Below the pieces are notes generated by a model. The model made no database searches. It was not told the origin of the DNA and was given only the letters and a program-made list of their open reading frames with translations. Both the position numbers and the translations under genes were made by a program. 64,000 nt of DNA, from assembly GCF_020831925.1 (NCBI RefSeq), contig NZ_JAFIFQ010000001.1:62001-126000 (forward strand), written 5' to 3'. Source of the DNA: Alkalimonas sp. Its GTDB lineage: Bacteria; Pseudomonadota; Gammaproteobacteria; Enterobacterales; Alteromonadaceae. Of the stretch, positions 1-64,000 are shown one piece after another; position 1 is the stretch's first letter; each line of letters opens with the position of its first letter.

Positions 1-621
1 AATGCGCAGCTGTGGGCAGCGCAGGGCTATGCCGTGGTGATGGTCGATTTTCATGGCTCCACCGGCTATGGCCAGGCCTTTACCGATTCCATCAGCCGTG
101 ACTGGGGTGGTAAGCCGCTGGTTGATTTGCAAAAAGGCTTCGAGTACGTGCAAAGCGCTTACCCGTGGATTGATGGCAAGCGGGCCTGTGCGTTGGGTGC
201 CTCCTACGGCGGCTACATGATGAACTGGTTTGCCGGTAAATGGCCGGATGCTTTCCGTTGTCTGGTTAATCATGCTGGCCTGTACGATATGCCAAGCTTT
301 TACGGCAGCACCGAAGAGCTGTTTTTCCCAGAGTTCGATTTAGGCGGCACCGCCTGGGATGAAGACTCGGATTATGCCAAATTTAACCCGGCGGCCTACG
401 CCGATAATTGGCAAACACCGATGCTGGTGATCCACGGCTTGAAAGACTACCGGGTGCCTTATGCGCAGGGCCTGGGTGCTTTTACCAACCTGCAGCGTAA
501 AGGCATTGAGTCACGGCTGGTGATTTTCCCGGACGAGAACCACTGGATCCAAAAGCCAGAAAACCGGGTACGTTGGTACAACGAAGTATTCGACTGGATG
601 AAGCGCTTTACGGCGGAATAA
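1..621 (+). CDS. S9 family peptidase, C-terminal part (5' end outside the window)
   Basis: This is the C-terminal alpha/beta-hydrolase domain of a prolyl oligopeptidase-family serine peptidase of the acylaminoacyl/dipeptidyl peptidase type. The reading frame is open from base 1, so the start and the beta-propeller lie upstream. The nucleophile motif GASYGGYM has its Ser codon at 202-204, the acid is in HGLKDYRVP (Asp codon 445-447), and the His is in ENHWI (codon 541-543). The oxyanion-side motif HGSTGYG is also present. Such enzymes cleave short peptides in the periplasm or cytoplasm. Location cannot be judged without the N-terminus. The gene ends just before a strong bidirectional terminator and converges on asnB. 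Confidence 0.9.
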   Translation, partial: NAQLWAAQGYAVVMVDFHGSTGYGQAFTDSISRDWGGKPLVDLQKGFEYVQSAYPWIDGKRACALGASYGGYMMNWFAGKWPDAFRCLVNHAGLYDMPSFYGSTEELFFPEFDLGGTAWDEDSDYAKFNPAAYADNWQTPMLVIHGLKDYRVPYAQGLGAFTNLQRKGIESRLVIFPDENHWIQKPENRVRWYNEVFDWMKRFTAE

Positions 622-641
622 ACTGTACCACGCGAGAAAAT

Positions 642-671
642 AAAAAGGGCGCTGCATGCAGCGCCCTTACT
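642..671. terminator. Bidirectional intrinsic terminator between the S9 peptidase gene and asnB
   Basis: A perfect 20-base self-complementary stem (647-666, GGGCGCTGCA followed by its complement) is flanked by an A-run on the left (642-646) and a T-rich stretch on the right (667-674). It can therefore stop transcription from both convergent genes. Confidence 0.85.
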
Positions 672-695
672 TTATCTATTTATCGATGCCTGGTG

Positions 696-2360
696 TTAAT
701 AGGCTTCGGTATGCACATCGCGCACGGCGCGGCCGGATGGATCGGTCATTTCGGCCATTTTAGCATCCCAGGCCAGGGCTTCTGGCGTAGAGCAGGCCAC
801 CGATTTACCGCCTGGCACACAGGCAATGGCGCCGGCATGCGGGAAGTGCTCTTCAAAGATCACCCGGTAGTAGTAACCTTCTTTGGTATCCGGCGTATTG
901 ACCGGGAAGCGGAAGCTGGCAGTCGCCATTTGCTGATCGCTGATTTCGCGCTCAGCATGGGCTTTTAAGCTGTCAATCCAGCTGTAGCCTACGCCATCAG
1001 AGAACTGCTCTTTTTGCCGCCACAAAATTTCATTTGGCAGCAGACCATCAAACGCCTGGCGCAAAATGTGTTTTTCCATTTTGCCTTTACCACACATCTT
1101 GGCTTGTGGGTTTAACCGCATCGCCACATCCATAAAGGTTTTGTCCAAAAACGGCACCCGGGCTTCAATACCCCAGGCCGACATTGCCTTATTGGCGCGG
1201 TTGCAGTCAAACATATGCAAGCGGCTGATTTTGCGCAAAGTCTCTTCATGGAACTCTTTGGCATTCGGTGCCTTATGGAAATACAGGTAGCCGCCAAAGA
1301 TTTCATCTGAGCCTTCACCGGACAGTACCATCTTAATGCCCATGGCCTTGATCTTACGGGCCATCAGGTACATCGGAGTTGAAGCCCGGATGGTGGTGAC
1401 ATCGTAGGTTTCCAGGAAATAAATCACATCGCGGATTGCATCCATGCCTTCTTGCACCGTGAAATGCACATTGTGGTGCACGGTGCCAATGGCATCGGCC
1501 ACTTTTTGTGCCGCGACTAAGTCAGGCGAACCAGGCAGGCCGACTGCAAAAGAGTGCAGTCGTGGCCACCAGGCCTCGGTTTGATCGTCATCTTCCACCC
1601 GGCGCTTGGCAAATTGCTGGGCAATCGCAGAAATCAGCGAGGAATCCAGGCCGCCTGATAACAGCACGCCATAAGGCACATCGGACATAAGGTGGCTTTT
1701 CACGCTTTGTTCCAGAGCTTTGCGCAGCTCAGCCTCATTGGCAGGGTTGTCTTTTACCGCATCAAAGCTTTGCCAGTCACGCTGGTAGTAAGACTCCAGC
1801 TTGCCCACCTTGCTATCAAAAATATGCCCTGGCGGGAATTCTTTAATCTGTTTACAGACCGGCACCAAAGCTTTTAGCTCGGATGCGACAAACAACTGGC
1901 CATGCTCATCGTAGCCGTAATACAGCGGAATAATACCGATGTGATCGCGGGCAATCAGGTAACGCTCTTGCTCAGCATCGTACAGCACAAAAGCAAACAT
2001 GCCGTGTAGCTTATCGACAAAATTTACACCATGCTCTAAGTACAATGGCAGGATCACTTCACAATCCGATTTGGTTTTGAAGTGGTAAGGCGATACCAGC
2101 TCTTTTTCCAACTGCTTATGATTATAGATCTCACCATTCACTGCCAGAATGTGATTTCGTTGCTCATTAATCAGAGGTTGGGCACCATTTTCAGTATCTA
2201 CGATGGCCAGGCGCTCGTGCGCAAGGATGGCATTATTGTCATTCCAGATCCCAGACCAGTCCGGACCGCGATGACGTAACAACTTAGATAACTGCAGCGC
2301 CTGCTGGCGCAATGCTTTTACATCAGTTTTGATGTCAAGCACCCCAAATATCGAACACAT
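696..2360 (-). CDS. asnB: Asparagine synthase B, glutamine-hydrolysing
   Basis: The enzyme makes asparagine from aspartate, glutamine and ATP in the cytoplasm. The protein has 554 residues, the same length as E. coli AsnB. I chose the ATG at 2360 because it gives Met-Cys-Ser-Ile-Phe, leaving Cys as the N-terminal nucleophile of the glutaminase domain after Met removal, and because AGAGGTG lies just upstream. A GTG two codons earlier would hide the Cys. The glutaminase domain spans about residues 1-190 (RHRGPD, NGEIYN, ARDHIG). The synthetase domain has the ATP pyrophosphate loop SGGLDS at about 235-240 and SGEGSDE further on. It stands alone, convergent with the upstream peptidase gene and divergent from the next gene. 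Confidence 0.97.
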   Translation of the reverse strand: MCSIFGVLDIKTDVKALRQQALQLSKLLRHRGPDWSGIWNDNNAILAHERLAIVDTENGAQPLINEQRNHILAVNGEIYNHKQLEKELVSPYHFKTKSDCEVILPLYLEHGVNFVDKLHGMFAFVLYDAEQERYLIARDHIGIIPLYYGYDEHGQLFVASELKALVPVCKQIKEFPPGHIFDSKVGKLESYYQRDWQSFDAVKDNPANEAELRKALEQSVKSHLMSDVPYGVLLSGGLDSSLISAIAQQFAKRRVEDDDQTEAWWPRLHSFAVGLPGSPDLVAAQKVADAIGTVHHNVHFTVQEGMDAIRDVIYFLETYDVTTIRASTPMYLMARKIKAMGIKMVLSGEGSDEIFGGYLYFHKAPNAKEFHEETLRKISRLHMFDCNRANKAMSAWGIEARVPFLDKTFMDVAMRLNPQAKMCGKGKMEKHILRQAFDGLLPNEILWRQKEQFSDGVGYSWIDSLKAHAEREISDQQMATASFRFPVNTPDTKEGYYYRVIFEEHFPHAGAIACVPGGKSVACSTPEALAWDAKMAEMTDPSGRAVRDVHTEAY

Positions 2361-2513
2361 GTTCACCTCTGTAGAATTAATTGAATTTTCGTTTGGCAGT
2401 ATGTACGGCTATCCGTACCCCTTGAATGTGCCATGCCCAGTAGAAAATGCAAGTGCTTTTTGCAGCTTTGTTTCATGGTAAACTTTCAAAGCAAACGACA
2501 ACAAAGTGAGCTT

Positions 2514-3335
2514 ATGCAACCGACCCGAATAAAACCCCGTTTTAGCCCACCAGCTCATTGGCAGGCGGAGCTGTTTCAAAGCAACCCAATTTTCCACGAT
2601 CTGCAGCAGCTGTTTCAGCCTGGCAGTTGCAGCAGCTGGCCTTCACCGGATTGGCTGAATAGGTTGCGCAGTCAAACTGACTTTTGCTTTGTCGGTAATG
2701 AGCTGTTGGAGCAAGATGGCCGTTACTACGAAGACTATATTTATGCAACGCAGCAAATTCCTACCCGGGCAGAAAACTGGCACGATCTATTCGGTGCCTT
2801 TATCTGGTGCTTGTTTCCAAACACCAAGGCTTTGCTCAATCAGCTGCATATTGAAGAGATAGCGCGGGCAGGGCTTAGCCCTCGCACGGTACTGCGCAAC
2901 AAAATCACTTTGCTGGATGAGTGCGGGGTGCTCATCGCTTATACCCCGGCCCAGAAAAGCATGGTGCAGCAGGTGCAACAGCACCAATGGCAGCAGGTGT
3001 TCTGGCACCAGCGTCCGCTCTGGTGGCAGCAAATACGGCCGGTGATTTTTGGCCATGCTATCTATGAAATGGCAACGCAGCCGTTTATCGGCCTCACTGC
3101 CAAGTGCTGGTTTATTGAGGTGCCGGAAGACTTTTTTAACAGACCGCTTTGCAAAAGTTATGCATTTTTGGATCAGCAACTGTGCCAGCAAATCAGTCAG
3201 CAATCCGAGTGCTTACTGCAAAAGACCCAATTGACACCACTGCCATTGCTTGGCGTGCCTGGCTGGCATGCGGACAATCAGCAGCTGGCATTTTACAGCA
3301 ATACCGATTATTTTCGCCCGAAAAGGCATCCCTAG
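2514..3335 (+). CDS. DUF3025 domain protein
   Basis: A 273-residue protein matching my memory of the DUF3025 family, which is common in gamma- and betaproteobacteria and has no established function. The recognisable core is RAENWHDLFGAFIWCLFP followed by N-T-K-A, then an R-N-K-I-T-L-L-D-E-C-G stretch and FGHAIYE. It has no signal peptide or membrane segment. The frame is open upstream to an ATG at 2433, but the ATG at 2514 (MQPTRIK) fits the family start better and is preceded by GTGAGC. It is divergent from asnB, with about 150 bases between the two start codons. The family assignment is from motif memory only. Confidence 0.8.
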   Translation: MQPTRIKPRFSPPAHWQAELFQSNPIFHDLQQLFQPGSCSSWPSPDWLNRLRSQTDFCFVGNELLEQDGRYYEDYIYATQQIPTRAENWHDLFGAFIWCLFPNTKALLNQLHIEEIARAGLSPRTVLRNKITLLDECGVLIAYTPAQKSMVQQVQQHQWQQVFWHQRPLWWQQIRPVIFGHAIYEMATQPFIGLTAKCWFIEVPEDFFNRPLCKSYAFLDQQLCQQISQQSECLLQKTQLTPLPLLGVPGWHADNQQLAFYSNTDYFRPKRHP

Positions 3336-3554
3336 CGCAATACCAGCGGCAGGTGTCGAAGCCCCTTTCACAGGCTACTGCAACTGGTCCATAGCAATAA
3401 ATTTTTTGCTTAAATGCTGCATTTGTAATAGCATTTACTGTTCTTGTTAATAGTTGCCGTTTTGCGGCTTGAAGGGAGTTTTTGCGTGAAAGGGAGCCAC
3501 TTCCTTACTGAGACTGCGCAAATAAATCCATATTACCTCTGACAGAGTTCAAAA

Positions 3555-4241
3555 ATGAATACAAACATGTCTTTATCAACTCCTGTAATGATGCTGTTGG
3601 GGGCTTGTACCGGCTTCATCTTGATTGGTTGCAGCGATGCCACTTTTGACAACTACGAGCCGGACAACGAAACATCCGCTTTTATTGATGATGAGTACCA
3701 TTGGGAACTTGATGGTCGTCCAGATGATACCGTGGTGGTAGCTGATGCAGCAGGACCATCGGCTCAGCAGTTAGTACAGCAACATGATATCCATCGCCGC
3801 CACATGTTGTATTTCCCACTTGATTCTTTCAATACCACAGACCCGATGCAGTTGGCCCGGATGTCGCTTCAGCGTCTAAATAGCCTCACAACCAATACGA
3901 ATGTGATTGAACAAATAAAACTCTGCCATACAACGACGATGCAATCGGATGGAGTAATGGCCAGCACATATTTGCATGGTTCGAAGGATGCTGACGATGA
4001 AGCCGTCAGGCAGTATGGGCACCAGCTCTATCAAGCTTACCTAAACAAGTATGCTCCCAACAAAGGACAATCGTTAGAGAATGATCTGCATCTGTATTAC
4101 ATAGCCTTGGCGCCCAACTTCAGCTTAGACAGCAATGGACGGCTTGATGCTTTATACGATGCCTTTTGGCAGTGGTGCATCGCATTACCCAATACGCATT
4201 GGACGGGTCGCTATCAGGATAATCCGATACAGCAGATGTAA
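3555..4241 (+). CDS. Putative lipoprotein of unknown function
   Basis: A 228-residue protein that I do not recognise. The N-terminus has a hydrophobic stretch ending in the lipobox LIGC (Cys at about residue 26), so it is likely a lipoprotein. The following residues SDATFDNYEPD are acidic, compatible with outer-membrane sorting. The rest looks globular. It is first of three small exported proteins (this one, 4267-4815 and 4994-5458) separated by short gaps on one strand, which may be co-transcribed. The 219 bases upstream (3336-3554) show no gene. A downstream Met at codon 5 is an alternative start. Confidence 0.65.
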   Translation: MNTNMSLSTPVMMLLGACTGFILIGCSDATFDNYEPDNETSAFIDDEYHWELDGRPDDTVVVADAAGPSAQQLVQQHDIHRRHMLYFPLDSFNTTDPMQLARMSLQRLNSLTTNTNVIEQIKLCHTTTMQSDGVMASTYLHGSKDADDEAVRQYGHQLYQAYLNKYAPNKGQSLENDLHLYYIALAPNFSLDSNGRLDALYDAFWQWCIALPNTHWTGRYQDNPIQQM

Positions 4242-4266
4242 TGTCATACGGGACTCATAAGACGAT

Positions 4267-4815
4267 ATGCTGATGACACCTTCTATTTGGTTTTATCTGG
4301 TTATTTTACTTTGGAGCATGAGGGTATCCGCATTCGTATCCTCCTCCTTCTTGCACGATAAGGCTATGCCAGAGGTTCTTGTCTTCAATGCCTACGAGCA
4401 AGCACCCAAACTTACGGAATCGGCTTTGCAAAAAGCGGAGCTTTTTATCCAGGGCGATGAAACGGATATTTATGTGCGGTTGCAAAACAGGGCGGGTGCT
4501 AAAGTGGATAGCTGGATTGGCCAGCACCCCGGCCGGGAGGTCGCCACGCTGTCGGAGGCATTTTACAGTCAAATCTGCCATCAGGAAGTGCTGGTGCTGG
4601 TGATCCAAAAGCGAATCAATACCGCCATTTCTACTGGTGATAGCTACTTGAATGCACTCTTTGATCCGGTGTCTGGTGAATGGCTCAAAACGCTGCACGG
4701 TGCCAAAGTAAAAGACAAAGAGACGGATGCCTGGTTTGTCGACAGTCAGCAGGCGTTATTAGCAACCCTGAAAAACGGTACGGATGTGTCCTGCCCGCTC
4801 ACGTCCTCCGATTAA
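4267..4815 (+). CDS. Putative secreted protein of unknown function
   Basis: A 182-residue protein starting MLMTPSIWFYLVILLWSM, a probable Sec signal peptide with cleavage likely near VSA-FVS. The mature part (about 160 residues) has no motif I can name. One Cys pair is possible (SQICHQ and the C-terminal VSCPL). It lies 25 bases after the lipoprotein gene, so co-transcription is likely. The function is unknown, and the pairing with a lipoprotein suggests an envelope role by inference only. Confidence 0.6.
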   Translation: MLMTPSIWFYLVILLWSMRVSAFVSSSFLHDKAMPEVLVFNAYEQAPKLTESALQKAELFIQGDETDIYVRLQNRAGAKVDSWIGQHPGREVATLSEAFYSQICHQEVLVLVIQKRINTAISTGDSYLNALFDPVSGEWLKTLHGAKVKDKETDAWFVDSQQALLATLKNGTDVSCPLTSSD

Positions 4816-4993
4816 CGCGTTCAATTGCATTGTCCAAGCCAGGCGTCACTCTGGAGCATATCGCCAACGTGAATGTCGTATACCTACGAGAAGGGGCATA
4901 TTGGCATCCGTTGTGGCTTTGCGCGCACAGCATCTGGCTATTGCCAGTTGATCCTGTGATTTAGGTTTATTTATTTTGGAACAAGGGAACAAC

Positions 4994-5458
4994 GTGAAAA
5001 ATAGTATCTACGCAACCATGCTGCTAGGCGTTGCCACGTCAGTGTTGGCTGATGAACAGGCGAAACTGGAAGCCATGTGCGAAATTGGCTGGACTGCATA
5101 CCATACGCAGGATATCAGCTTGATTGCTCCTTTATGGCGGGATTATTTACCCGATGATTGGCCTGAAGAGCGAAAAGCAGAGACGACTGAGCTATTCCTT
5201 GCCGATCGTGCAGTGATCTTTGAGCGGGCCAGGCAAAGTCATGGCGATATCAGTTATCAGCTGGCTCAAGTTCGCTTTTACGATACCGATGAAATTCCAA
5301 AAGTATACAGCCAACATAATGCAAAACGCTATGCAACCCTAAGTTATGAGGCGCACAGCATCAACAATCCTCTGAGCCGGTCGTCTCCCAGCTGTACTTT
5401 TTTTGATTACGATGGTGATGGAAACTGGCAAATTAACACCATTCTCTGGACCAGATAA
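4994..5458 (+). CDS. Small secreted protein of unknown function
   Basis: A 154-residue protein beginning at GTG (read as MKNSIYATMLLGVATSVLA) with a clear Sec signal peptide and cleavage after VLA. The GTG is favoured because AAGGGAAC sits 3-10 bases before it. A TTG at 4976 would add six residues and spoil the signal peptide. The mature protein has two Cys (MCEIGW and SCTFF) that could form a disulfide, and ends with DYDGDGNWQI, an Asp-rich loop of the sort that can bind calcium. No family is recognised. It closes the three-gene set of exported proteins. Confidence 0.6.
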   Translation: MKNSIYATMLLGVATSVLADEQAKLEAMCEIGWTAYHTQDISLIAPLWRDYLPDDWPEERKAETTELFLADRAVIFERARQSHGDISYQLAQVRFYDTDEIPKVYSQHNAKRYATLSYEAHSINNPLSRSSPSCTFFDYDGDGNWQINTILWTR

Positions 5459-5681
5459 GCAGGACTGCATTGTCAGAGCAAAACCTTTTTAACTCCAGTA
5501 AAGGCAGCCTCTAAAATCTGCTTACATTTTTGCAGGTGGAAAACATCCAAAGCAAATTGCTATTCCGGCGTCTCTCTTGAATAATACAGAGCTGTTTTAC
5601 ATTGAGAACGAGCAAGGTTGTTGCGAAAACCAGCCATCATTGCTCCCTGCTCATGACTTCACACCCCAGAAGGACTCGAGG

Positions 5682-6488
5682 ATGATCGAAATAAACCACC
5701 TGGCCAAGGCCTTTGCGCTTGGCAAGGGCTCCAAACTGTCTGAAAGTGAAAAGCAAGATGTGCGCTACAGTAAGACGGCTTTTCATTCTGTGCGTGATGT
5801 CAGCTTTCACTGCGAGCAGGGCGAAGTGCTTGGTTTGCTTGGACCCAATGGGGCCGGTAAAACCACCACCTTGCGCATGCTATCTACCGCGTTAAAACCG
5901 GATGCTGGTACTGTGCTGATCAATGGCGTCGATGTATTAAAGCAACCGTTAAAAGCGCGTCAGCAAATTGGTTTCTTATCCGCCGATACTGGCCTTTATG
6001 GCAAGTTAACGGCTTTTGAAAACATTGCCTATTTTGGCCGCTTGCATGGCATGAAAGATGCCGAATTGCGTCAGCGAATCGATGAGCTATTCACTTTGCT
6101 CAATATGCACGACTTTGCCAATCGCCGGGCCGATAACATGTCGACAGGCATGAAACAAAAAACTGCCATTGCGCGGGCAGTGGTGCACAGCCCCAAGGTG
6201 GTGATTCTGGATGAGCCGACCACCGGCCTCGATATTATGACGGTGCAAACGGTACTGGATTTTATTCAGTCACTCAAAGTATTAAAAACACCGGTCATTT
6301 TCTCTACCCATCACTTGGACGAAGTGGCTGCCCTGTGCGATCGGGTGGTGGTGATTGATAAAGGCATTAGCACGTTTTCCGGCAGCATCGAAGCCTTCCG
6401 GCAGTGCACCGACAGTGGCGATTTGCGCGAAGCCTTTTTATCTGTGATTAATCAGCCGGAAACCGTAACGGCACAAGGAGCAGCCTGA
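5682..6488 (+). CDS. natA: ABC transporter ATP-binding protein, NatA type
   Basis: The cytoplasmic ATPase of an ABC-2 exporter, 268 residues. Walker A is GPNGAGKTT (about 54-62), the signature is the unusual STGMKQK (about 154-160), Walker B is VVILDEP (about 173-179), and the switch His is in STHHLDE. The STGMKQK signature is typical of NatA-like sodium/drug exporters. The frame is open upstream to 5577, but the ATG at 5682 ([11 protein letters not shown]), preceded by GGACTCGAGG, matches the family N-terminus. It overlaps natB by the stop/start sequence ATGA, so the two are translationally coupled. The substrate cannot be read from sequence. Confidence 0.88.
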
Positions 6489-7690
6489 TGTGGCAAGTCT
6501 ATTTTAAAGAGTTGACCGAGTTGATGCGCGACAAAAAAACACTGATTTTTGTCATTCTGCTGCCTATCCTGATCTTCCCGGTGCTGTTTGGTATTATGGG
6601 TTTGGTGCTGAGCACCACCACCAGTAAGGCGATGCAGGAAGAGCACCGCTATGTGATCGTCAATGCCGATCAGGCACCGCAGTTTGCTGAAGCTTTGTTT
6701 TACCATAAAAACTTTCGCCGGATAGACTCCGACCTGACGGAAACCGACCAGCTGGTTGCTGCGATCCGGGCCGGTGATTTCGATATGGCACTGGTGATCC
6801 CGGCTGATTTCAAACAGCGTCAGTCTGCGATTGAGCAAAGCGAGTGGCAGTTGATTTACAATCAATCCTCGCAGCTGGACTTTATGTTCCAGTACTTTAA
6901 TGAGCTGATGCGTAAATTTACTGAAGATCTGCAAATGACCAACCTAAGTCAACTTGGGGTGGATCCGGAGCGGTTACAAGCTATTTTAAAGCCGGTCGAA
7001 GTGCGCCGCATTGATACCGCGGATACCCGGGAGAATATCGGTGAGAAAATTGGCGCCTTTATTGCCTATATTCTGATCCCGATTTGCTTGATGGGTGCAT
7101 CCTATCCGGCGATTGACATGGGCGCTGGCGAAAAAGAACGCGGTACCCTGGAAACCTTATTGATCTGTCCGGTTAGCCGAACGGCCATTGTGCTGGGTAA
7201 GTTTTTGACGGTATTGACCACAGGTCTAGCGACGACCTTGATTACAGTCGTCAGTTTGGGTGTATGGACAGCGGTGATAAGTTCTTTTGCTGGTCTGGAT
7301 GTAGTGGCTAATGTGATGTCGAGTATCTCTATCACCGATTTGCTGCTGATCTTCCTGATGCTGCTGCCCATCTCGGCTATTTTTGCTTCTTTATTGCTGG
7401 CGATTTCCATCTATGCCAAAACCTTTAAAGAAGCACAAAATTACATGAGTCCCTTGTCCTTTATCGTGTTAATGCCATTGGTGGCTGCTATTTTGCCAGG
7501 TGTCAATCTGACCACTACCACAGCCATGATCCCACTGACCAATGTGGCGCTAGCTATCAAAGAGCTGATTAAAGGGACTGTTGATTATGGTTTGCTGATG
7601 ATGATCTTTGCATCCACTGTCGTACTGGCCGGTGCTTTAGTCGCTTTTTGCGTGCACTGGTTCCAGCAAGAGAAGGTGTTGTTTCGCTAG
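6488..7690 (+). CDS. natB: ABC-2 type permease, NatB type
   Basis: The membrane subunit of the exporter encoded with natA, 400 residues. The layout is one N-terminal membrane segment (about 20-42), a large extracytoplasmic loop (about 45-175), then five or six membrane segments, with GAGEKERGTLETLL as the conserved cytoplasmic coupling motif between segments. This is the NatB/CcmB-like ABC-2 fold. Its start overlaps the stop of natA. NatAB exports sodium in Bacillus, while other members export drugs or lipids, so the substrate remains open. Confidence 0.87.
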   Translation: MWQVYFKELTELMRDKKTLIFVILLPILIFPVLFGIMGLVLSTTTSKAMQEEHRYVIVNADQAPQFAEALFYHKNFRRIDSDLTETDQLVAAIRAGDFDMALVIPADFKQRQSAIEQSEWQLIYNQSSQLDFMFQYFNELMRKFTEDLQMTNLSQLGVDPERLQAILKPVEVRRIDTADTRENIGEKIGAFIAYILIPICLMGASYPAIDMGAGEKERGTLETLLICPVSRTAIVLGKFLTVLTTGLATTLITVVSLGVWTAVISSFAGLDVVANVMSSISITDLLLIFLMLLPISAIFASLLLAISIYAKTFKEAQNYMSPLSFIVLMPLVAAILPGVNLTTTTAMIPLTNVALAIKELIKGTVDYGLLMMIFASTVVLAGALVAFCVHWFQQEKVLFR

Positions 7691-7713
7691 GTAGAACTTT
7701 AATCGCTAAATAC

Positions 7714-7735
7714 TATTGATAATAGTTATTAATTA
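7714..7735. promoter_or_regulatory. Possible Fur box upstream of bfd
   Basis: The AT-rich stretch containing GATAATAGTTATTAAT resembles the GATAAT-rich Fur consensus. It lies about 40-60 bases before bfd, a gene commonly repressed by Fur with iron. The match is partial, so this is a candidate only. Confidence 0.45.
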
Positions 7736-7739
7736 GATT

Positions 7740-7771
7740 AGGATCACCCTATCAACTGATGAGGTGATCCT
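7740..7771 (+). promoter_or_regulatory. Hairpin that covers the bfd ribosome binding site
   Basis: AGGATCACC (7740-7748) pairs perfectly with GGTGATCCT (7763-7771) across a 14-base loop. The right arm contains the GAGGTGAT ribosome binding site and abuts the ATG at 7772. If formed in the mRNA it would block translation start. Confidence 0.6.
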
Positions 7772-7978
7772 ATGTACGTTTGTCTGTGCAAAGCTGTAAC
7801 CGACAAAGCCATTAAGCAGCATGTTGCCAATGGTGTGCGCTCCATGCGTGAACTGCGTGCTTGCAGCGGTTTAGGCAGCCAGTGCGGTCAGTGTACCTGC
7901 CAAGCCAGTCAAATTTTGCATAATGAAACCTTGCTGCACTCACAGCAAGATTTTGACTTAGCTCACGAAGTTGCCTAG
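7772..7978 (+). CDS. bfd: Bacterioferritin-associated ferredoxin
   Basis: A 68-residue [2Fe-2S] protein that reduces the iron core of bacterioferritin and so releases stored iron. The four cluster ligands fit Cys4, Cys6, Cys38 and Cys41 (MYVCLC and QCGQC), the Bfd spacing. Extra Cys at 31 and 43 are not needed. The gene stands alone, without bfr beside it. Upstream are a candidate Fur box and a hairpin that encloses the ribosome binding site, which would fit iron-controlled expression. Confidence 0.93.
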   Translation: MYVCLCKAVTDKAIKQHVANGVRSMRELRACSGLGSQCGQCTCQASQILHNETLLHSQQDFDLAHEVA

Positions 7979-8104
7979 TAATACAGATCCCAACTGCTTT
8001 TAAATTCTTTTTTTCTGCATTTTTATTCTTTTCTTTTTGCGCTGGTTCTCAAGCCAAGGCTTTTACGGCATACTGCATAACATCTTAGTAAAGCGGAGTT
8101 TCTT

Positions 8105-9010
8105 ATGCAGCCCATCCAGCAAGTGGCCATCGTTGGTGGTACTCATGGTAATGAGTTTTCCGGTATTTATTTAATCCGTCAGTACCAGCGTCAACCTGAA
8201 CTTTTGCAGCGGCAGAGCTTTCATGCCTGGACACTGTTTGCCAATCCACAAGCGCATAGCGCCAACAAGCGCTACCTGGATGCTGATTTAAACCGCCAGT
8301 TCCGCCGCGAAGATTTGGATAACCCCAGCCATAGCAATTACGAGCAAAGCCGCGCTAAAGTGATTGACGCAGTGCTTGGGCCTAAAGGCAACCCGAAGGT
8401 GGACTTAGTGATTGACTTGCACAACACCACCAGCAATATGGGGCCGGTTCTGATCCTGACGCAGGCAGGGGATTTTTACAATCAGCTGGCCGGTTACGTC
8501 AAAATGAAGATGCCAGAAGCGGTGATTAGTTGTGATGAAGACCATCTGCCCGCCGAAGAGCATAAGCTGCTCTGCACCACAGGCCGTTATGGTGTCATTG
8601 TCGAAGTGGGGCCACAACCGCAATCGGTGCTCCGGCAAGATGTGCTGGAACAAATGCACAGCATGACCCAGCACATTCTGGATTTTGCCGATTTATACAA
8701 CCTTAGGCAGCTGCCAGAGTTACCGAAAGAAGTAGAAGCCTATCGCTATCTGCACAGCATTAAACTGCCAGTGAATGAGCAGGGTGAGCGCCTTGGTATG
8801 GTGCACAACCATGTGCAGGATAAAGACTTCAAGCCCATCCATCCGGGCGATCCTATTTTTAAACTGTTTAACGGTGGAGAAATCTGTTACGACGGCCCAG
8901 ATGTCGTTTACCCGAGCTTTATTAACGAAGCCGCTTATTACGACAACAATCTGGCCATGTCGTTGAATGAAAAAATCACGTTGCGGGTAACACCTGTGGC
9001 GACAGATTAA
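8105..9010 (+). CDS. Aspartoacylase (N-acetylaspartate deacetylase)
   Basis: A 301-residue zinc carboxypeptidase-fold enzyme of the AstE/ASPA family. Zinc ligands are His14 and Glu17 in GGTHGNE and His106 in DLHNTT. The substrate-binding DLNR is at about 61-64, and the catalytic Glu is about 167 in VIVEVGPQP. The LHNTTSNMG motif and the PHPxxQ-like C-terminal region are typical of aspartoacylase, which splits N-acyl-aspartate into aspartate and an acid, rather than of succinylglutamate desuccinylase. The start has GGAG seven bases upstream. The gene is monocistronic, following a pyrimidine-rich leader at 8000-8040 that I cannot assign. Confidence 0.85.
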   Translation: MQPIQQVAIVGGTHGNEFSGIYLIRQYQRQPELLQRQSFHAWTLFANPQAHSANKRYLDADLNRQFRREDLDNPSHSNYEQSRAKVIDAVLGPKGNPKVDLVIDLHNTTSNMGPVLILTQAGDFYNQLAGYVKMKMPEAVISCDEDHLPAEEHKLLCTTGRYGVIVEVGPQPQSVLRQDVLEQMHSMTQHILDFADLYNLRQLPELPKEVEAYRYLHSIKLPVNEQGERLGMVHNHVQDKDFKPIHPGDPIFKLFNGGEICYDGPDVVYPSFINEAAYYDNNLAMSLNEKITLRVTPVATD

Positions 9011-9051
9011 TTGTCAGTGGCAAGCAGTGCCAAACGCTTTCAGCGTGATGG

Positions 9052-9357
9052 TTACTCCTTGCTACCTGGCTCCAGCTCTTTGCGGATTGCCGGTAAATCT
9101 GGCCGGCACAACAAATACGTCAATGGCCGGGTCACGGCAGGGTAGACAATAATCAATGCAATGGCGTAGGGAATGATGCGCCAATCGTTGGCTTGCGCCA
9201 TCATCAAAAAGAACACAAACAGAATCACCAGTTTGATGATGTTCAGCAAAAACTTTTTGGGCACGGGCAGGCGGTCGGCCGCAGTACGCATTACTTGCAT
9301 ACGTTCGGCAAAATTCAGCCCTTCAAGCTCGGGGATGCGTTGGCTGTTGAAAAACAT
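9052..9357 (-). CDS. Small inner-membrane protein of unknown function
   Basis: A 101-residue protein with a basic N-terminal part (about 1-35), two membrane segments (about 38-56 and 62-82, LVILFVFFLMMA and YAIALIIVYPAV) and a charged tail ending EPGSKE. It resembles a small hypothetical family of Alteromonadales-type genomes, but I cannot name it with certainty. It converges on the aspartoacylase gene. A perfect 21-base palindrome sits 28 bases before its start codon. Confidence 0.6.
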   Translation of the reverse strand: MFFNSQRIPELEGLNFAERMQVMRTAADRLPVPKKFLLNIIKLVILFVFFLMMAQANDWRIIPYAIALIIVYPAVTRPLTYLLCRPDLPAIRKELEPGSKE

Positions 9358-9384
9358 AGGGGACCTCTTCAGAATTTGTTGCTG

Positions 9385-9405
9385 GTAGAATAATAGTTAT
9401 TCTAC
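9385..9405. promoter_or_regulatory. Perfect palindrome, candidate operator
   Basis: GTAGAATAA (9385-9393) and TTATTCTAC (9397-9405) are exact complements around a 3-base centre. It lies in the divergent region between the small membrane protein (28 bases from its start) and the capsule lipoprotein gene. Size and symmetry fit a dimeric repressor site. No terminator T-run of use to either neighbour is present. Confidence 0.5.
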
Positions 9406-9527
9406 ATGAAGCAAGCTCTAACGTAGTAGAAATGCCAGCCAAACGCCGCCAGAGCGAACAAAACCTAATCAGTAGAGATAAACACGCCCTTGTACTGGAT
9501 TTGATACTGGCGTCACTCAGGTTGAAG

Positions 9528-9536
9528 TGATACTAT
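9528..9536 (+). promoter_or_regulatory. Possible extended -10 element for the capsule operon
   Basis: TGATACTAT fits an extended -10 (TGn before TACTAT). The -35 position is weak. It lies about 95 bases before the first gene of the capsule cluster. Confidence 0.3.
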
Positions 9537-9629
9537 TTTTGCACTGTTCTGGACATCAGATTAACACCAAAACAAGCAACGACTGCGGCTCAAGCGCGGC
9601 AGTGCCGCTGCCTAAAGAAGATGGACTTT

Positions 9630-9998
9630 ATGCTCAACGCCCGAATCAACTTTCTTCATCTGCTGTTGCTAGCTTCAGCTGCGATTTTAAGCAGCGCCTG
9701 TGTCAGCACCAATCAACATAATCAGTCGATCCTTGCTGCCGATTCGATCATGCCCGTGCCATTGTTGCCAGTCAGTAGTTTCGATTCGCTGGCGATGGCC
9801 AACAGTGGCGATCTGGTGCAGTTAGTTGAGTCCCCATGGGGAAGCCCGATTCAAGTCAGGGTGAAAGATCGTTATGTTTCAGCCAGCAATCGGTTGTGTT
9901 TGGCCTTGCAAGTTGCGCCTGATCAGCTCAACCAGTCAGCATTGGTCTGTCAAAACGAAGCCCGGCAATGGTATCAGGGGCGGGCGTTGGCTTTTTAA
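9630..9998 (+). CDS. Putative lipoprotein at the head of the capsule locus
   Basis: A 122-residue protein with a lipoprotein signal peptide (hydrophobic LHLLLLASAAILSSAC, lipobox Cys at about 24). The remainder is about 98 residues and contains a core SPWGSPIQVRV...YVSASNRLC and a second Cys pair. I chose the ATG at 9630 since AAAGAAG is nine bases before it; an ATG at 9621 has no spacing to that site. I recall similar small lipoproteins beside capsule export genes in marine gammaproteobacteria, but the function is not known. Its place immediately before the KpsD-like gene suggests a role in polysaccharide export. Confidence 0.65.
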   Translation: MLNARINFLHLLLLASAAILSSACVSTNQHNQSILAADSIMPVPLLPVSSFDSLAMANSGDLVQLVESPWGSPIQVRVKDRYVSASNRLCLALQVAPDQLNQSALVCQNEARQWYQGRALAF

Positions 9999-10052
9999 GC
10001 AGACAACGAATGAATTCGCCCGCACTGGGCCATGTACAAGACGGATGAAATA

Positions 10053-11777
10053 ATGAAGCGAAATTCCATGTGCCAGGGTCGAAAATTGGCAACGGCCTTG
10101 TTTGGTCTGCTGTGCTGTGCTACGACGGCACTGGCGAACCCCTTTACAGAACAATCGCAGCTGGTTCAGACGCAACAAGCCAGAGCGGTTCAGGCTCAAC
10201 AGCAAGCTGCTTTGCAAGAGCCTAAATCCAACGTCAATTGGCAGCAAGGCGGCTATGGTCCTATTCCTTCGATGGAGCAGGGCGTAAGCAAAGATATACG
10301 CCCCTTTGGCGCTGAATTATTCAGCGGTGGCTTTCGCGGCATCAGAGCCGATGGTCTAAACCCCGATTACCTTATTCTGCCTGGTGATCAGATTACCTTG
10401 AGAGTGTGGGGAGCCATCGATATTGATCGTATTTTACCGGTGGATGCGCAGGGTAATATTTTTATTCCTGGCATAGGGCCGGTTAAAGTTCAGGGTGTGA
10501 GTCACAGCCAATTGGATGGCATAGTACGCAATGCTGTTCGCAGGGTGTATCCAGACAACGTCTATGTGTATACCAACTTGCAAGGCGTTCAGCCAGTTGC
10601 GGTTTTTGTGACTGGTTTTGTCAATAAACCCGGCCGTTATGCCGGAGTACCAAATGACTCTGTGTTGTATTTTCTGGATCAAGCCAGCGGCATAGATGAG
10701 GAGCAAGGCAGTTACCGCCGTATCCGTTTACTGCGAAACGGAGAAACCCTGGCAGAAATGGATTTGTATGATTTTTTGCTTGAAGGCAAATTGCATCATG
10801 CCCAGCTGCAAAATGGCGATACCATTCTGGTGGAGCGACGCGGCCCGCAAATTGCTGTGCATGGTGAGGTTGGCCGTGCTTATTTCTATGAACTAAACGA
10901 TGACGTACTTTATGGTTCGACATTGATGCAACTAGCGCAGTTGGATGCAGGTGTATCGCATGCTCTGGTGCGAGGCCAGCGAGCTAGTGGCCCATATGCC
11001 AATTATCAGGCTTTAGAGTCTTTTGCGGATCTTGCTATTGCCAACGGTGATGAAGTGGTTTTTGTTGCCGATCGACATTCCGATACCATCGTCGTTCAAT
11101 TGGAAGGCAGCTATTACGGTCCATCATTCTTTATTTTGCCAAAAAACGCGACCTTGCATCAGCTGCTGGATAATATCCCGGTTGACCAGGTGATTGCGGA
11201 AACCCGCAGTATTTCAATTCGGCGGGTAAGTGTGGCCGAACGGCAGCGCGAGTCGCTATTGGAATCCTTGCGCCGTTTGGAAACCACTTACCTGGGAGCC
11301 TCCTCATCAACTGCTGAAGAATCCGCTATCCGAGTTCGCGAGGCTGAACTAATCAGTGCTTTTGTAGCTCGGGCTCGTGAAGTGGAGCCTAATGGCCGAC
11401 TGGTGGTCAGCCATCGCGATCAATTGCTTGATTTACGGCTGCAAGATGGTGATGTCATTACTATTCCTGAAAAATCGGACTCCATCTTAGTCAGCGGTGA
11501 AGTGTACATTCCACAAGCTTCGATTTTTGTGCCTGGTATGAGTGCATGGGATTACATTGAAGCCGCTGGCGGTTTTAGCCAACATGCTGATAAACGCCGC
11601 ATTCTGATTGTGCGTCAAAATGGCGAAGTAAGAAATGCACGCGATGTCGAGCTGCGTCCGGGGGATGAAATCCTGGTGTTGCCTGCAGTAACGACCAAGA
11701 ATCTGCAACTTGCATCCACGCTTACTCAGATCATTTATCAAATTGCCATTGCTGCGAAAGTGGCATTGGATATCTAA
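10053..11777 (+). CDS. kpsD: Outer-membrane polysaccharide export protein, KpsD-like (OPX family)
   Basis: The periplasmic/outer-membrane channel component of ABC-dependent capsule export. The start chosen (MKRNSMCQGRK, ATG 10053) gives 574 residues with a Sec signal peptide ending ALA-NPF. The Wza/KpsD polysaccharide export domain begins at about residue 105 (LILPGDQITLRVWG...), followed by SLBB-type beta-grasp repeats (for example PVAVFVTGFVNKPGRYAG, QIAVHGEVGRAYFYEL and SILVSGEVYIPQ). The C-terminus is hydrophobic. It is followed closely by kpsM, kpsT and kpsE, as in group 2 capsule loci. Confidence 0.88.
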   Translation: MKRNSMCQGRKLATALFGLLCCATTALANPFTEQSQLVQTQQARAVQAQQQAALQEPKSNVNWQQGGYGPIPSMEQGVSKDIRPFGAELFSGGFRGIRADGLNPDYLILPGDQITLRVWGAIDIDRILPVDAQGNIFIPGIGPVKVQGVSHSQLDGIVRNAVRRVYPDNVYVYTNLQGVQPVAVFVTGFVNKPGRYAGVPNDSVLYFLDQASGIDEEQGSYRRIRLLRNGETLAEMDLYDFLLEGKLHHAQLQNGDTILVERRGPQIAVHGEVGRAYFYELNDDVLYGSTLMQLAQLDAGVSHALVRGQRASGPYANYQALESFADLAIANGDEVVFVADRHSDTIVVQLEGSYYGPSFFILPKNATLHQLLDNIPVDQVIAETRSISIRRVSVAERQRESLLESLRRLETTYLGASSSTAEESAIRVREAELISAFVARAREVEPNGRLVVSHRDQLLDLRLQDGDVITIPEKSDSILVSGEVYIPQASIFVPGMSAWDYIEAAGGFSQHADKRRILIVRQNGEVRNARDVELRPGDEILVLPAVTTKNLQLASTLTQIIYQIAIAAKVALDI

Positions 11778-11798
11778 GGGTAGTAGGGCGGCAAACGG

Positions 11799-12584
11799 AT
11801 GAAAGAGCGCAGCTCATTACAGGTCACCTTGCATGTATGGTATGCGCTCTTTATGCGTGAAGCTATGGCCAGGATGTCGGGTGATCGTTTTGGCTGGACC
11901 TGGATGCTGCTGGAACCAGTCGCGCACATTATGTTGATGATTGCTGTGCGTGAATTTATGGGACGGATCCGCTTTATTCCCGGAGCCGATTTTATTCCTT
12001 ACCTGATCGTTGGTTTGATGGGTTTTTTCATCTTCCGGGATGCAGCAACGCGCTCTATGTCGGCAATTAATGCAAACAGCGGTTTATTCGCATACAGGCA
12101 GCTTCATCCTGTTGATACCGTTATTGTTCGAGCAGCACTAGAGGGCGTTCTTAAAACCATTGTTTTTATGTTGCTGGTAGTTGGTGCGGTATTCATTGGC
12201 CTGAATATTGTGCCAATGGATCCTTTGAGGGTTATTATTGCCTGGTTGACACTTTGGTTACTCGGCCTGGGTTTTGGTCTTGTGTTCTCCATTGCGGTTA
12301 CCCTTGTACAAGAGTCCGAAAAAATCATTCGTATGATGATGTTTCCTCTGTACTTCTTATCGGGTGTCATTATTCCCGTCCAGCTCATGCCGCACAGTGT
12401 TCAGCAGGTGCTTATTTACAACCCTATTTTGCACGCCCTCGAAAGCATGCGTTATGGGTTTTTCCCTGCCTATCGCAGTATCCATGGCATAGAATTGATG
12501 TATCCGATGGCATTATCGCTTGGCATGATTCTGTTAGGCTTGATGCTACAAGTCCGTCTTAAAACCAAGTTGATGGCACAATGA
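11799..12584 (+). CDS. kpsM: Capsule ABC exporter permease
   Basis: A 261-residue inner-membrane protein of the KpsM/ABC-2 polysaccharide transporter family with about six membrane segments. The N-terminal amphipathic stretch (LHVWYALFMREAMARMSGDRFGW) and the C-terminal PLYFLSGVIIPVQLMP and NPILHALESMRYGFF motifs are typical of KpsM/CtrC proteins. It pairs with KpsT to move the lipid-linked capsule chain across the inner membrane. It overlaps kpsT by four bases (ATGA), so the two are translationally coupled. Confidence 0.92.
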   Translation: MKERSSLQVTLHVWYALFMREAMARMSGDRFGWTWMLLEPVAHIMLMIAVREFMGRIRFIPGADFIPYLIVGLMGFFIFRDAATRSMSAINANSGLFAYRQLHPVDTVIVRAALEGVLKTIVFMLLVVGAVFIGLNIVPMDPLRVIIAWLTLWLLGLGFGLVFSIAVTLVQESEKIIRMMMFPLYFLSGVIIPVQLMPHSVQQVLIYNPILHALESMRYGFFPAYRSIHGIELMYPMALSLGMILLGLMLQVRLKTKLMAQ

Positions 12585-13243
12585 TCGACGTTCGTAATCT
12601 CTACAAGCGATACCATGGTCCCTTTGGTGGCGACTGGGTGCTAAAGGATGTGAACTTTGTCATTCCGCAAGGTGTAAGTGTTGGCTTGATTGGTCGCAAT
12701 GGTGCAGGTAAGTCTACCCTATTAAAGCTGCTAGCACGGATGGATACACCTGATAAAGGCGAAATTATCACCAACAGCAAGATTTCCTGGCCCATTGGCC
12801 TAAAAGGTGGCTTTCAGGGGAGCATGACCGGTCGACAAAATGTGAAGTTTGTCGCCCGCATTCATGGTGGTGAAGATCGAATGCAGCAGATTATTGACTA
12901 TGTGGAAGATTTCGCTGAAATAGGCAAAGCCTTTGATCAACCAATGAAAACGTACTCCAGCGGTATGCGTAGCCGGCTGGCTTTTGGTTTATCTTTAGCC
13001 TTTGATTTTGATGTGTATATATCTGATGAAGCGACCGCCGTAGGTGATACGGCTTTTAAAAAGAAAGCGAAGAAAGCATTTCGTGACCGGATCGGTAAAT
13101 CCAGTCTGATTATGGTGTCGCACAGCGTAGGCATCTTGCAGGATTTGTGTCAGGCCGGTATCTGGTTGCATCAAGGTCAGGCGATTTGGTTTGACCAACT
13201 GGACGACGCAATAGCAGCATACAATGAGAGTACCAATACATGA
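12581..13243 (+). CDS. kpsT: Capsule ABC exporter ATPase
   Basis: The nucleotide-binding partner of KpsM, 220 residues. Walker A is GRNGAGKS (39-46), the ABC signature is YSSGMRSRL (125-133), and Walker B ends DVYISDE with catalytic Glu150, followed by ATAVGD. The family-typical Walker B is IDE-V-T-AVGD. There is no extended carbohydrate-binding domain, as expected for capsule rather than O-antigen exporters. It overlaps both kpsM and kpsE by four bases. Confidence 0.93.
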   Translation: MIDVRNLYKRYHGPFGGDWVLKDVNFVIPQGVSVGLIGRNGAGKSTLLKLLARMDTPDKGEIITNSKISWPIGLKGGFQGSMTGRQNVKFVARIHGGEDRMQQIIDYVEDFAEIGKAFDQPMKTYSSGMRSRLAFGLSLAFDFDVYISDEATAVGDTAFKKKAKKAFRDRIGKSSLIMVSHSVGILQDLCQAGIWLHQGQAIWFDQLDDAIAAYNESTNT

Positions 13244-14322
13244 ATAAAATCCGACAGCACCCACAATGGGGCGTTGCGCTGGCAGTCATTCTGATATCAT
13301 TTTTTTACTGGATGCTGTTGGCGACCGATCGCTATGTTTCAGAAGCCAATATTGTGCTGAAAAGTCCGGAAATATCACCAGCAAGTCTGAACTTTTCATC
13401 GATATTGTCTGGTACTTCCGGTGCTGGTGATCTGCTGCTGTTGCGGGATCATATGTTGTCGGTTGATATGCTGAATGTATTGGAGGAGCGACTGCAAATT
13501 CGCCAGCACTTTGCCAGCAGTGACATTGATCGTTGGTCGCGCCTTAGCCGTGTGGATGCACCCATAGAAAAATTTCACCGCTATATGCTAAAGCGGATTG
13601 ATGTTCACTTTGATGATTACGCCAATGTGCTTCGGCTGAGAGTGCAGGCTTATAATCCTGAAATGGCACAAAAAATTGCGCAAACTCTCTTGCAGGAAGG
13701 TGAGCTGCACATGAATCGTATGGGACAGCGCCTGGCAGAAGAACAAGTTGCTTTTATTGAAGGTCAGGTAGAGGTGCTGGAGCAACGACTTTACCGTGCT
13801 CGTGAGGCGCTGCTGACGTTTCAAAATACCCATGGACTGGTATCACCAACAGGATCGGTAGAAAGCATCATGATGATCGTCGCACAGTTGGAAGCACAAA
13901 AAGCACTGATGGAAGCACAGCGTAAAGCAAGCAGTAGCTTTCAAAGCCCTAACTCGCCAGAGATGCAGCGATTGGACAGCCAAATCCAAGCGTTGAACAC
14001 CCAAATTCAACAAGAGCGAAATAAGCTGGCGACAGCTGATGGGGATGCACTAAATCGTATTTCTGCGGAGTTTGAAACACTGGCCTTGCAGGCGCAATTC
14101 GCACTTGAGCTGTATTCGAACTCCTTATTAATGCTCGAAACGACCCGGGTTGAGGCCGCCCGCAAGCTAAAACAAGTCTCGGTACTGCAATACCCAACGA
14201 TGCCGCAATACTCGGTGGAACCGCGTCGGAGTTATAATTTCGCTGTGGTTTGTTTTTTTGCTATCCTGCTGGCTGCTATTGTGCAATTAACGCGTGCCAT
14301 TATCCGTGACCATTTAGATTAG
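13240..14322 (+). CDS. kpsE: Capsule export inner-membrane protein (PCP family)
   Basis: A 360-residue polysaccharide co-polymerase-like protein linking the KpsMT transporter to KpsD. It has an N-terminal membrane segment (about 12-30), a periplasmic domain with the conserved SPEISPASLNF loop, long coiled-coil helices (about 140-300, rich in Gln/Glu/Ala) and a C-terminal membrane segment (about 333-352). This matches KpsE/CtrB/BexC. The first four bases overlap the end of kpsT. Confidence 0.9.
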   Translation: MNKIRQHPQWGVALAVILISFFYWMLLATDRYVSEANIVLKSPEISPASLNFSSILSGTSGAGDLLLLRDHMLSVDMLNVLEERLQIRQHFASSDIDRWSRLSRVDAPIEKFHRYMLKRIDVHFDDYANVLRLRVQAYNPEMAQKIAQTLLQEGELHMNRMGQRLAEEQVAFIEGQVEVLEQRLYRAREALLTFQNTHGLVSPTGSVESIMMIVAQLEAQKALMEAQRKASSSFQSPNSPEMQRLDSQIQALNTQIQQERNKLATADGDALNRISAEFETLALQAQFALELYSNSLLMLETTRVEAARKLKQVSVLQYPTMPQYSVEPRRSYNFAVVCFFAILLAAIVQLTRAIIRDHLD

Positions 14323-14335
14323 CGGTAGACTTTCA

Positions 14336-16120
14336 TTGAGCAAACCCACTGCCGTTTTGCAGGAAAAAACCAGTCGAGCAGGCTGGACTTTACTGACTGC
14401 TGCGCCTGTTTTTAGCCACGCTTTATCTGGGCAGGCGGAACCATTATTATGCTGGCGGCAGCAAGTCTCAGTACCGTTATCGCCAAGCCAGCATAGCCTT
14501 AGTCTGATTTTTATTAAGCAATGGCAGCAACTGGAGTTGGCAGCCAGTAATTTTTTAAGACCTTCGACACAGCCCCTAGCAGCTTATCAGTTGATTCTTG
14601 TCGATAGTCAATGCAGTGATCAGCTGTTTTGTCAGATGCTGCAACAGGCTGCGGAGTATCCGGAGCTGATACTTTGTTTGGCATCAGCAGAGCCTGAGGA
14701 CCAACAGCGTTTACAACAATTGCAACAGCAGGCGATGAATTTTGCCGCCGCTACTGCAAGTCAAGACCGGCTGCACTTTCAGTTTGCTTGTCATACGGCT
14801 AACTTAATGCGAACAGCCTATCGGGTGTTTTGCAGTCGATCGCTCTTGGCGCTCGAGGCTTTACTTTGGCAAAAGCCTTTGCATTGCATGCAAGACTCTC
14901 CTTTTGTGAGTTGTGAGCACAGTCAAGGGCCTTTTAGTCAACCAGTGACGGCTAAAGTCGAACTGGCAGCTTTTATATATCATGCCATTTTAGCAGGGGA
15001 ACACGCATTACATCCTGAGCGGCAACAGCCCTGCACGGTCGAAGAGTTATTGTGCTGGGCCGGGTTACAGCACAGGATGCGAATGGCTTTGCCTAAGCAC
15101 ATTTATGCGTATGGCTTTTCCCGCTTCTGGCGCAAAACACTGCAGCGCTTTACTCAAGGCAGTTCGATTACTTTTTTAAGAAAAGGTGCCGCATTGCCTT
15201 CGCAGGGCACCTTATTGGTGTGGGGCCGCAGAGCTTTGCCTGCTGTTCAGGCTGGCTTAAGGCTTATTCGGTTAGAAGATGGTTTTATTCGTTCAGTTGG
15301 GCTCGGTGCCGAGTTTGCTCAGCCGATGTCTTGGATTTTCGATCAGCGTGGTTTGTATTTTGATGCCACTCAGCCCTCGGATCTTGAGCAGCTATTGCAA
15401 GAGCTGACACTTACTGATAAACAGCGCACACGAGCAGAAGCGCTGCGTGAGCGTATATGCGCGCAAGGCGTCACCAAATACAATGTTGGTCAGGCCAGGT
15501 GGCAGCGTCCAGATACCAGCAAAACAATTGTACTGGTACCTGGCCAGGTAGAAACCGACGCCTCCATTGAATATGGAGCCAACCAGGTGCGCAGTAATTT
15601 GCAATTGCTGATGCAGGTACGCGAGAAAAACCCGGATGCCTGGGTGATTTACAAACCACATCCGGATGTGTATTCCGGTGCCAGAGCGCAAGGGGCGGGC
15701 GAGGATGAAGCCAGCGCATATTGTGATGAGTTGGTGCTGGATGTCAGCATGGCTGTGCTGTTGGAACAGGTTGATGAGGTGCATCTGATCACGTCACTCA
15801 CTGGTTTTGAAGCATTGCTGCGGGGTAAGAAGGTGGTGTGCTATGGCTGGCCCTTTTACGCAGGCTGGGGCTTAACCGAAGATACCTTACCAGCGCCACG
15901 ACGTGGCCGGCAGCTGGATTTGGCGACCCTGGTGTATGCCACTTTAATTGCGTATCCGCGCTATATCAGCGATGTAACTGGTGGCTTTAGTTCGGCGGAA
16001 CAAGTTTTAATGGAAATTGAGCAGCGGCGGCAGCAAACGCCCACCACGATTGATAAGGCCATGCTGCTGGTGCGTAGATGCCTACGATGGGTGCTAAATC
16101 TGTTGTTTGGGAAAAAATAA
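14336..16120 (+). CDS. kpsC: KpsC-like capsule Kdo transferase with one intact and one degenerate module
   Basis: A 594-residue cytoplasmic glycosyltransferase of the capsule polysaccharide biosynthesis family, which builds the poly-beta-Kdo linker on lysophosphatidylglycerol. An intact module spans about residues 255-560: LEDGFIRSVGLG (313-324), VETDASIEYG (405-414), YKPHPDV (439-445) and TSLTGFEALLRGKK...GWPFYAGWG (486-512). The first 250 residues lack these except for a faded copy at 164-190 (SRSLLALEALLWQKP), which lines up with the last motif. E. coli KpsC has two full modules and about 675 residues. The start is a TTG; no better start is visible. No kpsS is in the window. Confidence 0.8.
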   Translation: MSKPTAVLQEKTSRAGWTLLTAAPVFSHALSGQAEPLLCWRQQVSVPLSPSQHSLSLIFIKQWQQLELAASNFLRPSTQPLAAYQLILVDSQCSDQLFCQMLQQAAEYPELILCLASAEPEDQQRLQQLQQQAMNFAAATASQDRLHFQFACHTANLMRTAYRVFCSRSLLALEALLWQKPLHCMQDSPFVSCEHSQGPFSQPVTAKVELAAFIYHAILAGEHALHPERQQPCTVEELLCWAGLQHRMRMALPKHIYAYGFSRFWRKTLQRFTQGSSITFLRKGAALPSQGTLLVWGRRALPAVQAGLRLIRLEDGFIRSVGLGAEFAQPMSWIFDQRGLYFDATQPSDLEQLLQELTLTDKQRTRAEALRERICAQGVTKYNVGQARWQRPDTSKTIVLVPGQVETDASIEYGANQVRSNLQLLMQVREKNPDAWVIYKPHPDVYSGARAQGAGEDEASAYCDELVLDVSMAVLLEQVDEVHLITSLTGFEALLRGKKVVCYGWPFYAGWGLTEDTLPAPRRGRQLDLATLVYATLIAYPRYISDVTGGFSSAEQVLMEIEQRRQQTPTTIDKAMLLVRRCLRWVLNLLFGKK

Positions 16121-17325
16121 TGCAGCAAAGCGACAACAACCAACCCATTGGCAACCATGGCAAGCGTATCGCCGTCGTGGGTTCTTTAACCCAAGCCATG
16201 CTGAATTTTCGCAGTGATTTAATTTGTGAACTGGTGGCTGCTGGACACCAGGTCTATGCCTTTGCCACCGATTATTGTGAACAGAGCCAAGCGGCAGTGC
16301 GAGAGCTTGGTGCTATTCCGGTGCCCTATAAGCTGAACCGTTTTAGCTACAATCCAATCAGTGATTTATGGACCAGCTGGCAACTCTACCGTTTGTTTAA
16401 GCAACTACGTATTGATATCAGCTTTTGTTATTTCGTCAAACCCGTTATTTTCGGCACCCTGGCAGCCTGGCTGGCCAAGGTACCCTTTCGTGTCGCGAAA
16501 ATAGAAGGCTTGGGCCGTGCCTTCATTGAACCACCGCAAGGGGCGGGGTTGCGATGTCGTCTGATCCGACGTGTCCAGGTCGGCTTGTACCGCTTCGTGC
16601 TACCGAAAACGCACCAAGTTTTTTTGCTTAATCCGGATGATTATCAGGATCTGATTCATCATTATCAGATATCTATTCCCAGGCTGACACTGCTGAGCGG
16701 TATTGGTACCTGCTTGCATCGCTATCCGTATCATCCACCGCAATTAGATCCTATCCGCTTTATCTTTGTTGGTCGCTTGTTGCAGGAGAAGGGGATCCGA
16801 TATTTTTTGCAAGCCGCTGCAATGATCAAAGCCCAATACCCAGGAGTAGAGTTTGTGGTGGTTGGCCAACCAGATACTGCTAAAGGCTCTATTAGCCAGC
16901 AAGAGTTGGATGATTGTGTCGCCAGTGGCTTGATTGTTTACCCGGGTTTGGTCAGCAATGTGGTGGATTGGTTGGCGCAATCCAGCGTTTTTGTATTGCC
17001 TTCCTATTACCGTGAAGGGGTTCCTCGAAGTACTCAAGAAGCTATGGCTGTGGGCTTGCCGGTCATTACCACCGATATGCCTGGCTGTCGGGAAACGGTC
17101 GAGCAGGGAAAAAACGGCTTCTTGATTCCACCGCACAATGTCGATGCCTTGATAGAGCAAATGCGGTACTTTATTGACAATCCTCAGCAGATTGATGGGA
17201 TGGGAAGGCACAGCCGACAACTGGCTGAGCAAAAGTTTGATGTGGTTAAGATTAATAAACAGATTATGACTGCACTGAATCTAAATACCATACCGGTCGC
17301 AGAGCCAACAAAGGTAGAAAGTTAA
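16120..17325 (+). CDS. Glycosyltransferase family 4 protein
   Basis: A 401-residue GT-B retaining glycosyltransferase. The N-terminal half starts [18 protein letters not shown] and contains EGLGRAF. The C-terminal GT4 domain has [15 protein letters not shown] (about 205-220), then [17 protein letters not shown] with the EX7E-type motif, and [14 protein letters not shown]. It resembles enzymes that add an early sugar in capsule or O-antigen repeat units (WbpY/PglA-like). Its ATG overlaps the kpsC stop codon (TAATG). The frame is open further upstream to 16078, but that would run far into kpsC. Donor and acceptor are unknown; rhamnose or glucuronate donors are made by neighbouring genes. Confidence 0.87.
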
Positions 17326-17330
17326 CAAGC

Positions 17331-18383
17331 ATGAGTGGACGCATTTTGGTAACCGGCGGTGCTGGTTTTATTGGTTCGGCGCTGGTGCGCCATCTGATCA
17401 ACAACACATCTTATCAGGTGTTGAATGTTGATAAACTCACTTATGCCGGTAATCTGGCATCCCTACAATCAATTGCTGCTCATCCACGCTATCAGTTTGT
17501 GCAGGCCGACATTTGCGATCAAGCCCGGATGCAGCAGTTGTTGCAGCAGTTTCAGCCAGACATCATTATGCATCTGGCCGCTGAAAGTCATGTTGATCGC
17601 TCCATTGATGGTCCGGCAGCCTTTATCCAGACCAATATTGTCGGTACCTATACTCTGCTGGAAGCGGCACGAAGCTATTGGCAGGGATTGGAATCAGCCG
17701 CTCAAGCGCGCTTCCGCTTTCACCATATTTCTACCGATGAGGTGTATGGCGATCTATCGCAAAGCGATGCATTCTTTACCGAACAGACGCCGTACGCGCC
17801 CAGTTCACCCTATTCGGCCAGTAAAGCCAGCTCCGATCACCTGGTGCGGGCCTGGCAGCGTACCTATGGTCTGCCAACGCTTATTACCAATTGCTCCAAC
17901 AATTATGGCCCGTACCACTTCCCGGAAAAGCTGATACCGCTCACCATTTTAAATGCACTGGCAGGCAAGCCGTTGCCTGTCTATGGCAATGGCCAGCAAA
18001 TCCGCGACTGGCTCTATGTAGACGACCATGCCAGGGCGCTGCTCTGTGTGGCAACGCAGGGTAAGATTGGGGAAACTTACAACATCGGCGGCCACAACGA
18101 AAAACAGAACATCGAAGTCGTCAGATCCATCTGTACAATTCTGGAAGAATTGGCCCCCATTCAACATTCAAAACTCAACATTCAACACTACGAAAGTTTA
18201 CTAACTTTCGTACAGGATCGCCCCGGCCACGACCAACGTTACGCCATCGATGCCAGCAAGATAGAGCGTGAACTTGGCTGGACACCGCGGGAAACGTTCG
18301 AAAGCGGGTTACGTAAAACCGTGCAATGGTACCTGGCCAACGAAGGCTGGTGGGGGCCTTTAGCACAAAACGGCAGTAACTAG
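17331..18383 (+). CDS. rfbB: dTDP-glucose 4,6-dehydratase
   Basis: The second step of dTDP-L-rhamnose synthesis: dTDP-glucose to dTDP-4-keto-6-deoxyglucose. It is a 350-residue short-chain dehydrogenase/reductase. The NAD motif is [11 protein letters not shown] (about 8-18), the catalytic Thr-Asp-Glu is in ISTDEVYGD, and the YSASKASSD motif holds the catalytic Tyr and Lys. Near residue 275 the protein carries an unusual stretch ([11 protein letters not shown]) before [12 protein letters not shown], encoded by a low-complexity segment at 18159-18186. The gene lies five bases after the GT4 gene and precedes rfbD. Confidence 0.95.
18159..18211 (+). repeat. AT-rich micro-repeat and hairpin inside rfbB
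   Basis: ATTCAACATTCA (18159-18170) and CAACATTCAAC (18176-18186) form a short direct repeat. They are followed by a perfect 9-base inverted repeat, ACGAAAGTT/AACTTTCGT (18190-18198 and 18203-18211), with a 4-base loop. Base composition differs from the surrounding gene, and the frame is kept. Confidence 0.6.
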
Positions 18384-18414
18384 CTCGCATAGCGGGCGGT
18401 AACGTGGACATTGA

Positions 18415-19293
18415 ATGAAACTACTCATTACCGGCAGCTCAGGCCAGGTTGGCACTGAGCTCAAACAACAACTGCTAAGGCAGGCCGAGCTGCTAACACC
18501 AACCCGAGCCGAGCTGGATTTAGCCGATGCATCTGCTGTACAGGCCTATTTAGCGCAGCATCATCCAGCAGTCATTATCAATGCGGCTGCTTATACGGCG
18601 GTCGATTTGGCCGAAACCGAGCAGGCAGCAGCTCTGGCGCTCAATGCCCAGCTACCAGAGTTGCTGTCGCGTTATTGCGCTGCTAGCGGGGCCTATCTGA
18701 TGCATTACTCCACCGATTACGTCTATCCGGGTACCGGCACCACCCCCTGGCAGGAAGACAGTGTCACCGGCCCGCTGAATGTGTATGGTCACAGCAAGTT
18801 GCAAGGTGATCTAGCGGTGCAACAACACTGCCCGACGGCGCTGATTTTTCGTACCAGTTGGGTTTATGCCCGGCAGGGCAAAAATTTTGTGCAGACTATC
18901 TTGCGGCTGGCGAAAGAGAAAACCGAACTGCGTATCGTGGCCGATCAAATCGGCGCTCCTACACCCGCCAGCCTGATTGCCGCCATCAGCCATCAAGCGC
19001 TGTCGCGCTGGCAAGCTGGTACAGCCATCGCCGGTGGCGTCTATCACCTGGCCCCGCGCGGCAGCTGCAGTTGGTACGATTTTGCCAAAGTTATTGTGAG
19101 CCAGGCCATAGCAGAAGGGCAGTCACTGGCACTGTCACCAGAGTCGATTCAGCCCATACCCAGCAGCGATTACCCAACCCCGGCCAGGCGGCCGCTGAAT
19201 TCACGGCTTCATGTGGATAAACTGGAGCAGGCCCTTGGCATTCGCATGCCCGAGTGGCAGGAGGCGTTTCATAACTTGCGAAGCGAGCAGTAA
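18415..19293 (+). CDS. rfbD: dTDP-4-dehydrorhamnose reductase
   Basis: The last step of dTDP-L-rhamnose synthesis, reducing the 4-keto group with NAD(P)H. It has 292 residues. The cofactor motif is GSSGQVGTEL (about 7-16), NAAAYTAVDLAE is the family signature, the catalytic set is STDYVYPG and YGHSKLQGD, and the C-terminal motif RPLNSRL is present. It follows rfbB by 31 bases. Confidence 0.95.
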   Translation: MKLLITGSSGQVGTELKQQLLRQAELLTPTRAELDLADASAVQAYLAQHHPAVIINAAAYTAVDLAETEQAAALALNAQLPELLSRYCAASGAYLMHYSTDYVYPGTGTTPWQEDSVTGPLNVYGHSKLQGDLAVQQHCPTALIFRTSWVYARQGKNFVQTILRLAKEKTELRIVADQIGAPTPASLIAAISHQALSRWQAGTAIAGGVYHLAPRGSCSWYDFAKVIVSQAIAEGQSLALSPESIQPIPSSDYPTPARRPLNSRLHVDKLEQALGIRMPEWQEAFHNLRSEQ

Positions 19294-19377
19294 CCTGCCG
19301 TTTCACGGCGGTCACTAGCATCTTCAGCTCTCAGCAAGTATCATAAAGCCGCACGTCAAACTCAGGGAATGAACGCT

Positions 19378-20553
19378 ATGTCGGAATACAAAATTGCCAT
19401 TGCCGGAACCGGCTATGTAGGCTTATCCAACGCCATGCTACTGGCACAACACCACCAGGTTGTTGCCTTGGATATTCTTCCGGAAAAAGTCGCTTTACTA
19501 AATGACGGTAAGTCACCGATTGAAGACAAAGAGATTACTGAGTTTCTTACCAATAAAGCACTCAATTTTACGGCCACGACCGACAAAAACCAGGCCTATC
19601 AACACGCTGATTTTGTCGTGATTGCCACCCCAACGGACTATGACCCTGAAAATAATTACTTTAATACCAGCAGTGTCGAAGCCGTCATAGCCGACGTGAT
19701 GGCAATTAACCCCAACGCAGTGATGGTTATTAAGTCCACCGTGCCGGTCGGCTATACCGCAGCAACCAAGCAACGACTAAAGCTTGATAATTTACTATTT
19801 TCCCCCGAGTTTCTGCGCGAGGGTAAGGCCTTGTACGATAACTTGTATCCATCCAGAATCATTGTGGGGGAGCGCTCAGGGCGGGCGGAAATTTTTGCGT
19901 CCATGTTACAACAAGGCGCCATTAAACAGGATATTCCGGTACTTTTTACCGACAGCACCGAAGCCGAGGCCATTAAGCTGTTCTCCAATACCTACCTAGC
20001 CATGCGGGTGGCGTTTTTTAATGAGCTGGATTCCTATGCCGAAAGTCATGGCCTTGATAGTCGGCAAATCATTGAAGGGGTAGGGCTGGATCCCCGTATC
20101 GGCAATCATTACAACAACCCCAGTTTTGGCTATGGCGGCTATTGCTTACCTAAAGATACCAAGCAACTGCTGGCCAACTATCAGAATGTACCTAACAACA
20201 TCATTCAAGCCATTGTCGATGCCAATCAAACTCGTAAAGACTTCATTGCCACCTCGATTGTCAATAAGAACCCTAAGGTGGTTGGCATTTACCGCTTAGT
20301 TATGAAGTCAGGCTCCGATAATTTTAGAGCTTCTGCCATTCAGGGTATTATGAAGCGCATTAAAGCCAAAGGCATTGAAGTGGTGGTGTTCGAACCCGAG
20401 TTGAAGGAGTCGCACTTTTTCCGTTCACGGGTGATCAGGGATCTGCAAGAGTTTAAGCAGCTGTCGGATGTCATTGTTGCCAATCGCCGCACCGAAGCAC
20501 TGGCGGATGTAGAAGAGAAAGTCTATACCCGTGACTTGTTTGGCAGTGATTAG
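19378..20553 (+). CDS. ugd: UDP-glucose 6-dehydrogenase
   Basis: Oxidises UDP-glucose to UDP-glucuronate with two NAD+, supplying glucuronic acid for capsule. It has 391 residues. The NAD motif is GTGYVGLS, the middle signature is [11 protein letters not shown], and the catalytic Cys is in [13 protein letters not shown]. The length and the Lys-rich central part match the short E. coli-type Ugd. I chose the ATG at 19378 because AGGGA is nine bases upstream; the ATG at 19369 sits directly on that site. It lies between rfbD and rfbA, so the rhamnose genes are interrupted by it. Confidence 0.95.
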
Positions 20554-20565
20554 CTGGCACTGCCA
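20541..20565 (+). other. Stem-loop around the ugd stop codon
   Basis: TGGCAGTG (20541-20548) pairs exactly with CACTGCCA (20558-20565). The TAG stop (20551-20553) is in the 9-base loop. There is no T-run, so it is not a typical terminator; it may stabilise the mRNA end or attenuate. Confidence 0.5.
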
Positions 20566-20664
20566 GCGCTCACTCTTGGCTAACCGACTTGCTCTTTGTC
20601 CTTAAAAAACTTAAGATGCCCATTCAATTTAGACTGGCATATTGCCTGGGCAGAGGACACAGTT

Positions 20665-21531
20665 TTGCGCAAAGGTATCGTACTGGCAGGAGGCTCTGGT
20701 ACACGCTTGCATCCCATTACGCTTGGGATTTCCAAGCAATTGCTGCCCATTTACGACAAGCCCATGATTTACTATCCGATCTCGGTGCTCATGCTGGCCG
20801 GGATCCGTGATATTTTAATCATAACCACCCCAGACGACCAACCTGGTTTCAAACGACTGCTTGGCAGTGGTGAACAGTTTGGCGTGCGTTTTGAGTACTG
20901 CATCCAGCCCAAACCGGAAGGCTTGGCTCAGGCTTTTATCCTGGCTGAAGACTTTTTACAGCAACAGCCTGTCTGCATGGTGCTGGGTGATAATATTTTC
21001 CATGGTCAAAGTTTCAGTGCACAGTTAAAAGCGGCCAGTTTGCAGCAGCAAGGAGCTACCATTTTTGGCTACCAGGTCAAAAATCCGGAATGCTTTGGTG
21101 TGGTTGAGTTTGATGATGACGGCAAAGTTCTGTCGATTGAAGAAAAACCCAAGCAGCCTAAATCCAATTATGCAGTTACCGGTTTGTATTTTTACGACGA
21201 TAACGTTAGTCAACTGGCCAGGCAGCTCAAACCATCCGAACGTGGTGAGTTGGAAATCACCTGCCTGAACAACCTTTATCTGGAGCAAGGCACCTTGCAG
21301 GTTGAGCGTTTTGGTCGTGGTTTCGCGTGGTTGGATACAGGTACCCACGACAGCCTGCTCGATGCCGCCCATTATGTGCAAACCATCGAGCACCGTCAGG
21401 GGTTAAAAGTGGCTTGTTTGGAAGAAATTGCCTGGCGCCAGGGCTGGGTAGACGATAAACATTTACTTAAACGGGCCCGTGCCTTTGCCAAAACCGGCTA
21501 TGGCGCCTATTTACGCCATTTGGTCGATTAG
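20665..21531 (+). CDS. rfbA: Glucose-1-phosphate thymidylyltransferase
   Basis: The first step of dTDP-rhamnose synthesis: glucose-1-phosphate and dTTP to dTDP-glucose. Starting at the TTG at 20665 gives 288 residues beginning [15 protein letters not shown], the standard family N-terminus and length, with AGAGGAC just upstream. An ATG at 20596 would add 23 residues that do not belong to the family. Motifs seen are [36 protein letters not shown] and [10 protein letters not shown]. Confidence 0.94.
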
Positions 21532-21563
21532 CCCCTATTTCAGGACGAAACCAAGGAATTTGT

Positions 21564-22475
21564 ATGAAAGTCACCAAAGCTGTTATTCCGGTTGCCGGCC
21601 TTGGCACCCGTATGTTGCCTGCCACCAAAGCGATTCCGAAAGAGATGCTGCCGGTGGTGGATAAGCCGCTGATCCAGTACGTGGTGAATGAGTGCATTGC
21701 AGCTGGCATCAAAGAGATTGTGCTGGTGACTCACTCATCCAAAAACTCCATAGAAAACCATTTTGATAAAAGCTTTGAGCTTGAATCCATGCTGGAGAAG
21801 CGGGTTAAGCGTCAGCTGCTCGATGAAGTACAGGCGATATGCCCGAAAGATGTCACCATCATGCATGTTCGCCAGGGTGAAGCCAAGGGTCTGGGCCATG
21901 CGGTACTTTGCGCTTATCCATTAATTGGCGATAACCCCTTTGCCGTAGTATTGCCGGATGTGTTGATTGATCATTACGACTGCAATCCTAAGCAGGATAA
22001 CCTGGCTGAAATGATCAAACTGTTCGAGAGCGATGGTGTGAGCCAGGTGATGGTCGAACCGGTACCGATGGAACAGGTTAGCAGCTATGGGGTAGCCGAT
22101 GTGGAAGGCCATCAGATGCACAGCGGCGAATCGGTAAAAATGACGGCCATTGTTGAAAAGCCGGCGGTGGAAGATGCTCCTTCTAATCTTTCGGTGGTCG
22201 GACGCTATGTGTTCTCTGCTGATCTTTGGGAAGCTTTGCAGTACACGCCGATTGGGGCTGGAGACGAAGTTCAGTTGACGGATGGCATTGCGATCCTTAT
22301 GAAGCAACAACCAGTCAATGCTTACCATATCAAAGGTCGCAGCCATGATTGTGGTAATAAACTGGGCTATATGAAAACCTTTGTGGAGTTCGGTCTGCGT
22401 AGTCAGGTTCTTGGGAAGGATTTCACGGCTGCCATGCATGAACTAATGGTCAAGTACCCGCCACAGAACAACTAA
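21564..22475 (+). CDS. galU: UTP-glucose-1-phosphate uridylyltransferase
   Basis: Makes UDP-glucose, the substrate of the ugd product encoded upstream. It has 303 residues. The nucleotide-binding motif is [15 protein letters not shown], followed by [15 protein letters not shown], the Asp in VLPDVLID, and VEKP. It is placed between rfbA and rfbC, giving one nucleotide-sugar supply block (rfbB, rfbD, ugd, rfbA, galU, rfbC) with short gaps. Confidence 0.95.
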
Positions 22476-22487
22476 GAAAGCGAACGC

Positions 22488-23033
22488 ATGCAGATTACAG
22501 CAACCGCCATCCCAGACGTACTGCTCATCACCCCCAAGGTATTTGCAGATGAACGCGGCTTTTTTTTGGAAAGCTATAACCAACGTCAGTTTGAACAGGC
22601 CATAGGCCGCAACCTTACCTTCGTGCAGGATAATCACTCCAAATCGGGGCGCGGCGTGTTGCGCGGTTTGCATTATCAGATTAAACAGCCACAGGGTAAG
22701 CTGGTACGGGTGGTGCAGGGAGAGGTTTTGGATGTGGCCGTGGATCTGCGTCGTTCATCGCCCACATTCGGTCACTGGGTAAGTGCGCTCTTGACGGCTG
22801 AAAACAAAATGCAAATGTGGGTGCCGGAAGGTTTTGCCCATGGCTTTATTGTGCTCAGTGATACTGCTGAATTTGTTTATAAGGCCACGGATTATTATGC
22901 CCCGGAATTCGAGCGAGCCATTCGCTGGGACGACCCGGAACTGGCCATCGATTGGCAGTATGCCACCACGCCAGCACTGTCTGCTAAAGACTTGCAGGCC
23001 AAAAGCTTTTCTGGTGCTGAGTATTACCCATAA
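22488..23033 (+). CDS. rfbC: dTDP-4-dehydrorhamnose 3,5-epimerase
   Basis: The third step of dTDP-rhamnose synthesis, a cupin-fold enzyme of 181 residues. Motifs are FLESYNQRQF, the catalytic His in RGLHYQ, then GKLVRVVQGEVLDVAVDLR, and the Tyr/Asp region FVYKATDYYAPE. It starts 12 bases after galU and is the last gene before an intrinsic terminator. Confidence 0.95.
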   Translation: MQITATAIPDVLLITPKVFADERGFFLESYNQRQFEQAIGRNLTFVQDNHSKSGRGVLRGLHYQIKQPQGKLVRVVQGEVLDVAVDLRRSSPTFGHWVSALLTAENKMQMWVPEGFAHGFIVLSDTAEFVYKATDYYAPEFERAIRWDDPELAIDWQYATTPALSAKDLQAKSFSGAEYYP

Positions 23034-23083
23034 AGCAAAAATCAGTCAGTATCTTTAACAGGGCTATGTTACAATCCGATGTC

Positions 23084-23106
23084 AACCGGAATTCATTCCG
23101 GTTTTT
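23084..23106 (+). terminator. Intrinsic terminator after rfbC
   Basis: AACCGGAA (23084-23091) and TTCCGGTT (23096-23103) form an 8-base stem with loop TTCA, and the T-run continues to 23106. It separates the nucleotide-sugar block from the glycerol-phosphate genes downstream. Confidence 0.8.
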
Positions 23107-23150
23107 CAATTGTCAGTACGAGCACTCGGATCGCAGTCAGGAACTCAGGC

Positions 23151-23606
23151 ATGAAAAACATCATTACTTACGGCACCTTCGACCTTTTTCATATTGGCCA
23201 CTTGAATCTGCTGAAACGTCTTTCCGAAATGGGCCAGTTAACGGTTGCCGTATCAACCGACGAGTTTAATGAAGGCAAAGGGAAAAAAACCATTATCCCC
23301 TTTGACCAGCGCATCGAAATTGTTCGTGGTTGTCGCTATGTCCACCAAGCGATCCCAGAGTGCAGCTGGGAGCAAAAAATTAAAGATATTCAAACCTATG
23401 ATATCGATACTTTTGTGATAGGCGATGATTGGCAAGGCAAGTTCGACTTTTTAAAAGAGTACTGCGAAGTGGTGTACTTGCCACGTACTGAAGGCATTTC
23501 CACCACTCAGTTGAAAAAAGCATTAAGTGCTTTTTCCAGCATCAACAAAGAAGAATTTATGCGCGCTTTTGAAATTCTGGAAATGCTAAAAGCCGACTTA
23601 AATTAA
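23151..23606 (+). CDS. tagD: Glycerol-3-phosphate cytidylyltransferase-like protein (TagD type)
   Basis: Activates glycerol-3-phosphate as CDP-glycerol. It has 151 residues from the ATG at 23151 (MKNIITYGTFDLFHIGHL). The CTP-binding HxGH motif is HIGH (about 14-17) and the second signature is EGISTTQLKK. The length and the motifs GTFDLFHIGH, VSTDEFN and VIGDDW match TagD closely. An upstream ATG at 23079 would add 24 unrelated residues encoded across the terminator. The next gene carries a CDP-glycerol glycerophosphotransferase domain, which supports the assignment. Glycerol-phosphate from GpsA (57406-58419) could feed it. Confidence 0.9.
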   Translation: MKNIITYGTFDLFHIGHLNLLKRLSEMGQLTVAVSTDEFNEGKGKKTIIPFDQRIEIVRGCRYVHQAIPECSWEQKIKDIQTYDIDTFVIGDDWQGKFDFLKEYCEVVYLPRTEGISTTQLKKALSAFSSINKEEFMRAFEILEMLKADLN

Positions 23607-23626
23607 CAAAAACTGGGATCCCTGCT

Positions 23627-26600
23627 ATGCGCGTGATCAAACAACTGCTAAAAAAACAACAACAAAAAAAGAAGTTTCAGCAGCAGCTTGCGCTAATTCG
23701 ACAATCGGATTATTTCGATGCAAGTTTTTATTTGGAGCAATATCCGGATGTAGCTGCTGCAGGCCTTGATGCGGCGGAACATTTTCTGAAATATGGAGCC
23801 AACGAGCTACGTCAACCTAGTCCCCGTTTTGATACTGCTTTCTACTTACAACAATACCCGGATGTTGCCACCAGTGCACTAAACCCATTGATCCACTTCT
23901 TGCGTTTTGGCAGTCGCGAAGGGCGCCAACCGAATCAAGACCAAAGCCAGCGAACATCTTTAGCAGAAGTCGAGCAGCAACTGCAATTGCAGATTAGCAT
24001 GGATCCGAACAACCCGGATCTGTTCGATGAGTTGGCTCTTGTATTACAGCGGCAAGGAAAGTATTGGCAAGAGGTGCAAGCGCTGCAGGCTTCATTAAAA
24101 CTGGACAGCCAGAGTGCACTGCGTCATTACCGTTTGGGGCAGGCGCTGGATGTCATGCAGAAGTTTCACGAGTCTGCCGATGCCTACCAACAAGCGACTG
24201 AGCTTGATCCTTCCCAGCCAGAGTGGTTTTTCCGGCTTGGTTTTGCATTGCAACGCAGTCAAGCGGATACCCTTACTGTGCAGCAGGCATTTCAAAAAGC
24301 CATGGAGCTGGATCAGACATTGCAAAGCCATCAGTTTGGCATTGGCGCATTTCACCAGCAGCAGGCCAACTGGCAAGAAGCGATTGCCTGCTATCAAGAC
24401 CGCTTAGCACAGCGTCCTAAAGACGCGGAGCTTCTTTACCGCTTGGGTTATGCTTATGACCGTTTGTACAACTGGGCCAAAGCAGAAGATTATTACTGCC
24501 AAGCGTTGGCCAAAATGGATAACGTCGACTGGTATTTCCGGCTTGGTTTTGTACTGGAGCGTCAAAAGAAATTCTCACAAGCCGCCGTTGCCTATCAATT
24601 TGCGGCCAAAAACCGCCAACGACATACACCCTACTGGCATTACCGTTGTGGTTACGTTTTATTGCAAGCCGGTGAGTATCAAGCGGCATGTCAGGCATTT
24701 CTGAATGTATCCGTAGCTCCTGAACTGTTCCAAAGTGCTGAGTTTGTGGCCGATGAAGCAGCTATGGCGCTGCATGATAGATTGCTGACATTGCAGAAAA
24801 CCCATTGGCAAAACGAACAAAAGCGCTTACAAAAAGTGCTGAAAAAAGACTGCACACTGGCTGATGACTGGTATGCACTGGGCAATGCTTACGAGTATCA
24901 ACAGGCCTGGTCGGATGCAAGAGATGCGTATCAGCAAGCACTGAAAAGGTGTAATCAGTACAATCCAAACTGGTACTTCCGCTTAGGCTTTGTGAGGTAT
25001 AAGCTGGGTTTTTTCCAGCAAGCCGCGGATGCGTTTTCGCACAGCCATCCGGTGCGGCAGGCGCATGGTGTTTCTGAAAAGCCGTTGAATGGAAGTGCAG
25101 CACTGCAACTACGGTATGCGGAATATTATGAGACTCTGCCACTGCAATCGAACACCATACTCTTTGAAAGCTTCAGTGGTAAGTCGATCTCTTGCAATCC
25201 TTACGCCTTATTTCTTGAAATGCAGGCCGATCCACGCTACCAGTCCTGGGAGTTCATCTGGGTCATTGATTCCATCGACAAAGTCCCATTGAACTTACGA
25301 AACAAGCTCAATGTCAGCTTTATTGAGCGGGGCAGTGATCGCTATTTAAGAGCCATCGCCGAAAGCGCATACCTGGTGAACAACAGTGGATTTCCACCAT
25401 ACTATGTTCGTAAAGAAGGCCAGCGCTATCTGGCTACCTGGCATGGAACTCCGCTGAAAACTTTGGGCAAAGAGCAAAAATACAAATTTTTTGATCACAA
25501 GCGCACTCAACGCAATTTTTTGCAATCTACCCATATCATCAGTCCAAATAAACACACGACAGACATTTTGTTCGATAGCTATGACATTCGTCGTATTTAC
25601 CAGGGAAAATTGGCTGAAACCGGTTACCCCAGGATTGACCTGACACTTAACCAAAATCCGCAAAGTGTGCTTGAGCTCAAAAAAGCTTTGGGTATTTTGG
25701 ATGAACGTCCAATCGTATTATACGCCCCGACCTGGCGTGGTACTTTGCAAGAAGTCGAGTTTGATACCCGCAGACTCGAACAAGACATCGCCAGGATGGC
25801 CTCATTAGGTGGCCATGTGCTGTTCCGGGGGCACAGCTTGTTGGAGCAGTGCCTTGCGGAAGTCAAACTCGGCTGTACCGTGGTACCGGCGCACATTGAT
25901 AGTAATGCTCTGCTATCCGTTGTCGATATTCTAATTACAGATTACTCCAGCATCTTCTTTGATTTTATCCCTCTCAAACGGCCGATTATCTATTACGCCT
26001 ACGACTTGGAAGAGTATCAGACGGAGCGAGGTCTGTACTTCGAGATGACACAGATGCCAGGGCGGGTTTGCAGTACCATGGATGAGGTTCAGGCTGAGTT
26101 GATGGCTTGTCTCAGTGCCCAAACAACAGGGTTGCATGGTGCAGAAGCGGCGATGCAACGCTTTAATCATCACGACGATGGCAAGGCCAGTGCTCGTGTG
26201 TTGCAGCTATTTTTAGACGATGACAACAGCTATGTTGTTGCACCAAATACCGACCAGTCCATTGGGAATATGCTCATTTTTCCGGGTGGTATGATACCCA
26301 ATGGTATCACCACCTCATTTATTAATTTAATTCGGGCCCTCTCATCTGAAAAGATACATCCGGTCATTATTTTTTCGCCAGGAAACATTGAGTTCAATGC
26401 GGATTGCCGCGAGCAGTTCGATCGTATTGGCTATCAGCATGACTTTGTGCCTCGTTTTGGCAATGTGTTGATGACACTGGAAGAACGAGCTATCCGTTCT
26501 TATGCGGATCAGCGACGCTATCACGACATTTCACCAGAGCAACACGAGGTACTTGACCGGATGTATGCGCGTGAGTACTTGCGGTTACTCGGGCATGCAC

Positions 26601-27454
26601 GAATTGATCGGATTGTGCACTTTTCTGGTTATGACGAATTCTGGACCAAGGTGTTTGCCAGTGTTGCTAATACGCAAAAAAGCATCTACTTGCACAATGA
26701 TCTTTATGCCGAGCACACCGAGCGTTTTCCTTTTTTGCAGGTCAACTTCAGCTTGTACCATAAGTATGATCAACTGGTGTCAGTCTCTGAGCTTACGTCT
26801 GAACTCAATAAGAACAATTTGGCACCACGCTATCAGTTGCCCGATGATCGCTTTATTTTTTGCAACAACTTGCAAAATCCGGCTGATGTGCAAAGCCGTG
26901 CGGCGGAGCCTTTGCTGGCAGCGGATCAGGAATTATTCCAACAGAACAAAACAACCTTTATCACCATGGGGCGTTTGTCGATAGAAAAAGATCACAGCAA
27001 GTTGATTCGTGCTTTTGCTCAGCTGCAGAAAGCCAATCCGTCAACCCAGCTGTTGATCCTGGGAGATGGTCCGTTAAAAGTACAACTGAATCAGTTGGTA
27101 CAAAGTCTGAATCTCAGCCATGCCGTGCATTTGCTTGGGCAGCGCACGAATCCATTCCCACTCTTGCAGGCGGCGGATTGCTTTGTGCTGTCATCCAATC
27201 ACGAAGGTCAGCCAATGGTACTTTTTGAGGCCATGATCCTGAAAAAACCTATCATTTCTACCGATATTGTTGGCTCGCGTAGTGCGATTGAAGGCCGATC
27301 AGGTTGTCTGGTAGAGAACTCGGTGCAAGGGCTTACGGTTGCCATGCAGCGTTTCTGTGTCGGTCAGTTAGAAACGTCCGAGTATGATATTAGTAGCTAT
27401 CAACGTGAATCGTTGGCCATGTTTTATGAGAAAGTCTGTCAACTAAAGGGATAA
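23627..27454 (+). CDS. Multidomain TagF-like glycerophosphotransferase fused to a GT4 glycosyltransferase
   Basis: A 1275-residue protein likely to build a glycerol-phosphate-containing capsule at the cytoplasmic membrane face. Domains in order: a basic Gln/Lys-rich start (1-25); two copies of a 36-38 residue repeat (FYLEQYPDVAAAGL, 30-67; FYLQQYPDVATSAL, 68-103); tetratricopeptide-like repeats (about 125-475, recurring W-Y/F-FRLGF); a CDP-glycerol glycerophosphotransferase domain (about 508-865: WHGTPLKTLG 605-614, YAPTWRG 699-705, TDYSSIFFDF 771-780); and a GT4 domain (about 880-1275: GRLSIEKDH, SNHEGQPMVLFEAM). No membrane segment is seen. TagF-like polymerases fused to glycosyltransferases are known in Gram-negative capsules (Actinobacillus, Neisseria). 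This repeat-plus-TPR form is not one I recognise. Confidence 0.85.
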   Translation: MRVIKQLLKKQQQKKKFQQQLALIRQSDYFDASFYLEQYPDVAAAGLDAAEHFLKYGANELRQPSPRFDTAFYLQQYPDVATSALNPLIHFLRFGSREGRQPNQDQSQRTSLAEVEQQLQLQISMDPNNPDLFDELALVLQRQGKYWQEVQALQASLKLDSQSALRHYRLGQALDVMQKFHESADAYQQATELDPSQPEWFFRLGFALQRSQADTLTVQQAFQKAMELDQTLQSHQFGIGAFHQQQANWQEAIACYQDRLAQRPKDAELLYRLGYAYDRLYNWAKAEDYYCQALAKMDNVDWYFRLGFVLERQKKFSQAAVAYQFAAKNRQRHTPYWHYRCGYVLLQAGEYQAACQAFLNVSVAPELFQSAEFVADEAAMALHDRLLTLQKTHWQNEQKRLQKVLKKDCTLADDWYALGNAYEYQQAWSDARDAYQQALKRCNQYNPNWYFRLGFVRYKLGFFQQAADAFSHSHPVRQAHGVSEKPLNGSAALQLRYAEYYETLPLQSNTILFESFSGKSISCNPYALFLEMQADPRYQSWEFIWVIDSIDKVPLNLRNKLNVSFIERGSDRYLRAIAESAYLVNNSGFPPYYVRKEGQRYLATWHGTPLKTLGKEQKYKFFDHKRTQRNFLQSTHIISPNKHTTDILFDSYDIRRIYQGKLAETGYPRIDLTLNQNPQSVLELKKALGILDERPIVLYAPTWRGTLQEVEFDTRRLEQDIARMASLGGHVLFRGHSLLEQCLAEVKLGCTVVPAHIDSNALLSVVDILITDYSSIFFDFIPLKRPIIYYAYDLEEYQTERGLYFEMTQMPGRVCSTMDEVQAELMACLSAQTTGLHGAEAAMQRFNHHDDGKASARVLQLFLDDDNSYVVAPNTDQSIGNMLIFPGGMIPNGITTSFINLIRALSSEKIHPVIIFSPGNIEFNADCREQFDRIGYQHDFVPRFGNVLMTLEERAIRSYADQRRYHDISPEQHEVLDRMYAREYLRLLGHARIDRIVHFSGYDEFWTKVFASVANTQKSIYLHNDLYAEHTERFPFLQVNFSLYHKYDQLVSVSELTSELNKNNLAPRYQLPDDRFIFCNNLQNPADVQSRAAEPLLAADQELFQQNKTTFITMGRLSIEKDHSKLIRAFAQLQKANPSTQLLILGDGPLKVQLNQLVQSLNLSHAVHLLGQRTNPFPLLQAADCFVLSSNHEGQPMVLFEAMILKKPIISTDIVGSRSAIEGRSGCLVENSVQGLTVAMQRFCVGQLETSEYDISSYQRESLAMFYEKVCQLKG
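23714..23935 (+). repeat. Two tandem WYL..PDV-type protein repeats
   Basis: Two adjacent coding units of about 36-38 residues share the pattern F-D-x-x-F-Y-L-x-Q-Y-P-D-V-A, then P/A-x-x-H-F-L-x-x-G, then E-x-R-x-P. The same unit occurs at 58609-58713, 59994-60098 and 61443-61547. Confidence 0.85.
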
Positions 27455-27468
27455 TAAAGGGTTTTTAC

Positions 27469-30400
27469 ATGGATAAACAAGTGGCGCCAGAACAAGGTTG
27501 TTCAGGTTACTTTGGCGCAAGCTCATTCGATTGTGCCAAAGTAAAGATCGGCGATAGAGTAAGCTCCCTGACATTGTGTTTGCCCAGTGATAAGCCACGC
27601 TATCTGTCACTGGATGGGATCGAATTTTATGCTGCAGGAGAGAAAGTAGCATTTAGCCAGGCAAGTTACCAACTTGAACAGAGCTCGGTGGATCGTGAGC
27701 GCGGCCCGGAGTTTTTGTTACAGAAAAAGCGAATTCATACGCAGCGCGAGCTGGCTCCATTCTGGCGCATTCGCTTTGTGCGTCCGGTTTATCTCAGTGA
27801 AGTCTGGTTGTTCAACCGGCATGATGCGTTTGCCAAAAGAAATGCCGCGCTTTGTGTCCATTACGAGACAGAAACGGGTGAGCGGATTCCAGTACGATTT
27901 ACGCCGCAACAATCGCTGGCTGCTATTGTCCGTCAAAGCTGGCTTGCTTCATCCAAACCGCAGCGCGAAGACGCTTTGTGGCAGTTTATTCAGCACAGTA
28001 AGACTGCCGGTTGCAGTGGTCTGGATTACCAGACGCATTACTGCGGATCGCGATATTTTGGCCATAGCCAACAAACCGCTGCCCATATACAACTGTCGAT
28101 GGACGTTGTGTCCATTGAGCTGACATTTGATGATGAAGCGCCACGCTTTTTAAGTTTGGATGGCATAGAGTTGTGGCAAGACAGTCAGTTGTATAAACCC
28201 GAGCCAGACAACCAGCGAGTCAGTCAAAGCAGTGTGCATAAAAAGCGAGGCCCGGAACGTCTGCTTAAGCAAAAACGTATTCACACCATGCAGGATGTCC
28301 GGCCTTACTGGAAGCTGGAGTTTGCCAGCCCAACCAGACTTGATGCCATCCGGCTTATCAACCGTAACGATACCTACGCACGACGTAATAGTGGCCTGGT
28401 TTGTCACATCCAGGACGCACAAGGTCAACTCCTGGTGTACAAAACGGATATTGCCCCTTCGTTTTGCGAGCACTACTTTCAGCAACAGTCGACACTCGCA
28501 CCACAGCTTGCTCTGGCGTTGATGGCGCATGCTATCCGAAGCGATATCGTGGATATTTTTGCGCTGGATTGGTGTGCGCTGCTAAATTATCTGGATATAT
28601 GGAACGATGCTGAACCTTTGCATCCGGATGAAGCCATCATTTTGGCGGCCTACGCTATAACTGCAAAAAAGCATGGGCAAAGCCGTTTAAAGGTAATGGC
28701 AGCCAGGCTCCAAACCACCAAAGCCATCGAGTTGCTGGAGTCTGCTGTCAATCAGGTATCTGAAGCGCTGGGCCTCGGGCATTATGGTGTGAGCAAGCAT
28801 GGCTTGGTCAGAGCAAATTTGATCGCAGACTCAGAGCGCTACCTTGCATCGATAGAGGCTTTTTTAGCTACCTTAATCACCCTGGGGTACCAAGGGTTTC
28901 TTTGCTATGGCACCTTGCTTGGTGCGCGCCGGGAAAATGCCTTTTTGGCCCACGATGATGATGTCGATCTGGCGGTGATGCTCAATGCGCAGGATGAAGC
29001 GGCGATGCAGGCCGAGTTTGCTACCTTATTGGAGGCTTTGCAGCAGCATGGCTATCGTGTGCACCACAACAGCCGTTTTAGCAATGTCCATGTAACGAAG
29101 AAAGGCTTGAAACGGCTGGATATTTTTCCATGCTGGCAGGACGAACGCGGTGTTCACTTATTGATGGATAAGATGAAAAGCAGAAGTTTGCCAGCCGACA
29201 TCATCCTGCCTCTGGCCCAGATAACATTTCAGCACTATCAATTTCCTTGCCCGGCGCAAACCGATGCTTTTTTAGTTGAGCGTTATGGGGTTGGCTGGCA
29301 GCAGCCAGATAAATTTCATGAATGGCCATGGCCTTTGCAAGATACCGAAAAACCTAACCAGGTATCAAAAGTGCCGGAAACCCTTGCCGCGCTTATCCAA
29401 CCGGAAGCCTTGTGCACCAAGCTTGCTGAACAGCTTACAAATCATGGGCTGGACATCAAGGCATGGTGGAAGCATCCATTTCTTTGTGTACTGGATTGCC
29501 AGCTGGGTGATGTCTGCCTGGCCTTCGAGCTGCACAGTGCACTACCAGGTTGGCTGCTCTTGGTGGCAGTAAATCGAGAAACCAACCAGCTGGAAGCCTT
29601 GTTCCCTAAAACTGCGCAGTGTCCCACCGGTCTTGGTTATTGGCAGGCGCTATCAGCTCCGCAGCCATGGCTTGCTGAGCTGGTAACATGCATCCTGACT
29701 GCGCAGGAACGCTACAAAACACAGCGCTATGTCGCTTTTATTGCGGAGGGCTATGACGACGAGCACCTGAAACAACCAGCGCAGTGGGCCAGACAGGGCG
29801 GAGCAGGGTATGCTGTTGGCAATACACTGGCAGCCATTGAGCAGACGGTACGCCTCGGTTGCAAGGTGCTGGAGTTGGATGTACAGCTTAGCCAGGACGG
29901 TGAACTGGTCATCCACGATGAAGCCTGGCTGGACTACCGACACAGCCGCACAGTTGAAGGTGACTGGTTAACGCCTGCAGACGCTGTGGCAATTGGCGAT
30001 CTAAGTTGGCAAGCATTACAGCACTATCAGCTAGGTGAGCCAAATCCAGCCAGCGACTACAAAGCAAGCCGTCGCAGGCTGATGGCTGTGCCGGGACAAA
30101 GGATCCCAAGCTTGCGGCAAGTGATCCAACTGCTGCAGTCGACAAGCTCCGATACCACATTGCTGCTTGATTTGAAAACGGATGTTTTGGCAAAAGAGCC
30201 TGAGCAGTGGCAACCATTGGCCAGACAACTGCTGAAAGTATTGCACGAAGAAGCCTTTCTTTCCCGTGTTTCGTTCACATCTCTTGACTGGAGAGCATTA
30301 GGTTATATCAAGTCCGCTCACCCGGATGCCGTTGTCTGGTTTGCAACCCATCCTTTTGGCTGGTTAGAGGCGTCTTATAGTGAACATCAAGCCCTGCCTG

Positions 30401-32532
30401 TCGATACGCGCTTGCTAGCAGATCTGCGGCAAAGCTGGCAAAGTGGCAAGGCGGCCTGGTATGCAGGGCATCAACCTCAAAGCTTGCAAGACATCCCCAA
30501 GGCCATCCGTCAAGCGGGGGGCGATGGCTGGCTTTGCCATTACAGCGATCTGCTAGAACATCAGGTTCACCTGGTGACAGACGGACTACCCTTGGCTGTC
30601 TGGGCAGATAATCTTCGTGATCCTCAGCGGATCAGTACTTTAAAGCGAGCTGGCATCACCGCACTGTGCCATGACTATCCTGCTTCTCATTTTATTAGGT
30701 TAAGCCCAGAAGGGCGCGCCTGGGTACAAGAGGGCAACCTTTTACTAAAGAGCCATCAATGGCAACGCCTGAAAGAACATTATTTGCCTTGGTACCAAGC
30801 GGCTGTGCCTTGCGCTTTTGAAGTGTATTATCAGCTTGCTATCGCCTTGCGCAAACTGGACGAGCAGGATGCTTCGGAGCAGGTTTTGCTTGCTGGCTTA
30901 CAGGCATTTCCAAATCATCATAACCTCTACATTGAATTGGCGGTGTTGGAGAATCAGCGCGAGAATTGGTCCAAAGCCCTGGTGTTCTGGCAGCAAGCCT
31001 TTCACATTGGTGGTGCATTTTCGCTGCACAGTTATCAGCGGTGCGCTCGAGCGATCGTCATGCATGCGTTGTCCGCTCCACCTGAAGACTGGCACCGAGC
31101 GCTGCTAGCACGCGCTTTGCCTGTGGCGATAGAGCACCAGGCTTTTATGAGTTGCTACTTGCTGTTCGATGTACTCAGCCTGGCTCAGTCGGGATCCCTG
31201 ACCACAGCCTGCCAGCGACTTTCGAATTTAGCTGAAACCAAGATCCTGGAACGCAATGCGCTGCCGTACCTTTATGTACTCAGGGGCTGGCAATTGCAAT
31301 TAAACAAGCTTGAGCTGGAACGCTGGATGCAGACCGATCCAGTCAAACTCAATGCGTATCTTTGCAGTGACAAGCCAACACGCCTGATGCCACAGGATAT
31401 TGCCGATCTGTGTTTTATGTTGCAGCAACGACAAAACACGGACTCGGCAGGCCAGGCAAGCTGGTTGACAACCATGTTGCAGGCATTGCAGCCTTTACAA
31501 GCATTGTCACTGCATACCAGCGGCAATCTCTGCAAGAGAGACGCCTGGCAACACCCTCAAATCCAGGCGGTAGCCCAACAGCTGACAGCCTTAGTAAACC
31601 TGTCCGATATGCGTGCGGATTTGCTCCCCTCCAACGGTTGGAAAACACTCGCCAACATTTTTTTGTTGGTGTTCGATATTCGCTGCTACAGCCTGGCCCG
31701 GGAGCTTGCTTTCAAAGCCTTGAGGTTTGAGCAAGGCGTTGCTTCCGATGAGCCCTGCTATGCCGATACTGTTATCCCGGCCTCTTTGCCATTAGAGGCA
31801 CTACCTGGTACCCAACAAAAGCGACTGTTGCCGCTACTTGCAGTGCATGGCAAGCATGCTGAATTTGCTGCTGCATTTGCGGACTACCAACAGCAGGATT
31901 TTGCCAGCTATTTGCATGGCAAACGTGTTGCGGTGGTTGGTCCGGTGAATGTGGGCTTGCAACAAGATGCTGAAATTGATGCATTTGATGTTGTCATCCG
32001 GCTCAATTACCGTGGTGTAGAGCCTTTAACCGGCAATGGCGCTGGCAGCAAAACACAGGTCAGTTATTACGCCAACGATGTGATAAGGGGCGAAGGGAGC
32101 AGCGAGAGTATTCGCCTGGCCATGCAACAACTCGATTGGGTAGTGTTTGATACTGAAAGCAATCAGGATAAGGAATTTACAGTAGCAAACTGTCGCTTTA
32201 ACTTCCCCTACCGGGATTTTAATCCATTGTCCAAAGGGGTGGTCAATGCCATTCAAAAGGTCATTTTGGATCTTTGTTTGTACCAGCCAGCCTGCATTAA
32301 AGTTTTCAACGCCAACCTGTGGTTAAGCCAATCCGAGATCCCCGGGTACCATGTCGGATATGCCCGTAATACGGTGTCCCGATTTATTTGGCATGATCCA
32401 GCGGCAAACTTTCTTTTTATGCAAAACGCATGGCAAAATGGCATCATAGAAGCCGATCCTGTGCTGAGCCAAATCCTCTCCATGTCGCTGAACGACTACC
32501 TTCGTCAACTTGACCACGCAATACAAGGGTAA
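27469..32532 (+). CDS. Giant multidomain surface-glycan protein: discoidin-like x2, LicD-like, GDPD-like, TPR-like, GT29-like
   Basis: A 1687-residue protein. Two related discoidin-type (F5/8C-like) segments at about 28-146 and 212-326 share LSLDGIE, RGPE, K-x-R-I-H-T and NR-D. A LicD-like phosphotransferase domain spans about 455-620 (YGTLLGARRENAFLAHDDDVD, 480-500). A glycerophosphodiesterase-like domain spans about 755-1075 (NTLAAIEQ, LELDV, LVIHDE). It lacks the catalytic HRG, which is replaced by an AEG stretch. A helical repeat region follows (about 1085-1470). A GT29 sialyltransferase-like domain (1485-1687) has AVVGPVNVG, AEIDAFDVVIRLN and GSKT, resembling sialylmotif L. It has no signal peptide. 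The start lies 14 bases after the TagF-like gene, so both belong to one operon. Each domain call is motif-based; the overall role is inferred to be phosphodiester decoration of the capsule. Confidence 0.78.
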   Translation: MDKQVAPEQGCSGYFGASSFDCAKVKIGDRVSSLTLCLPSDKPRYLSLDGIEFYAAGEKVAFSQASYQLEQSSVDRERGPEFLLQKKRIHTQRELAPFWRIRFVRPVYLSEVWLFNRHDAFAKRNAALCVHYETETGERIPVRFTPQQSLAAIVRQSWLASSKPQREDALWQFIQHSKTAGCSGLDYQTHYCGSRYFGHSQQTAAHIQLSMDVVSIELTFDDEAPRFLSLDGIELWQDSQLYKPEPDNQRVSQSSVHKKRGPERLLKQKRIHTMQDVRPYWKLEFASPTRLDAIRLINRNDTYARRNSGLVCHIQDAQGQLLVYKTDIAPSFCEHYFQQQSTLAPQLALALMAHAIRSDIVDIFALDWCALLNYLDIWNDAEPLHPDEAIILAAYAITAKKHGQSRLKVMAARLQTTKAIELLESAVNQVSEALGLGHYGVSKHGLVRANLIADSERYLASIEAFLATLITLGYQGFLCYGTLLGARRENAFLAHDDDVDLAVMLNAQDEAAMQAEFATLLEALQQHGYRVHHNSRFSNVHVTKKGLKRLDIFPCWQDERGVHLLMDKMKSRSLPADIILPLAQITFQHYQFPCPAQTDAFLVERYGVGWQQPDKFHEWPWPLQDTEKPNQVSKVPETLAALIQPEALCTKLAEQLTNHGLDIKAWWKHPFLCVLDCQLGDVCLAFELHSALPGWLLLVAVNRETNQLEALFPKTAQCPTGLGYWQALSAPQPWLAELVTCILTAQERYKTQRYVAFIAEGYDDEHLKQPAQWARQGGAGYAVGNTLAAIEQTVRLGCKVLELDVQLSQDGELVIHDEAWLDYRHSRTVEGDWLTPADAVAIGDLSWQALQHYQLGEPNPASDYKASRRRLMAVPGQRIPSLRQVIQLLQSTSSDTTLLLDLKTDVLAKEPEQWQPLARQLLKVLHEEAFLSRVSFTSLDWRALGYIKSAHPDAVVWFATHPFGWLEASYSEHQALPVDTRLLADLRQSWQSGKAAWYAGHQPQSLQDIPKAIRQAGGDGWLCHYSDLLEHQVHLVTDGLPLAVWADNLRDPQRISTLKRAGITALCHDYPASHFIRLSPEGRAWVQEGNLLLKSHQWQRLKEHYLPWYQAAVPCAFEVYYQLAIALRKLDEQDASEQVLLAGLQAFPNHHNLYIELAVLENQRENWSKALVFWQQAFHIGGAFSLHSYQRCARAIVMHALSAPPEDWHRALLARALPVAIEHQAFMSCYLLFDVLSLAQSGSLTTACQRLSNLAETKILERNALPYLYVLRGWQLQLNKLELERWMQTDPVKLNAYLCSDKPTRLMPQDIADLCFMLQQRQNTDSAGQASWLTTMLQALQPLQALSLHTSGNLCKRDAWQHPQIQAVAQQLTALVNLSDMRADLLPSNGWKTLANIFLLVFDIRCYSLARELAFKALRFEQGVASDEPCYADTVIPASLPLEALPGTQQKRLLPLLAVHGKHAEFAAAFADYQQQDFASYLHGKRVAVVGPVNVGLQQDAEIDAFDVVIRLNYRGVEPLTGNGAGSKTQVSYYANDVIRGEGSSESIRLAMQQLDWVVFDTESNQDKEFTVANCRFNFPYRDFNPLSKGVVNAIQKVILDLCLYQPACIKVFNANLWLSQSEIPGYHVGYARNTVSRFIWHDPAANFLFMQNAWQNGIIEADPVLSQILSMSLNDYLRQLDHAIQG

Positions 32533-32534
32533 CC

Positions 32535-33362
32535 ATGAATAAAGTACGTATTTTAGGCGATCATTCCAACCTGCACTGTGGCTGCAAAGCGGTCATGGCG
32601 TATTTGCACCAGCTGTTGGATAGTCGTTATCAACGGGTCGGTGACGACGAAGACTATGACATTCTTTTGGTCAATGGCGAAGGCTCCATGCACGACAACG
32701 CCAAAGATCACAAAACCAAGCTCAATGCCATCAAAGCGGCCCAGCAAGCAGGCAAGCAGGCATTCCTGATCAATAGCGTCTGGCAGAACAACAACAAAAG
32801 TTACGACAAAGTGCTGCAACAAATTCCCCATATTGTGGTCAGAGAAGCTGCCAGTCAGCGCGATTTGCGCTTGAATCACGGCATTGAAAGCACGGTAAGG
32901 CTGGATTTATCCTACTCAGCTTTGGTCGACGACACCGCCAAAGTCACCGACTTTGCCGGAGCCGAGCTGATCACCGATTTTTATTCGAAAGATTTTGGTG
33001 GCTGGGTCAAGTTCACTGCCGGAGGAGCAGGCAAAGCCCGTTCGCCTTACCTTGATATGAAAAAGTTCAGCTGGAGTGAGCTGGTGCATTCGTTGCAAAC
33101 CGCCAGCCTGCTGGTGACCGGTCGGCATCATGCCGTTTTTGCTGCCTGCAAAGCCAGGCTGCCTTTTGTAGCGCTGGAGAGCAATACGCACAAAATTTCT
33201 GGTTTTGTCAGCATGTCGAACTTACCGATCCCGATTTGCGACAGTCCCAGACAGCTGAATAACGCCATTAAATGGGCCAAAGAGAACCCGGCTGTGTACC
33301 AGGAATTTTTTGACTTCCTTGATCAGCAGCCAAGGTTTACACTGGCAGATATTGGCCTGTAA
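32535..33362 (+). CDS. Polysaccharide pyruvyl transferase-like protein
   Basis: A 275-residue protein of the pyruvyl transferase superfamily (CsaB/WcaK/ExoV-like), which transfers pyruvate from phosphoenolpyruvate to form ketals on sugars. Evidence: LLVNGEGSMHD (about 44-54) corresponds to the conserved G-G-x-x-x-x-D region, then the repeated alpha/beta pattern (QAFLINSVWQNN, VVREAASQRDL), and near the C-terminus TGRHHAVFAACKARLPFVAL with the conserved R-H-H/H-x-x-x-x-A. It is short compared with CsaB (about 360). It begins two bases after the giant gene and is the last gene before the type II secretion cluster. Confidence 0.78.
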   Translation: MNKVRILGDHSNLHCGCKAVMAYLHQLLDSRYQRVGDDEDYDILLVNGEGSMHDNAKDHKTKLNAIKAAQQAGKQAFLINSVWQNNNKSYDKVLQQIPHIVVREAASQRDLRLNHGIESTVRLDLSYSALVDDTAKVTDFAGAELITDFYSKDFGGWVKFTAGGAGKARSPYLDMKKFSWSELVHSLQTASLLVTGRHHAVFAACKARLPFVALESNTHKISGFVSMSNLPIPICDSPRQLNNAIKWAKENPAVYQEFFDFLDQQPRFTLADIGL

Positions 33363-33401
33363 CCGCAGGATCACCCAACAACGCTATGAGATACAGCCCG
33401 C

Positions 33402-35099
33402 ATGTCTGAGTTAACGGCAACACTGATGGAAAGCTTTCAAATCCCGGCAGATGATGTCCAAAAAGCGCTGCAATATCAGCAGCGCAATGGCGGCCGGCTG
33501 GAACAAATCCTGGTACGGATGGGCGCTTTTTCTACCGAGCTGCTGCCTGCTTATTATGCCCGCTTGTTGCAATTGCCCCTGTTGACAGACAGCCAATATC
33601 AGCAGTTACTGGATGATAACGACTGGCCGGCGCAAACCCGCCAACAGTTGTCGCAGCAGCAACTGAACGCACTGCTGGAAAAACAGTGGTTACCGGTTTG
33701 CGCAAAAAGCCTTGCCGATGATGCAGCGCTGATGCTGTTAAGCGCCAGCCCGGCTGAAATCGATGGTCTGGAGCGTGTAAGCCTGCTGTTTGGTGATGAA
33801 CTGCCCGCCATCTTGGTTGCCACCGAAGAGCAATGTCTGCAGCTGCAACAACGGCTGCAGGATGAACCCAGCCAAAGCAGTGATGGTGATCTTAGTGTGC
33901 TGGAAGAAGACCGGCTGCGGGAACTTGCCAGCGAAGCGCCTACCGTCAACCTGCTGAATAACCTCATCGCCAAAGGCCTGCGTCGCCGTGCCTCCGACAT
34001 GCACATCGAACCTTGGAAAGGCCGTGGCAGGGTGCGCTATCGCATCGACGGTGTGTTGCAGGAAGCGGAAACCATTCCAATGAATTTGCTGTTGCCGGTA
34101 GTCACCCGTTTAAAGCTGTTGTCCAAAATGGACATCGCAGAAAAACGCCGGCCGCAGGATGGTAAAATCGAAATGCGGGTCGATGGCCGTACCGTCGATA
34201 TCCGGGTATCGGCTTTGCCGGTGGGCGAAGGCGAAAGTGTGGTGATGCGGTTCCTGTTGCAGGATGCCTTGTCGTACGACATAGGCACCTTAGGCATTGA
34301 ACCCGATATCGAACAGTTGCTGCTGCAAGACCTACAAGCAACTTCGGGCGTGATTTTAATGACCGGGCCAACGGGTTCAGGTAAAACCACCAGTCTGTAC
34401 TCGTTTTTATCGCGCCGCAACGAACCGGGTGTCAAAATTATCACCATTGAAGATCCGGTCGAATACCAGCTCGATGGCATCAATCAGGTGCATGTGCAGT
34501 CCGAAATTGGCTTTACCTTTGCCAATGCACTGCGCAGCGTGGTGCGGCAAGATCCGGACATCATCATGGTCGGGGAAATCCGTGACAAAGAGACTGCCGG
34601 CATAGCGCTGCAATCGGCCTTAACCGGCCACCTGGTGTTCAGTACCCTGCACACCAACGATGCCCCATCGGCCTATACCCGTTTGCTGGATTTAGGCGTC
34701 GAACCATTTTTATTAAGTGCGGCCGTCAAAGTGGTGTTGGCGCAGCGGCTGGTCCGCCAGCTGTGTTCGCATTGCAGTGTGCCTGATCCCACAGCGGCCG
34801 AAAAAGCGGGGCATCTCGGGCTTGGCTGGCTTGCCGGGCAGCAAGGCATTACCCCGGACTACCGCAAAGCGCATGGTTGCGAGCACTGCAACCATACTGG
34901 CTACCGTGGCCGGGTCGCCATTATCGAGTACCTGCGCTGCGACAATGAGCTACGCGCCTTGCTGGGTCACAGCAACTTTTTAAGCGAAGCGGCTCGGTTA
35001 AACCGTGAACGCGGCTACCGCAATTTGCTCGAAGATGGTGCCTTAAAAGCCATGCGCGGCCAAACCAGTCTGGAAGAAGTGCTCAGGGTGGCCGGCTGA
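33402..35099 (+). CDS. gspE: Type II secretion ATPase
   Basis: The hexameric cytoplasmic ATPase that drives pseudopilus assembly, 565 residues. The N-terminal GspE domain (about 1-150) is followed by the AAA core: Walker A GPTGSGKTTS (about 322-331), the Asp box EDPVEYQ, Walker B VGEIRDKETA (about 389-398), a His box LVFSTLHTNDA, and a zinc-binding pair of CxxC motifs (CSHC about 456, CEHC about 493). It begins the cluster E-F-H-I-J-K-L-M-C-D and overlaps gspF by one base. The tetracysteine and length fit GspE; PilB/MshE are related alternatives, but the cluster decides. Confidence 0.93.
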   Translation: MSELTATLMESFQIPADDVQKALQYQQRNGGRLEQILVRMGAFSTELLPAYYARLLQLPLLTDSQYQQLLDDNDWPAQTRQQLSQQQLNALLEKQWLPVCAKSLADDAALMLLSASPAEIDGLERVSLLFGDELPAILVATEEQCLQLQQRLQDEPSQSSDGDLSVLEEDRLRELASEAPTVNLLNNLIAKGLRRRASDMHIEPWKGRGRVRYRIDGVLQEAETIPMNLLLPVVTRLKLLSKMDIAEKRRPQDGKIEMRVDGRTVDIRVSALPVGEGESVVMRFLLQDALSYDIGTLGIEPDIEQLLLQDLQATSGVILMTGPTGSGKTTSLYSFLSRRNEPGVKIITIEDPVEYQLDGINQVHVQSEIGFTFANALRSVVRQDPDIIMVGEIRDKETAGIALQSALTGHLVFSTLHTNDAPSAYTRLLDLGVEPFLLSAAVKVVLAQRLVRQLCSHCSVPDPTAAEKAGHLGLGWLAGQQGITPDYRKAHGCEHCNHTGYRGRVAIIEYLRCDNELRALLGHSNFLSEAARLNRERGYRNLLEDGALKAMRGQTSLEEVLRVAG

Positions 35100-36298
35100 T
35101 GCAACGTTTTGCCTATACCGCTTACAACCGCTCTGGTGTCAAACAGCAAGGCACGCTTGAAGCTGCGACGGAAGCCGAGGCGCGTCAGCGCCTGCTGGAC
35201 GATCAATTGCTGATTGCTGAACTGAGCCTGCAACAAAACAGTGCCGGTTCACCGATACTTGGCAGCAGCCGGTTAAGCACCCAGGACGTTGAATTTTTTA
35301 CCAGCGAACTGGCTTTGCTGCTCCGTTCGGGCTTAAAGCTCGACAAAGGTCTGGCGATTTTGCGCCAGAATGTGCAAAAACCGGCCCTGCGCGACTTACT
35401 AAGCCGGGTACTGCAAAAGCTCAAACAAGGTGAACAGCTGTCGTCTGCGTTGGACGGCGAGCCTGGTTTTAACAGCCTTTATGTCGGCCTGGTGAAGATT
35501 GCTGAGGAAACCGGTGATTTGGCTGGCGTGTTCGATCGTCTGTCTGCTGAAATGAAGTACCAGTTAGAACTGAGTGGTAAAATCAAGCAAGCGCTGGTGT
35601 ATCCATCGGTGATCCTGGTGGTGTGCCTGTTGGCGCTGGCCTTTATTTTTAATTTTGTGATCCCTAACCTCAGCAGCATGTTCCGCGAAGGGCAAGAGCT
35701 ACCGGGTTATACCCAAGCGCTGCTTAGCATTACCCATTTTATGCAAAGCTATCAGTGGTATTTACTGGCAGCTGTGGTCTTGGGCGGCTATCTGCTGTGG
35801 CAGCAGCGCCAGTCGCCCTGGGTACAGCAACTGCTGGATAGCCTGCGCGAGAAAGCCCCGGTCTTTGCCAGTGCCAATCTGCTGGTCGAGCGCATTCGTT
35901 TTAATGCCGCCCTTGGCACCATGCTCGCATCCGGAGTCGCCATCGATAGGGCGCTGCGTTTTGCCTGTCAAACCTTGCGCACCCGCAGCTTGCGCTACGA
36001 AGTCCAAAGTGCTCAGGAGCATATTCGCCGCGGCAATGGCCTGGCCAAAAGCCTGAGCGAAACCCGCTTGTACCCGCCGTATTACGCCGCCTTATTGGCC
36101 ATCGGTGAAGAAAGTGGTGCCCTGGCTGGGGTGTTTGCGGAAATCGCCGAGCGCTCGCGCAAAGTGTTTTACGACTGGGTCACCCGTTTTACCAACCTGC
36201 TCGAGCCCTTGCTGATCATGTTTATGGGCCTGGTGGTCGGCAGCATCGTGGTGGTGATGATGCTTAGTATTACTGCTGTGACCGACATGCCATTATGA
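35099..36298 (+). CDS. gspF: Type II secretion inner-membrane platform protein
   Basis: A 399-residue polytopic protein that couples the ATPase to the pseudopilus. It has two T2SSF domains (about 65-190 and 265-390) and three membrane segments (about 165-190, 220-237, 370-392), with the family motif GLVKIAEETGDLAGVF (repeated as LLAIGEESGALAGVF). Start and stop overlap gspE and gspH respectively (TGATG junctions). Confidence 0.93.
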   Translation: MQRFAYTAYNRSGVKQQGTLEAATEAEARQRLLDDQLLIAELSLQQNSAGSPILGSSRLSTQDVEFFTSELALLLRSGLKLDKGLAILRQNVQKPALRDLLSRVLQKLKQGEQLSSALDGEPGFNSLYVGLVKIAEETGDLAGVFDRLSAEMKYQLELSGKIKQALVYPSVILVVCLLALAFIFNFVIPNLSSMFREGQELPGYTQALLSITHFMQSYQWYLLAAVVLGGYLLWQQRQSPWVQQLLDSLREKAPVFASANLLVERIRFNAALGTMLASGVAIDRALRFACQTLRTRSLRYEVQSAQEHIRRGNGLAKSLSETRLYPPYYAALLAIGEESGALAGVFAEIAERSRKVFYDWVTRFTNLLEPLLIMFMGLVVGSIVVVMMLSITAVTDMPL

Positions 36299-36741
36299 TG
36301 CAGCGCGGCTTTACCCTGATCGAGTTGTTGATAGTGATGGTGATAGGCGCCGTTATGCTCAGCTTGGTTGGTCCGGTCACGATTTCCCAGTACGAACGCA
36401 CCCAGCGCTTGAAAGAGCGCGAGCAACTGTACCGTCTGATTGAACACGTGGAGTTTGAAGCGCTGCTAGCCCGTAGCAGCAGACAACTCAGTTTTGAGCA
36501 GCACAAAGTGGTGTTAGCTGCAGGAGACCAAAGCACAGAGTGGGTGTTCGAGCACCTGCAGTTCGAGCCACAGAGCCTGCTGGTCAATGGCAATGGCTTC
36601 TGGCAGCAACAAGCATTGTACTGGACCGAGCAAGAGCAGCACTGGGTGTTGGAACTAAACCCAGCTGCAGTGCAGTTTGAGACGCTGGTAAGCCGCCCGG
36701 CTGGGCAGCGGTTGCCAGCCGGGCACAGGGAGCAGCCATGA
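36298..36741 (+). CDS. gspH: Minor pseudopilin, GspH-like
   Basis: A 147-residue type IV-pilin-like protein with prepilin peptidase site RG-FTLIELLIV (Phe+1, Glu+5) and one hydrophobic N-terminal helix. It lacks the GspG signature and calcium loop, and the true gspG is at 52578-52976. Its order after gspF and before I-J-K argues for GspH. Tandem ATGs at 36295 and 36298 are both possible; 36298 overlaps the gspF stop. The naming within minor pseudopilins is by order. Confidence 0.75.
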   Translation: MQRGFTLIELLIVMVIGAVMLSLVGPVTISQYERTQRLKEREQLYRLIEHVEFEALLARSSRQLSFEQHKVVLAAGDQSTEWVFEHLQFEPQSLLVNGNGFWQQQALYWTEQEQHWVLELNPAAVQFETLVSRPAGQRLPAGHREQP

Positions 36742-37160
36742 GATCGCAACCGACTTCAGGCACTGGCTTTACCCTGATAGAGATCCTGGTGGCCATGACC
36801 ATTCTGTTTACCGTTGTCACCACTGGCTTTGTTGCCTATCAAACAGCGTTAAATGCTGGCGAACGCGCCAACCAAACCAGGGTGATGCTGACGGCGTTGC
36901 CCTTTATCAAACAACAGATCCGCAGTGAATTATTGAGCCAGCCAACTCAAAGCCAGGGCGAGGGCACGATGCTGTCGGTGGCTTACCGGTTTGACAATCA
37001 GCCTGGTCCGCTGACAGGAACGCCTGATTTCGCCGATGAGCTGGAGGTAGGTGCAGGGCCCAATAAAGCGCGTTTTCGTTTGCACCGTATTCAACTGGAA
37101 CTGTATTACCAGCAGCAAGCCCGTACTTTTGCTTATCAGGAGTTGACATGGATCGACTAA
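36738..37160 (+). CDS. gspI: Minor pseudopilin, GspI-like
   Basis: A 140-residue pseudopilin with prepilin site TG-FTLIEILVAMTILF, including the Glu+5. Its size and place between H and J fit GspI, part of the I-J-K tip complex of the pseudopilus. Its ATG overlaps the end of gspH (ATGA), and the 3' end overlaps the start of gspJ by 13 bases. Confidence 0.75.
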   Translation: MRSQPTSGTGFTLIEILVAMTILFTVVTTGFVAYQTALNAGERANQTRVMLTALPFIKQQIRSELLSQPTQSQGEGTMLSVAYRFDNQPGPLTGTPDFADELEVGAGPNKARFRLHRIQLELYYQQQARTFAYQELTWID

Positions 37161-37873
37161 CAAAGCCGGCTCATAGCCGTGGCTTTACCCTGATCGAAGT
37201 CTTGCTGGCCATCACCTTACTTAGCCTGTTAATGCTCTCCGCTGTCATAGCCTACGATTTTATGCAGCAAAACTGGCAGCGCAATCAAGCCAGCCAGCAA
37301 CGAAGCCATCAGTACTATACGCAGTGGCAACTGCTGTACGATGTGCTGGTGAACACCTACCCCAAGCTGGTGCAGCAACAATCCTTGCAGCAACAGCGTG
37401 GTGAGCCCGCTGGAGCAGGATTTTACTTTCTTGGTCGGGACAACGGCTACACCGCCGTCAGCGCCAGCAGCATGCAAAACCCGGCCAGTGCAGCTGTGTA
37501 CCGCTTGTTCAAAGAGCCGGACCCGGAGCAGCCCGGTCTTTGGCAGCTGGTGTACGAAGAGGCCTTATTAAGCCAGCAACTGCTGGCCTATGCCGAGCAG
37601 GAACTGCCTTTTGAGTTTCGCCGTGTGCTGCTGACCGGTCAAAGCCAGCTTGATTTCAGCTACCGCGGCTATGCGTCCCTTCAGCAACGACTGGCCATGC
37701 AGGATGATTTTGCCGAAGCACCTGCAGCGCTGCCCTGGCTCAGTGAGTACGATGGCATGCAAACCCTGCTGCAACCCAAGCAGTTGCTCATCAGCAGTGA
37801 TGAGTGGCGCTGGCAGCAGCGCTTTGATCACAGCGGCAATGAGCAGCTGTCGCAACTGGATGCCGGTTTATGA
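37148..37873 (+). CDS. gspJ: Minor pseudopilin, GspJ-like
   Basis: A 241-residue pseudopilin with prepilin site RG-FTLIEVLLAITLL. It is larger than H and I, as GspJ usually is. Gln-rich segments (KLVQQQSLQQQRGE) are notable. It overlaps gspI by 13 bases and gspK by four, so the pseudopilins are translationally coupled. Confidence 0.75.
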   Translation: MDRLTKPAHSRGFTLIEVLLAITLLSLLMLSAVIAYDFMQQNWQRNQASQQRSHQYYTQWQLLYDVLVNTYPKLVQQQSLQQQRGEPAGAGFYFLGRDNGYTAVSASSMQNPASAAVYRLFKEPDPEQPGLWQLVYEEALLSQQLLAYAEQELPFEFRRVLLTGQSQLDFSYRGYASLQQRLAMQDDFAEAPAALPWLSEYDGMQTLLQPKQLLISSDEWRWQQRFDHSGNEQLSQLDAGL

Positions 37874-38751
37874 GCAGGGCAAGCGCGCAGCAGGGAGTGG
37901 CCCTCTTTCAGGTGCTACTGATGACCGCGATTTTTAGTATCCTGCTGTTGGTGATGGTAGCCGGGGTTCAGCAAAACCAGCGGCAGGTGCAACGGTTGTT
38001 GGATGCCAGTCAGCAGCAATTGCAGCTGTATTCAGCCATGAACCAGCTAAGTTTTGCCTTGCTTACCCAAGAGTGGCAAGGCCCTGACAGCGGCGAGCAG
38101 CTCTATGGCTGGAATTTTTACGGCTACCCTTTTGACTGGGCACTGCCGCCAGGCTTGGATGCCGACGAGAGCACGACCGATGATGCCGTGCAGTTCATCG
38201 AAGTCCGGCTGCAGGATATCAACGGCTTGCTGGATTTGCGTTTTCCATCCCAGTTGCATCTACAGTGGTTGCAGCAACAAGGCATCGACAGCCTGGGCGC
38301 CAATACCATGCTAAACACCTTAGGTGATGCACAGCGACCAGAGTCTGCTGCGCGTTTACCCTTTGCAGCCCCTGGCTTTTATTTACAGCATGTGAGCGAG
38401 GTGATGGCAGTACCAGGCTGGTCTCAGCTTGATAGCAGTAGCTTGTGGCAACTCAGTCGGGTACAGGGCGATGAATTCAATTACCTGACAGCACCGGATC
38501 CATTGCTGGCTGCGTTGCTCCCACCCGCCCAGTTCGATATACTCCGCCAGTGGCGGCAACAAGGGAGTGTCGATCGCTTTCGTTTTACCGAGCTTACCGG
38601 TATCGAGCCCGATGAAGGCGCGACTTTTTTCCCCGGCCGTGAACTGATCATGCAGCTGCGGTTTGCACAGCAGCAATGGTCGGTGCAGCTGCGGATTGAT
38701 GCCAATGCTGAGCTCCCTGTGCTGATCCGCCAACAGCAGCGGGCAGACTAA
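37870..38751 (+). CDS. gspK: Minor pseudopilin, GspK-like
   Basis: A 293-residue protein with prepilin-type helix QG-VALFQVLLMTAIFSILLLV. Position +5 is Gln instead of Glu, as expected for GspK, which caps the pseudopilus tip. The large insertion domain includes DINGLLDLRF, matching the GspK motif. It is followed by a 145-base gap before gspL, where a separate promoter may lie. Confidence 0.82.
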   Translation: MSRASAQQGVALFQVLLMTAIFSILLLVMVAGVQQNQRQVQRLLDASQQQLQLYSAMNQLSFALLTQEWQGPDSGEQLYGWNFYGYPFDWALPPGLDADESTTDDAVQFIEVRLQDINGLLDLRFPSQLHLQWLQQQGIDSLGANTMLNTLGDAQRPESAARLPFAAPGFYLQHVSEVMAVPGWSQLDSSSLWQLSRVQGDEFNYLTAPDPLLAALLPPAQFDILRQWRQQGSVDRFRFTELTGIEPDEGATFFPGRELIMQLRFAQQQWSVQLRIDANAELPVLIRQQQRAD

Positions 38752-38896
38752 AGCATGGTTTTCGTCTTTCAGGCAAGCACGGCCTGTCAAGGCAAAGGTA
38801 CGGTGTTGAAAAGACCGCGTGACAGCATAGCAATCAGTGATAATAGGAGAGATCCAGCCGTGATTTTAAATGGCACCTTAGTAACCGGGAACCAGT

Positions 38897-40066
38897 ATGT
38901 CTGAAACGCAGACTGCGACACCCTCTGCCTATTTGCTGAAAGCCCCGGCCTGGCTACAACGTAAGTTGCAGTACCTGGCCCGCGACGGCCGCCGTTATGG
39001 TTGGCTGCAAGGCCAGCTGCAGCCAGTGCAGCAGCCGGTTGCCCCTGTGCTGGTGCTATCGCGCCATGGCTACGACGAGCAGCACGAAAGCTTTCAGATC
39101 GCCTCGCGCAGTGCGCTGAAAAAAATTCTGCAGCAGCGTGAGCAAGGCCGCCTGTGTTACCACCTGATTGGTGAATTGCACAATGGCCAGCGCCGGGTCA
39201 TCAGCATTACCCCCAAAGCGGAGCTAGCCGACAGCTGCCGTCAGGCCAGGCTGGTACTGCCCATCAGTCTGCTGGTGTTTGCCAGCCGCCAATTGGGGCT
39301 GCATACCCTTGCCATGCCCGATGGTCATTTTTATCAGCTTAATCAGAACGACCGCGAGTTTAATTCCTTACCAGCCAGTGCTTTAGTGGCAACGGAAGAA
39401 CGCGCTTTGCAGCTGCTAGGCGGCCACAGCGCAGTAGCAAGACAGCATTGGGCAGGTCCAGAGCTGGCCAGGCTCTGGCAGTTTGCGCTGAAGCTACCGG
39501 CCAGCAGCTGGCTTGATTGCAGCAATAGCCGCAGCGACAATCCGTCGGCTCGCTCCTGGCTGCCTTTCGCCGGCTTAAGTGCCGCAGTGGCGCTGCTGTA
39601 TCTTTATGGCAGCAGTGCGGTGTTATCGCAGCAGCTGGATAGCCGCCAGCAGCAGTTAAACCGGCTCAATGCCGAAGTCGCGGGCGTACTGGATGCTCGC
39701 TCATCGCTGCAACAGGCCGATGAGCTGTTGCTGGCGTTAAGCCGTTACCAGCAAGATCACCTGGCTGGCACAGGGCTTTGGACCATCATCGCCCTGGCGC
39801 AGTTGCACAATGTCAGCCTAACCCTGGTGGAAGGCGACAGTGACGCCTTGCGTTTGCAAGGCAATGCGCCAAGTGCTACCGATTGGCTGCAGTTGTTGCT
39901 TAGCAGCGAGGTGGTGCAAAGTGCCGACTTTACCGCGCCGGTGCGCCGGGATACGCAGAGCCGTGAACAGTTTACCATCGTAGTGGAGTTAAAAACGTTG
40001 CCACAGCAGCCGTCTGAATCGATTGCCGAGCCTGGCTCTGACTCAACAACGGCGGAGGCAGCATGA
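38897..40066 (+). CDS. gspL: Type II secretion assembly protein, GspL-like
   Basis: A 389-residue bitopic protein with a cytoplasmic part (about 1-225), one membrane segment (about 227-245, WLPFAGLSAAVALLYLYG) and a periplasmic coiled-coil plus ferredoxin-like domain. It is divergent: I see no strong family motif, and the call rests on topology, order and coupling to the next gene. GspL recruits GspE and pairs with GspM. It overlaps the next gene by four bases. Confidence 0.7.
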   Translation: MSETQTATPSAYLLKAPAWLQRKLQYLARDGRRYGWLQGQLQPVQQPVAPVLVLSRHGYDEQHESFQIASRSALKKILQQREQGRLCYHLIGELHNGQRRVISITPKAELADSCRQARLVLPISLLVFASRQLGLHTLAMPDGHFYQLNQNDREFNSLPASALVATEERALQLLGGHSAVARQHWAGPELARLWQFALKLPASSWLDCSNSRSDNPSARSWLPFAGLSAAVALLYLYGSSAVLSQQLDSRQQQLNRLNAEVAGVLDARSSLQQADELLLALSRYQQDHLAGTGLWTIIALAQLHNVSLTLVEGDSDALRLQGNAPSATDWLQLLLSSEVVQSADFTAPVRRDTQSREQFTIVVELKTLPQQPSESIAEPGSDSTTAEAA

Positions 40067-40659
40067 CCAGCAGTAAACAACAAAGCTTACTGGCTATCGC
40101 TGCTGTATTGGCATTGTTGCAATTTGTGGTGGTGCCTAAAATCAAGCAGCAAAATCAGCTGCAACAGGAATTGATGCAGGTGAGCCAGCAGTTAGCCAGG
40201 GTGCAGGCCATGGTGGCCAGTGAAGCCGAACTGCAACAGGCACTGGCAGACTTGCCAACCTTGCAGCAGCAGTTAGCCAGCCGCTACCCACAGCAGCAAG
40301 CCGGTCAGTCGATGGGGCAGGTGCGGCTTACCATGCAGCAACAATTCCAACAGCAACTGGCCAGTCATCAATTGCAGCTTACCGTATTTGACTGGGTAGG
40401 GCAGCGCAGCGATGACCAACTTGGGCTGGAGGTTAACCAGGCGCGGCTGGTGGTCAGCGGCCGGCCGGAGCAACTGATGCAGGGCTATCTGGCGTTGTTC
40501 AGTGGTCAAAATGGTATGACAGTGCAGCATGCAGAGCTTCGCCAAACCAGCCCCAGCGGCCGGCGTAGCCAGCCCGAAGCGACCCTGACCCTGCTGGTGC
40601 AAGCCATTGTATTGCAACCAGCTGCCCTGGAAGCCGCCATGCACGGAGACGATAGCTGA
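40063..40659 (+). CDS. gspM: Type II secretion assembly protein, GspM-like
   Basis: A 198-residue protein with a very short cytoplasmic N-terminus, one membrane segment (about 8-24), a Gln-rich coiled coil (about 25-100) and a small C-terminal domain. This is the GspM/PilO layout. The identification depends on order and topology. Both ends overlap neighbours. Confidence 0.68.
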   Translation: MTSSKQQSLLAIAAVLALLQFVVVPKIKQQNQLQQELMQVSQQLARVQAMVASEAELQQALADLPTLQQQLASRYPQQQAGQSMGQVRLTMQQQFQQQLASHQLQLTVFDWVGQRSDDQLGLEVNQARLVVSGRPEQLMQGYLALFSGQNGMTVQHAELRQTSPSGRRSQPEATLTLLVQAIVLQPAALEAAMHGDDS

Positions 40660-41246
40660 TGGGTGCTGTATTGAAACATGCCTGGCAAACCCTGCTGGCC
40701 CAACCGGGCAAAACCGCCGTGGTGCTGGCTATCACCTTGCTGCTACTGGCAAGCGACTACCTAAACCGCCTGCACACGCCGATTGAGGACAGCAGCAGTC
40801 AGCGCTTTGGCGTCCTGCAGTTGCCAGCAGCTGCCAGTGAACAAGGGGTAAGTGAACCCATGCAGCGTTGGTTGGCACAAACCAGCACCAGTCAGGCTCA
40901 GCAAAATGCACAGACCGACCAAACCGAACAAGCCAGTGGCAGCCAGGCTGCGCTGCCAGGCGCCACCGAACTGGATGATATGCGGCTGCTGGTGCGTGCT
41001 ACCTTTATTTCCCGCTCGCTGAATCAACGGCTGGCTTTGATCGAGCTGCAGCAAGGCGATGCCCCTGCACGTCTTATCACATCCCGCGAGCAGGACACGT
41101 TTGGCCGCTTTCAACTTACGCAGATAGGCGTGCATCAGCTGCGCTTTACCGATCCGGCAAAGCCAGAGCAAGCCGCCATTATTGCTCCGGTTTTCGCCGG
41201 TGCTTCTACTTTGCAACAGGGATCCAACAATGCATCCGATCAGTAA
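40659..41246 (+). CDS. gspC: Type II secretion inner-membrane clamp protein, GspC-like
   Basis: A 195-residue protein with one N-terminal membrane segment (about 18-34), a Gln/Ser/Thr linker (about 70-105) and a small beta domain (ISRSLNQRLALIELQQGDAPARLITSREQDTFGRFQLTQIG) resembling the GspC homology region that contacts the secretin. No PDZ or second domain is present. It overlaps gspD by 17 bases. Confidence 0.65.
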   Translation: MGAVLKHAWQTLLAQPGKTAVVLAITLLLLASDYLNRLHTPIEDSSSQRFGVLQLPAAASEQGVSEPMQRWLAQTSTSQAQQNAQTDQTEQASGSQAALPGATELDDMRLLVRATFISRSLNQRLALIELQQGDAPARLITSREQDTFGRFQLTQIGVHQLRFTDPAKPEQAAIIAPVFAGASTLQQGSNNASDQ

Positions 41247-43263
41247 TCAAGGTTTTTCGTTACTGGCAGGCTTTAGCCTGCTGGTGCTTACCGGCTGCGC
41301 CACGCCGCCTTCGGAGTACCCGGTCAATCCATCCCGGATGGCAGGGCCTGCCCCCGACTATCAGGCCGACGAGTTGCCAGAGTCCGATGCCATCCAGGCC
41401 ACCAGCGGTTTTACCCGTTTAACCCCGTTAACCACCGATGGCTTTGCACTGCAGCAACAAACGGATTTAGCGCAACAGTTTTCCAGCCGCGATCAGCATC
41501 AACTGGCGTTAAACCAATTGCCACTGCCGGAATTTATTCAGCATATTTTCGGTGAGGTGCTAAAAGTTAATTATGTCATTGCCGATCAGGCCAGTAGCAG
41601 CAAGCGGCTGAATATGAATGTGCAAGAGCCCATCAGCTCGCGCCGGTTGTTTTTACTGACCAGTCAGTTGCTGGATGAGCAAAACCTGGAAATTTCACAG
41701 CGCGAAGATGTGTTCTACATTCATCCCAAAGAGCGCAGTGGCAGTGCCAATGTGGTACTGGGCTTTGGCCGCCGCGCCAGCGATGTACCCGATACCATTC
41801 AGCAGGTGCTGCAAGTGGTGCCACTGCGTTATGGCATCAAAACCAGTGTAGAGCGCACCTTACGTAGTTTAACCAGCGCCCAAATTACGGCGGACTTCGA
41901 ACAAAATGCTTACTTCATTCAGGGTAGTCGCACGGAAGTGCTTAGGGCTTTGGATTTATTGTCACTACTGGATATCCCATCCAGCCGTGGTCGCTATGTC
42001 GGTCTGATGCAGCTAACTTACCTGACACCGGATGAGTTTAGCAATCAACTGACTGAGCTGATGCAGGCGGAAGGTTTTAATGTCAGCACTCGTTCATCCA
42101 CTGGTCCGGCCTTATTAATGGTGCCCATAAAACAAATAGGTGCCATGGCGTTGTTTGCCGGCGATGCCTTTGTGCTGGACAGAGCCGAGTACTGGGCCAG
42201 CCAAATCGATCGGCCGGGCCGTGGCAACGATAAACGCTTTTTTATCTACCACCCGCGTTATGCCAGAGCGTCTGATTTAGGCAATTCGGTGGCACCATTA
42301 ATCGGTGTCAATATTTCTGGTACCGCCAGTAGTAGGCGTGATACGCAAAGTGCGCAAGCAACTGATAGAGGCAGCAGTGCAAGTGCCGCGGTATCTGGTG
42401 ATGGCGATATGCGTTTAACCGTGGATGAGCGCTCCAATACCTTATTGTTTTATACCACCGGCACTGCTTATCAGTCGCTGCTGCCGATTATTCAGCGGTT
42501 GGATGTGCTGCCCAAGCAAATTTTACTGGATGCCACCATTGCCGAGGTTACCTTAACCGATGAATTTGCCCAAGGCTTTGAGTTTGCCTTTCGCAGTGGC
42601 CGCTTAACCGGAGGTACACTAGGTGCTTTGGGTGTCAGTGAAATGGGTGGTTTTCGTCTAAACTGGGCCGATGGTGTATCAAGCTTATTAGCACGCTTAT
42701 CTGCCAGCAGCAACTTGGTAAATATTTTATCCAATCCGACTCTGGTAGTTCGTGATGGCGTCTCTGCCAATATAACGGTTGGAAATGATATCCCAACCAT
42801 TGGAAGTACTACCATCAACCCTGGGACTGAGACGCAAAGTACCAGTGTTGTGTATCGTAAAACAGGCGTAAGCCTGACTGTTACACCTACGATAAATGCC
42901 CAGGGCTTGGTGGTGCTGGAGATCGATCAAACTATTTCCAATACCAGCAGCGGAGGCCCTCAAGTCGCCGGTAGCCCGAGTATTTTTGAACGCAGCATTC
43001 AAACAGAAGTTTTGGCGCAAAGCGGCCAGACCGTGCTGCTAGGTGGTCTTATTTCTGAGAGTAATACCGACGGTAATAGTCATGTTCCAGGTGTATCAAG
43101 GGTGCCGCTAATCGGCCAACTATTCAAAGGTGCTGAACAACGCCGGGAAAAAACGGAACTGGTGATTTTTATTACACCCCGAGTCATCGATAGTGTAGAC
43201 GACTGGCAGTATATTCGTGCTACCATAGCGGAAGGCTTGACAAGCATCCGGCTTTCGGATTAA
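41230..43263 (+). CDS. gspD: Type II secretion outer-membrane secretin (lipoprotein)
   Basis: A 677-residue secretin forming the outer-membrane channel. The start at 41230 has AGGGATCC upstream and gives a lipoprotein signal with lipobox LTGC (Cys about 20). Periplasmic N domains (about 95-390) precede the secretin domain (about 440-670): SVVYRKTGVSLTVTPTIN, then TEVLAQSGQTVLLGGLI, VPLIGQLFKG and ELVIFITPRVI. Being a lipoprotein, it may reach the outer membrane without a separate pilotin. The last gene of the T2SS cluster, it lies immediately upstream of the S-layer-type gene. Confidence 0.93.
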   Translation: MHPISNQGFSLLAGFSLLVLTGCATPPSEYPVNPSRMAGPAPDYQADELPESDAIQATSGFTRLTPLTTDGFALQQQTDLAQQFSSRDQHQLALNQLPLPEFIQHIFGEVLKVNYVIADQASSSKRLNMNVQEPISSRRLFLLTSQLLDEQNLEISQREDVFYIHPKERSGSANVVLGFGRRASDVPDTIQQVLQVVPLRYGIKTSVERTLRSLTSAQITADFEQNAYFIQGSRTEVLRALDLLSLLDIPSSRGRYVGLMQLTYLTPDEFSNQLTELMQAEGFNVSTRSSTGPALLMVPIKQIGAMALFAGDAFVLDRAEYWASQIDRPGRGNDKRFFIYHPRYARASDLGNSVAPLIGVNISGTASSRRDTQSAQATDRGSSASAAVSGDGDMRLTVDERSNTLLFYTTGTAYQSLLPIIQRLDVLPKQILLDATIAEVTLTDEFAQGFEFAFRSGRLTGGTLGALGVSEMGGFRLNWADGVSSLLARLSASSNLVNILSNPTLVVRDGVSANITVGNDIPTIGSTTINPGTETQSTSVVYRKTGVSLTVTPTINAQGLVVLEIDQTISNTSSGGPQVAGSPSIFERSIQTEVLAQSGQTVLLGGLISESNTDGNSHVPGVSRVPLIGQLFKGAEQRREKTELVIFITPRVIDSVDDWQYIRATIAEGLTSIRLSD

Positions 43264-43389
43264 AAAGAGCACGCCCACTGTCGGCTTTTTTGACAGTAAT
43301 TTGTATTTGGGATAGCGCAAACAGAACATTGTGTAACTTTTGCTGGTAATTTCGGCAGTTACTTAAGGTTTGTTGCTTTATAATAAAAA

Positions 43390-43425
43390 AATGCTTTTTA
43401 TTTGATTGACATAGTAAAAAGCATT
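43390..43425. promoter_or_regulatory. Inverted repeat over the -35 box of the surface protein promoter
   Basis: AATGCTTTTTA (43390-43400) and TAAAAAGCATT (43415-43425) are exact complements, 11 bases each, separated by 14 bases that contain the -35 hexamer. This is the arrangement of a repressor operator. Confidence 0.65.
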
Positions 43426-43434
43426 CATGATAAT
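43406..43434 (+). promoter_or_regulatory. Strong sigma-70 promoter of the S-layer-type gene
   Basis: A perfect -35 TTGACA (43406-43411), a 17-base spacer and -10 GATAAT (43429-43434). The predicted transcript starts near 43441, giving a leader of about 85 bases before the ATG at 43526. Confidence 0.75.
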
Positions 43435-43525
43435 CAATTCGCACCGTTCTAGAGCGGTTGTTTTTACTAAAGAGAAAAAGGGCACGAAGCCTGACATCTC
43501 AAATTTCATGAAATTGGAGAAAGAC

Positions 43526-45022
43526 ATGACGAACATGTTTAAAAAAACATTAATCGCTTCTGCAGTACTGGCGTTTGCTGGTACAGCTCAAGCGGCTACT
43601 CTGCAAGCAACTGCTAGCAACGTGGCAAACGAGCTGGTAGGTGCATCGGATGCAGTAAATGCAGTTGACCTGCGTATTGTTGCTGGTGCTAACTATGCTG
43701 ATAATGATATCATCCGTATTACTTTTTCAAACAACTCGGTTAAAGCGGCTAACTTAAAATCAGTAGTCCGTCTTTACTCTAATACAGAAACGGATCCAGC
43801 AGAGCCGCCAGTGTGGGATGAAGGTGATGCTAATACTGAGCTTGATGCCCGCTTGAACTTGCTTTCTACTTCTACAGTGGATGGTCAGTTGGTTGCTGTG
43901 TACCGTGTTACTAACGCCACAATCAACGAAACTACCATCTCAGCGCGTACTGAGACTTTATTTAGTGCTACTGCTAATGCGCTGACTTCAGCCAACCTGA
44001 CTGGTAACCTGACAGCTACTTTCTCTGCTGAAACTGCTAATGGCCAGGCGTTGGATACTGGCGGTGGCTTGGCGCGGACAGCTACTTTGGTACGTTTGTT
44101 CGACCAGTTCGCAACTGTTGAGCCAGTTGGTGCAGGCGACAACCTGAGTGCAGTGATTGATGTTGGCGCTGATCGCGAAACTTTCGTTGATGATGCAACC
44201 ACCGTAACTGGCCATTTCAACATCCTGACTCAGAAAACAGGTACTCCTGCAGCCCCGGTAGCTATTAATCAGGGTGTTACAGCAACCAAAACTACTTACA
44301 CGCTGACTGGCGACTTCAGCTGGGCACTGCGTACTACTGCAGCTCCTGGCGCGCCAGTAGGCTCCTTGCTGGCCGATGCTTTGTCGTTCGAGTGTAATGG
44401 TGCTACTCCTGTGTCTGTGGCAGTTACTGCTGCTTCAGCAGTAGTTGAGTGTAATGGCATTCAAAATCTGAGTGTAGACGTTGATGTTGCAGAAGGTTCT
44501 GCTTCTGTAATCCCAACCACTACTTTCAGCCTGTCTGCAGTAGTTGCTTATGACGGTATTCCTACTAGCAAGAAAGGCACTAAGACTCTGACTGCTGGTG
44601 CAGGTTCTTGGACTCTGAATGGTTCTTCTGTATACATCCCATACATGCTGTACGGACCAACTGCTGAGCAAACCATTCAGCTGACCAACAAAGGCAGCCA
44701 GACTGGCGACATCAGTGCTTCTGCTGTTGTTGGCGGACAAGTTATTGAATTGGGTAAAGTTGGCGTGTCGAATGCTCGTTCTGTAACTTCACTAAACGCT
44801 GCTATCCGCAATGCAATGGTTGCTAAAGGTGTGAACCTGTCTGGACCAGGTAACTTTGCTGTTGGCCTGACTTTGATCACCAACGTTAAAGCTGAAGATG
44901 TGACCGTTTACTCTGCTTACCAGCGTGGCAACGGCGACCGTCTGGTTGTTGTGAACGATTCTAACGGCGCGACTGCAGATTTATCTGCATTAGAAGCTAA
45001 AATTGACGCTTTGAACCCTTAA
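43526..45022 (+). CDS. S-layer-type surface protein, probable cargo of the adjacent type II system
   Basis: A 498-residue exported protein with a clean Sec signal peptide (KKTLIASAVLAFAGTAQA, cleavage at about 23) and a mature part of about 475 residues. The mature part is rich in Ala, Thr, Val and Asn and poor in Cys; the two Cys lie in FECNGA and VECNGI and may pair. The C-terminus reads VTVYSAYQRGNGDRLVVVN then a short helix. Codons are strongly biased to GCT, GTT, ACT and CGT, unlike neighbours, which fits very high expression. GGAGA five bases upstream decides the ATG; frames open to 43427 lack this. The composition and size recall the Slr4-type S-layer of Pseudoalteromonas. It follows gspD and has its own promoter and terminator. 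Confidence 0.8.
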   Translation: MTNMFKKTLIASAVLAFAGTAQAATLQATASNVANELVGASDAVNAVDLRIVAGANYADNDIIRITFSNNSVKAANLKSVVRLYSNTETDPAEPPVWDEGDANTELDARLNLLSTSTVDGQLVAVYRVTNATINETTISARTETLFSATANALTSANLTGNLTATFSAETANGQALDTGGGLARTATLVRLFDQFATVEPVGAGDNLSAVIDVGADRETFVDDATTVTGHFNILTQKTGTPAAPVAINQGVTATKTTYTLTGDFSWALRTTAAPGAPVGSLLADALSFECNGATPVSVAVTAASAVVECNGIQNLSVDVDVAEGSASVIPTTTFSLSAVVAYDGIPTSKKGTKTLTAGAGSWTLNGSSVYIPYMLYGPTAEQTIQLTNKGSQTGDISASAVVGGQVIELGKVGVSNARSVTSLNAAIRNAMVAKGVNLSGPGNFAVGLTLITNVKAEDVTVYSAYQRGNGDRLVVVNDSNGATADLSALEAKIDALNP

Positions 45023-45037
45023 TTTCAAAGTTGTGAT

Positions 45038-45064
45038 AAAAACGCCCTGCGGGGCGTTTTTTTT
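45038..45064 (+). terminator. Intrinsic terminator of the S-layer-type gene
   Basis: AACGCCC and GGGCGTT form a GC-rich stem with loop TGCG, with flanking A-run and eight Ts. Confidence 0.9.
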
Positions 45065-45108
45065 ATGCCTGTTCGCTTATGCTATGTCCGATAGCCGGGC
45101 CTTAGGCC

Positions 45109-45137
45109 TGTAAAAATTAGGCAAAGCACCGTACAAT
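45109..45137 (+). promoter_or_regulatory. Possible promoter of the sulfotransferase-cys operon
   Basis: -10 TACAAT (45132-45137) with a weak -35 (TGTAAA, 45109-45114) at 17 bases. It lies 27 bases before the sulfotransferase ATG. Confidence 0.3.
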
Positions 45138-45163
45138 AGTGTTTTTGTTTCCGGGGTTCTTGC

Positions 45164-45865
45164 ATGACGCTGTATCTGCACATTGGCAGCCATAAAACCG
45201 GTTCTACCTCGCTGCAGCGCTGGCTGAATTCACAGCGTGGCTGGTTAACAGCGCAGGGGCGGCATTATTACCGTGGCCTGCATTTTCCGAACAATCACAT
45301 TGAGTGTTACCTGGCCACCATGCGGCCGACCCGCGACTCCTTTGCCCGCCAGGCCATCAAACAGTTTCCGGTAGATTACTACAGCCAGGTGAAACAGCGG
45401 CTGGCCGCTTTTGCGGCGGAACAGCCCGGGCTGGATAAGGTAATCAGCACCGAGGGGTTGTCGTTGCTGCGCTTTGAAGATGAGCTGGTGCTGCTGAAGG
45501 ATTTGCTCGCTGTTGTCTCTAAGGACATTAAAATTGTGCTCTATCTGCGTGATAAAGCGCAGTATCTGGCATCGTACCGGGCACAGCTGGCAAAAAAACC
45601 GGAGCGGCGTCCATCGAAGGATTTTTGGTCGGCGCTTTATGTCGAAGACGATACCTGGCTGACCGATTTCGATGCTTTAGTTGCGGCGTACACGGCGGCT
45701 TTTGGCAGTGATGCCATTACCATCATCGATTACGATGCCCAGATGCAGCAGCAGGGCGATATTATCCCGTCTTTTTTAAACTGGCTGGGACTGGATGCTA
45801 ACGAGGAGCTGCGTGCAAGCATGCAGGCGTTTCAGCTTAATCGCACCCTGAGTGCCAGCGTATGA
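45164..45865 (+). CDS. Sulfotransferase family protein
   Basis: A 233-residue protein with the PAPS 5'-phosphosulfate loop [13 protein letters not shown] (about 6-18) and the region [26 protein letters not shown], which corresponds to the 3'-phosphate-binding part (R and S residues). It probably transfers sulfate from PAPS to a glycan or other surface molecule. It is coupled by a four-base overlap to cysD, and the operon goes on to cysN, a permease and cysC, which together make its donor. This coupling suggests sulfation is the purpose of the operon rather than cysteine synthesis alone. Confidence 0.82.
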
Positions 45866-46761
45866 ATCTATCGCATCTTGCTGTGCTGGAAAGCGAAGCC
45901 ATCCACATCTTTCGGGAGGTGGTGGCTGAATTTGATAACCCTGTGATGTTGTACTCGGTGGGCAAGGATTCCTCAGTGTTGCTGCATCTGGCGCGCAAAG
46001 CCTTTTATCCGGCAAAAATTCCCTTCCCGCTGCTGCATATCGATACCACCTGGAAGTTTCAGCAGATGATAGCGTTTCGCGATCGCATGGCGCGTGAGCT
46101 TGGTTTTCAGCTGCTGGTGCATACCAATCCGGACGGGCTGGCGCAGGGCATTGGGCCTTTTAGCCATGGTTCGGCCAAGCACACCGATGTGATGAAAACC
46201 CAGGCACTGAAACAGGCGCTAAAGCAGCATGGCTTCGATGCGGCTTTTGGTGGTGCGCGCCGGGATGAGGAAAAGTCCCGCGCCAAGGAACGAGTGTTTT
46301 CTTTTCGTGATAAGCAGCAGCGCTGGGACCCAAAAAATCAGCGGCCGGAACTGTGGTCTATCTACAACGCCAAAGTCGATAAAGGCGAGAGCATCCGGGT
46401 GTTTCCTTTATCCAACTGGACCGAGCTGGATATCTGGCAATACATATACCAGCAGCAGATCCCCATTCCGGAGTTGTACTTTGCCAAAGAGCGGCCGGTG
46501 GTGGCCCGTGATGGTGGCTGGATCATGGTGGATGACGACCGGATGCCACTGCTACCAGGTGAAGTGCCGCAGCTGAAAAAAGTCCGCTTTCGCACCCTGG
46601 GCTGTTACCCTCTGACCGGCGCTATTGAATCCGACGCCGATACGCTGCCCGCCATTATCCAGGAAATGTTGCTGACCAAAACCTCTGAGCGCCAAGGGCG
46701 GGTAATAGACCGCGATAGCAGTGGTAGCATGGAAAAGAAAAAAATGGAGGGGTACTTTTAG
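45862..46761 (+). CDS. cysD: Sulfate adenylyltransferase subunit 2
   Basis: The catalytic subunit of ATP sulfurylase, making adenylylsulfate (APS). It has 299 residues. The PP-loop is [14 protein letters not shown] (about 32-45), followed by HIDTTWKF, then [15 protein letters not shown] and [14 protein letters not shown]. The usual length is about 302. The start overlaps the sulfotransferase stop by four bases. Confidence 0.96.
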
Positions 46762-46775
46762 TACTCAAAGCACCG

Positions 46776-48209
46776 ATGAGCCACGCATCCCCGTTGATTG
46801 AACACGATATCTTAAGTTATTTGCAGCAGCATGAACGCAAACAGCTGTTGCGCTTTATTACCTGTGGCAGTGTGGATGATGGCAAAAGCACGCTGATTGG
46901 CCGTTTGTTGCATGATAGCCAACTGATTTTTGATGATCAGCTGGCAGCCATTACCGCCGATAGCAAGAAAGTCGGCACCCAGGGCGATGCGCTGGATCTG
47001 GCGCTGCTGGTAGATGGCTTGCAAGCGGAGCGCGAGCAGGGCATTACCATTGATGTGGCCTACCGCTATTTTTCCACCGACAAGCGCAAGTTTATTATTG
47101 CCGACACACCGGGCCATGAGCAGTACACCCGCAACATGGTGACCGGCGCATCCAATTGCGATCTGGCCATTATTTTGGTGGATGCCCGCCATGGCGTGCA
47201 GGTACAGACCCGCCGCCACAGTTTTATTTGTTCGTTGCTGGGTATTAAGCATGTTATCGTGGCCATCAATAAAATGGATCTGGTGGCGTATTCGCAAGCT
47301 CGTTACAAAGAGATCCAGCAAGACTACCTGCAATTGGCAGGCGCTTTGGATATTCCGGATATTCGCTTTGTGCCTATTTCCGCCCTTAAAGGCGACAATG
47401 TGGTGCATCCCAGTAAGGAGCTGGCGTGGTTTCGTGGTTCCACCTTAATGGGGTATCTGGAGCAGCTGGATGTGACCAGCAGTGCTGCGCCGCAGGATTT
47501 TCGCTTTCCGGTGCAGCTGGTGTGCCGGCCTCATGCTGATTTTCGTGGTTTTCAGGGCCGTATTGTGTCGGGCTCGGTGCAGGTAGGGGATACGCTGCGG
47601 GTATTGCCCGCTGGCACCGTTAGCCGGGTGCAATCCATTCTGACCTTTGATGGTGAGCAAAGCGTGGCCGAAGCCCCGCAGTCGGTAACCATCACTCTGG
47701 CGGATGAAGTGGATGTGAGCCGCGGCTGCATGCTGGTGGCGAAAGATGCTCTGCCGCATCAGGCCAGCCGTTTGCGTGCCCGCATGGTGTGGTTGCACCA
47801 GCAGGCGTTGCAGCCGGATCGTGAGTACTGGTTTAAGTTTGGCTGCAAACTGACCACCGGCCAGGTAGAAACGCTGCATTACCGGATGGATGTGAACACC
47901 TTGCAGGAAACACCAGCCAGCACGCTGGGGCTGAATGAAATTGGTCTGCTGGATGTGCAGTTGTCTGAAACCGTAGTGTTTGATGCCTATGCCAGCAACA
48001 AGCAGACCGGAGCTTTTATCGTGATCGACCGCCTCACCAACCAAACGGTGGGGGCGGGCATGGTGGAGTCGGCCCTGTTAGCACAGGCCGAGCCAACGCA
48101 ACAAACCAAGCTGGTGGCGCTATCCCCGTTCGAGCAGGAGTTCATTGCGTTGCTGCGTAAGCACTATCCGGAGCTCGGCAAGCCCACTTCCGGGTTGGAT
48201 AAATCCTGA
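46776..48209 (+). CDS. cysN: Sulfate adenylyltransferase subunit 1 (GTPase)
   Basis: A translation-factor-like GTPase that activates CysD. It has 477 residues. The G motifs are GSVDDGKST (G1), [12 protein letters not shown] (G3) and NKMDL (G4), and [15 protein letters not shown] is the G2 region. It is CysN alone, without the CysC kinase fused at the C-terminus that some species have; cysC is separate downstream. It lies 14 bases after cysD. Confidence 0.96.
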
Positions 48210-48213
48210 GCCT

Positions 48214-49941
48214 ATGACCATTCCGGCCTTTGGGCTGCTGGCCTTGATGCTGTTGTTGGTCGCGAGCCTGATACGCTGGCCCGAGCGGGCCGTGAGGGCT
48301 TTTGGGGTGGCCATGGTGCTGTTGTTGCTCACTGGTCTGATTGATGCTACCACCCTGTTACAAAGCGCCAGCAACCCTGGCCTGGCCAGTCTGGTGCTGC
48401 TGTTGCTGATTGCGGTGGCGCTGGAAAAAACCAGTGTGCTGCGCCGGCTTTCCCGTTGGTTAATCAGTCGCTCAGCCAAGGGCTCCCTGACGCGGGTGTT
48501 GGGCTTTTCTGCGTTGTCGTCTTCCATGCTCAATAACACCGCTGTGGTGGCGGCTATGCTGAGTACCATCCAGGCCAATACCCGCCAACCGGCCAGCAAG
48601 TTGCTGCTGCCAATGTCTTACGCTGCTATTTTGGGTGGCACTCTGACCCTGATTGGCACCTCGACCAACCTGATTGTCCACAGCATGCTGCTGGACAGAG
48701 GGCATGCTGGCTTTGCTTTTTTTGATTTTACTTTGATTGGCCTGGCCCTGGTGCTGGCCTGCGGTCTGGTGCTTTTTATCATGGCCTCCTGGTTGCCTGC
48801 TTTGACACCCGCCAAGCAGGCTGCACCTGCCAGCCTGCTGGAAGCCCATCTTCTCGCTGGCTCGCCGCTGGCAGGAAAAACGGTGGAGCAAGCGGGCTTA
48901 CGGCATCTTGAAGATCTTTTCTTGCTGGAGATTGTCCGCGCTCAGGAGCGGATTTGCCCGGTAGCTCCTCACGATGTGCTGGCCGATGGTGACCGGCTTA
49001 TTTTTAGCGGTGATGTCCGGCAGGTGCAGCGCCTGACCCAATTTGCCGGCCTGGAATTGTATGCTGAACGGACTGGCTTATCCGCCGATGCCATGACGGA
49101 GGTCATGGTAAAACAGGAGGCCGCCATTGTCGGTGATACTTTAAAACGTGCCGATTTTCGTGCCCGCTTTGATGCGGCTGTGGTGGCTATTCGCCGGGAT
49201 GGTGTGGCATTGCAGGGGCGGCTTGGCGAGGTTGAGCTTAAGGCGGGCGATGTGTTGTTGCTGGCCACCGGACCGGACTTTTCCCGTCGGCAGAATTTGT
49301 CGCGCAACTTTTTTGTTATTTCCGGTGTTCGCCCGCATTCGGTACTCAGTGGCTGGCGCGAGCAACTGGCCTGGTGGGGCTTTGCTGCCATGGTGGCTGC
49401 CACAGCTTTGCTTGGTATCCCTTTATTTACCGCGGCTTTCATTCTGTTGGCAGTATTATTGCTGAGCGGCTGTCTGAGTGCTGCCGAACTGAAACGGCGC
49501 TTTCCGGTTGAGATTTGGTTGATTGTTACGGCGGCCCTCTGCTTGGCTTCTGCGTTGTCGGGCACTGGGTTGGCCAGCAGCATCAGTGAACTGGCTGCGC
49601 AACATTTGGGGCAGGGTTCTGCCTGGCTGGCCTTTGCCGGTGTCTTGCTGCTAACCTATGCGTTGACGGAGTTGATTACCAATAATGCGGCGGCTGCTCT
49701 GATGTTTCCGGTGGCTTACAATCTGGCCCTTGGCATGGGCATCGATGTGATGCCGATGGCCATGGCTGTTGCTTTTGCCGCTTCAGCCAGCTTTATTACG
49801 CCTTATGGTTATCAGACCAATCTGATGGTATTTAATGTCGGATGTTACCGTTTGCGGCATTTTGTGCTGACTGGTTTGCCGGTGGCAGTGACTTATTTGC
49901 TGGTCTGTTTGCTGTTAATCCCACAGCTGTTTCCTTTTTAA
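48214..49941 (+). CDS. SLC13/DASS-family permease with two RCK_C domains, probable sulfate transporter
   Basis: A 575-residue membrane protein with about five N-terminal membrane segments containing [15 protein letters not shown] and [16 protein letters not shown], a cytoplasmic insert of two TrkA-C/RCK_C domains (about 210-290 and 305-385), and a C-terminal half with [15 protein letters not shown] and [14 protein letters not shown]. This is the layout of SAC1-type sulfate permeases. Placement between cysN and cysC makes sulfate the likely substrate. The start at 48214 follows the cysN stop by four bases; an upstream ATG would overlap cysN. Confidence 0.85.
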
Positions 49942-49961
49942 TCCGGTTTTTGAGGTCATGT

Positions 49962-50570
49962 ATGCAAACGAATCTGGTGTGGCATCCAAGCGCGGTAAAG
50001 TGCCAGGAGCGCAGGGCTCTGTATGGTCACCATCCTTGTCTGTTGTGGTATACCGGCTTATCAGCGTCTGGTAAATCCAGCATTGCCAATGCGGTAGACC
50101 GTCTGTTGTTTGAGCGCGGCTGTGCGACCTATCTGTTGGATGGTGATAATGTGCGCCATGGCCTAAATGCAGATTTGGGCTTTGATCCAGGCTCTCGCAG
50201 TGAGAATATTCGCCGGGTAGGCGAAGTGGCTGCTTTGCTGTTGGATGCCGGGTTGGTAGTGGGGTGCGCATTCATTTCGCCTTACCAGGCTGAGCGACAA
50301 CGCGTTCGCACTTTGGCCAAAGGTTACTTTGTCGAAATTTATGTCGATACGCCGCTGGCGCTTTGTGAGCAGCGCGATCCTAAAGGGATGTACCGACGGG
50401 CCCGGGCTGGTGAAATTGCTGATTTTACTGGCATCAGCGCACCTTATGAAGCACCCGTTGCGCCAGAAATCCATCTGCAGACAGCATCGTTATCCATTGA
50501 TGAGGCAGCCAGCAAAGTGGTGCAGTGGCTGGAACAGCATCAGCTTATTCCTGCCATTGAAACCGAATAG
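49962..50570 (+). CDS. cysC: Adenylylsulfate kinase
   Basis: Phosphorylates APS to PAPS, the donor for the sulfotransferase. It has 202 residues from the ATG at 49962 ([12 protein letters not shown]). Walker A is GLSASGKSS (about 34-42), then [25 protein letters not shown] and [10 protein letters not shown]. Earlier in-frame starts run into the permease gene and do not fit. It is the last gene of the sulfation operon. Confidence 0.95.
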
Positions 50571-50626
50571 GACCTTGTGCATGCAGCTTATTGCGCCCGT
50601 TCACTCCTTGCTGCGAAGCCTTAAGC

Positions 50627-50655
50627 TGGTTTAAACATCGATTCATCGCTATAAT
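50627..50655 (+). promoter_or_regulatory. Possible promoter of the kinase/small-protein pair
   Basis: A perfect -10 TATAAT (50650-50655). The -35 region (TGGTTT at 50627-50632) is poor. It lies about 48 bases before the ATG at 50704. Confidence 0.4.
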
Positions 50656-50703
50656 CTTTTGCGTATATTATGGTTTCAGCACGTTTAATTAACTGGAGCA
50701 CCC

Positions 50704-51306
50704 ATGCCAACTTGCTGGATCATCGCCGGACCGAATGGTGCAGGTAAAACGACATTTGCTTTGGAATTTTTGCCTGCAGTCGCTAAATGCCATAACTTTA
50801 TTAATGCAGACTTAATTGCTGCGGGTCTGTCGCCATTGGCACCAGAAAAAGAATTGTTTAATGCCAGTAGGTTATTTCTTACTGAGATACAAAACCGTAT
50901 TCAAGCAAAAGTATCTTTTGCATTTGAAACCACTCTTGCAGGCCGCGCTTATTTAAAGTTAGTTAAAAAACTACAAGCTGAAGGGTGGCAAGTGGAATTG
51001 ATTTATCTGGCCTTACCAAACAGCAAGGTATCGCAGTTGCGTGTGGCTGAGCGCGTGAAGCATGGTGGTCATAACATACCGCTTAATGATATTAAACGTC
51101 GGTTTCCCCAGAGCTTAGCCAATCTGCTTTTACATTACTCTTCTTTGGTAGACCACTGCCAATGCTATATGAATGCCGATGCCGAACCTCTGCTGATTTT
51201 TGAACAGCGAGGTTCCGCTCGTTTCATTAAAGAACCAACCCTTTTTGATAATTTAGTTCAGGGAGCTACTTATGACGAGCCAGCAGATAAAAAAATACAC
51301 GGTTGA
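50704..51306 (+). CDS. Zeta toxin-type P-loop kinase
   Basis: A 200-residue protein of the zeta-toxin/AAA P-loop family. Walker A is GPNGAGKTT (about 9-17), followed by [12 protein letters not shown] and [13 protein letters not shown], the conserved segments of this family. Related chromosomal proteins phosphorylate UDP-N-acetylglucosamine or nucleotides, but many are not shown to be toxins. A 59-residue gene overlaps its 3' end (51272-51451), as in toxin-antitoxin pairs, although in the classical epsilon-zeta order the antitoxin comes first. Base use is more AT-rich than neighbours, suggesting recent transfer. Confidence 0.8.
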
Positions 51307-51451
51307 AGAAACCCATACTGCTTTGCGTAATGCGGTTAAAAAGGCACTAGAGCGTAAGAAAAAGCTTGGGCATTACAGTGTCATGTGGCAAGCCGATCGG
51401 CTCATCATAGAAGGCCAAGATGCACCTGAACCGACAAACCCAGAACCATAA
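51272..51451 (+). CDS. 59-residue partner of the zeta-type kinase
   Basis: An ATG at 51272, preceded by GGGAGC, opens a frame of 59 codons to TAA at 51449-51451, overlapping the kinase gene by 35 bases. The product starts [13 protein letters not shown], is rich in Lys/Arg and continues [20 protein letters not shown]. The overlap, good ribosome site and small charged product support a real gene. No family is recognised; I recall similar small proteins beside zeta-type kinases. An antitoxin role is inference. Confidence 0.6.
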
Positions 51452-51486
51452 CGGTCAACCTTCACAACTTTCGGGGTAACAATCTT

Positions 51487-51524
51487 CGGGGGTAATTCCC
51501 TAAGAACAAGGGAACAAAACCCCG
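51487..51524 (+). other. Nested stem-loop downstream of the kinase pair
   Basis: The outer stem is CGGGG (51487-51491) with CCCCG (51520-51524); the inner stem is TTCCCT (51496-51501) with AGGGAA (51509-51514). Just before it is a direct repeat, TTCGGGGTAA and TTCGGGGGTAA. It is a weak terminator or mRNA structure. Confidence 0.4.
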
Positions 51525-51587
51525 CCTTTCATTTCTGCTTGTATAAATCATTTAAGCAAGTCGTCCGCAATGCATTCAGGAGTTTAC

Positions 51588-52529
51588 ATGCAGTCTATCG
51601 CTCACCGTGGCTTTGCCGGACTGATGCCGGAAAACAGCCTGGCTGCTTTTCAGTTTGCCCTGCAGCAGCCCGGGTGTGTCGGTGTGGAATGCGATTTGCG
51701 TTTAACCGCAGACGGCGCTGTAGTACTGCACCACGACGGGCGATTAAACCGGGGTTTTTGCCGTCATGCTCAGGGCTATTGGTTGCCTGAGCAGGGCCCA
51801 ACGCCGGCTATTCATCAGCTAAGCTATGCCGAATTGCAGCAGTACCGAATTGGTCAGCAAAAGCCTGGCAGTCTCTATGCAAAAGAGCATCCAGGCCGGG
51901 CCGATATCGAGGATGCGCCAATTCCACGCTTTCGTGAGTTGCTGGCGCTGTGCCTGCAGCGGCCGGATTTTTTGTGTGTGGCCGAGTTAAAAACGCCAGT
52001 GCCAGAGCGTGAGGCGCTGGCATGGTTGCCGCTGGCACGTCAAGCGCTGGCCGAGGTGACAGCGCTAAATGCTGAGGCGCAGACTGTGTTTTGCAGTTTT
52101 CATTGGGATGCGCTGAACTGGCTTGGGCAGCACAGCCGCTGTCCACGCTGGTACACCAGCCATCCTTTGCCCTGGCTTGGATTGACACCTGCCAATCCGC
52201 TTACCCCAGAGCCTTCGGGCCGGCGGCAACAGATCCTGACTGAAGCTGCCCGGCTTGGTGGTGGGCTTTGGCCAGAACAGCATCATCCACTCCGGCAATC
52301 AGGTCAGGCGGTGCAGCAGCTGGCTGCGGCGATTGCCAAACAGGGAGGGCGCGGTTGGTTTATGCATTATAGCGATGTGAATAAGGACACCGTGGCTGCC
52401 TGCAAGGCGGCCGGAATTTTGCTCTGCGCCTGGTCGGGTGGCAAGGTACCACAACCCGCGATAATGCGTTTGCAGCAATGGGGTGTGGCTTATTTTTGTG
52501 GCGATGATGTGAATGCTGCGGGGCGCTGA
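51588..52529 (+). CDS. Glycerophosphodiester phosphodiesterase
   Basis: A 313-residue TIM-barrel enzyme that releases glycerol-3-phosphate from glycerophosphodiesters. The catalytic set is complete: HRG (His6-Arg7), PENS, Glu34 and Asp36 in VECDLRL, and His49 in VVLHHDG. It has no signal peptide, so it is cytoplasmic (UgpQ-like). The ATG at 51588 has CAGGAG five bases before it; an earlier ATG at 51570 overlaps that site. Its C-terminal half shares HP..WL and GG.GW..HYSD with the GDPD-like domain in the 27469-32532 protein, so the two are paralogues. It lies in the region between the sulfation operon and gspG. Confidence 0.88.
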   Translation: MQSIAHRGFAGLMPENSLAAFQFALQQPGCVGVECDLRLTADGAVVLHHDGRLNRGFCRHAQGYWLPEQGPTPAIHQLSYAELQQYRIGQQKPGSLYAKEHPGRADIEDAPIPRFRELLALCLQRPDFLCVAELKTPVPEREALAWLPLARQALAEVTALNAEAQTVFCSFHWDALNWLGQHSRCPRWYTSHPLPWLGLTPANPLTPEPSGRRQQILTEAARLGGGLWPEQHHPLRQSGQAVQQLAAAIAKQGGRGWFMHYSDVNKDTVAACKAAGILLCAWSGGKVPQPAIMRLQQWGVAYFCGDDVNAAGR

Positions 52530-52537
52530 GCGCCCCG
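52519..52537 (+). terminator. Hairpin enclosing the stop codon of the phosphodiesterase gene
   Basis: CGGGGCGC (52519-52526) pairs perfectly with GCGCCCCG (52530-52537), and the 3-base loop TGA is the stop codon itself. The following T-run is short (AAGTTT), so termination may be weak. It lies between convergent genes. Confidence 0.55.
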
Positions 52538-52577
52538 AAGTTTAAACAAAGTTTGGCAAGTGCATTGTGGTAACTAC

Positions 52578-52976
52578 TCAGCGGTAAACAATATCGGCGT
52601 CGTCGCCTTCGCCACCTTCACGGCCATTGGCGCCAAGGCTTTTTAGCGTGTACTGGTTGTTGCTGATGCGCTGATACACGTAAGGGTTATCCCAGGGATC
52701 CAGCGGTACTTCGCGTGGCAGGTAGGGACCATCCCAGTTACGGGCATCGGAACGAAGTAATTCATCCAGCCGTTCTGGGTAGCGGCCAACGTCCAGCCGG
52801 TAAGCATCCAGTGAGGTAGCTAGCATCTGCATTTGAGTTTCAGCGGTATTGCGTTTGGAGGAGTCCACTTTGGAAAACATAGTGGGTGCAACCAGTGATG
52901 CCAGCAAGCCCAAAATGACCATCACAATCAATAATTCAATCAGAGTAAAACCCGAACGGACACCGTGGTTACGCAT
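52578..52976 (-). CDS. gspG: Type II secretion major pseudopilin
   Basis: The major subunit of the pseudopilus, 132 residues. The prepilin site is SG-FTLIELLIVMVILGLLASLVAPTMF, followed by the family segments KRNTAETQMQMLATSLDAYRLD, YPERLDELL, WDGPYLPREVPLDPW, and the calcium-binding end DNPYVYQ...LGANGREGGEGDDADI. The position is unusual: it is alone, on the opposite strand, about 9 kb from the cluster at 33402-43263 that lacks gspG. It is the likely missing part of that system. Confidence 0.93.
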   Translation of the reverse strand: MRNHGVRSGFTLIELLIVMVILGLLASLVAPTMFSKVDSSKRNTAETQMQMLATSLDAYRLDVGRYPERLDELLRSDARNWDGPYLPREVPLDPWDNPYVYQRISNNQYTLKSLGANGREGGEGDDADIVYR

Positions 52977-53121
52977 AAAATAGACCTTATCTCAACATCA
53001 ATACGGGTATTTTACATGAATCCTGTGGTATCGTAACCCCCGCTTTGGCTTGGTGTTCGTTTGTTTGATAGTTGAGCCTGTACGCTTTCACTGCAGGGCA
53101 GTTTTCTTTGTTGAGGTAGCT

Positions 53122-54249
53122 TTGAGTTTGGATCCTGAACTGGTGGCTTCGGATAGCGATTTTGTACACTCGGGTATCTCCTTGCCGCGCATGGAATTGT
53201 TGCATTTGCCTGATTTAAAAGGCTTGCGGGTGCTGCACCTGATGTGCGGTGATGGCCTTTTGTGTGGCTTTGCGCATTTTTCCGGTGCTGCACGTGTGCT
53301 GGGAACCGATCCTTCGTCGGAACTGATTGCAAAGGCGCGCGCCAGCTATCCAGCTTGCGATTTTCAGCAACAAGGGTTGCAGCAATTGCCGGATGAAACC
53401 TTTGATCTGATTGTGCTGTCATCCTTGCATCATACGATGGGGAAAAAGCGGTATATTCAGCAGCTGATGGAGCGTTTATCGCCAGAGGGTATGCTGTTGC
53501 TTGAGCAAGGCATAGCGACCGGGCGCCAGCTATGGGTCGATCTATCCATTGGTGGGGAGGTCTACCGTTTTCCCAGCCAGAAAGGACTTGAGGCCATCCT
53601 GGCTCCCTATGCCTGGAAGCTAAAAGGCAAGGGCCTGATCCTGCCTGACGATCCGGTCAGGCGGTTTGTGGTGCATGTGCAACCGATGAAACCGTACGCA
53701 TTTTTGTTGCTACAGGCCTCCGGCTCTGGCAAGTCTACGTTGGCGCGCAAAGCATTCCCGGCCAAAAAATTAGCCGTCATTTCCGGCGATATGTTGTTTA
53801 GCAAAGTAGCTCGTGGTCGTTTAGAGGCCCCTGCAAAGCTTGCCGCTATCATTGGTGCTCACTATCAAGAATATGTCTTTGCTGGTCAGGTTAAGCGTCA
53901 ATACGACTGGGCCGATGTGACGCTGCGTATTATCCAAGCGGGTCTGCTAACTGAGCTGGTTGATTTTTGGCTGGCTCAGCATGGCAAAATCGATTGCGTG
54001 ATCGACTCCTTTATCCCGGCAGACCATCACCAGACCGTTCGGGAACTGTTGCAGCAGCGTGGTTTTGTCGCTGTGTTGCTGGACTGGCAGATGGAGCAAA
54101 CACAGGTAAACTTAGCCGCTGGGCGTGAGCAACTTCAGCAGTTTCAACAAGCGCAGCGACAAGCTGCAAAGGACCGGGTAAGCATTCGTCCAGCTACTGG
54201 TCTTAAGCCCCTGCAGCGCCTGTTACAGCGGCTAAAGCTGAAGAGTTGA
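53122..54249 (+). CDS. Methyltransferase fused to a P-loop kinase-like domain
   Basis: A 375-residue fusion. The N-terminal half (about 30-170) is a class I SAM-dependent methyltransferase: VLHLMCGDGLLCGF, VLGTDPS, DLIVLSSLHH. The C-terminal half (about 195-340) is a P-loop NTPase: LLLQASGSGKSTLARKAF, ISGDMLF, DCVIDSFIPAD, resembling small-molecule or RNA-type kinases. I prefer the TTG at 53122, with GAGG five bases upstream; an ATG at 53050 is open but gives an odd hydrophobic lead. No target is visible. It is co-directional with the beta-CASP gene, five bases downstream. The function is unknown. Confidence 0.7.
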   Translation: MSLDPELVASDSDFVHSGISLPRMELLHLPDLKGLRVLHLMCGDGLLCGFAHFSGAARVLGTDPSSELIAKARASYPACDFQQQGLQQLPDETFDLIVLSSLHHTMGKKRYIQQLMERLSPEGMLLLEQGIATGRQLWVDLSIGGEVYRFPSQKGLEAILAPYAWKLKGKGLILPDDPVRRFVVHVQPMKPYAFLLLQASGSGKSTLARKAFPAKKLAVISGDMLFSKVARGRLEAPAKLAAIIGAHYQEYVFAGQVKRQYDWADVTLRIIQAGLLTELVDFWLAQHGKIDCVIDSFIPADHHQTVRELLQQRGFVAVLLDWQMEQTQVNLAAGREQLQQFQQAQRQAAKDRVSIRPATGLKPLQRLLQRLKLKS

Positions 54250-54253
54250 GCTG

Positions 54254-55663
54254 ATGTCGACTTTCCCCCAACTCATTCATCACGGCGCTGTCGATGGCGT
54301 CACCGGCTCTTGTCATCAGTACTTGCTGCGGCATGATTACAGCTTGCTGGTCGACTGCGGCTTGTTTCAGGGCGATGAGACTGGGCCTGGCGGCTCGGCA
54401 AACGATCCATCGATTGATTTTCCCCTTAGCGGAATTCGGGCACTGATTGTGACCCATGTGCACATTGACCATGTTGGCCGTATTCCCTATTTACTGGCTG
54501 CTGGTTTTCGAGGCCCAATTTATTGCACCAGAGCCTCCGCGTTGTTGCTGCCTTTGGTGTTGGAAGATGCTCTGAAAGTGGGGGTAACCCGCGATCCGGC
54601 CCTTATTGAAACCTTTTTAACCCTATTGCAGCAGCAACTTGTGGCGGTCGATTACAAAGCCTGGTTGGATTTACCCGCGGCAGATGGGGTGCAGGCGCAG
54701 TGCCGCTTCCAGGTCGCAGGTCATATTCTGGGCTCAGCTTATGTGGAAATCCGTCATCGCATAGCGCCTGCCCGGCGCTGGTTTAGCACGGTATTTTCCG
54801 GCGATTTAGGCGCGCCCTATACGCCCTTACTGCCCGCGCCAAAGCCGCCCGCTGGGGCTGATTGGGTGGTGATTGAAAGCACCTATGGCGATAAAAACCA
54901 TGAAAACCGTAAAGCGCGCAGCAAGCGGCTAAAACAAGCCTTGCTGCATTCACTACAAGATAATGGCACGGTGATTTTCCCGGCTTTTAGTATTGGCCGC
55001 ACCCAGGAGCTGCTGTACGAACTTGAAAGCATTATTCATCGGTTAAAAGGCAAGTCCATTCACCAGCATTTAAGTTGGGATGAACTCAAGGTGATTGTCG
55101 ACTCGCCCTTAGCTGCCCGTTTTACTTCGGCCTATCGTCAATTAAAAGATTGCTGGGATGAAGAAGCCAAAGCCAAGGTCGCGGCAGGGCGACACCCACT
55201 GAGTTTTGAGCAATTAATTACGGTCGATTCGGCCGCCGAACATCAGCAATTGGTGCAGCGACTGGCGCAAACCAAAATGCCAGCCATTGTGATTGCCGCC
55301 AGTGGTATGTGCCAGGGCGGCCGGGTAGTGAACTATTTAAAGCAAATGCTGCCAGACCCGGTGCATCAGGTGATTTTTGTTGGTTATCAGGCGCGCGGGA
55401 CTTTGGGTGCCCAATTGCAGCGCTTTGGTAACAGGCCCGGGGCTTTTGTCACCATTGATGGGGAGCGTGTTGCGCTGCGAGCGGAGATTTTATCGCTGGG
55501 GGGCTATTCGGCCCATGCTGATCAGCAGGGTTTGTTGAATTTTGTCTGCCGCATGCGCCGCAAACCTAAGCAAGTGCGCATTGTGCATGGTGATCAGTCG
55601 GCTAAGCAAGCTTTGCAGCGAGAGTTTACCCGGCGGGGGATTGCTGCCGTGGTGGCAACCTAA
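54254..55663 (+). CDS. Metallo-beta-lactamase fold, beta-CASP ribonuclease-like protein
   Basis: A 469-residue protein of the CPSF73/RNase J-related beta-CASP group. The metal-binding motifs are HVHIDHVG (about 72-79), GHILGSAYVE, FSGDLG, and the C-terminal GGYSAHADQ. The beta-CASP insert and Zn-dependent STYGD, FPAFSIGRTQELLYEL and SGMCQGGRV motifs are all present. It likely cleaves RNA, being the bacterial stand-alone (YsH1-like) type. It overlaps nothing and follows the methyltransferase fusion by a few bases. It ends before phoD. Confidence 0.87.
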   Translation: MSTFPQLIHHGAVDGVTGSCHQYLLRHDYSLLVDCGLFQGDETGPGGSANDPSIDFPLSGIRALIVTHVHIDHVGRIPYLLAAGFRGPIYCTRASALLLPLVLEDALKVGVTRDPALIETFLTLLQQQLVAVDYKAWLDLPAADGVQAQCRFQVAGHILGSAYVEIRHRIAPARRWFSTVFSGDLGAPYTPLLPAPKPPAGADWVVIESTYGDKNHENRKARSKRLKQALLHSLQDNGTVIFPAFSIGRTQELLYELESIIHRLKGKSIHQHLSWDELKVIVDSPLAARFTSAYRQLKDCWDEEAKAKVAAGRHPLSFEQLITVDSAAEHQQLVQRLAQTKMPAIVIAASGMCQGGRVVNYLKQMLPDPVHQVIFVGYQARGTLGAQLQRFGNRPGAFVTIDGERVALRAEILSLGGYSAHADQQGLLNFVCRMRRKPKQVRIVHGDQSAKQALQREFTRRGIAAVVAT

Positions 55664-55738
55664 GCAAAGTCGCTGCTGTTTGATTACCCAGGGCCGGAAA
55701 TTTGCTAAGCTGGCCGGCCTTTCGTAAAAAAGTAACCT

Positions 55739-57304
55739 ATGACTGATAAGCGCTCTTTTCGTCGACGTGATTTTGTGAAGCTGTTGGGGCTGGTTGCCGC
55801 AGCGGCTGCCTTGCCTTATGTCGCCAGCACAACGCGTCGGCCGGTATTCTGGGGGAACCCTTTTCAGTTGGGTGTGGCCAGTGGCTCACCCGATGCCACT
55901 GGCTTTGTGCTCTGGACCCGCTTGCTAAGTGAGCAGCTGACGGATCAGGATGTAGTGGTGGAGTGGGAGTTGTTCGATGCAGCGCAGCCCGACCAAGTTG
56001 TGCGCCAGGGGCAGGCGGTGGCATTGGCTGCGCTGGCGCATTCCGTTCATGTCGAGCTGGATGGGCTAAAAGCGAACCATTGGTACCATTATCGCTTTCG
56101 GGTGGCGGGCTATCAGAGCCCGTTGGGCCGGGCGAGAACCTTGCCTGCTGTTGGCGAGGCTGTAAGCTCCATTCGGCTGGCTTATGCTTCTTGTCAGCGC
56201 TATGAGGATGGTTATTTCACTGCTTATCGTCATATGCGTGAGCAACAACCTGATCTGGTTTGCTTTGTCGGGGACTATATTTATGAATACCGCAGCCGTG
56301 CCGGTGCACCAAGGCCACATTCCCTCAGACGTATTCGTAACCTTAATGATTATCGTGCCCGCTATGCGCTTTACAAGTCGGATCCGGATTTACAAGCGAT
56401 GCATGCCGCTTGCCCCTGGTTGATTACCTGGGATGATCATGAGGTCGAGAACAACTATTTTGGCCAGCAGTCCACTGAGGGGCGTGGCGATATTTCTAAG
56501 TTGCGTGCTGCCGCTTATCAGGCCTTCTACGAGCATATGCCACTGCGCTCCAGCAGCCTGATTGCCGGTATTGAAGGCTTATTAAAGCATGGTAGCTTGC
56601 AGCTGTATCAAGCGCTGGATATCGGCAAGCTGGCCCGACTGTACTTGATTGATAATCGCCAGTACCGGGCTGCTCCTTACTGTGGTGAGTCGCCATCGGA
56701 CGGCGTGGCCGCTGTTTGTGCCGATGCCAAATCGTACCGAACCATGCTTGGTGAGGTGCAGGAGCAGTGGCTGGAGCAAGCGATGTTGTCAACGCAAGCA
56801 AAACAGGCCAGCTGGCATGTTGTGGTGCAGCAAACCCGTTTTACGCCGGCCAATTACCATGTAGGGGCTTTGCGGAATATGAGCCGGGATAGTTGGGACG
56901 GTTATCCAGAAGCCAGAGCCAGGCTGTTGCACCTGTTTCAGCAAAGTGATCATGAGAACCTGGTGGTGCTGGGCGGAGATATTCATCAGAATTGGGTCGC
57001 CAAAGTGCACGCGGATCCATACAACAAGGAATCCAAAGTGCTTGGTACTGAGTTTACCGGCACCAGCATCAGCTCGCAAAGCCGTGCTACTGAAGCGGGC
57101 ATGCGGCGGCACTTGAGCCGTAATCCACACCTGTTGTATGCCAATGCCGAGTATCGCGGCTATGGCCTGGTTGAGATTCAGCAGAACAAAACCGAGGTGA
57201 CCCTCTTTGCGGTTGAGGAGATTGCAAATCCTGAATCCGCGGTATCCGTGTTGGCCCGTTTTGCGGTGCCAGCTGGCAAACCAGCAGCTTTACAGCAGCT
57301 TTAA
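55739..57304 (+). CDS. phoD: PhoD-type alkaline phosphatase/phosphodiesterase, Tat-exported
   Basis: A 521-residue periplasmic metallophosphatase. It begins with a twin-arginine signal (RRRDFVKLLGL) and an Ala-rich segment. The PhoD domain has CFVGDYIYEY (about 176-185), TWDDHEVENNY and VVLGGDIHQNW, the Fe/Ca-binding residues of PhoD. In Bacillus, PhoD removes phosphate from teichoic acid; here it could act on phosphodiester-linked capsule or phosphate esters (inference). It is separated by about 100 bases from gpsA. Confidence 0.92.
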   Translation: MTDKRSFRRRDFVKLLGLVAAAAALPYVASTTRRPVFWGNPFQLGVASGSPDATGFVLWTRLLSEQLTDQDVVVEWELFDAAQPDQVVRQGQAVALAALAHSVHVELDGLKANHWYHYRFRVAGYQSPLGRARTLPAVGEAVSSIRLAYASCQRYEDGYFTAYRHMREQQPDLVCFVGDYIYEYRSRAGAPRPHSLRRIRNLNDYRARYALYKSDPDLQAMHAACPWLITWDDHEVENNYFGQQSTEGRGDISKLRAAAYQAFYEHMPLRSSSLIAGIEGLLKHGSLQLYQALDIGKLARLYLIDNRQYRAAPYCGESPSDGVAAVCADAKSYRTMLGEVQEQWLEQAMLSTQAKQASWHVVVQQTRFTPANYHVGALRNMSRDSWDGYPEARARLLHLFQQSDHENLVVLGGDIHQNWVAKVHADPYNKESKVLGTEFTGTSISSQSRATEAGMRRHLSRNPHLLYANAEYRGYGLVEIQQNKTEVTLFAVEEIANPESAVSVLARFAVPAGKPAALQQL

Positions 57305-57345
57305 AGTTGCTTTGCTGAGAAAGTAAGCAGTGGTGCATGCCAGGC

Positions 57346-57374
57346 TGCGCATCCTGGAAAAACTTTGTTATGAT
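57346..57374 (+). promoter_or_regulatory. Possible gpsA promoter
   Basis: -10 TATGAT (57369-57374) with a weak -35 TGCGCA (57346-57351) at 17 bases. A short inverted repeat, CCAGG/CCTGG, surrounds the -35 position. Confidence 0.3.
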
Positions 57375-57405
57375 GGTTGTTAAAACGCAGAATGCAGAGA
57401 AAGCG

Positions 57406-58419
57406 ATGAGCAAACACATAGCAGTTTTAGGTGGTGGTAGTTTTGGCACTGTGATTGCGAACATTATGGCCGCAAATGGTCATTCGGTTCGCTTGTGGTT
57501 GCGCGATCAGCAGCGGGCCGATGCGATTAATCAGCACAAAGAGAATGCGCGCTATTTACCAGGCTATGCTTTGTCAGAAAACCTGACAGCGGGTACCGAT
57601 TTGCAGTGGGCCGTGCAGGATGCCGAGGCAGTCTTTGTTTCCATTCCAAGTAGTAACTTCCGTCAGGTTGCCGAGCAAGCCAGTGCTTTTGTGGTGCCTG
57701 AGCAGTTGCTTATCAGCACCACCAAAGGCGTAGAAGCCAGTACTTTTGCTCTGATGAGCGATATTTTAACCGAACTATTTCCGCACAATCCGATTGGTGT
57801 ACTCAGCGGCCCTAATTTGGCCAAAGAAATTGCGGCTGGCCACATCACGGCTTCAGTCATTGCTAGCAAGAGTGACGCCTTGTGTCAGCGGGTGCAACAA
57901 ATTTTATGCAGCAAAACCTTTCGGGCTTATGCCAGTGATGATGTCTTTGGTGTCGAACTGGGTGGCACCTTGAAAAACATTTATGCCATCGCCTCCGGTT
58001 TAAGTGCGGCCCTTGGCGTGGGGGAAAACACCCGCAGCATGCTGATTACCCGTAGTTTGGCCGAGATGAGTCGCTTTGCGGTGGCGGAAGGGGCTAACCC
58101 TATGACCTTTTTAGGGCTGTCGGGTATTGGGGACTTGATTGTGACCTGTTCTTCTCCGCTTAGCCGCAATTACCGGGTGGGTTATGCACTTGGGCAAGGC
58201 AAAAGCCTGGCTAGCGCCATCGAGGAGCTTGGTGAAGTGGCTGAAGGGGTCAATACCTTGAAGCAAGTGCGGCAGCAAGCGATTGAAAAAGATATTTATA
58301 TGCCGCTGGTTATGGGGTTGTATGAGGTGGTGTTTAATCAGGCGCCTGTCCGGGAAGTCATTGCAGGTATGATGAGCAATCAGCCGAATGTGGATGTTGA
58401 GTTCAGTGCTGCGCATTGA
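57406..58419 (+). CDS. gpsA: NAD(P)-dependent glycerol-3-phosphate dehydrogenase
   Basis: Makes glycerol-3-phosphate from dihydroxyacetone phosphate. It has 337 residues from the ATG at 57406 (MSKHIAVLGGGSFGT), preceded by AGAGAAAG. The NAD motif is GGGSFGTVIA; the catalytic Lys lies in GGTLKNIYAIASG, and the substrate region is GLSGIGDL. The frame is open further upstream but without a ribosome site. In this setting the product is a direct precursor for the CDP-glycerol made by the TagD-like enzyme. The licD-like gene follows 27 bases on. Confidence 0.95.
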   Translation: MSKHIAVLGGGSFGTVIANIMAANGHSVRLWLRDQQRADAINQHKENARYLPGYALSENLTAGTDLQWAVQDAEAVFVSIPSSNFRQVAEQASAFVVPEQLLISTTKGVEASTFALMSDILTELFPHNPIGVLSGPNLAKEIAAGHITASVIASKSDALCQRVQQILCSKTFRAYASDDVFGVELGGTLKNIYAIASGLSAALGVGENTRSMLITRSLAEMSRFAVAEGANPMTFLGLSGIGDLIVTCSSPLSRNYRVGYALGQGKSLASAIEELGEVAEGVNTLKQVRQQAIEKDIYMPLVMGLYEVVFNQAPVREVIAGMMSNQPNVDVEFSAAH

Positions 58420-58446
58420 CGCTGGCTTGAAGACATGGATTAGTTG

Positions 58447-59970
58447 ATGACAGTGACGAAAGAAGTACTGGCCAAAATCAAAGCCAGTCATTTGCTTGAG
58501 CCTGAGTGGTATGGGCAACAAGCAGAACAAAGGTTTGCTGATTTTGCTGCTGCCTGGCAGCATTATGCAGAGCACGGCTGGCAGAAACAGTTGGATCCAA
58601 GTCGTTATTTTTCAACCGTTTGGTACCTGCTGCAGTATCCGGATGTGAGTTCTGCCGGGCTTAACCCGCTGTTGCATTATGTGCAGTTTGGCATCCATGA
58701 AGGGCGTAAACCCAGGCCAGATCTGCAGCATGCTGGTTTGGACGCCAGTGATCAGGCTTTTGAGCAAGGTGATCATGCAGCGGCTGAGTCTTTATTGCAG
58801 GAAGTGCCTCAGCAGGATGCTGAATTACAAGTTGCCTGCCAGTTTCGTCAGGCTCGCTTGCTGTTTTATCGTGGTGATTATGATAGCTGCATGCGCTTAT
58901 GCCAGCACTTACTGGCAGACATCAGCCGCTATGCTTGCCCTGAGTGGACCACCGAGCTGTGCCGTTATCAGTTGTTTTGCCTGCTAGAGCAGGGAGATTA
59001 CGTCGGTGCTCGCCAGACGGTGTTGCAGCACTTTGATCAGCTGCAGCATTGGTCTGCGGGGGTAGAGCTTTATCGCTTTGCCATTGACGATAAAAACGCC
59101 TTGGCAGGCTACTGGCTGCTACTTCAGCCCTTTGTTAAGAAGGGCGATAAACAGGCCGCTCAGGCACTGTTCCTGTATGCTATTGCTGCCCGTGAAATCA
59201 AGGCTTACCCTGAAGCCTTGCAGGCTTTAACTCAGCGCTATCAGCTGATGCTGACCAAGCCGGAGCGGTTTAAAAAAGCGGAGAATATCGAGGATCCGAC
59301 CGATTGGCAGCAAAAAGCACAGCTAGCCTTGTCGTGTTTGCAGCAGGATTTTCACCGTTTGGGACAGCAGTTCTTTCTTATTAGCGGCACTTTATTGGGG
59401 TGTATCCGTGAAGGCGGCATTTTGGCACACGATAAAGACATCGATGTTGGCGTGATGGAGGATGTGCCCTTGGCTAGCCTGGCAAAGGGGTTGCGGCAAA
59501 GCGGCCGTTTTTTAGTGCAGCACAGTGCGCATGATAAAGTGTTGCAGGTACGCCATGCCAACGGTGTTCTGATTGATATTTTTACCCATTGGCTGCAGGA
59601 CGGTGTGCTGCATCACAGTGGTCAGAAAACCGGCTGGACCAATACCCCTTTTCGTCTGACAGAAACCGGGTTTCTTGGTGGCCGCTATGCCATTCCGGCT
59701 GATCCAGAGCGGTACCTGGAAGAAAACTACGGCGACTGGCGTACTCCAAAAAAAGACTACGATACCTTCAGCGATACGCCCAATATGTATGTCACCAACC
59801 TGGATGAGTTGCACTGTTATTATCTGCGCATGTTGCCGGAGTATTTTGTTGCGGGCAAAAGTGTTCAATACCGTAACTTGTTTACGGCCTTTAAACAGCG
59901 CTTTCCGGTGAGCTGGCGTATGCGCATCCGGCATTGGCTTAGCCTGCGCCAACTCCGAGAGCAATGCTGA
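58447..59970 (+). CDS. LicD-like phosphotransferase with N-terminal WYL..PDV repeat
   Basis: A 507-residue protein. Residues about 17-54 are a faded copy and 55-89 a clear copy of the repeat (YLLQYPDVSSAGLNPLLHY...EGRKP). A helical, TPR-like middle follows (about 95-285). The C-terminal LicD-like nucleotidyl/phosphotransferase domain (about 290-490) has LISGTLLGCIREGGILAHDKDIDVGVM with the D-x-D pair, then LIDIFTHW and the YLEENYGDWRTP ending typical of LicD proteins. Such enzymes transfer phosphorylcholine or other phospho-groups to glycans. I chose the ATG at 58447; a TTG precedes it directly. Its stop overlaps the next start. Confidence 0.8.
   Translation: MTVTKEVLAKIKASHLLEPEWYGQQAEQRFADFAAAWQHYAEHGWQKQLDPSRYFSTVWYLLQYPDVSSAGLNPLLHYVQFGIHEGRKPRPDLQHAGLDASDQAFEQGDHAAAESLLQEVPQQDAELQVACQFRQARLLFYRGDYDSCMRLCQHLLADISRYACPEWTTELCRYQLFCLLEQGDYVGARQTVLQHFDQLQHWSAGVELYRFAIDDKNALAGYWLLLQPFVKKGDKQAAQALFLYAIAAREIKAYPEALQALTQRYQLMLTKPERFKKAENIEDPTDWQQKAQLALSCLQQDFHRLGQQFFLISGTLLGCIREGGILAHDKDIDVGVMEDVPLASLAKGLRQSGRFLVQHSAHDKVLQVRHANGVLIDIFTHWLQDGVLHHSGQKTGWTNTPFRLTETGFLGGRYAIPADPERYLEENYGDWRTPKKDYDTFSDTPNMYVTNLDELHCYYLRMLPEYFVAGKSVQYRNLFTAFKQRFPVSWRMRIRHWLSLRQLREQC
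58609..58713 (+). repeat. WYL..PDV protein repeat in the LicD-like gene
   Basis: One 35-residue copy, with YPDVSSAGLNPLLHY and EGRKP, matching the units at 23714-23935, 59994-60098 and 61443-61547. Confidence 0.85.
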
Positions 59971-62831
59971 TGTCGGAACAGATGCGGGCCTTGTTTGACG
60001 CCGATTGGTACCTTAAAGCCAATCCTGATGTTGCGGCTGCCGGCATGGATCCCTGGCAGCATTTTTGTCGTTTTGGTCAAAACGAAGGGCGTTTGCCCTG
60101 CGATTTAAAAGCGGCTGAGCTGGAGCAGCAGCTTTGGTTTCAAACCCGTGACGATGCAGAGTTTGAATTGCAGCAGTTGTTGCAAACAGGCAGTACCAAG
60201 GAGCAAGCCTTTGCGGCCTGGGTATTGGCGCGTTGGCATGGCAGCAATCAGCGCTGGCCGCAGGTAGTGGAGGTGCTGCTGCTTTGGCTTAAAAACCCGT
60301 GGCGTCAGGTTCTGCCTGGCCATCATGGCTGCTGGCTGCTGCTGGTGCGGGCTTTGCAGCAGGTCGATAAGCTTGAACAGGCCAAAAAGTACATTGAACA
60401 GGCCATCCTGGAGTTGGGGGAATTGCCTGATTTATTACTGGCCCGGGCGTCATTGTTATGCGGTGCGGCCAAGTTGCAGGATCTCAACCGGGTGTTTCAG
60501 CAAGCGGGTTTGGCAGTGCTGCAGCCAGCGCAGACTGTGCAGCTGGATCAGCTAAGCACAGAGCCGGTAGCTGCGAAAAAACGCAGCGGTTGGCGCAGTT
60601 ATCTGCCAACTCAAATGCCTTTGGTGTCGGTGATTATCCCCTGTTTTAATGCGGCACAAACGATAGCAACGGCGCTGCGTAGTTTGCAGGCACAAAGTTG
60701 GCAAGCGCTTGAAATTCTGGTTGTCGACGATGCTTCCAGCGATGAGTCTGCTGCCGTGGTTGAGCAGTTTGCGGCCAGTGATAGCCGTATTCGATTGCTG
60801 CGCCAGCCGGAAAATCAGGGGGCTTATGCCGCCCGCAATGCAGGCCTGGCAAAGGCGCGCGGACGTTTTATCACCACGCATGACAGCGACGACTGGTCGC
60901 ATCCACAAAAAATTGAGCATCAGGTGCGGGCACTTGAAGCCAACCCGAAAGCCATGGCGTCTTTATCGCACTGGGTACGTACCTTGCCGGAGCTGGTGTT
61001 TGAACGCTGGCGCCCTGAGCCGGGTTGGATCTACCGCAATACCTCATCGTTACTGTTTCGACGTCGGGTATTCAAAACTATCGGCTTTTGGGATCGGGTG
61101 TCGGTGAATGCCGACACCGAGTACCTGGAACGCATCCAGGCGGCGTTTGGTTCGCGCGCACTTGTCGATGTATTGCCGGGTATCCCTTTGTCGTTTGGCC
61201 GCAGCGATGCTACTTCTTTAACGCAGCAAAGCGCTACCCACTTACGCACCCAATTTGTTGGCTTGCGCCAGCGTTATCTGGCGGCCGCGAGGCAATGGCA
61301 TCAGGCTGTAGCACAGCCTAAGCAGTTGTATCTGCCCCAGTTGCCCCAGCAAAGGCCTTTTGTGGTGCCAGCCCGAATGTGTCGGGGCACAGCTCAGCAG
61401 CAAGAGCACCGTAAGTTGTTGTTGCTGCAACAAAGTGATTTGTTTGAACCTGACTGGTATTTATCGACTTACCGTGATGTTGCCAACGCGGGCATGGATC
61501 CGGCGCTGCATTATCTGCGCTATGGTGGCCAGGAGAATCGCGATCCAGGGCCAAATTTCAGCAGCAGTGGCTACCGATTGCAACAGAACATAACAGCCCA
61601 CGCCAACCCACTGCTCCATTATTTGGAAAGCCTGGAAGATGCAGACGACCAGCAGGATTATGGTTGTGTGCAGTTGACAGGGGCCTGTGCCATCTGGCCC
61701 GAGCGTCCCTGGTTGTTGGTGGTTGCGCATGCAGCCGGCCCGGATCTGTACGGTGCTGAGCGCAGCTTGCTGGATGTGTTAAAGGCGCTACAAGCGTTAC
61801 AATTGAATGTGTTGGTTACGCTGCCTGGTGCTCGCTCTGACAGTTACCTTTCGCAACTGCAGGCTCTGGCTCAGCAACTGGTGCTGTTGCCTTATCGTTG
61901 GTGGTATCAGGGGCGGCAGCCTTGTGAGCAAACCATTTTACGCTTTAAAACCCTGATGCAAGCGTACCGGCCTGTCCTGTGTTATTGCAATACTCTGGTG
62001 CTGTATGAGCCTTTGCATGCGGCACGTCAGTTGCTGATCCCTGGCATTGTGCATGTGCGGGAGCTGCCTGCAGCTGATGAAGCATTGTGCGCCGAACTTG
62101 GTGCCGAGGCTTGCCAAATCCGTAGCCATTTGTTGGCTTTGGCGGATGGGTTTATTGCCAACTCCAGGGCTACAGCAGACTATTTGGAGGCTCCTGAGCG
62201 AACAACGGTAATGAACAATGTGGTGGACGTAGATCGCTTTGCACGGCTGCCGAAACGAGCCGGGGATCTCCCGCTTCGATTGGGTATGATCAGTAGTAAT
62301 CTGCCAAAAAAAGGCCTGCAAGATTTTGTTCGGCTTAGTCAATTGCTGGCCGCACAGCAGCTACCGGTGGAGTGCTGGTTGATTGGGCCGGATAACGACC
62401 ATACTGTGCAGCTAAAAGCAGAGCAAACTGCTGGCCGTTTGCCTGCTTCGCTGCATTTTGCCGGTTACGCCAAGTCACCCGAGGAAGCCTTGGCACCACT
62501 GGATATTGTTGTCAACTTGTCGCATTTTCAAGAATCATTTGGCCGCACAGTGCTCGAAGCCATGGCGGCCGGACGCGTGGTGGTATGTTATCGCTGGGGC
62601 GCTTTACCCGAGCTGGTGCTACATGAGCAAACAGGTCTGCTGGCAGATTTTGCCGATATTGAGGCGGTTGCCGCGGCGATTGCACGCTTAGTGGAAAATG
62701 TACCGCTGCGCCAGCAGTTGATCACAACGGCTTTTCAGCAGGTGGTTGCTGATTATAGCGCAGCGGCACTGCAGCAAAAGTTGGCAAACTGGCTTGTTGA
62801 ACAGGGCATTACCCTACAGGAAAGACGATGA
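59970..62831 (+). CDS. GT2-GT4 glycosyltransferase fusion with two WYL..PDV repeats
   Basis: A 953-residue protein with two glycosyltransferases. Residues 9-43 are a WYL..PDV repeat and about 45-195 a helical, TPR-like part. A GT2 domain spans about 210-430 (PLVSVIIPCFNAAQ, ILVVDDASSD, DSDDW, with acceptor-side ED-like NADTEYLERI). A second repeat copy spans 492-526. A GT4 domain spans about 585-940 (GAERSLLDVL, NSRATADYLEAPE, GYAKSPEEALAPLDIVV, SFGRTVLEAMAAG). It has no signal or membrane segment. I chose the ATG at 59970, overlapping the previous stop (TGATG), as it has GAGAG at proper spacing; 59964 is too near. It likely adds two different sugars in a surface glycan. Confidence 0.85.
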   Translation: MSEQMRALFDADWYLKANPDVAAAGMDPWQHFCRFGQNEGRLPCDLKAAELEQQLWFQTRDDAEFELQQLLQTGSTKEQAFAAWVLARWHGSNQRWPQVVEVLLLWLKNPWRQVLPGHHGCWLLLVRALQQVDKLEQAKKYIEQAILELGELPDLLLARASLLCGAAKLQDLNRVFQQAGLAVLQPAQTVQLDQLSTEPVAAKKRSGWRSYLPTQMPLVSVIIPCFNAAQTIATALRSLQAQSWQALEILVVDDASSDESAAVVEQFAASDSRIRLLRQPENQGAYAARNAGLAKARGRFITTHDSDDWSHPQKIEHQVRALEANPKAMASLSHWVRTLPELVFERWRPEPGWIYRNTSSLLFRRRVFKTIGFWDRVSVNADTEYLERIQAAFGSRALVDVLPGIPLSFGRSDATSLTQQSATHLRTQFVGLRQRYLAAARQWHQAVAQPKQLYLPQLPQQRPFVVPARMCRGTAQQQEHRKLLLLQQSDLFEPDWYLSTYRDVANAGMDPALHYLRYGGQENRDPGPNFSSSGYRLQQNITAHANPLLHYLESLEDADDQQDYGCVQLTGACAIWPERPWLLVVAHAAGPDLYGAERSLLDVLKALQALQLNVLVTLPGARSDSYLSQLQALAQQLVLLPYRWWYQGRQPCEQTILRFKTLMQAYRPVLCYCNTLVLYEPLHAARQLLIPGIVHVRELPAADEALCAELGAEACQIRSHLLALADGFIANSRATADYLEAPERTTVMNNVVDVDRFARLPKRAGDLPLRLGMISSNLPKKGLQDFVRLSQLLAAQQLPVECWLIGPDNDHTVQLKAEQTAGRLPASLHFAGYAKSPEEALAPLDIVVNLSHFQESFGRTVLEAMAAGRVVVCYRWGALPELVLHEQTGLLADFADIEAVAAAIARLVENVPLRQQLITTAFQQVVADYSAAALQQKLANWLVEQGITLQERR
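59994..60098 (+). repeat. WYL..PDV protein repeat, first copy in the GT2-GT4 gene
   Basis: One 35-residue unit, DWYLKANPDVAAAGMDPWQH then EGRLP. Confidence 0.85.
61443..61547 (+). repeat. WYL..PDV protein repeat, second copy in the GT2-GT4 gene
   Basis: One 35-residue unit, DWYLSTYRDVANAGMDPALH then ENRDP, placed between the GT2 and GT4 domains. Confidence 0.8.
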
Positions 62832-64000
62832 CGCACATGGCCGCAAAGATGCCGGCAGCGGCGACTTGGCAAGTACAGGCTGCCAGCTGGCAGCCTGAGA
62901 GTGGCACCTGGCTGGGGGATAGCGCAAGTCGTATTGAACTCATTGGCGGTCTGACCGGGCGTTGGTTGGCGCTGTCAGGTGGTATCCAGGTACTGGATGG
63001 CTCTGCTGAGTTGCATGTGTGTTTTCTGACTCCTGCAGGGGTGGTGCAACTGCCGGTCCCTACCAGCTTAAAAGGTACGTTGGCCGAAGTATTCTGTATT
63101 CCTGATGGTGCCAGCCAGGCTTGGCTGCAGCCTTTAAAACAGCCGGGGCGTTTTGTGCTGGACGGTTTGCAGTGGCAGCCAGTCAGTCGCTGGCAATACC
63201 AATGGCGTTTGTGGCGCCGCATCGCCTTGTTTTGCTGGCGGGCGTCAAGAGCGCAACGCCAGCAAGCCGGTATTGATTGGCCGTTGGTTTGCAGAGCGCC
63301 TGCCGAATGTTATCGGCGTATCGGCCAGTTACGTGCCTGTGCGCCCGAGATGGACTATCTGGAGTGGCAGCAGCGCTTTGAGAGCCTGACCGCCCGCCAG
63401 CGAAAAGCGGTGCAGCAGCGCTTACCTGCACTGCTTGCTAAACACCGACTGACGCTGGTGTTGCTGGAACAGGAAAGCACAACTGCAACCTGCTGGCAAC
63501 GCACTTTAGCCAGTATTGAGCTGAGTTTGGGCCTGAATGCGGCGGCTGTGTCCAAGTTACATTGTTTGGTACTCGCTACTGCATCAGAAGTGGATTTGCC
63601 TTGTCGGGTACCACGACAACAGTGCAGCCACGATCAGCTGCAACAGGGCCTGGCTGCATTGGAACCAAACCAGCCGGTGTTGATCATGCCTGCAGGGGTT
63701 GCTTTGGCACCGATGGCGCTTTGCTGGTGGCTGGAAGCTTTTGAAGCTTCTGCGGCCAGTTGGCTGTACAGCGACCATGATCTGTTGGATGACAGCGGTC
63801 AGCGCACAGCCCCGCAGTTTAAGCCAGACTGGAGCCTGGAGCTGGCGCGTAGCAGTCATTTCACCGGCGATACGTTGCTGGTAAAGGCCGGCGCTTTGTT
63901 GCAAAGCGGTTGGTTGGAAAGTGCAACGTTGAAAGACCAGGTACCGACTGTGCAGCAATTGGTGTTGCAACTGGCTGAATTGCCCGATACCTGTGTCCAG
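62828..64000 (+). CDS. GT2-like glycosyltransferase, N-terminal part (3' end outside the window)
   Basis: The ATG at 62828 overlaps the previous stop (ATGA) and has AGGAAAGA upstream; the frame stays open to the window end (391 codons). The first about 110 residues are a beta-rich domain without a name. From about residue 195 the sequence follows the pattern of large O-antigen/capsule GT2 proteins: LTLVLLEQES, then YSDHDLLDDSGQR and FKPDWSLELARSSHFTGD, matching the usual YSDeD...FKPdWs...y. The DHD replaces the common DED/DxD, a metal site worth noting. The remainder is cut off. Confidence 0.75.
   Translation, partial: MTHMAAKMPAAATWQVQAASWQPESGTWLGDSASRIELIGGLTGRWLALSGGIQVLDGSAELHVCFLTPAGVVQLPVPTSLKGTLAEVFCIPDGASQAWLQPLKQPGRFVLDGLQWQPVSRWQYQWRLWRRIALFCWRASRAQRQQAGIDWPLVCRAPAECYRRIGQLRACAPEMDYLEWQQRFESLTARQRKAVQQRLPALLAKHRLTLVLLEQESTTATCWQRTLASIELSLGLNAAAVSKLHCLVLATASEVDLPCRVPRQQCSHDQLQQGLAALEPNQPVLIMPAGVALAPMALCWWLEAFEASAASWLYSDHDLLDDSGQRTAPQFKPDWSLELARSSHFTGDTLLVKAGALLQSGWLESATLKDQVPTVQQLVLQLAELPDTCVQ

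Follow-up and report, generated by a model that had tools for sequence, protein, structure and literature searches.

The 64,000-nucleotide stretch of Alkalimonas DNA analysed here, which we call the window, encodes a 1687-aa multidomain capsule-locus protein in a single open frame (27469..32532, + strand). Sequence and fold comparison confirms that this one chain unites two lectin-like modules with LicD-like, GDPD-like and GT29-like parts, the last of them preceded by a TPR-like stretch. We give roughly even chances to the reading that the protein is a multi-enzyme serving a teichoic-acid-like capsule exported by an ABC transporter, with the domain roles proposed below. Bacterial GT29 as well as LicD and TagF capsule enzymes are already known, and it is the assembly seen here that appears new.

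The frame begins with ATG and contains 1687 codons without an internal stop. Across the same interval, the remaining two frames of the + strand are interrupted by 69 and 78 stops over 1686 codons, on which ground a chance ORF was rejected, and GC1 exceeds GC2 in 14/14 blocks of 120 codons along its length. An earlier note on this DNA had proposed LicD-like, GDPD-like and GT29-like relationships within one chain, and profile searches and structure prediction bear this out: the LicD and GDPD parts pass their Pfam cut-offs, the GT29 relation appears with a 9-sequence profile and in the fold, and the predicted structures of the LicD part and the C-terminal part lead to the FKRP fold and the GT29 fold, respectively. 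Between these parts lie a stretch without a domain name (residues about 630-755, 29356..29733, + strand), where Pfam gives no match, and a TPR-like stretch (residues about 1090-1470, 30736..31878, + strand). The latter has weak Pfam matches to TPR_14 and TPR_17, both below cut-off, and aligns to the TPR part of the A. amylolytica homologue.

Lectin-like, LicD-like and GDPD-like parts

The N-terminus consists of two F-type-lectin-like domains, the first at residues about 10-140 (27496..27888, + strand) and the second at about 190-325 (28036..28443, + strand), which form an internal duplication (36% identity, E 3e-33). The fucose motif H-Xn-R-X-D-X4-[RK] is present in both copies with X26 spacing, starting at 90 (H90-X26-R117-X-D119-X4-R124) and at 272 (H272-X26-R299-X-D301-X4-R306). 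The same spacing is counted in the F-type lectin FBP32 within our profile alignment; where a review of F-type lectins sets out the motif, the spacing is given as X24 (PMC5712786). When the protein was shuffled 20000 times, 322 of the shuffled sequences contained the motif at least once and 2 contained it twice.

Searched as a single sequence, this part of the protein reaches E 0.022 in Pfam, below cut-off, and E 0.0086 against FBP32 in the PDB. A 6-sequence profile, built from the window protein and five relatives, returns 7 PDB matches up to E 1, with FBP32 as the best (E 1.8e-10; both copies match) and five more F-type-lectin-type entries at 3.2e-5 to 1.4e-4. H272, R299 and R306 are invariant across the 6 aligned rows, window protein included, and the strict fucose motif occurs in 3/5 lectin-like relatives, the Asp being absent from L021 and L022b. 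The Pfam F5/8 models score above cut-off in 1/5 relatives and not in the window protein. The two segments that the earlier note had described as discoidin-like are thus both present and duplicated, with their identity refined by profile and motif to tandem F-type-lectin-like domains. Compared with F-type lectins such as FBP32 and the fucolectins, they share the tandem pair and the FBP32 spacing; for the cation motif h2DGx, both copies read LSLDGIE, which, judged by eye, is not a complete match. The predicted model is poor here, with blocks of pLDDT 23-85 over residues 1-330, and the fold search of this low-confidence part contains one row covering residues 192-321 (6eon, Z 8.2). It informs little on residues 1-440, because the LicD part fills the result list.

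The LicD / FKRP-like domain occupies residues 443-625 (28795..29343, + strand). It passes the Pfam gathering score for LicD (PF04991, E 1.7e-8, 35.3 bits vs a cut-off of 22.6), and its acidic metal motifs, DDDVD at 496 and LDIF at 550, are intact. The predicted fold of residues 443-625 superimposes on FKRP with Z 16.1 and rmsd 3.5 over 167 aligned residues, and FKRP is matched by the 6-sequence profile too (E 1.5e-6). The domain thus resembles the FKRP/LicD family in fold and metal motifs and differs from it in having lectin-like domains in front. From these features the attachment of a phospho-group, as suggested earlier, by a LicD-based transferase appears plausible. The window also encodes a stand-alone LicD paralogue (58444..59970, + strand).

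The following domain is a clear GDPD homologue (residues about 770-1075, 29776..30693, + strand; Pfam PF03009 at residues 777-1072, E 8.9e-15, 55.9 bits vs a cut-off of 23.6) that has lost its HR dyad. The active-site motif of the family has been given as HR...EN...EXD...HD (PMC4926365); the window domain instead reads RQ, GN, ELD and an HD that is one residue out of register. In the A. amylolytica homologue the corresponding residues are GQ, QN, EIS and HQ, so that the Asp of E-x-D is gone as well. An ungapped alignment with the closest relative places Asp at the position of the second His in the window protein. In the phmmer alignment with 2pz0, a one-residue gap brings the window HD under the catalytic HD; only the HR loss is unambiguous, since this gap restores the register. 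On these residues we class the domain as a GDPD homologue and not as an active GDPD, and it is probably non-catalytic. The trimming of a phosphodiester, raised in the earlier note, loses its footing with the HR dyad gone in both Alkalimonas proteins.

One could still envisage that the domain cleaves phosphodiesters and so trims or proof-reads a glycerol-phosphate chain. In fact, the homologue in the genome G363 retains HR, EN, ELD and HH, and the window copy keeps its E-x-D and, with the gapped alignment, its HD in register. Set against the replacement of HR and of EN in both Alkalimonas copies, the missing Asp in A. amylolytica and the His-to-Asp change seen without the gap, we judge this activity distinctly improbable. 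A stand-alone GDPD paralogue elsewhere in the window (51570..52529, + strand) retains HR, EN, E-x-D and HHD.

The GT29-like domain and its donor

The C-terminal GT29-like domain spans residues 1475-1687 (31891..32529, + strand), with H1642 as its presumed catalytic residue. The window sequence searched alone gives no Pfam match to PF00777. A 9-sequence profile (the window sequence and 8 others) finds GT29 sialyltransferases as the best 8 of 9 PDB matches, led by ST6Gal1 at E 2.8e-5. PF00777 matches appear in 7/8 of the other GT29-like sequences (E 3.3e-5 to 0.05; none in L024), and G580 alone of the 8 exceeds the Pfam cut-off (23.9 vs 23 bits). A further GT29-like match, in G840, is partial (positions 6-61, E 6.2e-8) and was excluded from the alignment and the counts. 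The AlphaFold2 model of the domain has pLDDT 81.6 and pTM 0.84, and every Foldseek row with E no higher than 1e-3 (22 in all) is a GT29 chain. Among the GT29 entries listed, which range over Z 10.8-12.3, ST8SiaIII scores highest (Z 12.3, rmsd 3.6, 184 aligned residues); CstI, an enzyme of GT42, lies close behind at Z 10.6. Fold matches also extend to HPPK (Z 9.5) and SteA (Z 9.3).

The sialylmotif L letters pointed out earlier (AVVG, EID, DVVIRLN and GSKT) are located at 1488-1529. The His corresponding to H1642 is invariant in 9/9 aligned GT29-like sequences, and, counting back from the aligned ends, if ungapped, it lands on the place of the catalytic His of ST8SiaIII, ST3Gal1 and ST6Gal1, which we take to be His354, His319 and His370. 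Motif VS of GT29 takes the form HX4E. The Glu of this motif is found in 0/9 sequences of the alignment (Asn in 7, Ser in 1, Gln in 1), and we therefore term the domain GT29-related and not a member of GT29. No cysteine is common to all 9 sequences. This agrees with the description of bacterial GT29 in a 2018 report of such sequences, which the window protein also resembles in carrying a proteobacterial GT29-related domain; the difference is that the domain here ends a putative capsule multi-enzyme (PMC5811610).

The gene neighbourhoods of the relatives bear on the donor. A CTP_transf_3 gene, of the CMP-sugar-synthetase family, lies within 9 kb of 6/8 other GT29-like genes, vs 2/87 GT4 genes from the genomes that carry them (Fisher p 8.7e-7), a control that corrects only partly, with few loci and with many GT4 genes that need not sit in surface-glycan clusters. 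The scripted count was 5/6 typed GT29-like places and became 6/8 with Salinicola and Opitutus added by hand; Salinicola was counted by its adjacent CTP_transf_3 gene, and Opitutus was counted as lacking, its sole genomic match, at 1467629, being beyond the 1108718-base contig of L037. Four GT4 matches within 15 kb of the six typed places were removed from the control, changing it from 5/91 to 2/87.

The associated loci are diverse. G471 has a CTP_transf_3-RraA fusion, G363 a CTP_transf_3 gene with HpcH/HpaI and HMGL-like enzymes, and Salinicola a CTP_transf_3-HAD gene and a DAHP synthase; the CTP_transf_3 matches in these three are partial (47-66 bits), all over cut-off. G580 and G672 carry NeuB and CTP_transf_3 in clusters that, by eye, are of the pseudaminic-acid type, and in Psychromonas the CTP_transf_3 gene is 6.4 kb from the GT29-like gene. 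Because 2/6 associated loci resemble a pseudaminic-acid operon and 4/6 do not, the donor of the GT29-like family would not be one sugar. For G363, a nonulosonate donor is unlikely, since its genome gives no NeuB-family match.

No CTP_transf_3 gene is found within 9 kb of the GT29-like gene in A. amylolytica (nearest 64.6 kb) or in Opitutus. In the genome of the window, the nearest such gene (KdsB-like, named by eye) is 62.8 kb away on the same contig. The neighbour association is thus missing just where our finding lies, with the nearest CTP_transf_3 gene at about 63 kb here and about 65 kb in A. amylolytica. The remark in the earlier note that genes for CMP-sialic acid are lacking is true of the window, which holds neither NeuB-family nor CTP_transf_3 genes; it does not carry over to related donors in the genome as a whole, where searches place such genes outside the window. 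In fact, PseB, C, F, G and I score above their cut-offs on contig C2, and the KdsB-like gene noted above lies on the contig of the window. The only NeuB-family gene found in this genome, which is 95% complete, exceeds the cut-off for PseI and falls short of that for NeuB.

We accordingly hold a sialic acid donor to be unlikely, given the PseI-like character of the NeuB-family gene and the missing NeuB-family match in G363, and the suggestion that the donor may differ from sialic acid gains support. A true sialyltransferase using CMP-Neu5Ac would fit the GT29 fold and motif L, and against these two findings on NeuB it has very little probability. We take a CMP-ulosonic acid to be the likely donor of the domain; in this genome, Kdo and pseudaminic acid are both candidates.

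The likeness to GT29 could also be one of fold only, with a non-CMP nucleotide sugar such as UDP-glucuronate, UDP-glucose or dTDP-rhamnose as donor. The locus does encode the supply of these three sugars and has no CTP_transf_3 gene, the motif VS Glu is missing throughout the 9 sequences, and a plant GT29 bears the name GALT29A (PMC11288761). The enrichment of CTP_transf_3 genes near the relatives over the GT4 control and the retention of the His and the motif L residues argue the other way, and we regard a non-CMP donor as unlikely. A CMP-ulosonate donor would have a counterpart in plants: for the GT29 RCKT1, evidence has been reported that it is a CMP-Kdo transferase of RG-II (PMC11288761). 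Going by its description, RCKT1 resembles the window domain as a GT29 protein with a proposed non-sialic CMP-ulosonate donor and differs in being a plant enzyme.

The capsule locus and a proposed mechanism

The genes of the surrounding locus (10032-33362) for which intervals are given here lie on the + strand. It opens with a polysaccharide export protein (10032..11777, PF02563) and KpsM-, KpsT- and KpsE-like exporter genes (11799..14322; PF01061, PF00005, TIGR01010), which are named by position and family, the TIGR01010 match (5.5e-83) being below its cut-off. These are followed by a Capsule_synth protein (14336..16120, PF05159 1.8e-45), whose KpsS-like nature is suggested by its single module. 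A second Capsule_synth gene, KpsC-like by repeated matches, is located a little beyond the window end (G000:C134:128114-129847). RmlB, RmlD, Ugd, RmlA, GalU and RmlC (17331..23033) would supply dTDP-rhamnose and UDP-glucuronate, and the locus additionally holds a GT4 gene. A TagD-like glycerol-3-phosphate cytidylyltransferase (23079..23606; TIGR01518 1.6e-46, at 157.4 bits slightly under the cut-off of 165.4) precedes a TagF-like capsule polymerase homologue of 1275 aa (23627..27454) with the order TPR - CDP-glycerol phosphotransferase - GT4 (PF04464 1.9e-85). The 1687-aa frame comes next, and then a polysaccharide pyruvyl transferase-like protein (32535..33362, PF04230 3e-7) that occupies the same place in A. 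amylolytica. Type IV pilus-type genes, presumably MSHA, begin at 33402, after the capsule locus.

The locus is of the TagF-like capsule type, in which a TagF-like/GT polymerase accompanies ABC capsule export genes. TagF-like capsule polymerases were reported in 2018 (PMC5974469), and in the Cps3/7 systems the LicD-family protein CpsC was described in 2024 as a polyol-phosphate polymerase (PMC11666461). The polymerase next to our protein matches Cps3D in the PDB with E 6e-236 (residues 419-1273 on 295-1142 of 1149), a homology over 855 residues. The locus thus resembles Cps3/Cps7 of Actinobacillus pleuropneumoniae (CpsA-CpsC-CpsD) in this polymerase, in the TagD-like gene, in a LicD-family domain within the same locus and in TPR parts; unlike there, the LicD domain here shares its chain with lectin-like, GDPD-like and GT29-like domains. 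By term counts, the main text of the published account of Cps3/Cps7 uses LicD once and GT29 nowhere (PMC11666461).

In the capsule reading, the parts of the chain may play the following roles: (I) the tandem F-type-lectin-like domains would keep hold of the elongating chain or of its acceptor, (II) the LicD domain would use a CDP donor to transfer glycerol phosphate, or a different polyol phosphate, in the manner of CpsC of Actinobacillus, (III) the GDPD-like barrel would be a non-catalytic remnant that may still bind a phosphodiester, (IV) the TPR stretch may dock the TagF-like polymerase encoded next door, and (V) the GT29-like domain would add a 3-deoxy-2-ulosonic acid activated with CMP, in this genome Kdo or pseudaminic acid, as a linker, branch or cap. 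Our data show directly the homologies and motifs, the loss of the HR dyad, the make-up of the locus and the gene-neighbour link of the GT29-like family; we infer each of these activities, donors and acceptors, as well as the cell location and the order of steps. We count the Cps3D-like polymerase, the TagD-like and export genes, the two Capsule_synth genes, the LicD-family CpsC of the Cps3/7 systems, the intact LicD metal motifs with their FKRP fold, the GT29 profile and fold matches and the PF04464 proteins near 5/8 of the relatives in favour of this model, and, for the CMP-ulosonic donor within it, the neighbour association, the KdsB-like gene, PseB/C/F/G/I and plant RCKT1. The missing CTP_transf_3 neighbour here, in A. 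amylolytica and in Opitutus, the diversity of the associated loci, the loss of the HX4E Glu, the closeness of the GT42 fold and the low-confidence lectin model count against it.

Relatives and implications

A whole-protein search over 40 genomes, including the one studied here, gives a match of any kind in 7/40, and the full chain in this genome only (1/40). GT29-like matches elsewhere sit in open frames no longer than 888 aa. They occur in 2/295 genomes of the order, 5/369 of the class and 5/398 of the phylum (the samples overlap, and our genome is counted in each), and the domain is therefore rare. The chain had been called very unusual. This holds for the full architecture and less so for its components, since a GDPD-TPR-GT29 chain exists in another gammaproteobacterium, free-standing lectin-like LicD genes are found in the same family, and bacterial GT29 had been reported by 2018 (PMC5811610). 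The first of these is an 887-aa protein of G363 (L041), which adjoins a 1255-aa TagF-GT4 protein. It resembles the window protein in the order of its GDPD, TPR and GT29 parts and in its homologous polymerase neighbour, and differs in keeping the GDPD residues and in having no lectin or LicD part; unlike ours, its genome gives no Capsule_synth match. Of the lectin-fronted LicD genes that stand by themselves, G016 and G020 have two each and G007 has one. PF04464 proteins share a stretch with the GT29-like gene in A. amylolytica, G363, G471, G580 and Salinicola (5/8, the scan covering these).

In A. amylolytica, residues 769-1204 of the window protein find their counterpart in a GDPD-TPR part and residues 1208-1686 in a TPR-GT29 part, both situated between the polymerase and the PF04230 gene. 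Neat separate genes can be rejected here, as the two parts overlap in different frames; they are either a frame-shifted gene or a split gene. The nearest LicD match, at 479576, is some 28 kb from these parts. A phage origin was also rejected, the C-terminal 210 residues having no tblastn match in the phage collection, as was a plasmid origin: in 8 plasmid records the whole protein matches only in part, through GDPD in 6 and through LicD in 2, and none of these matches covers 80%.

The overlapping frames in A. amylolytica, with no LicD match beside them, the occurrence of the full chain in 1/40 genomes and the degenerated GDPD would suit a fusion that is accidental or in decay, whose components have little importance and whose neighbours are the true capsule enzymes. 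Against this stand an open frame of 1687 codons, the intact LicD motifs, both lectin motifs and the retained GT29 His, as well as the flanking of the gene by the polymerase and PF04230 genes in both Alkalimonas genomes. We consider a fusion of this kind quite improbable.

A broader and more tentative proposal, which we rate as somewhat doubtful, is that the GT29-like clade comprises surface-glycan transferases for non-sialic CMP-ulosonic acids, each with a pathway of its own (DAHP-synthase-like in Salinicola, RraA-like in G471, HpcH/HMGL-like in G363, and, judged by eye, of the pseudaminic-acid type in G580 as in G672), and that the Alkalimonas protein is a single-chain machine priming, holding and capping a teichoic-acid-like capsule. 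Within the literature collection searched, we found no description of the joined architecture or of the link to diverse CMP-ulosonate gene sets, and for Alkalimonas and capsule there was one match, on arsenic in Lake Van.

In sum, parts that occur separately elsewhere, as lectin-like LicD genes and as a GDPD-TPR-GT29 gene, are merged into one chain here. If the capsule reading is true, relatives of the animal and plant GT29 enzymes would be placed inside teichoic-acid-like bacterial capsule machines, where the donor need not be sialic acid, and the finding would point to several adjoining gene sets that may make unusual CMP-ulosonic acids.

An interval without a Pfam match and the A. amylolytica homologue

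In the 1687-residue window protein, the interval of approximately 125 residues between the LicD and GDPD-like domains (window 29356-29733) gave no match in the Pfam search. The GDPD-TPR-GT29 homologue of A. amylolytica is encoded by two overlapping frames (L019:9979-12716) and represents either a frame-shifted or a split gene. We also note a short, partial GT29-like match with a 274-aa frame in G840, a genome of the same class (L047, G840:C15:42536-42712; E 6.2e-8).

Paralogues past the pilus genes

Past the type IV pilus-type genes, the window encodes another GDPD, which retains the active-site residues (51570-52529), and another LicD (58444-59970); a similar GDPD and LicD are present in A. 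amylolytica on the contig carrying its GT29-like gene. The window also encodes a Slr4-type S-layer protein (43427-45022; PF19526, 4.5e-50), the gene of which is situated between the pilus genes and a second cluster of sugar genes.

Sugar genes near GT29-like genes

Two NeuB-family stretches, one of which is reported to contain internal stops, lie close to the GT29-like gene of the relative G672 (L043:13071-13793 and L043:9246-10277). Gene sets containing CTP_transf_3, the CMP-sugar-synthetase family, adjoin GT29-like genes in three other loci and are of three different kinds: CTP_transf_3 is fused to an RraA-like domain in G471 (L040:8594-11602), accompanied by HpcH/HpaI, HMGL-like and APH-like proteins in G363 (L041:4591-11421), and fused to HAD, followed by DAHP synthase, in Salinicola (L038:5229-9177). 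The products of these three sets may be unusual ulosonic acids.
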